Below are positions 1 to 15,793 of a stretch of DNA of 15,793 nucleotides, one piece after another. The notes under the pieces are model-generated. The model was not told the DNA's origin. It ran no database searches and saw only the letters and a program-made list of their open reading frames with translations. Origin of the DNA: Clostridia bacterium (GTDB taxonomy: Bacteria > Bacillota > Clostridia > Oscillospirales > Acutalibacteraceae); the NCBI GenBank assembly GCA_017614275.1, contig JAGACE010000033.1:1-15793 (forward strand), in the 5' to 3' direction. The translations under genes were made by a program, and so were the position numbers. How positions within the stretch are numbered: the stretch's first letter is position 1; every line of letters begins with the position of its first letter.

Positions 1-466
1 AGTCGAAGGCGCCGTCTTCCAGCAGGTCCACCTGGCGGTAGGAGACGCCGTACTCGGCCAGCGAGCAGGCGGACTCCCGGATGCCTATGACCTCTTCCAG
101 CGTGTCATAGGGCTTCCCCGCGGGGCTCAGCAGTTCGTCTCCGGGCAGCAGGTGCGCGGACAGGGCCGTGGCCAGCGCGTGGGTCCCGCAGGTGATCTGC
201 GGGCGGACCAGCGCCGCTTCCGTGTGGAAGACGTCCGCGTAGACCCGTTCGAGCACATCGCGCCCGAGGTCGTTGTGGCCGTAGCCCGTAGTGCCCGCGA
301 AGCACTCCGCGGACACGCGGTTCTTCTGCATGGCGTGGAGCACCTTGTACTGGTTGTACTCCGCGACCTCGTCGAGGGCCGTGAAGCGGTCCTTCAGACC
401 GCTCAGGATAGATCCAGAGAAGGCGAGCACCTCTTCCGAGATGCCCATCTCTTGATAAAGACTCAT
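1..466 (-). CDS. Methionine gamma-lyase family PLP enzyme, N-terminal part (cut by window edge)
   Basis: The first 155 codons of a PLP-dependent enzyme of the methionine gamma-lyase / 'aluminium resistance' family (the YnbB-like branch of Cys/Met-metabolism enzymes). The family is fold-type I, normally a little over 400 residues, and is thought to split sulfur amino acids. Seen here: MSLYQEMGIS at the start, AEYNQYKVLHAMQ, then the family hallmark GTTGYGHNDLGRD, followed by VRPQITCGTHA, GKPYDTLEEVIGIR and YGVSYRQVDLLED. The PLP-binding lysine lies beyond the left edge and cannot be checked. The ATG at 464-466 overlaps the sufU stop as ATGA, so the two are translationally coupled and this is the sixth gene of the suf operon. 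Co-transcription of a C-S lyase-type gene with the desulfurase operon suggests linked sulfur handling, which is inference. Substrate preference is not visible. Confidence 0.9.
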   Translation of the reverse strand, partial: MSLYQEMGISEEVLAFSGSILSGLKDRFTALDEVAEYNQYKVLHAMQKNRVSAECFAGTTGYGHNDLGRDVLERVYADVFHTEAALVRPQITCGTHALATALSAHLLPGDELLSPAGKPYDTLEEVIGIRESACSLAEYGVSYRQVDLLEDGAFD

Positions 467-939
467 TCGGTGGATACCGCCTCTCCGGAGCGCTCGCCGG
501 CGTTCTTGATGGGTTCCTTGTCCACCAGTTCCTCCATCGTGTGCCAGCCGAGGACCGCGCACTTGACCCGGGACGGCATGTGGGAGATGTCGCGGAGCGA
601 GGAAGCTTCCTCCAGCTCTTCGATCTCCTCTTCCGTGGCTTCCTTTTTGATCATGCGCACGAAAATGTCCGCGAGGCGCTTGGCCTCGTCCTTGTGTTTG
701 CCGATGACGAGGTCCAGCATCATGTCGGCGGAGGCCATGGACACGGCGCAGCCGTCTCCGTTGTAAGACCCGTCTTCGATGATGCCGTCTTCGTTCATCT
801 TCAGCTGCAGGACGATGTCGTCGCCGCAGCTGGGGTTCAGCCCCTCGAGGATCAGATTCGGATCCTTGAGGTTGTATTTGTGCATCGGATGCAGGTTGTG
901 ATCCGTCAGGATCTCGTTGTAAAACGCGTTAATCGGCAT
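463..939 (-). CDS. sufU: SufU Fe-S cluster scaffold / zinc-dependent sulfurtransferase
   Basis: A 158-residue SufU, partner of SufS in the SUF pathway. In Bacillota SufU carries a zinc that exchanges a ligand with the SufS active-site cysteine and accepts the persulfide. The conserved ligands are visible: C38 and D40 in NPSCGDD, C64 in GDGCAVSMAS and C127 in VKCAVLGWHT. The stretch between C64 and C127 has the SufU-type insertion (EATEEEIEELEE region), which separates it from IscU. The C-terminal tail after about residue 142 (EPIKNAGERSGEAVSTE) is extra and looks disordered. The start overlaps the sufS stop by 11 bases, and its own Shine-Dalgarno is weak, which fits coupling to sufS translation. 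Its stop overlaps the next ATG. Confidence 0.96.
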   Translation of the reverse strand: MPINAFYNEILTDHNLHPMHKYNLKDPNLILEGLNPSCGDDIVLQLKMNEDGIIEDGSYNGDGCAVSMASADMMLDLVIGKHKDEAKRLADIFVRMIKKEATEEEIEELEEASSLRDISHMPSRVKCAVLGWHTMEELVDKEPIKNAGERSGEAVSTE

Positions 940-2149
940 AGCCCATGGCCCCCCTGATCTGCGAGAGGATGTCGAGGAAACGGTCGACTTCCTCCTCGGT
1001 GTTGTAGAACATCACGCTGGCTCTTGTGGTGGACGGGATGCCCAGACAGATGTGCAGCGGCTGCGCGCAGTGGTGTCCCGCGCGGACCGCGACGTTGTTG
1101 TCCGCGAAGATGGCGGACACGTCGTGCGGATGGACGCCGTCGATGGAGAACGTGATGATGCCGTGGTGGTCCTCCGGGTCGTCCGAGCCGAGGACATGGA
1201 CATGCGGGATGTCTTTGATGCCCTCCAGCATGCGGGTGCAGAGCAGGTTCTCCCGCGCCCGGATGTCGTCGAACCCGATGGACTGAATATACCGGATGGC
1301 CGCTTCCAGGGCCACCGAGCCGGAGGCGTTGACCGTGCCGGCCTCGAACTTGTGCGGCAGCTCGGACAGGGTCATGCTGTCATAGCTGACGGTGGAGATC
1401 ATCTCTCCCCCGGTCAAAAACGGCGGCATGGCCTCCAGGTGCTCCTCTTTGCCGTACAGGACGCCGATGCCCATGGGCGACAGCATCTTGTGGCCGGAGA
1501 AGACCAGGAAATCCACGTCCAGGTCCTGCACGTCCACCGCCATGTGCGGAACGCTCTGGGCGCCGTCGCAGACGATGTACGTGCCGTTGTCGCGGCACAG
1601 TTTCGCGAAGGCCTTGATGTCGTTCTCCCGGCCCATGATGTTGGACACCTGGGTGATGGCGAAGATCTTCGTCTTCGGGGTCAGGGCCTTCTGGACCATC
1701 TCCGCGGAGACTTCTCCGGTCCGGTCCACTTCGAGATATCTCACCGTGGCGCCGGCCCTTTCGGCCGCCATGCGCCAGGGCAGCATGTTGCTGTGGTGCT
1801 CCAGGATGGAGACGAGGATCTCATCGCCCGCTTCCAGCACCATCGGCGCGAAACTGTAGGCGATGAGGTTCAGGCTCTCGGACGCGTTGCGGGTGAAGAC
1901 GATCTCCTTCTCACTCTTCGCGTGGATGAAGTCCTTTACCGCCGTCCGGCCGTGTTCATAGGCGGCCGTGGCGCGTTCGGAGAGCTCATAGATGCCGCGG
2001 AACGGGTTCGCGTTGGAGTCCACATAGAACTGCCATTCCGCGTCCAGCACGCACTTCGGGGTCTGCGACGTGGCGGAGTTGTCGAGGTACGCCAGGTCCG
2101 TTGCCGCAAAGAACGGGAAGTCGCTTCTGACTTTGTTTACATCGATCAT
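929..2149 (-). CDS. sufS: SufS cysteine desulfurase (class II)
   Basis: A 406-residue PLP enzyme that removes sulfur from cysteine and passes it as persulfide to SufU for cluster assembly in the cytosol. Active-site elements are in order: EHHSN (H118-H119, PLP stacking), DGAQS (D195, Q198), SGHK with the Schiff-base lysine K221, and the catalytic cysteine C361 in RAGHHCAQP, in the short lobe typical of SufS/CsdA (group II) enzymes. The length is normal for the family. The gene sits 37 bases after sufD. Only a weak purine-rich ribosome site (AAAAGAGA) precedes the ATG, so translation may depend on the upstream message. It is fourth in the sufCBDSU order. Confidence 0.98.
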   Translation of the reverse strand: MIDVNKVRSDFPFFAATDLAYLDNSATSQTPKCVLDAEWQFYVDSNANPFRGIYELSERATAAYEHGRTAVKDFIHAKSEKEIVFTRNASESLNLIAYSFAPMVLEAGDEILVSILEHHSNMLPWRMAAERAGATVRYLEVDRTGEVSAEMVQKALTPKTKIFAITQVSNIMGRENDIKAFAKLCRDNGTYIVCDGAQSVPHMAVDVQDLDVDFLVFSGHKMLSPMGIGVLYGKEEHLEAMPPFLTGGEMISTVSYDSMTLSELPHKFEAGTVNASGSVALEAAIRYIQSIGFDDIRARENLLCTRMLEGIKDIPHVHVLGSDDPEDHHGIITFSIDGVHPHDVSAIFADNNVAVRAGHHCAQPLHICLGIPSTTRASVMFYNTEEEVDRFLDILSQIRGAMGYAD

Positions 2150-2186
2150 GATATGCTGTCTCTTTTCTCTGTCTCGCCGGGGCGAT

Positions 2187-3239
2187 CTACAGGTTGTTGT
2201 TGAATTCGACCAGTTCTTCGCAGAACGTCTCGTCGGGGATCTGCCGGATGGTGGCTTCCAGACGGGCCTTGGCCATCATCTCGTAGATCTCCTCGTTCGG
2301 GATGCCTCTGGATTCCAGATAGAAGATGAGGTCGTCCGCCAGCCGGCCGACGGTGCAGCCGTGCTCGCCGGAGACGTCTTCCTCCCCGCACAGGATGGTG
2401 GGGACCGTCTTGTTCGTGACGCCGTTGTTCATGAGCAGGACGTTCTCGTTCTCCTCTCCCGAGGACTTGACCGCGCCGGGCTGGAAATCGATGGTGGTCC
2501 GGAACACCTTGTAGCAGGTGTCGCGCAGGACGCCGGACGTGTAGATGTCGGTGTCGCACTCGCAGCCGATGTGATTGACATAGTAGTTGATGTCCATGGC
2601 GTGATCGTCCGCCGTCAGGTATCCGCTGTGGATGCTGGTGGACGCCTTGTCGCCGACCAGTTCCACATGGCCGCCGAGGTCGTTCTCCTTGCCGGTGAAG
2701 GCGATCTGGATGGCGTGGAATTCGCCGGTCTCGGCCACCTCCGCACCGAAGTCGTCGATGATGTGGAAGCCGTTTCCGCAGCGATGGACCTGCACGAGAT
2801 CCACGACCGCGCCCTTCCCGACTTTGATCCGGGTCTGGAACGCCGCGTAGCCGGCGGCGTCGTCCGCGGAGGCCACATCCATCAGGAGCGTCACCTTCGC
2901 GCCGTCGCCGACGACGAGCGCGTATTTGTCAAAGGTGCTGGTCCCGTCCGCCAGGTCGTAGCGGATGCGGATCGGCTCGTCGACCGAGACGCCGTCTGCT
3001 ACCGAAAAACCGGTGCAGGGAGCGTTCTCGAGCAGCGCGTCTACCTGGGGACCGCAGCCGCAGGCCACGGCGGCCGCTGCCGCACTGTCGGCGAGTTCGT
3101 CGACGCCCACAGGGCGCAGGACGGAGGGCGTTCCGGCCTCTCCTTCCGCCGCAAAGTCCACCGTGCGCTCGTTCATCTTGAGCCAGCGCCAGGTGATCCT
3201 CTTCATGCGGTTCAGGGTAATGCTTTTTACTTCAGCCAT
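2187..3239 (-). CDS. sufD: SufD, subunit of the SufBCD Fe-S assembly complex
   Basis: A 350-residue SufD. With SufB and the ATPase SufC it forms the cytosolic SufBC2D complex on which nascent Fe-S clusters are built. The C-terminal beta-helix and helical region carries the family signature GEEDVSGEHGCTVGRL. H293 there corresponds to the conserved SufD histidine at the SufB-SufD interface, and FYLESRG follows. A TTG six bases upstream is in frame, but an AAAGGAG sits eight bases from the ATG at 3237-3239, so I choose that ATG (MAEVKSIT). The segment from about 45 to 75 is alanine- and cysteine-rich and poorly conserved. SufD and SufB here are clearly homologous at their C-termini, as in all SUF systems. 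The gap to sufB is 22 bases. Confidence 0.95.
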   Translation of the reverse strand: MAEVKSITLNRMKRITWRWLKMNERTVDFAAEGEAGTPSVLRPVGVDELADSAAAAAVACGCGPQVDALLENAPCTGFSVADGVSVDEPIRIRYDLADGTSTFDKYALVVGDGAKVTLLMDVASADDAAGYAAFQTRIKVGKGAVVDLVQVHRCGNGFHIIDDFGAEVAETGEFHAIQIAFTGKENDLGGHVELVGDKASTSIHSGYLTADDHAMDINYYVNHIGCECDTDIYTSGVLRDTCYKVFRTTIDFQPGAVKSSGEENENVLLMNNGVTNKTVPTILCGEEDVSGEHGCTVGRLADDLIFYLESRGIPNEEIYEMMAKARLEATIRQIPDETFCEELVEFNNNL

Positions 3240-3261
3240 TTTCAAAACTCCTTTCCCGCAA

Positions 3262-4671
3262 TCAACCGATGGCTCCGACCATTTCGAGCCGGATGAGGTT
3301 GTTCATTTCCACCGCGTATTCCAGCGGCAGTTCTTTGGAAACGCTTTCCGCGAAGCCCGAGACGATCATCGCCCGCGCGTCCTCTTCGGAGATGCCGCGG
3401 GACATGAGGTAGAAGACCGCTTCATCGGAGATCTTGCCGATCTTCGCTTCGTGGCCGACGTCGGAGTTCTGGTTCCGGACGTCGATGGCCGGGATGGTGT
3501 CCGACCGGGAGATGCTGTCGAGCATCAGGGACGTACAGCCCACGATGGACTTGGACTCGTCCGCGTTCGGGGCGATGACCACAGACGTCCGCGTGTTGGA
3601 GATGCCGCCGTCCTTACAGATGGAACGGGTGTTGACGGACGAGGTCGTGTGTTTCCCGATGTGGTTGACCTTCATGCCGGTGTCCAGCTCCTGGCCGGCG
3701 CCGGCAAAGGTGATGCCGGTGTAGTCCATCTTGGAGTGGTCGCCCTTCAGGACGGTCATCGGATACAGATAGGAGGTGTGGGACCCGAAGGAACCGGAGA
3801 CCCACTCCATGGCGCTGTTCTCCCCGACCGTGACCCGTTTGGTGTTCAGGTTGTACATGTTCTTCGACCAGTTCTCGATGGTCGAGTACCGCATCTTCGC
3901 GTTGTTCCCGACGAAGATCTCCACACAGCCCGCGTGGAGGTTCGCCACCGAATACTTCGGCGCGGAGCAGCCCTCGATGAAGTGGAGCTTCGCGTTGTCG
4001 TCCACGATGATGAGGGTGTGCTCGAACTGGCCGGCGCCCGGGGCGTTCAGCCGGAAATAGGACTGCAGCGGGATCTCCACGTCGACGCCCGGCGGGACGT
4101 AGACGAAGGAGCCGCCGGACCAGACGGCACCGTGCAGCGCCGCGAAGGGGTGCTCGCCCGGCCGGACCAGATGCATGAAATGGTCCTTGATCATATCGCC
4201 GTAAGGGCCGTGCAGCGCGCTCTCAATGTCGGTGTAGATGACGCCCTGTGCCGCCACTTCCGCGCGGATGTTATGGTAAACGAGCTCCGAGTCGTACTGG
4301 GCGCCGACGCCGGCGAGCGATTTGCGCTCCGCCTCCGGGATGCCGAGGCGCTCGAAGGTGTTCTTGATGTCCTCCGGGACGTCCTCCCACTTGCCGGCCA
4401 TGCCGGTCTTGGGCTTGACGTAGGTGACGATGTTGTCCAGGTTCAGGCCGTCGATGGAGGGGCCCCACGGGGGCATCTTGGAATGGGTGAAGATGTCCAG
4501 GCACTTCAGCCGGAAGTCCCGCATCCATTCCGGATCGTTCTTTTCTTCGGAGATCTGCAGGACGATGTCCCGGGTCAGACCGGTATCGACTCTGTAAAAA
4601 TCGATCTCCTCGTCTCGAAAGTCGTAGAGGTCGCGCTGGACGTCCTCGACGAACGTTTTCTCTTTTGCCAT
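3262..4671 (-). CDS. sufB: SufB Fe-S cluster assembly scaffold
   Basis: A 469-residue SufB, the normal length. It is the scaffold of the SufBC2D complex and receives sulfur from the SufS/SufU relay. Recognised by PPWGPSIDGLNLD, WSGGSFVYVPPGVDVEIPLQ, the long beta-helix with GDHSKMDYTGITFAG, and the end motif GHEAKIGKISDEAVFYLMSRG. C379 (SIVGCTSLM) and E408 (GHEAKIG) correspond to the cysteine and glutamate shown to matter for cluster assembly in E. coli SufB. A GAGG lies eight bases before the ATG. It begins 16 bases after sufC. The sufC-sufB-sufD-sufS-sufU order differs from the B. subtilis order, where sufB is last. Confidence 0.98.
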   Translation of the reverse strand: MAKEKTFVEDVQRDLYDFRDEEIDFYRVDTGLTRDIVLQISEEKNDPEWMRDFRLKCLDIFTHSKMPPWGPSIDGLNLDNIVTYVKPKTGMAGKWEDVPEDIKNTFERLGIPEAERKSLAGVGAQYDSELVYHNIRAEVAAQGVIYTDIESALHGPYGDMIKDHFMHLVRPGEHPFAALHGAVWSGGSFVYVPPGVDVEIPLQSYFRLNAPGAGQFEHTLIIVDDNAKLHFIEGCSAPKYSVANLHAGCVEIFVGNNAKMRYSTIENWSKNMYNLNTKRVTVGENSAMEWVSGSFGSHTSYLYPMTVLKGDHSKMDYTGITFAGAGQELDTGMKVNHIGKHTTSSVNTRSICKDGGISNTRTSVVIAPNADESKSIVGCTSLMLDSISRSDTIPAIDVRNQNSDVGHEAKIGKISDEAVFYLMSRGISEEDARAMIVSGFAESVSKELPLEYAVEMNNLIRLEMVGAIG

Positions 4672-4687
4672 GTCGCGTTCCTCTCTG

Positions 4688-5443
4688 TTATTCCGCTTTG
4701 TCCGCTTCGATGTACTTCTCGAAGCCTTCGGTGAAGATCTCGTCGATGAGTTCCTTGCCGCCGCTCTTGACGATGCGGCCGTCCACCAGGATGTGGGTAT
4801 GGGTCACTTCCAGCGCCTCCAGGATGGCGGCGTTGTGCGTGATGATGAAGAGCGATTTGCCCTCCTTCTTCTGGAACTCCTGGATGCCTTTGGAGACGAC
4901 GCGCACCGCGTCGACGTCCAGACCGGAGTCCGTTTCATCGAGGATGGCGAGTTCCGGGTCCAGGATGAGCAGCTGGAGGATCTCCGCCTTCTTTTTCTCG
5001 CCGCCGGAGAAGCCGACGTTGAGGTCCCGGTCCGCGTAGTCCTCCGGGATAGTCAGGATGTTCGCGATCTCCTTGACCTGCTTGCGGAAGTTCCACAGTT
5101 TGACCCGCTCCCCCGTCCGCATCTCGATGGCGTTGCGCATAAAGTTGGCCACGGTGATGCCGGGGACTTCGATCGGGTTCTGGAACGTCATGAACAGACC
5201 TGCCTTGGCGCGCTTGTCCGCGGTCTCCGCGAGCAGGTCCATGTCGCCGTACGTGATGGACCCTTCGGTCACTTCATAGGCCGGGTGGCCCATGATAGCG
5301 TTGCCGAGGGTGGATTTCCCCGCGCCGTTCGGGCCCATGAAGACATGGGTCTCGCCGGGGTTGATGGTCAGGTCGATGCCGTGCAGGATCTCTTTTTCTC
5401 CGACGCCTGCCTTCAGGCCTCTGACTTCCAATGTTGCTGCCAT
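4688..5443 (-). CDS. sufC: SufC ATPase of the SUF Fe-S assembly complex
   Basis: A 251-residue ABC-type ATPase that is cytosolic rather than part of a transporter. ATP-driven dimerisation of SufC reshapes SufB-SufD so the cluster can form. All nucleotide-site elements are intact: Walker A GPNGAGKST (37-45), Q-loop Q88 in TFQNP, signature FSGGEKKKAEILQ (from 145), Walker B LAILDETDSGLD (165-176) and H-loop H203. FSGGEKKK and DETDSGLDVDA are specific to SufC within the ABC family. First gene of the operon. A GGAGG (5450-5454) precedes the ATG and an IscR-like operator/promoter lies just upstream. Confidence 0.98.
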   Translation of the reverse strand: MAATLEVRGLKAGVGEKEILHGIDLTINPGETHVFMGPNGAGKSTLGNAIMGHPAYEVTEGSITYGDMDLLAETADKRAKAGLFMTFQNPIEVPGITVANFMRNAIEMRTGERVKLWNFRKQVKEIANILTIPEDYADRDLNVGFSGGEKKKAEILQLLILDPELAILDETDSGLDVDAVRVVSKGIQEFQKKEGKSLFIITHNAAILEALEVTHTHILVDGRIVKSGGKELIDEIFTEGFEKYIEADKAE

Positions 5444-5489
5444 AATAAACCTCCAAAAGGTGAGTGTAATTATTCCTTACACTTGTAGT

Positions 5490-5508
5490 CTTAAGTAGTA
5501 TAGTCAAG
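5490..5508 (-). promoter_or_regulatory. Candidate IscR/Rrf2-type operator of the suf operon
   Basis: A 19-base inverted repeat with arms CTTAAGTA and TAGTCAAG around a 3-base centre (6 of 8 arm positions pair). Read on the minus strand, CTTGACTA plus its degenerate partner follows the IscR type 1 half-site pattern YYGACTR...YAGTCRR. It lies over the -10 of the suf promoter, a position suited to repression when apo/holo sensor status changes. No Rrf2-family gene is in this window, so the regulator must be elsewhere. Confidence 0.6.
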
Positions 5509-5525
5509 ATAAAAATCGGACGCAA
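5497..5525 (-). promoter_or_regulatory. Promoter of the suf operon
   Basis: On the minus strand, TTGCGT (5520-5525), 17-base spacer, TATACT (5497-5502). The -10 is good and the -35 weak. Transcription would start near 5490, giving an untranslated leader of about 46 bases before sufC. Confidence 0.6.
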
Positions 5526-5540
5526 TGCTTTTCCCCGAAA

Positions 5541-5568
5541 CTGTCACACAAGTTTTTTTGTGGGACAG
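5541..5568. other. Hairpin upstream of the suf promoter
   Basis: CTGTCACACA pairs with TGTGGGACAG (9 of 10) around a T-rich loop. Neither side has a T-run of terminator type, so it is not an obvious terminator. It could be a regulator site or a weak secondary stop for the transcript coming from the sugar-kinase operon. Confidence 0.35.
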
Positions 5569-5577
5569 AAAACGCGC

Positions 5578-5608
5578 AAAAAAAGACCTCTCAGCCTTGA
5601 GAGGTCTT
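5578..5608 (-). terminator. Intrinsic terminator of the TetR/kinase/small-protein operon
   Basis: A perfect 11-bp stem (5583-5593 with 5598-5608, arm AAGACCTCTCA) with a 4-base loop, followed on the minus strand by a run of seven T (A5578-A5584 on the plus strand). It lies 12 bases after the stop of the 55-residue gene and separates this unit from suf. Confidence 0.9.
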
Positions 5609-5619
5609 CTGTTCGTTTG

Positions 5620-5787
5620 TCATTTCCTCCGGTTTTTCCCCTTCGGAGAGAGATACCAGAGCAGCATCCCGACGCCGATGGCCATCAGGGTCACGCTGAA
5701 CGTGGGACTGATCGCCCCGGTATACAGCAGCACGATGCTGCCCATCGTGAGCACGAAACTGATGAACAGAGTCAGCATATCGTTCAT
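5620..5787 (-). CDS. Small two-helix membrane protein (55 aa), unknown function
   Basis: A short gene of 55 codons: MNDMLTLFISFVLTMGSIVL opens a first hydrophobic helix (about 3-22), GAISPT forms a turn, a second helix spans about 31-46 (VTLMAIGVGMLLWYL), and it ends with the basic tail SPKGKNRRK, likely cytosolic by the positive-inside rule. The ATG is preceded by AGAAGGAG at good spacing. The stop is followed after 12 bases by a strong terminator, and the gene begins 23 bases after the kinase stop. It is therefore a deliberate last cistron and not chance coding. I recognise no family. It could be a helper of a transporter or an inner-membrane microprotein. Confidence 0.75.
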   Translation of the reverse strand: MNDMLTLFISFVLTMGSIVLLYTGAISPTFSVTLMAIGVGMLLWYLSPKGKNRRK

Positions 5788-5810
5788 GTGGCTTTCTCCT
5801 TCTGTCTCGT

Positions 5811-7424
5811 TCAGTCCGCCTGGCCGTTCAGGGCGGCAAAGGCTTTCCTGTTGTTCTTGTAGAGGCTCTTGAAGACCTTGAAGTTCCGGTCGTGGACCGC
5901 CTTGTTGGCGGGGTTCGGCTCGTAGGTCTTGCTGGCCGGGATGAAGTCCTTGACCTTGTCGATGGACGAGATGGTCCCGAGGCCCACGCCCATGATGGCC
6001 GCGGCGCCGACCGCGCCCACGTTCTGGGGCGAGCGGACCGTCTCGATCTTCCGCCCGGTGACGTCCGCCAGGATCTGGCAGGTGACCGGCGACAGGGCGC
6101 CGCCGCCGACGAAGCGGACGGTGTCAGACGTCTTGACGTGCTTGGCCTCCTGCTCCAGCATCCAGCGCTGATGGTAGCAGACGCCTTCGACGACCGCGCG
6201 GATCATCTCGCGCTTGCCGGTCTCCAGGTCGATGTTGAAGAACATGCCGGCCGCGTTCGGGTCCTCGAACGGGCAGCGGTTGCCGTGGAGCCAGGGCGTG
6301 AAGATGACGCCGTTCGAACCGGCAGGCACGGTGCGGATGATCTCCGTCAGGTAGTCGTACAGACTGGTGTAGGTGCCCTCCAGGTCGCCCTGTTTCTCCG
6401 TGACGTCGTGCTTGTCGAGGTAGATGTCCACCTCGTCGAGCGCCAGATGGTCCTTGACCCATTCGACGCACTTGGCCGCGGTCTCCATCTCCGCGAAGTA
6501 GTTGTAACGGCCCTCCTGCGCGCCGACGATGGCGGCGATCATGGCCATCACGTCCACCTTCTGCTTTTCGAGGACGGTGCCGACCCAGCCGGAGGTGCCG
6601 GAGTAGATGTGGGTGTCTCCGGGCATGACGGCGCCCGCGCCCACCGGGATGAGCGAGGCGTCTCCGCCGCCGCCGAAGACGGCGATGCCGGGCACCAGAC
6701 CAAGGTCCTCCGCCGCTTTTTCGGTCAGCGGACCGACCTCGTCGGTGGACTTGACGATGGGCGGAAGGTGTTCCTTGTAAATGCCCATCATGTCGCAGAT
6801 CTTGTCGCTCCAGCCCTCGTGGCCCTTGCGGGTGTCGTAGAGGAGCGTGGCGAAGGCCGAGTCCTCGGTCATCACACATTTGCCGGTGCAGCGGCAGATG
6901 AGGTATTCCTTGACGTCGAGCCATTTGTAGATGTTGTCATACACCTCGGGCTCGTTGTTCTTGATCCAGAGGTATTTGAAGATCGGGTCCTTCACGGAGG
7001 AGGACACCGCGTGCGTGTAATAGAAGTACGGGACGAACTTGAACAGGTTGGCGCCGGCGATCTGCGGACCGTAGGCGATGGCCTGCTTCAGTTCCTTCTT
7101 GCCCCGCTGGTCCATGTAAGACATGGCGGGCCGGAGGGCCTTCCCCTCTTTGTCGACGACCACGACGCCCTGCATCTGGCTGCAGAAGGAGATGCCGTCG
7201 ATCTGCTCCGGTCGGATCTCGGTCTCGGAGAAGATCTTCTTCGTGGTGACGCACATGGCGTCCCACCACTCGTCCACGTTCTGTTCGACTCCGCCGTTCT
7301 CGAGGACGGTCAGACCGTAGCCCATGGAAGCGGATTCCAGGAGCGTGATGATCCGGTCGATGCGGAACAGACAGGTCTTGACGCCGGTGGTGCCGATGTC
7401 ATACGCCAGTACATAGTTTTCCAT
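5811..7424 (-). CDS. FGGY-family carbohydrate kinase (xylulokinase-like)
   Basis: A 537-residue sugar kinase of the FGGY/ASKHA fold, which transfers phosphate from ATP to a sugar or polyol in the cytosol. Numbering here runs from the upstream Met at 7430, so subtract 2 for my start. Phosphate-1 loop DIGTTGVKT (11-19), substrate region SFCSQMQGVVVVD, catalytic aspartate D257 in GGGGDASL, phosphate-2 loop YSGTSGWVG (276-284), FGGY C-terminal signature region PWLHGNRCPFEDPNAAG, and adenosine-site GGGALSP (442-448). It is somewhat longer than typical xylulokinase (about 500). Two ATGs compete. AAGGAG is only two bases from the one at 7430 but eight from that at 7424, so MENYVLAYD is preferred. 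It is 13-19 bases after the TetR gene, hence the same transcript. The substrate is unknown; partnership with a class II aldolase suggests a ketose or deoxy-sugar. Confidence 0.93.
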   Translation of the reverse strand: MENYVLAYDIGTTGVKTCLFRIDRIITLLESASMGYGLTVLENGGVEQNVDEWWDAMCVTTKKIFSETEIRPEQIDGISFCSQMQGVVVVDKEGKALRPAMSYMDQRGKKELKQAIAYGPQIAGANLFKFVPYFYYTHAVSSSVKDPIFKYLWIKNNEPEVYDNIYKWLDVKEYLICRCTGKCVMTEDSAFATLLYDTRKGHEGWSDKICDMMGIYKEHLPPIVKSTDEVGPLTEKAAEDLGLVPGIAVFGGGGDASLIPVGAGAVMPGDTHIYSGTSGWVGTVLEKQKVDVMAMIAAIVGAQEGRYNYFAEMETAAKCVEWVKDHLALDEVDIYLDKHDVTEKQGDLEGTYTSLYDYLTEIIRTVPAGSNGVIFTPWLHGNRCPFEDPNAAGMFFNIDLETGKREMIRAVVEGVCYHQRWMLEQEAKHVKTSDTVRFVGGGALSPVTCQILADVTGRKIETVRSPQNVGAVGAAAIMGVGLGTISSIDKVKDFIPASKTYEPNPANKAVHDRNFKVFKSLYKNNRKAFAALNGQAD

Positions 7425-7443
7425 GCTCATTTCTCCTTCTCAC

Positions 7444-8121
7444 TCAGTGCAGTTTCTGTATGTCGCCGCGGGAGAACGTGAAGGCGGACTCCAGGAATTT
7501 CAGGAGTTCCTCCACGACCTTCTCGTCGTTGTCGAACACGTCGTCTCCGCAGTAGACCTTGAAGCGCTCCCGGTAGTAGTCGCAGGTGTAGGAAAACTGC
7601 AGGGTCATCAGCAGGGAGTCGAAGAAGAACGCGAAGAAGCGTTCGTCCAGATCGTCCCGGACGTCCCCCTCTTCCTTCGCCCGTTCCAGGAACCCGGCGT
7701 AGGCGCGGTAGGAGATCCCCTCGATCTTCTCGGCATAGTAGCGGACCTTGTCCTCGTCCGACATCTTCGTGATCTCGTTGTAGAGCTTCACGTAGCGGGA
7801 CTCCTTCCCGCTGGTCTGCTGGATGGCGCGGATGAGTTTCTCCGCGCGGACAAGGATCTTGTCGTCGGACTGCAGGACCGATTCGATGACCTGATTGAGT
7901 TCCTCGATGGCCTGCTCCAGACAGAGGATGAACAGGTCCTCCTTGGTCTCGAAGTACTTGTACATCAGGCCGATCGAGATACCGGCGTTTTTCGCGATGA
8001 CGTTGATGTTGGCGTTCTCGAAGCCGTGCTGCGAGAACTCGTTGATGCCCGTCTGCAGGACGGTCTCCCGGCGGGCGGGATCGGCCCGTTCGAAGGCCGG
8101 TTTGCAGTGTTTCTGCTCCAT
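7444..8121 (-). CDS. TetR/AcrR-family transcriptional regulator
   Basis: A 225-residue TetR-type repressor. The N-terminal helix-turn-helix is clear: ETVLQTGINEFSQHGFENAN, then NINVIAKNAGISIGLMYKYF (38-57) and ETKEDLF. The C-terminal ligand and dimer domain (from about 65) is helical and rich in aromatic residues (FFAFFFDSLL, YTCDYYRERF) but not recognisable by ligand. GGAGAG lies five bases before the ATG. It is the first gene of the minus-strand unit with the kinase and is divergent from the aminotransferase/aldolase pair. Two near-identical palindromes in the shared upstream spacer, one behind each promoter, are its likely operators, making it an autoregulated local switch relieved by a pathway compound. 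Confidence 0.95.
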   Translation of the reverse strand: MEQKHCKPAFERADPARRETVLQTGINEFSQHGFENANINVIAKNAGISIGLMYKYFETKEDLFILCLEQAIEELNQVIESVLQSDDKILVRAEKLIRAIQQTSGKESRYVKLYNEITKMSDEDKVRYYAEKIEGISYRAYAGFLERAKEEGDVRDDLDERFFAFFFDSLLMTLQFSYTCDYYRERFKVYCGDDVFDNDEKVVEELLKFLESAFTFSRGDIQKLH

Positions 8122-8145
8122 AGTCTCTCTCCATTTTCGCTTAAG

Positions 8146-8161
8146 GTGAGCAATTACTCAT
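8146..8161. promoter_or_regulatory. TetR operator, copy 1 (regulator side)
   Basis: GTGAGCAATTACTCAT is a 16-base near-palindrome with arms TGAG/CTCA and matching A/T centre. It fits the same pattern, GTGAGYAnnnRCTCAY, as the copy at 8298-8313. It lies four bases downstream of the minus-strand -10, so a bound dimer would block transcription of the TetR gene itself. Confidence 0.8.
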
Positions 8162-8165
8162 CCCC

Positions 8166-8195
8166 ATTATAATACAACCGCCAAAATCTTTGCAA
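8166..8195 (-). promoter_or_regulatory. Promoter of the TetR-kinase operon
   Basis: Minus strand: TTGCAA (8190-8195), 18-base spacer, perfect TATAAT (8166-8171). The start would fall near 8159, inside operator copy 1. Confidence 0.75.
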
Positions 8196-8274
8196 GACAT
8201 CGGAGACCTCTGTGGAAAACACACAGAAAAAATGCAAAAAATCGCGGTTTCCTCTTCCCTTGTCCCGGTAAGAA

Positions 8275-8283
8275 TGGTATACT
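8275..8283 (+). promoter_or_regulatory. Promoter of the aminotransferase-aldolase operon
   Basis: An extended -10 element TGGTATACT with only a poor -35 upstream. The start would be near 8290, a few bases before operator copy 2, leaving a leader of about 68 bases. Confidence 0.65.
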
Positions 8284-8297
8284 GTATCTTGTAAAGA

Positions 8298-8313
8298 GTG
8301 AGTAGCCGCTCAC
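8298..8313. promoter_or_regulatory. TetR operator, copy 2 (catabolic-gene side)
   Basis: GTGAGTAGCCGCTCAC shares the outer TGAG...CTCA arms and spacing of the copy at 8146-8161 (12 of 16 positions identical) while the centre differs. It lies just downstream of the plus-strand -10, a classic roadblock/repressor position. Confidence 0.8.
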
Positions 8314-8357
8314 CGCTGCTCAGAGATCCGGAAAACAACGATTGGAGGAAGACAACT

Positions 8358-9851
8358 ATGGATACCAGATTCGCCATCTCGCAGTACCCCGACGCCAAGG
8401 CGCTGAACGATGAACTCAACGCCCTCATCAAGAAACCCATCTATTCCATCGCCCCGGAGGCGCTGAAAGCGTACGAGGACGAGTACTACGGCAAAAAGTG
8501 CCAGAAGTCCAAGGCGATGATCGAAGAGGCCAAGTCGGTCATCCCCGGCGGCGTCCAGCACAACCTCGCGTTCAACTACCCCTTCCCCCTGGTCTTCACC
8601 AAGGCCGAAGGCGCCAAGCTCTATGACATCGACGGCAACGAATACTACGACCTGCTCCAGGCCGGCGGCCCCACGGTCCTCGGTTCCAACGACCCGGTCG
8701 TCCGCGAAGCGGTCATCGACCTGCTGAACACCTGCGGCCCTTCCACCGGTCTGTTCCACGAATATGAGTACAAGCTCGGCAAGAAGATCGCCGACAGCGT
8801 CCCGTCCGTCGACATGTTCCGCATGCTCGGTTCGGGTACGGAGGCCTGCATGTGCGCGGTCCGCGTGGCCCGTCTTGCCACCAAGAAAAAGAACATCCTG
8901 AAAATGGGCGGCGCCTACCACGGCTGGTCCGATCAGCTGGCCTGGGGCATGCGTGTCCCCGGCACGAAGAACCTGCAGTCCCGCGGCGTCCCGATGTTCG
9001 TGTTCAAGCACACCCAGGAATTCTTCCCCGGCGACCTCGAGGATCTGGAGAAGAAGCTCTGGCTCAACAAGTTCAACGGCGGCACGGCCGGCGTGTTCAT
9101 CGAGCCCATCGGCCCCGAGTCCGCCACCCGTCCCGTTTCCGAAGAGTTCGTCAAGGGCGTGGAGACCCTCTGCCGCAAGTACGGCGCGCTCCTCATCTGT
9201 GACGAAGTCGTCTCCGGCTTCCGCATCGGCATGGCCGGTGCGCAGGGCTACTACGGCATCGACCCCGACCTCACCATCTTCGGCAAAGTCATCGCCGGCG
9301 GTTATCCGGGCGCGGGCGGCGTCGCCGGTCACAGAGACGTCATGAAACATCTCGGCGCGGGCCTCGACAGCTCGGGCAAGAAGGTCAAGAAAGCGATGTG
9401 CGGCGGCACCATGGCTGCCACCCCCATCTCCTCCATTGCGGGCTACACCGCCATCTGCGAGATCGAGAAGAGAAACGCCTGCCAGGTCGCCGGCCAGAGA
9501 GCCGACCAGCTGGTCAAGGGCATCAACGAGTCCATCGCGAGATACAACTTACCGTTCGTCTGCTACAACATCGGCTCCGTCTGCCACCTGCACACGGTCG
9601 CCACCATGCAGTACGCCATCGATTGGGGCAAGCTGTGGCAGGTCCCGAAGATCCTCGACGAGACCGGCCTTCGTCAGAAGGAGATGGAGCACATGGGCGC
9701 CGCTTACATGGCGGAAGGCATCGTCACGCTCGCCGGTTCCCGTCTGTACACCTCCGCGGCCTACACCCCGGAGATGATCGACGACGTCATCGGCCGCTTC
9801 GACAAGGTCCTCTCCCAGTGTGAGAAACTGGAGATCGTCAAGAAGAAATAA
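8358..9851 (+). CDS. Class III (GSA-type) PLP aminotransferase
   Basis: A 497-residue fold-type I aminotransferase of class III, closest in look to the glutamate-1-semialdehyde / beta-amino-acid aminotransferase branch. PLP-site features: GSGTEA (158-163), AYHGW (186-190), ICDEVVSGFR with D282, and the Schiff-base lysine K310 in IFGKVIAGGYPGAG. It moves an amino group between a substrate and a keto acid; the substrate is not readable. It is about 60 residues longer than ordinary HemL, mostly in the N-terminal lead before VIPGGVQHNL, and no haem genes are near, so a haem role is unlikely. GGAGG eight bases before the ATG at 8358 fixes the start; an in-frame upstream codon at 8298 lies inside the operator. 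Codons end in C to an unusual degree, suggesting high expression. First gene of the plus-strand operon. Confidence 0.93.
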   Translation: MDTRFAISQYPDAKALNDELNALIKKPIYSIAPEALKAYEDEYYGKKCQKSKAMIEEAKSVIPGGVQHNLAFNYPFPLVFTKAEGAKLYDIDGNEYYDLLQAGGPTVLGSNDPVVREAVIDLLNTCGPSTGLFHEYEYKLGKKIADSVPSVDMFRMLGSGTEACMCAVRVARLATKKKNILKMGGAYHGWSDQLAWGMRVPGTKNLQSRGVPMFVFKHTQEFFPGDLEDLEKKLWLNKFNGGTAGVFIEPIGPESATRPVSEEFVKGVETLCRKYGALLICDEVVSGFRIGMAGAQGYYGIDPDLTIFGKVIAGGYPGAGGVAGHRDVMKHLGAGLDSSGKKVKKAMCGGTMAATPISSIAGYTAICEIEKRNACQVAGQRADQLVKGINESIARYNLPFVCYNIGSVCHLHTVATMQYAIDWGKLWQVPKILDETGLRQKEMEHMGAAYMAEGIVTLAGSRLYTSAAYTPEMIDDVIGRFDKVLSQCEKLEIVKKK

Positions 9852-9871
9852 GAAAGGCTTCGGGTGAACTT

Positions 9872-11101
9872 ATGGCCATCGAAAAACGCAAGGCTCAGGA
9901 ACTGGTCGTCAAGGCCGGCCTGGAGCTCATGGAGAGCGGGCTCATCGCCCGGACCTGGGGCAACGTCTCGGCCCGAGTCGAAGACAATGTGTTCGTCATC
10001 ACGCCCAGCGGCATCCCCTATGAGAAACTGACGCCGGACGACATCGTGGAAGTCACCATCGACGACTGCTCGTACGACGAGAACGGCCTGAAACCCTCCT
10101 CCGAGAAGGGCGTCCACGCCGCGGCATACAAGCATCATCCGGAGTGTGACTTCGTCATCCACACCCATCAGATCTACGCCTCCGCGCTCAGCATCACCGG
10201 GCAGGACCTCACGGTCTCCGGAGACGCCAAAGCGGTCCTGGGCGCCGTCGTCCCGAACGCGGAGTACGGCATGCCCTCCACCGGCAAACTGAAGGACGCG
10301 GTGGACACCGCCATCGCGAAGAACCCTGCAAGCAAAGCCATCCTCATGCGCCACCACGGCACGGTCTGCCTCGGCACGGACTATGACGACGCGTTCCAAG
10401 TCGTCAACACGCTCGAAGACTTCTGCAAGGAGCAGATGGCAAAGACCCTGCAGAGCGTCGGCCGCGACAGCAGCCTGACGGCGGAGGATCTAGCAGCCGT
10501 CTACACCGCTTCGATCGTCGCGCCGGAGGACCGGGACATTCCGCAGGTGGACCTCGGCAGTTCCCTGCGGGAGGGCGACACCTTCACCCTCTTCCTGGAC
10601 GGCGGCGAGAAGTATGTCTGCTCCGTGGAGACCGGCAAGTCGGTCCCCGGAGAAGCCATCGCGCCCCGGGTCTCGGAGCTCCACGCGGCCATCTACCAGC
10701 ACTCCGACGACGTGCTCATCCGCAACTATCAGACGCCGGAAGCTGTCGCACTTTCCAAAAAGGGCGAAGCCGAGAAGGCCTGGCTGGACGACTTCACGCA
10801 GATCGCCGGCGCCAGCGTCTCGAACTGCAACTGGGATCCCACCAGTTACCGCACGGACGCCGCGGCGATCGGCAAAGCCGCCTCCGGCCGGAACGCGGTC
10901 CTCATCAAGGGACAGGGCGCGGTCTGCACCGGACGGAACCCCTATGATGCCGACGCGGTCAAGCTGGTCCTGGAAAAGGAAGCCGTCGCGGCGATGTATG
11001 CCGGCCTCGTGTCCGGCACGAAGCCCCTCGGCGGACCGGACCGCATCATCCAGCGCCTGGTGTACCAGCTGAAGTACTCCAAACAGGCGGACAAAAAATA
11101 A
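9872..11101 (+). CDS. Class II aldolase/adducin-family protein with a second, degenerate aldolase domain
   Basis: 409 residues, about twice the size of a FucA/AraD-type aldolase (about 215-230). Residues 1-200 form an intact zinc aldolase domain: GNVSAR (30-35), TPSG (44-47), SSEKG with acid E78, HTH with H97 and H99, and HHG with H162, matching the metal ligands and catalytic Glu of fuculose-1-phosphate aldolase. Residues about 230-405 repeat the same fold: SELHAAIYQHSDDVLIRNYQ mirrors the first copy's SEKGVHAAAYKHH...IHTHQ, and LIKGQGAVCTG mirrors LMRHHGTVCLG. The second copy has lost all three histidine ligands. The first half probably cleaves a phosphorylated sugar made by the neighbouring kinase; the second half may be structural or regulatory. 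The start follows the aminotransferase by 20 bases, so they are co-transcribed. Confidence 0.92.
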   Translation: MAIEKRKAQELVVKAGLELMESGLIARTWGNVSARVEDNVFVITPSGIPYEKLTPDDIVEVTIDDCSYDENGLKPSSEKGVHAAAYKHHPECDFVIHTHQIYASALSITGQDLTVSGDAKAVLGAVVPNAEYGMPSTGKLKDAVDTAIAKNPASKAILMRHHGTVCLGTDYDDAFQVVNTLEDFCKEQMAKTLQSVGRDSSLTAEDLAAVYTASIVAPEDRDIPQVDLGSSLREGDTFTLFLDGGEKYVCSVETGKSVPGEAIAPRVSELHAAIYQHSDDVLIRNYQTPEAVALSKKGEAEKAWLDDFTQIAGASVSNCNWDPTSYRTDAAAIGKAASGRNAVLIKGQGAVCTGRNPYDADAVKLVLEKEAVAAMYAGLVSGTKPLGGPDRIIQRLVYQLKYSKQADKK

Positions 11102-11134
11102 CGATTCCTCTCCATACTGGATACATAACTGAGG

Positions 11135-11169
11135 AAGCCCCCGACGACCGGACCGGTCATCGGGGGCTT
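11135..11169 (+). terminator. Intrinsic terminator between convergent operons
   Basis: A 10-bp GC-rich stem (AAGCCCCCGA 11135-11144 with TCGGGGGCTT 11160-11169) extended by an inner GACC/GGTC helix. The plus-strand tail is only moderately T-rich. It ends the aldolase transcript and, because genes converge here, may also stop the peptidase transcript. Confidence 0.75.
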
Positions 11170-11194
11170 TCGCATGGTTTTGTCTGTCAGAAGA

Positions 11195-12442
11195 TCATTT
11201 CTCCTCTTCGTAGAGGATGCCGTTCTCAAACATCTCGAGGACCTTCATGGAGGCCGCGTAGCAGTCCCCGATGCCCTGGTGGTTGAGGTTGTCATAGGTA
11301 TCTCTTCTGGTGTGGTAGTAGTTCTCCAGTTTGTGGTTCAGACCGGTGACGCCGCCGGAACGGAACCCGCCCTGCGCGAAGGCGGCCGTGTCCGTGGCAC
11401 CGCCCAGCGGCGGGACCCAGCCCTTGCGGCAGGCGATGCCGAGTTCTTCACAGGCTTTCATGAAGATGTCGTTGGCCTGCTTGTCGGTCTTGACAGTGCC
11501 GTTGAGGTCCCGATAGTTGGCCATGAGCCACTTCGGGTCGTGGATGGTGTCATAGGAATAGATGATGGTGGGGACGTCCCGGAACTCGCCCTTGTGCGCC
11601 TCGGCCCAGGCCTTGGAGCCGCGCAGGCCCGCTTCCTCGGAACCGCAGATGATCACGCCGACTTCGGTATTCTCCAGCTCGACGCCTTCGTCGTGGAGCG
11701 CCTTCAGGACGGCGATGCCCATCTCGCAGCCGGTGAGGTTGTCGTTGGCACCGTCGACGATGCGGCGCTCATTCCACATGAAATAGAGGCCAAGCAGGAA
11801 CGGGACGAACAGGAGGCCCCAGACGCCCATCTTGGTCAGCAGGAGCGAGGACGGACCGCCCAGGATGCTGCCGTTTTTGATCATGGAGGCGATGGAGATG
11901 CCGAGGGTGTAGAACAGACCGCCGAAGCCGATGATGGCGTGTGCCTCGAAGGCGACGCCGCCGAACTTGTAGTTGACGGGCCACTCCCACACGGCGTCGC
12001 AGTGGCCGTTGTAGAAGATGCGCTGTTTCACTTCGCCCTTGGGCTTCTTGATGGCCATCATGTTGTGCCCGATCTTCTTTTTGAAGAACGGATCCATGAC
12101 TTTCTTGTACATCCCGAATTGCAACAGGGCGATCACGGCTCCTGCCGCACACAAAAGGGCGCTCACGATCGGCGCGAACCAGTAGCAGACCATGGCGATC
12201 AGGACCATGGTGACGGCGAAATAGATCCAGCCCATGAACGAGTTGGGGTTCTCCTCGAACTCTTCGATGACGATCTCTTCGCAGCCGTACTCCTCACAGA
12301 GTTCCGCGTAGTATTCGCAGGCCTGGAGTTCCCCCTTGGAACCCGGGTCTCTCTTCTCAAAGGTCTTGATGATATGCGTGATGTCCCCGATGATCCAGTC
12401 GGCCATCTGGTCCTTCATATCGATCAGTTTCTGCAGTTTCAT
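11195..12442 (-). CDS. M28-type metallopeptidase with four internal membrane helices
   Basis: A 415-residue zinc aminopeptidase-like protein. The co-catalytic metal residues of family M28 are recognisable: H147 and D149 (NGHCDA), D234 (DGANDNLTG), E269-E270 (GSEEAG), D298 (SYDTIHD) and H377 (YYHTRRDT). Hydrophobic segments interrupt the catalytic domain: about 68-90 and 91-109 before H147, and about 167-187 and 203-223 between the first and second ligands. The enzyme is therefore membrane-embedded, unlike soluble or secreted M28 aminopeptidases. There is no cleavable signal peptide. The likely role is trimming peptides at the membrane; the substrate is unknown. AAGGAG lies 13 bases before the ATG, farther than usual. 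It has its own promoter and is downstream of the DMT exporter on the same strand. Confidence 0.88.
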   Translation of the reverse strand: MKLQKLIDMKDQMADWIIGDITHIIKTFEKRDPGSKGELQACEYYAELCEEYGCEEIVIEEFEENPNSFMGWIYFAVTMVLIAMVCYWFAPIVSALLCAAGAVIALLQFGMYKKVMDPFFKKKIGHNMMAIKKPKGEVKQRIFYNGHCDAVWEWPVNYKFGGVAFEAHAIIGFGGLFYTLGISIASMIKNGSILGGPSSLLLTKMGVWGLLFVPFLLGLYFMWNERRIVDGANDNLTGCEMGIAVLKALHDEGVELENTEVGVIICGSEEAGLRGSKAWAEAHKGEFRDVPTIIYSYDTIHDPKWLMANYRDLNGTVKTDKQANDIFMKACEELGIACRKGWVPPLGGATDTAAFAQGGFRSGGVTGLNHKLENYYHTRRDTYDNLNHQGIGDCYAASMKVLEMFENGILYEEEK

Positions 12443-12475
12443 TGGATGGTGTCAGCTCCTTCTCATTTCATTTCC

Positions 12476-12495
12476 GGCGACGGAGATCCATCGCC
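12476..12495 (-). other. Hairpin in the peptidase 5' leader
   Basis: GGCGA and TCGCC pair around an inner GG/CC pair and a 4-base loop, within the leader between the peptidase promoter and its ATG. It could stabilise the messenger or modulate initiation. No known riboswitch is recognised. Confidence 0.4.
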
Positions 12496-12509
12496 ACATT
12501 TCCCGTACT

Positions 12510-12539
12510 ATTGTACCCTTTTTAGGGGGACACTTGCAA
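12510..12539 (-). promoter_or_regulatory. Promoter of the peptidase gene
   Basis: Minus strand: TTGCAA (12534-12539), 18-base spacer, TACAAT (12510-12515). It predicts a start near 12503 and a leader of about 60 bases. Confidence 0.6.
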
Positions 12540-12615
12540 GGAGCGGCGACTCACCCGCCCGCCAAATTCTCCGCCCCTTTTTTCAACAGATTGCACAAAG
12601 AGACCGCCCGAGCCC

Positions 12616-13563
12616 TCAGGCGTCGGACGGTGTTGCTTTTTCTTTGATCCATTTTTCCAACGGGAGCTGGGAGAGCACGACGGCGATGAACATGATGGCG
12701 CAGCCAATGTATTCCCGCGCGGTCAATCGCTCGTGGAGGACGATGGCGCCCGACACGACCGCGAACACCGCCTCCAGGCTCATCAGCAGGGAGACCAGCG
12801 TCGGGTTGGCGTCTTTCTGGGCGATGATCTGCAGCGTATAGGCCACGCCGCTGGACAGGAGCCCGGCATACAAAACGGGACCTATGACCGCCAGGAAGTC
12901 CGCCCAGGCCACATCCGAGAACAGCAGCATGAGGATGCCGCTCTCGATGGCCACGACGACGAACTGGGCGCAGGACAGCTCGATGCCGTTGAGCAGGCCC
13001 GAATAGTGGTCGATGGTCATGATCTGGAAGGAGAACGCCAGCGCGCACAGGATGAGGAACAGGTCGCCTTTCTCGATCCGGAACGTCCCGGCCTGAATGG
13101 ACAGGAGGTACAGCCCCAGGATGGCCAGCAGGACGCTGATCCAGACGCGGGCCGGCACCCGTTTGTTCAGGAACAGCCCGAGGACCGGCACCAGGACGAC
13201 ATAGAGCGCGGTGATGAACCCGGATTTCCCGGCCCCGCTCAGCGCGATGCCCGCCTGCTGCAGGTTGGCGGCCACAGTCAGCATGGTGCCGCAGATGACG
13301 CCGCTGATGAGCAGCGCCCTCCGCCCCCGCTTCTTCTCTTCCGGCGTCGGTTCCGTAAGGACGCCTCTGGCGCGGGAGTTCCGCTTCTTCCAGACGCGGA
13401 CGCCCCAGGCGACAAGAAACAGGAAGACCGCCGCCACGACGCTGCGAGCCATGTTGAATGCAAAGGCGTCCAGCCGCTCCGACCCTTCGACCTGCGCGAC
13501 AAAAGCCGTCCCCCAGATGAAGGCGGCTAACACAGGCAGGAAGGTTTGGCGGATAAAACTCAT
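12616..13563 (-). CDS. EamA/DMT-family transporter (ten-helix metabolite exporter)
   Basis: A 315-residue membrane protein of the drug/metabolite transporter superfamily, built from two EamA halves (about 5-150 and 158-305) with ten predicted helices. Family marks include FIWGTAFVAQ at the start, NLQQAGIALSGAGKSGFITALY in the first half, and SGVAYTLQIIAQKDANPTLVSLLMSLEAVFA in the second. A charged loop (about 60-85, KKRNSRARGVLTEPTPEEKKR) joins helices 2 and 3 in the cytosol. Members export amino acids, cofactors or other small metabolites; the cargo is not predictable. GGGGAG about ten bases before the ATG supports the start. An overlapping longer frame on the same strand (12551-13639) is a shadow. 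Confidence 0.9.
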   Translation of the reverse strand: MSFIRQTFLPVLAAFIWGTAFVAQVEGSERLDAFAFNMARSVVAAVFLFLVAWGVRVWKKRNSRARGVLTEPTPEEKKRGRRALLISGVICGTMLTVAANLQQAGIALSGAGKSGFITALYVVLVPVLGLFLNKRVPARVWISVLLAILGLYLLSIQAGTFRIEKGDLFLILCALAFSFQIMTIDHYSGLLNGIELSCAQFVVVAIESGILMLLFSDVAWADFLAVIGPVLYAGLLSSGVAYTLQIIAQKDANPTLVSLLMSLEAVFAVVSGAIVLHERLTAREYIGCAIMFIAVVLSQLPLEKWIKEKATPSDA

Positions 13564-13597
13564 GACAGGAGGACTCCCCTATGACTTTCTGAATCCC

Positions 13598-13627
13598 ATT
13601 ATATCGTACGGACAACCATTTGTCCAA
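13598..13627 (-). promoter_or_regulatory. Promoter of the DMT transporter gene
   Basis: Minus strand: TTGGAC (13622-13627), 18-base spacer, perfect TATAAT (13598-13603). The leader is about 28 bases. It follows directly after the terminator of the non-coding transcript, so the transporter is expressed separately. Confidence 0.65.
13610..13625. promoter_or_regulatory. Candidate operator in the DMT promoter
   Basis: A perfect inverted repeat GGACAA-CCAT-TTGTCC that overlaps the -35 and fills half of the spacer. The position suits a repressor. The binding protein is unknown, and a chance origin is possible for a 6-bp arm. Confidence 0.45.
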
Positions 13628-13641
13628 TCCTGCGTCCATAC

Positions 13642-13676
13642 AAAAAAAGGAAGCAGCTCATTTCTGAACTGCTTCC
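13642..13676 (-). terminator. Intrinsic terminator of the giant non-coding RNA
   Basis: An 8-bp stem GGAAGCAG/CTGCTTCC (13649-13656 with 13669-13676), with inner TCA/TGA pairing, followed on the minus strand by seven T (A13642-A13648 on plus). No gene ends nearby upstream on that strand; the only thing it can terminate is a transcript from the 13.7-14.8 kb island. Confidence 0.9.
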
Positions 13677-13887
13677 CGATTACCTAGAACATTGGAGTTT
13701 CCTCACAAACTCAGTTGGTTTGGAACGTTGTTTGTTTGAACTTTCTTAATACTCTCAGAAAATCAATTGAAACTGAATTTCGGACTCACCTTGTTTCTTT
13801 TGAGTTCTAATGGTTTCCCCTTTGTTTCTGAATGTTTATTCTGTTCAAGGTTGTTTTTGTAGTTATCAAACTCTCGGTCACCGTTTT

Positions 13888-13899
13888 TCAGTTGATCTG
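13888..13899 (+). repeat. 12-base direct repeat inside the ncRNA, copy A
   Basis: TCAGTTGATCTG, identical to 14320-14331, with similar T-rich right flanks. It may mark a repeated structural module of the RNA. Confidence 0.6.
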
Positions 13900-14016
13900 G
13901 TTTCGTTGCATTTCACTGTTTCCGTTTCAGCTACTATGTCTGTCTCCGACAGTCATTTCTTTCTCTGAAATGTATCCGGATCTTATGATCTGCGTCCTCT
14001 ATTGACATTGTCTTTT

Positions 14017-14027
14017 TCAGAAGACCT
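14017..14027 (+). repeat. 11-base repeat inside the ncRNA, copy A
   Basis: TCAGAAGACCT; its partner TCAAAAGACCT is at 14066-14076 (10 of 11 identical). In the RNA both read as AGGTCTTYTGA. Confidence 0.5.
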
Positions 14028-14065
14028 CTGTCTCATTCGCACCTCAGAGCGGTCGTTTCTCCGTC

Positions 14066-14076
14066 TCAAAAGACCT
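14066..14076 (+). repeat. 11-base repeat inside the ncRNA, copy B
   Basis: TCAAAAGACCT, one mismatch from 14017-14027. The two lie 49 bases apart. Confidence 0.5.
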
Positions 14077-14319
14077 TCGAAACTGTTTCGGTTTCCTTCT
14101 TTAGAAGCGATTCATAAGTTTACCTTCGTTCTTATGAATATTGGTCTTTTGTCTGATTGCCTCTTTACACCAGGTTAGACGTTGCTTGGGTTCCAAGTCG
14201 CCTGCTCAACGTTGGTCTTGACTTTTTGAAAAGACGTTCGTCGTTTGGCTTTGACGCTTCTTGATCTTTCTGGGTGTTTGCCTGATCCTTCGTTTGTTAT
14301 GAAATGTGATGGAATAATG

Positions 14320-14331
14320 TCAGTTGATCTG
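14320..14331 (+). repeat. 12-base direct repeat inside the ncRNA, copy B
   Basis: TCAGTTGATCTG, identical to 13888-13899, 432 bases away. Confidence 0.6.
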
Positions 14332-14804
14332 TTTTAGGTTGTTCCGGAGTTTCTTCATTCTGATGGCGGTCCTTTCGGATTGCTCTGTCAGAATGGCGCT
14401 TCTTTCAAATTATGTTCTCTTTTCTGTTTTGTTTTGGAGAGGAATTTGAAATCAGCTCATTATTATGTTTTGACCGATTCCGCTTTCCTCTTCGAAAGCC
14501 TGGCCTTAAGAAATTCATTCTTTGATTTTACCGGGTCTCTTCCCTGATGTCAGTTTGTTCTGGATCGTTTTCCCGGCAGCGAATTAAAGGAACGCTCTCG
14601 AAGATTATTTGCGGGATACCTCTTCACTGTACATTGGAATCATTCCTTTCGCAGCACCTTTTTTGTTCCATTTTATTACATGGGACGGTGCCAGATACTT
14701 TTGAAGAAATTGAGAACTCTTAACACTTTTGTTTTTCAGGTTTTCGTTCAGCCGTTATGGCTGTTTGTTTTCCTGTAAGTGTGGTTCTTCTTTTCTTCGC
14801 CTTC

Positions 14805-14833
14805 ATATTATCATTGAAACGTACAAAAGTCAA
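14805..14833 (-). promoter_or_regulatory. Strong promoter of the giant ncRNA
   Basis: Minus strand: TTGACT (14828-14833), exactly 17 bases, TAATAT (14805-14810), the best sigma-A-like match in the window. The start is predicted near 14798. The upstream 60 bases are A/T-rich with A- and T-tracts, UP-element-like, which again points to strong, constitutive expression. Confidence 0.88.
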
Positions 14834-14889
14834 CGGTTTTATGCATGATTTTTATCGAATTTTTCAACTTTTCGGAAAAAATATGTGCA

Positions 14890-14901
14890 ATTTGTACAAA
14901 T
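14890..14901. promoter_or_regulatory. Perfect 12-base palindrome upstream of the ncRNA promoter
   Basis: ATTTGTACAAAT, within a cluster of GTAC/GTGC-centred words (TGTGCAA, TGTACGG, CGTACAAAA, and CGTACAAAAG beside the -35). It could be a regulator site about 60 bases upstream of the -35. The spacer between the pfkA terminator and the ncRNA promoter holds nothing else I recognise. Confidence 0.35.
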
Positions 14902-14921
14902 ATGTACGGTCAACTGCGTAC

Positions 14922-14949
14922 AAAAAAGCCCGGGAACGGTCCCGGGCTT
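14922..14949 (-). terminator. Intrinsic terminator of pfkA
   Basis: A 10-bp perfect stem AAGCCCGGGA/TCCCGGGCTT (14926-14935 with 14940-14949), 4-base loop, then T-rich minus-strand tail. The opposite side is also T-rich, so it may work both ways. It insulates the ncRNA from pfkA read-through. Confidence 0.92.
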
Positions 14950-14962
14950 CGATTTTTTGTGG

Positions 14963-15793
14963 TCAGATGGAGATCTCGTGCGCCATACGGTAGATGTCGA
15001 TGTCGATGGCCTTTTCCATCTGCAGGGCCTCTTCGATGTCGTAGTCCACGATGGTGTCGTTCCGGATGCAGACGACCCGGCTGGAACAGTTGTCCCGGAG
15101 CAGACGGGTGGCGTAGTTCCCCATCCGGGACGCCAGTACCCTGTCGTTGACCGTGGGTGATCCGCCGCGCTGGACGTGGCCGAGGATGGTGGCCCGGGAC
15201 TCGACGCCGGTCTCCTCCTCGATCTGCTTGGCCATGACGGTCGCGTCGCCGCAGCCCTCCGCGAAAATGATGATGAAGTGCTGCTTGCCGGTGGAGATGG
15301 TCTTCTTCATGCGCTCGACGACGTCGATGTCGAAGTCGTACTCGAATTCCGGGATCAGGATGCTGGTGGCACCGACGGCGATGCCGGAGTACAGGGCGAT
15401 GTACCCCGCCTTGCGTCCCATGACCTCGATGACAGAGCAGCGGCTGTGGGACTCGGTGGTGTCGCGCACCATGTCGACCATCTGCATGACGGTGTTGACC
15501 GCCGTGTCGAAACCGATGGTCAGGTCCGTACAGGAGATATCGTTGTCGATGGTGCCGGGGATGCCGACGCAGTTGATGCCTTTGTGGGAAAGCGCCTGGG
15601 CGCCGCGGAACGAGCCGTCACCGCCGATGACGACGACGCCTTCGATGCCGAGCCGCCGGCACATGTCCGCGGCCTTCTCCTGGCCCCGGTCGGTCATGAA
15701 TTCCATGCTCCGGGCCGTGCGCAGGACCGTGCCGCCCCGCTGGACGATGTTGGACACACTGCGGAGGTTCATTTCCGTGACGTCTCCGGACAT
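14963..15793 (-). CDS. pfkA: ATP-dependent 6-phosphofructokinase, C-terminal 276 residues (start outside window)
   Basis: Phosphofructokinase of the PfkA family phosphorylates fructose 6-phosphate at C1 in glycolysis. Visible: GGDGSFRGA (57-65), catalytic PGTIDND (79-85), GFDTAVNTV, MGRKAG (125-130), IIFAEG, and GHVQRGGSP (205-213). Glycine in GGDGS, rather than the aspartate of pyrophosphate-dependent enzymes, indicates ATP use. Family members are about 320 residues. The Met at the window edge aligns with the interior SGD/NGD region after the N-terminal ATP loop, so it is not the true start and about 40-45 residues lie to the right. The end is complete and followed by a strong terminator. 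Confidence 0.95.
   Translation of the reverse strand: MSGDVTEMNLRSVSNIVQRGGTVLRTARSMEFMTDRGQEKAADMCRRLGIEGVVVIGGDGSFRGAQALSHKGINCVGIPGTIDNDISCTDLTIGFDTAVNTVMQMVDMVRDTTESHSRCSVIEVMGRKAGYIALYSGIAVGATSILIPEFEYDFDIDVVERMKKTISTGKQHFIIIFAEGCGDATVMAKQIEEETGVESRATILGHVQRGGSPTVNDRVLASRMGNYATRLLRDNCSSRVVCIRNDTIVDYDIEEALQMEKAIDIDIYRMAHEISI

Follow-up and report, generated by a model that had tools for sequence, protein, structure and literature searches.

What is encoded between pfkA and an EamA-type transporter gene near one end of the Clostridia contig studied here? The DNA analysed in full (15,793 nucleotides; the window) has at this place an AT-rich island. A sequence-only reading had described it as a free-standing, structured non-coding RNA of roughly 1.15 kb on the minus strand, belonging to GOLLD, ROOL or OLE or else to a new class. 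The G+C content of the island (about 13.6 to 14.8 kb) is 40–42%, against 52–66% for the other 500-nt windows in a scan of the entire sequence. No ORF of 60 or more amino acids (ATG, GTG or TTG to stop) lies inside 13690–14750 on either strand, and two listed ORFs reach only into the ends of the RNA by overlap. The island in its GC-rich surroundings is thus real as regards ORFs of usual size; "gene-free" goes too far, as three conserved micro-ORFs with ribosome-binding sites lie inside it. The features of the locus are as follows.

14963..15793, minus strand: pfkA (PF00365), broken off at the contig end
14922..14949, minus strand: likely terminator of pfkA, stem and U-run
14805..14833, minus strand: promoter TTGACT-17-TAATAT, 9 of 12 consensus positions matched
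13643..14799, minus strand: the RNA, 1157 nt from expected start to end of the terminator U-run; ends predicted, from promoter/terminator scan, homologues and covariation
13648..13677, minus strand: intrinsic terminator of the RNA, 13-bp stem and a run of U; two-sided change in 5 of 12 consensus pairs
13598..13626, minus strand: promoter-like site of the downstream EamA gene, TGGACA-17-TATAAT, 11 of 12 consensus positions
12616..13563, minus strand: EamA-type transporter gene (PF00892)

The promoter and the terminator said to bracket the island on the minus strand were both located by scan. The window promoter is weak on its own (the 1.5 kb scanned holds four promoter-like sites, where shuffles would give 1.9); upstream of the RNA, TTGAC and a TATAAT-like −10 recur in 8 of 8 genomes of the genus examined. 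The likely pfkA terminator parts that gene from the RNA. Its stem and U-run appear in a sub-threshold Leu_leader alignment, and the terminator scan gives the stem on the plus strand. With a terminator-like stem and U-run for pfkA and a promoter-like site for EamA, the RNA unit appears to stand alone. The remainder of the window includes genes for an FGGY sugar kinase, a class-III aminotransferase, a class-II aldolase and an M28 peptidase (5811–12442, by Pfam) and, on the minus strand at 463–5443, look-alikes of a suf iron–sulfur cluster operon (by eye).

A homologue lies downstream of pfkA in all eight genomes of the genus examined. Blastn recovers the RNA region in seven of them. The eighth (G003) was recovered, at E = 0.256 only, in a sensitive search with R1, a covariance model built on the 3′ domain; synteny and sequence agree, with a similar promoter, modules and terminator lying between pfkA and EamA. 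Identity to the window over the aligned RNA is 74–75% in four genomes, 69% in G001 and 50% in G006. In G006 the contig of the RNA also carries pfkA upstream of it, and a radical-SAM-like gene (by eye) lies between the two. A 19-nt pattern of the 3′ end occurs in 2 of 394 genomes of the order, the window and G006 only, and blastn matches of 28–32 nt were seen in G056 and G058. As to source, three of five genus genomes come from goat or roe-deer gut sites and two are RUG bins, presumably from rumen.

These loci bear on whether the RNA is a cis-acting leader or attenuator, in which ribosomes on the last micro-ORF would control the terminator and hence the downstream gene. The last module of the RNA (see below) often ends a few nucleotides ahead of the terminator stem, as such control would have it. 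EamA, however, has its own promoter-like site; it directly follows the RNA in the window and G003 but lies about 3.4–3.5 kb farther in five of the eight genomes (G001, G002, G004, G005 and G007), and the G006 contig stops before any EamA. Promoter-like sites also follow the terminator in the more distant relatives G098, G198 and G409 (by eye), and the recurrent neighbour elsewhere is divergent. We consider a leader function very unlikely.

The hairpins of the original reading were evaluated by folding and by comparison of homologues. The minimum free energy of the 3′ 961 nt lies well below that of shuffled sequences (z = −4.1; 0 of 20 shuffles as good). The complementary strand gives z = −5.5 and a consensus energy of −178.5 kcal/mol against −174.7 kcal/mol for the RNA strand. 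Both strands thus fold equally well and the fold cannot decide between them; the minus strand is assigned from the promoter, the terminator and the ribosome modules. The RNAalifold consensus of six species has 272 pairs (−174.7 kcal/mol), 25 column-shuffled alignments giving −86.9 ± 5.8. Covariation across the homologous intergenic sequences was assessed with RNAalifold and pair counts. Two-sided compensatory change is found in 39 of the 272 pairs against 12.5 ± 2.8 in shuffles, none of 500 reaching 39; with four of the six sequences 89–94% alike, about three independent lineages underlie these counts. When partners are slid by 1–3 columns at most 8 pairs show two-sided change, a comparison that favours the unslid version since the structure was taken from the alignment on which it was counted. 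On the consensus structure 95.7% of cells pair (92.6 in shuffles). The covariation term of RNAalifold itself is no better than in shuffled alignments (−2.4 vs −4.8 ± 1.9). Two domains stand out.

13909..14306, minus strand: central structured domain, closed by 14306–14300 with 13915–13909; 18 predicted helices inside (helices 20–37)
13682..13851, minus strand: 3′ domain, closed by a 9-pair helix (helix 39; 13851–13842 with 13691–13682) that covers most of micro-ORF C

The closing helix of the central domain has seven pairs, two with two-sided change, and zero unpaired cells. In helix 39 every cell is paired; eight of its nine pairs are invariant, so it yields little covariation evidence. G006 retains ACUUGAAC and GUUCUAGAU of this helix. 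In the genus layout, module A lies near the 5′ end and is followed, after a structured body of about 830 nt, by modules B and C close to the 3′ end. The GNRA tetraloop of the sequence-only reading may be GAG-GAAA-CUC at 13704–13695, in which case it is the ribosome-binding site of module C. Conservation and covariation rule out a chance AT-rich island. Fold, consensus, covariation, promoter and terminator support a free-standing, folded RNA gene of about 1.15 kb on the minus strand, its transcript being predicted.

The RNA was then compared with catalogued families. A cmscan of the window with the 4227 Rfam families (release 15) gave zero matches at gathering score, and on the island no large-RNA family matched even at E ≤ 10. 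The Rfam searches of relatives' loci gave no ROOL, GOLLD or OLE match at the limits used there; they did return 6S RNA, a T-box below gathering score and further sub-threshold matches, among them a PyrG_leader match that falls on the terminator of G198. Blastn of phage and plasmid records found no match to the RNA. Two RNA patterns had no match in viral contigs, and the viral match of a third (L118) lies inside an ORF and was set aside as chance; a mobile or viral origin is therefore unsupported. The window has no tRNAs, and its neighbouring genes are metabolic with no phage context. A pattern with spacing 48–78 had 0 matches in 391 class genomes, which is uninformative as the spacing excludes the window's own copy. 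Size, A-rich linkers and the ribosomes reported on GOLLD (in the available part of PMC12286853) would suit a divergent ROOL, GOLLD or OLE member; with no Rfam covariance-model match in window or relatives, no tRNA in the window and no phage or plasmid match, we find such membership hardly credible and dropped it. That the RNA matches no catalogued family searched and forms a new class is supported, the homologues found by blastn and the relatives that models R1–R3 found in other families speaking for a class over a chance island. The open-licence PMC literature searched, as far as its available text goes, held no RNA of this description.

Relatives beyond the genus reveal which part of the RNA is conserved. 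A search of 396 genomes with R1 (stricter filters, E ≤ 0.1) gave only two matches outside the genus, G583 (another genus of the same family, E = 0.0014) and G081 (another family, E = 0.015). These two, G003, G006 and the window have three motifs in common, A, B and C, each a Shine–Dalgarno (SD)-like stretch followed by UCC(A/G/C)A(U/A)(G/A). A sequence model of B to C (R2) and a single-module model (R3) both led to arrays in further genera and families. At E ≤ 1, R2 had matches in 114 of 394 genomes of the order, many doubtless by chance, and the best ones were followed. R3 matched 30 of the 30 genomes given at E ≤ 1, of which 26 had been preselected by earlier matches and four were named: Faecalibacterium sp. 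I4-3-84 (G972), Ruminococcus flavefaciens FD-1 (G973), Merdimmobilis hominis An559 (G974) and Candidatus Faeciplasma pullistercoris (G975). The first three are carriers, the copy in Faecalibacterium sp. I4-3-84 lying at about 813,767–814,509 of the chromosome by the boundaries set here. G974 is the same DNA as G140, which is placed in the window's order; NCBI places M. hominis and R. flavefaciens in Oscillospiraceae. R3 also gave single-module matches, in G081 (C45) and others, and three loci fetched on R3 matches hold no array (G366a, G366b and G283b). Under stricter filters, R3 applied to the whole class matched 12 of 226 genomes (E ≤ 0.01), of which G000, G098 and G102 had been identified before. 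One locus was inspected in each of the other nine, eight of them from other orders and one (G072) from the same order; this sample showed no array outside the order. Among the candidates, L218 has two loose matches at most 500 nt apart, the first of which begins a long ORF, and the two overlapping rows of L220 are one site; both were rejected. L224 (G072, of the same order) has two loose matches within 300 nt on the minus strand (1516 and 1781), possibly a short array. In G081 (L110/L117, 645–900) all three modules, A, B and C, occur within a shortened RNA of about 256 nt, upstream of an mraZ-like gene (by eye). In G246, G283 and G972 (L185, L186 and L198) TCTGCGAATAGA sits at or just before the −35 region, perhaps as a regulator site. 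RNA length across the relatives is 246 to 1665 nt by the boundaries set here, with ends placed by eye from pattern scans, G583 cut at 10700 without a scan, and no 3′ end found in the pattern scans for G975 and G431b. Outside the genus no sequence is shared in the RNA body; the module alone is widely conserved.

The repeated module is AAAGGGUGAGUCCAA(U/A)G, and its parts are the sole k-mers shared above shuffles across 23 of the 27 transcripts compared: all listed 9-mers above the shuffled maximum belong to it, GGTGAGTCC occurring in 16 of the 23 against a shuffled maximum of 6. The 27 transcripts are the 27 array-search loci less G140 (a near-duplicate of G179, of the same genus) and the array-less G366a, G366b and G283b, plus G003, G081, G583 and the window, which stands for G001, G002, G004, G005 and G007; L179 was excluded as identical DNA to L202. 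The modules of the window and their micro-ORFs are:

14635..14654, minus strand: module A, CUGCGAAAGGAAUGAUUCCA; extended SD, predicted duplex of −14.8 kcal/mol with GGAUCACCUCCUUUCU of the 16S rRNA tail
14605..14634, minus strand: micro-ORF A, AUG UAC AGU GAA GAG GUA UCC CGC AAA UAA (MYSEEVSRK)
13781..13800, minus strand: module B, AAAGAAACAAGGUGAGUCCG; predicted duplex with the 16S tail −16.7 kcal/mol
13763..13789, minus strand: micro-ORF B, GUG AGU CCG AAA UUC AGU UUC AAU UGA (VSPKFSFN)
13693..13712, minus strand: module C, GAGUUUGUGAGGAAACUCCA; SD within a GNRA mini-hairpin, −8.5 kcal/mol, the weakest of the three
13684..13692, minus strand: micro-ORF C, AUG UUC UAG, a two-codon minigene just ahead of the terminator

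Complementarity of the module to the 16S tail is extended, taking in the GGA beyond the usual anti-SD. The 16S rRNA genes of Faecalibacterium and R. flavefaciens end in GGATCACCTCCTTTCT, which is taken as the mature 3′ end; a 16S match was obtained in 2 of 11 genomes searched, the window's not among them. Over 98 modules in the 27 transcripts, mean calculated duplex energies are −13.6 kcal/mol for the 68 with AUG and −13.8 kcal/mol for the 30 with AAG or AAA (AAR) in its place, against −6.1 kcal/mol for shuffled modules and −10.0 kcal/mol for 401 long-ORF starts (best of up to three ATGs). The AAR count retains spurious-looking rows (e.g. G975 2881, G431b 1348 and G972 1831) and the last modules of G246, G283 and G972 (MTPKK), which fit an ordinary AUG start with short spacing. 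(U/C)CC occupies −4 to −2 in only 2 of 306 ordinary SD-led starts. The strict module pattern has 3 matches in 1.45 Mb of control (both strands) and 125 overlap-inflated matches in 19.7 kb of transcripts, with 0 antisense to them. Because the transcripts were picked by model match and the counted modules carry (U/C)CC by selection, neither this density nor the UCC pairing is an independent test; the shuffle and frame tests are fairer. Each transcript has one to eight counted modules (median 3). Where UGANUCC and an SD are both present, the next triplet is AUG in 30 cases, AAG or AAA in 25 and another in 8. Nine nucleotides upstream of that position, non-AUG modules have GUG (24), AUG (8) or UUG (1), and the frames read mostly M-S-P-K/T, often ending S/T-L-V/A/I. 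In AAR modules the only usual start codon (GUG or AUG) abuts the SD, a poor spacing. The idea that UCC is conserved for the codons it forms (Ser-Pro) was discarded in the case of AUG modules, since upstream of many of them there is no in-frame start.

The micro-ORFs are likewise conserved, and A, B and C stand out among all start codons aligned in six species of the genus. Micro-ORF A keeps its nine-codon frame and SD in 6/6 species, with stop UAA or UGA; G003 and G006 also have nine codons, with stop UAG. For micro-ORF B the GUG frame is aligned in 6/6 and the SD pattern present in 5/6, and AAA (13780–13778) occupies the AUG place of other modules. Micro-ORF C, a two-codon minigene as is lambda bar, is identical with its SD in 6/6, and reads AUG UUC UAA in G003 and AUG UUC UAG in G006. 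A further aligned GUG frame (column 1193; VRKLQCSR or VRKFQCSR in 6/6, SD pattern in 4/6) overlaps C. Across the transcripts, a stop within 10 codons follows in frame in 56 of 68 AUG modules, as compared with 32 and 31 in the other frames, and in 28 of 30 AAR modules (17 and 19). In genomes without an R3 seed, such a stop follows in frame in 38 of 45 AUG modules, as opposed to 24 and 19 (P 5e-5), and in 12 of 12 AAR modules, as opposed to 7 and 6 (P 0.006); a stop-within-3-codons test gives only P 0.05 for the latter. The word "non-coding" is thus doubtful: the RNA is marked by a conserved ribosome-docking module and its micro-ORF, with in-frame stops that exceed chance.

The arrays of relatives are dominated by very short frames: MAIEPAQFGQAVGTR, MY, MF, MY, MF, then AAG in G246; M, MYR, MR, MNK, then AAG in G386; and four times MR, then AAG in R. 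flavefaciens FD-1 (G973). In the last (L205, sense 1205–1450) the four AUG AGA UAA modules lie at 70-nt spacing. Some relatives (G042, G198) have longer first frames. Such frames could also mean that the RNA is a polycistronic mRNA for functional micropeptides, selected for an M-(S/T)-P-(K/T)-x-(S/T)-L-(V/A/I) family and the first peptide, with the body a mere carrier. Unrelated loci do give VSPKNSLI, VSPKNSLV, VSPKKTLV, VSPTKTLV, VSPKKSLA, MSPKKYLA, VSPKKVL and MTPKK, in differing codons and with all three stop codons, and several micro-ORFs are common to G283 and G972 (by eye). Many modules, however, encode just M, MY, MF, MI, MR, MQ or MG, too short for a specific product, and ORF C of the genus is MF only. 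Moreover, the reading frame through the ORF A stretch (CAGTTT, then CTGTCGGG) differs between G098 and G246; its likeness is thus at the RNA level, and peptide likeness needs care. We judge the micropeptide explanation unlikely, if worth keeping in mind. The CTGTCGGG k-mer was found in G098, G246 and G283, not in G162, and was also read in G972, with CTGTTGGG in G583; CUGUCGGG of the ORF A region recurs in G246, G283 and G972. We also observe a hairpin over micro-ORF A in G098 (L182) and G583 (L116). Its loop is GUCUGU(C/U)GGGCU, and its arms are unlike in sequence yet complementary (by eye: GAAGUGCA/UGCACUUC and AUAGUGA/UCACUAU).

A further explanation takes the modules as protection: 30S subunits bound there would shield a long structured RNA from 5′–3′ exonuclease, and the body would do the work. 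The precedent is the STAB-SD of cry3A, which, in the portion of PMC4113751 available, blocks RNase J1 and can interact with the 16S 3′ end while directing no translation; RNA can be protected by an SD-like site at which 30S binds but starts no translation. AAR modules do resemble such non-initiating sites, and the structured body is conserved in the genus. Yet there are up to eight modules, often reaching the terminator, the favoured AUG and the in-frame stops would be needless for shielding, and outside the genus the body has no shared sequence. Protection as the main role seems to us quite unlikely.

We return to ribosome engagement, through which the RNA probably works. In the mechanism we propose, the purine-rich stretch together with UGA(G/U)UCC could pair with the whole 3′ tail of 16S rRNA. 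The AUG, or AAA/AAG instead, would then sit about at the P site, usually with an in-frame stop within a few codons. Initiating 30S subunits would bind the modules. AUG modules would lead to very short translation, of two-codon minigenes (AUG-UUC-UAG) or of peptides mostly up to about 20 amino acids, and AAR modules would hold 30S without a proper start codon. In the genus, the conserved helix would partly bury module C. The RNA gene, its structure, the module, the 16S complementarity, the in-frame stops and the lack of arrays outside the order in the sample are computed here; from these we infer transcription, 30S binding and translation. On balance we favour a new class of ribosome-engaging RNA in the window's order (Oscillospiraceae and kin), with the modules as the function-bearing part. 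That it serves to hold or count ribosomes, and not for the making of peptides, is conjecture.

A neighbour of the RNA is of interest here. The Rfam scan finds 6S RNA in the fetched stretch of 9 of 19 genomes outside the genus, above gathering score in eight (G179 and G140 being one genus) and below it in G973, where the match is cut by the end of the stretch. In the eight loci examined, 6S RNA is divergent from the module RNA with one small DUF1292-like gene between them, which is DUF1292 by Pfam in both cases tested (G583 and G973) and alike by eye elsewhere. The scanned stretches of the other ten genomes and the window have no 6S RNA. The neighbourhood 6S RNA, DUF1292-like gene, module RNA recurs in L109, L180–L183, L199, L201 and L205. 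6S RNA acts on RNA polymerase. It is possible, though we would sooner expect otherwise, that the module RNA is its ribosome counterpart: tandem complements of the full 16S tail would capture 30S subunits, permit translation of minigene length only and so tune the supply of ribosomes for initiation, with the two RNAs encoded back to back in several genera.

If the reading as a ribosome-engaging RNA is true, gut and rumen bacteria possess a large RNA that works through arrays of ribosome-docking sites and tiny reading frames, and supposed giant non-coding RNAs may engage ribosomes. Direct RNA regulation of the ribosome pool would become testable, as for 6S RNA and RNA polymerase. Copies in Faecalibacterium sp. 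I4-3-84, Ruminococcus flavefaciens FD-1 and Merdimmobilis hominis An559 make testing practical.

Among known systems, 6S RNA is likewise free-standing, is a near neighbour in nine genomes and engages a core machine; it differs in having no Rfam sequence likeness to the module RNA and in its divergent transcription, with the DUF1292-like gene between the two in the eight loci examined. The raiA-motif RNA is presumably an Rfam family. This RNA (ModT; PMC11706538, in the part available) is also a conserved structured RNA of Bacillota, and gave no match here. GOLLD, ROOL and OLE are large structured bacterial RNAs with covarying helices too, and according to the accessible text of PMC12286853 ribosomes were bound to GOLLD in pull-downs. 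Unlike them, the module RNA has no covariance-model match and no tRNA or phage link, and carries a repeated complement of the 16S tail with micro-ORFs in 246–1665 nt. The STAB-SD of cry3A is likewise SD-like and can pair with the 16S 3′ end, as the modules can by calculated duplexes, but in what is available of PMC4113751 it is one 5′ site on an mRNA, whereas the RNA here is free-standing and has several such sites, mostly with an AUG that a stop soon follows. The in-frame stops of AUG modules are as expected of translated frames; in AAR modules no AUG stands at the right spacing. There is also a likeness in form to two-codon minigenes such as those of the ler and txe leaders, AUG-codon-stop behind an SD (PMC8708949, in the sections available), to which module C conforms in 6/6 species. 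The MY, MF, MR and MI units of relatives also fit this form, their translation being predicted. In the same sections of PMC8708949, the minigenes act on expression in cis, within leaders, and some are toxic if overexpressed, via peptidyl-tRNA release; here, up to eight modules stand in tandem in an RNA with its own promoter and terminator.
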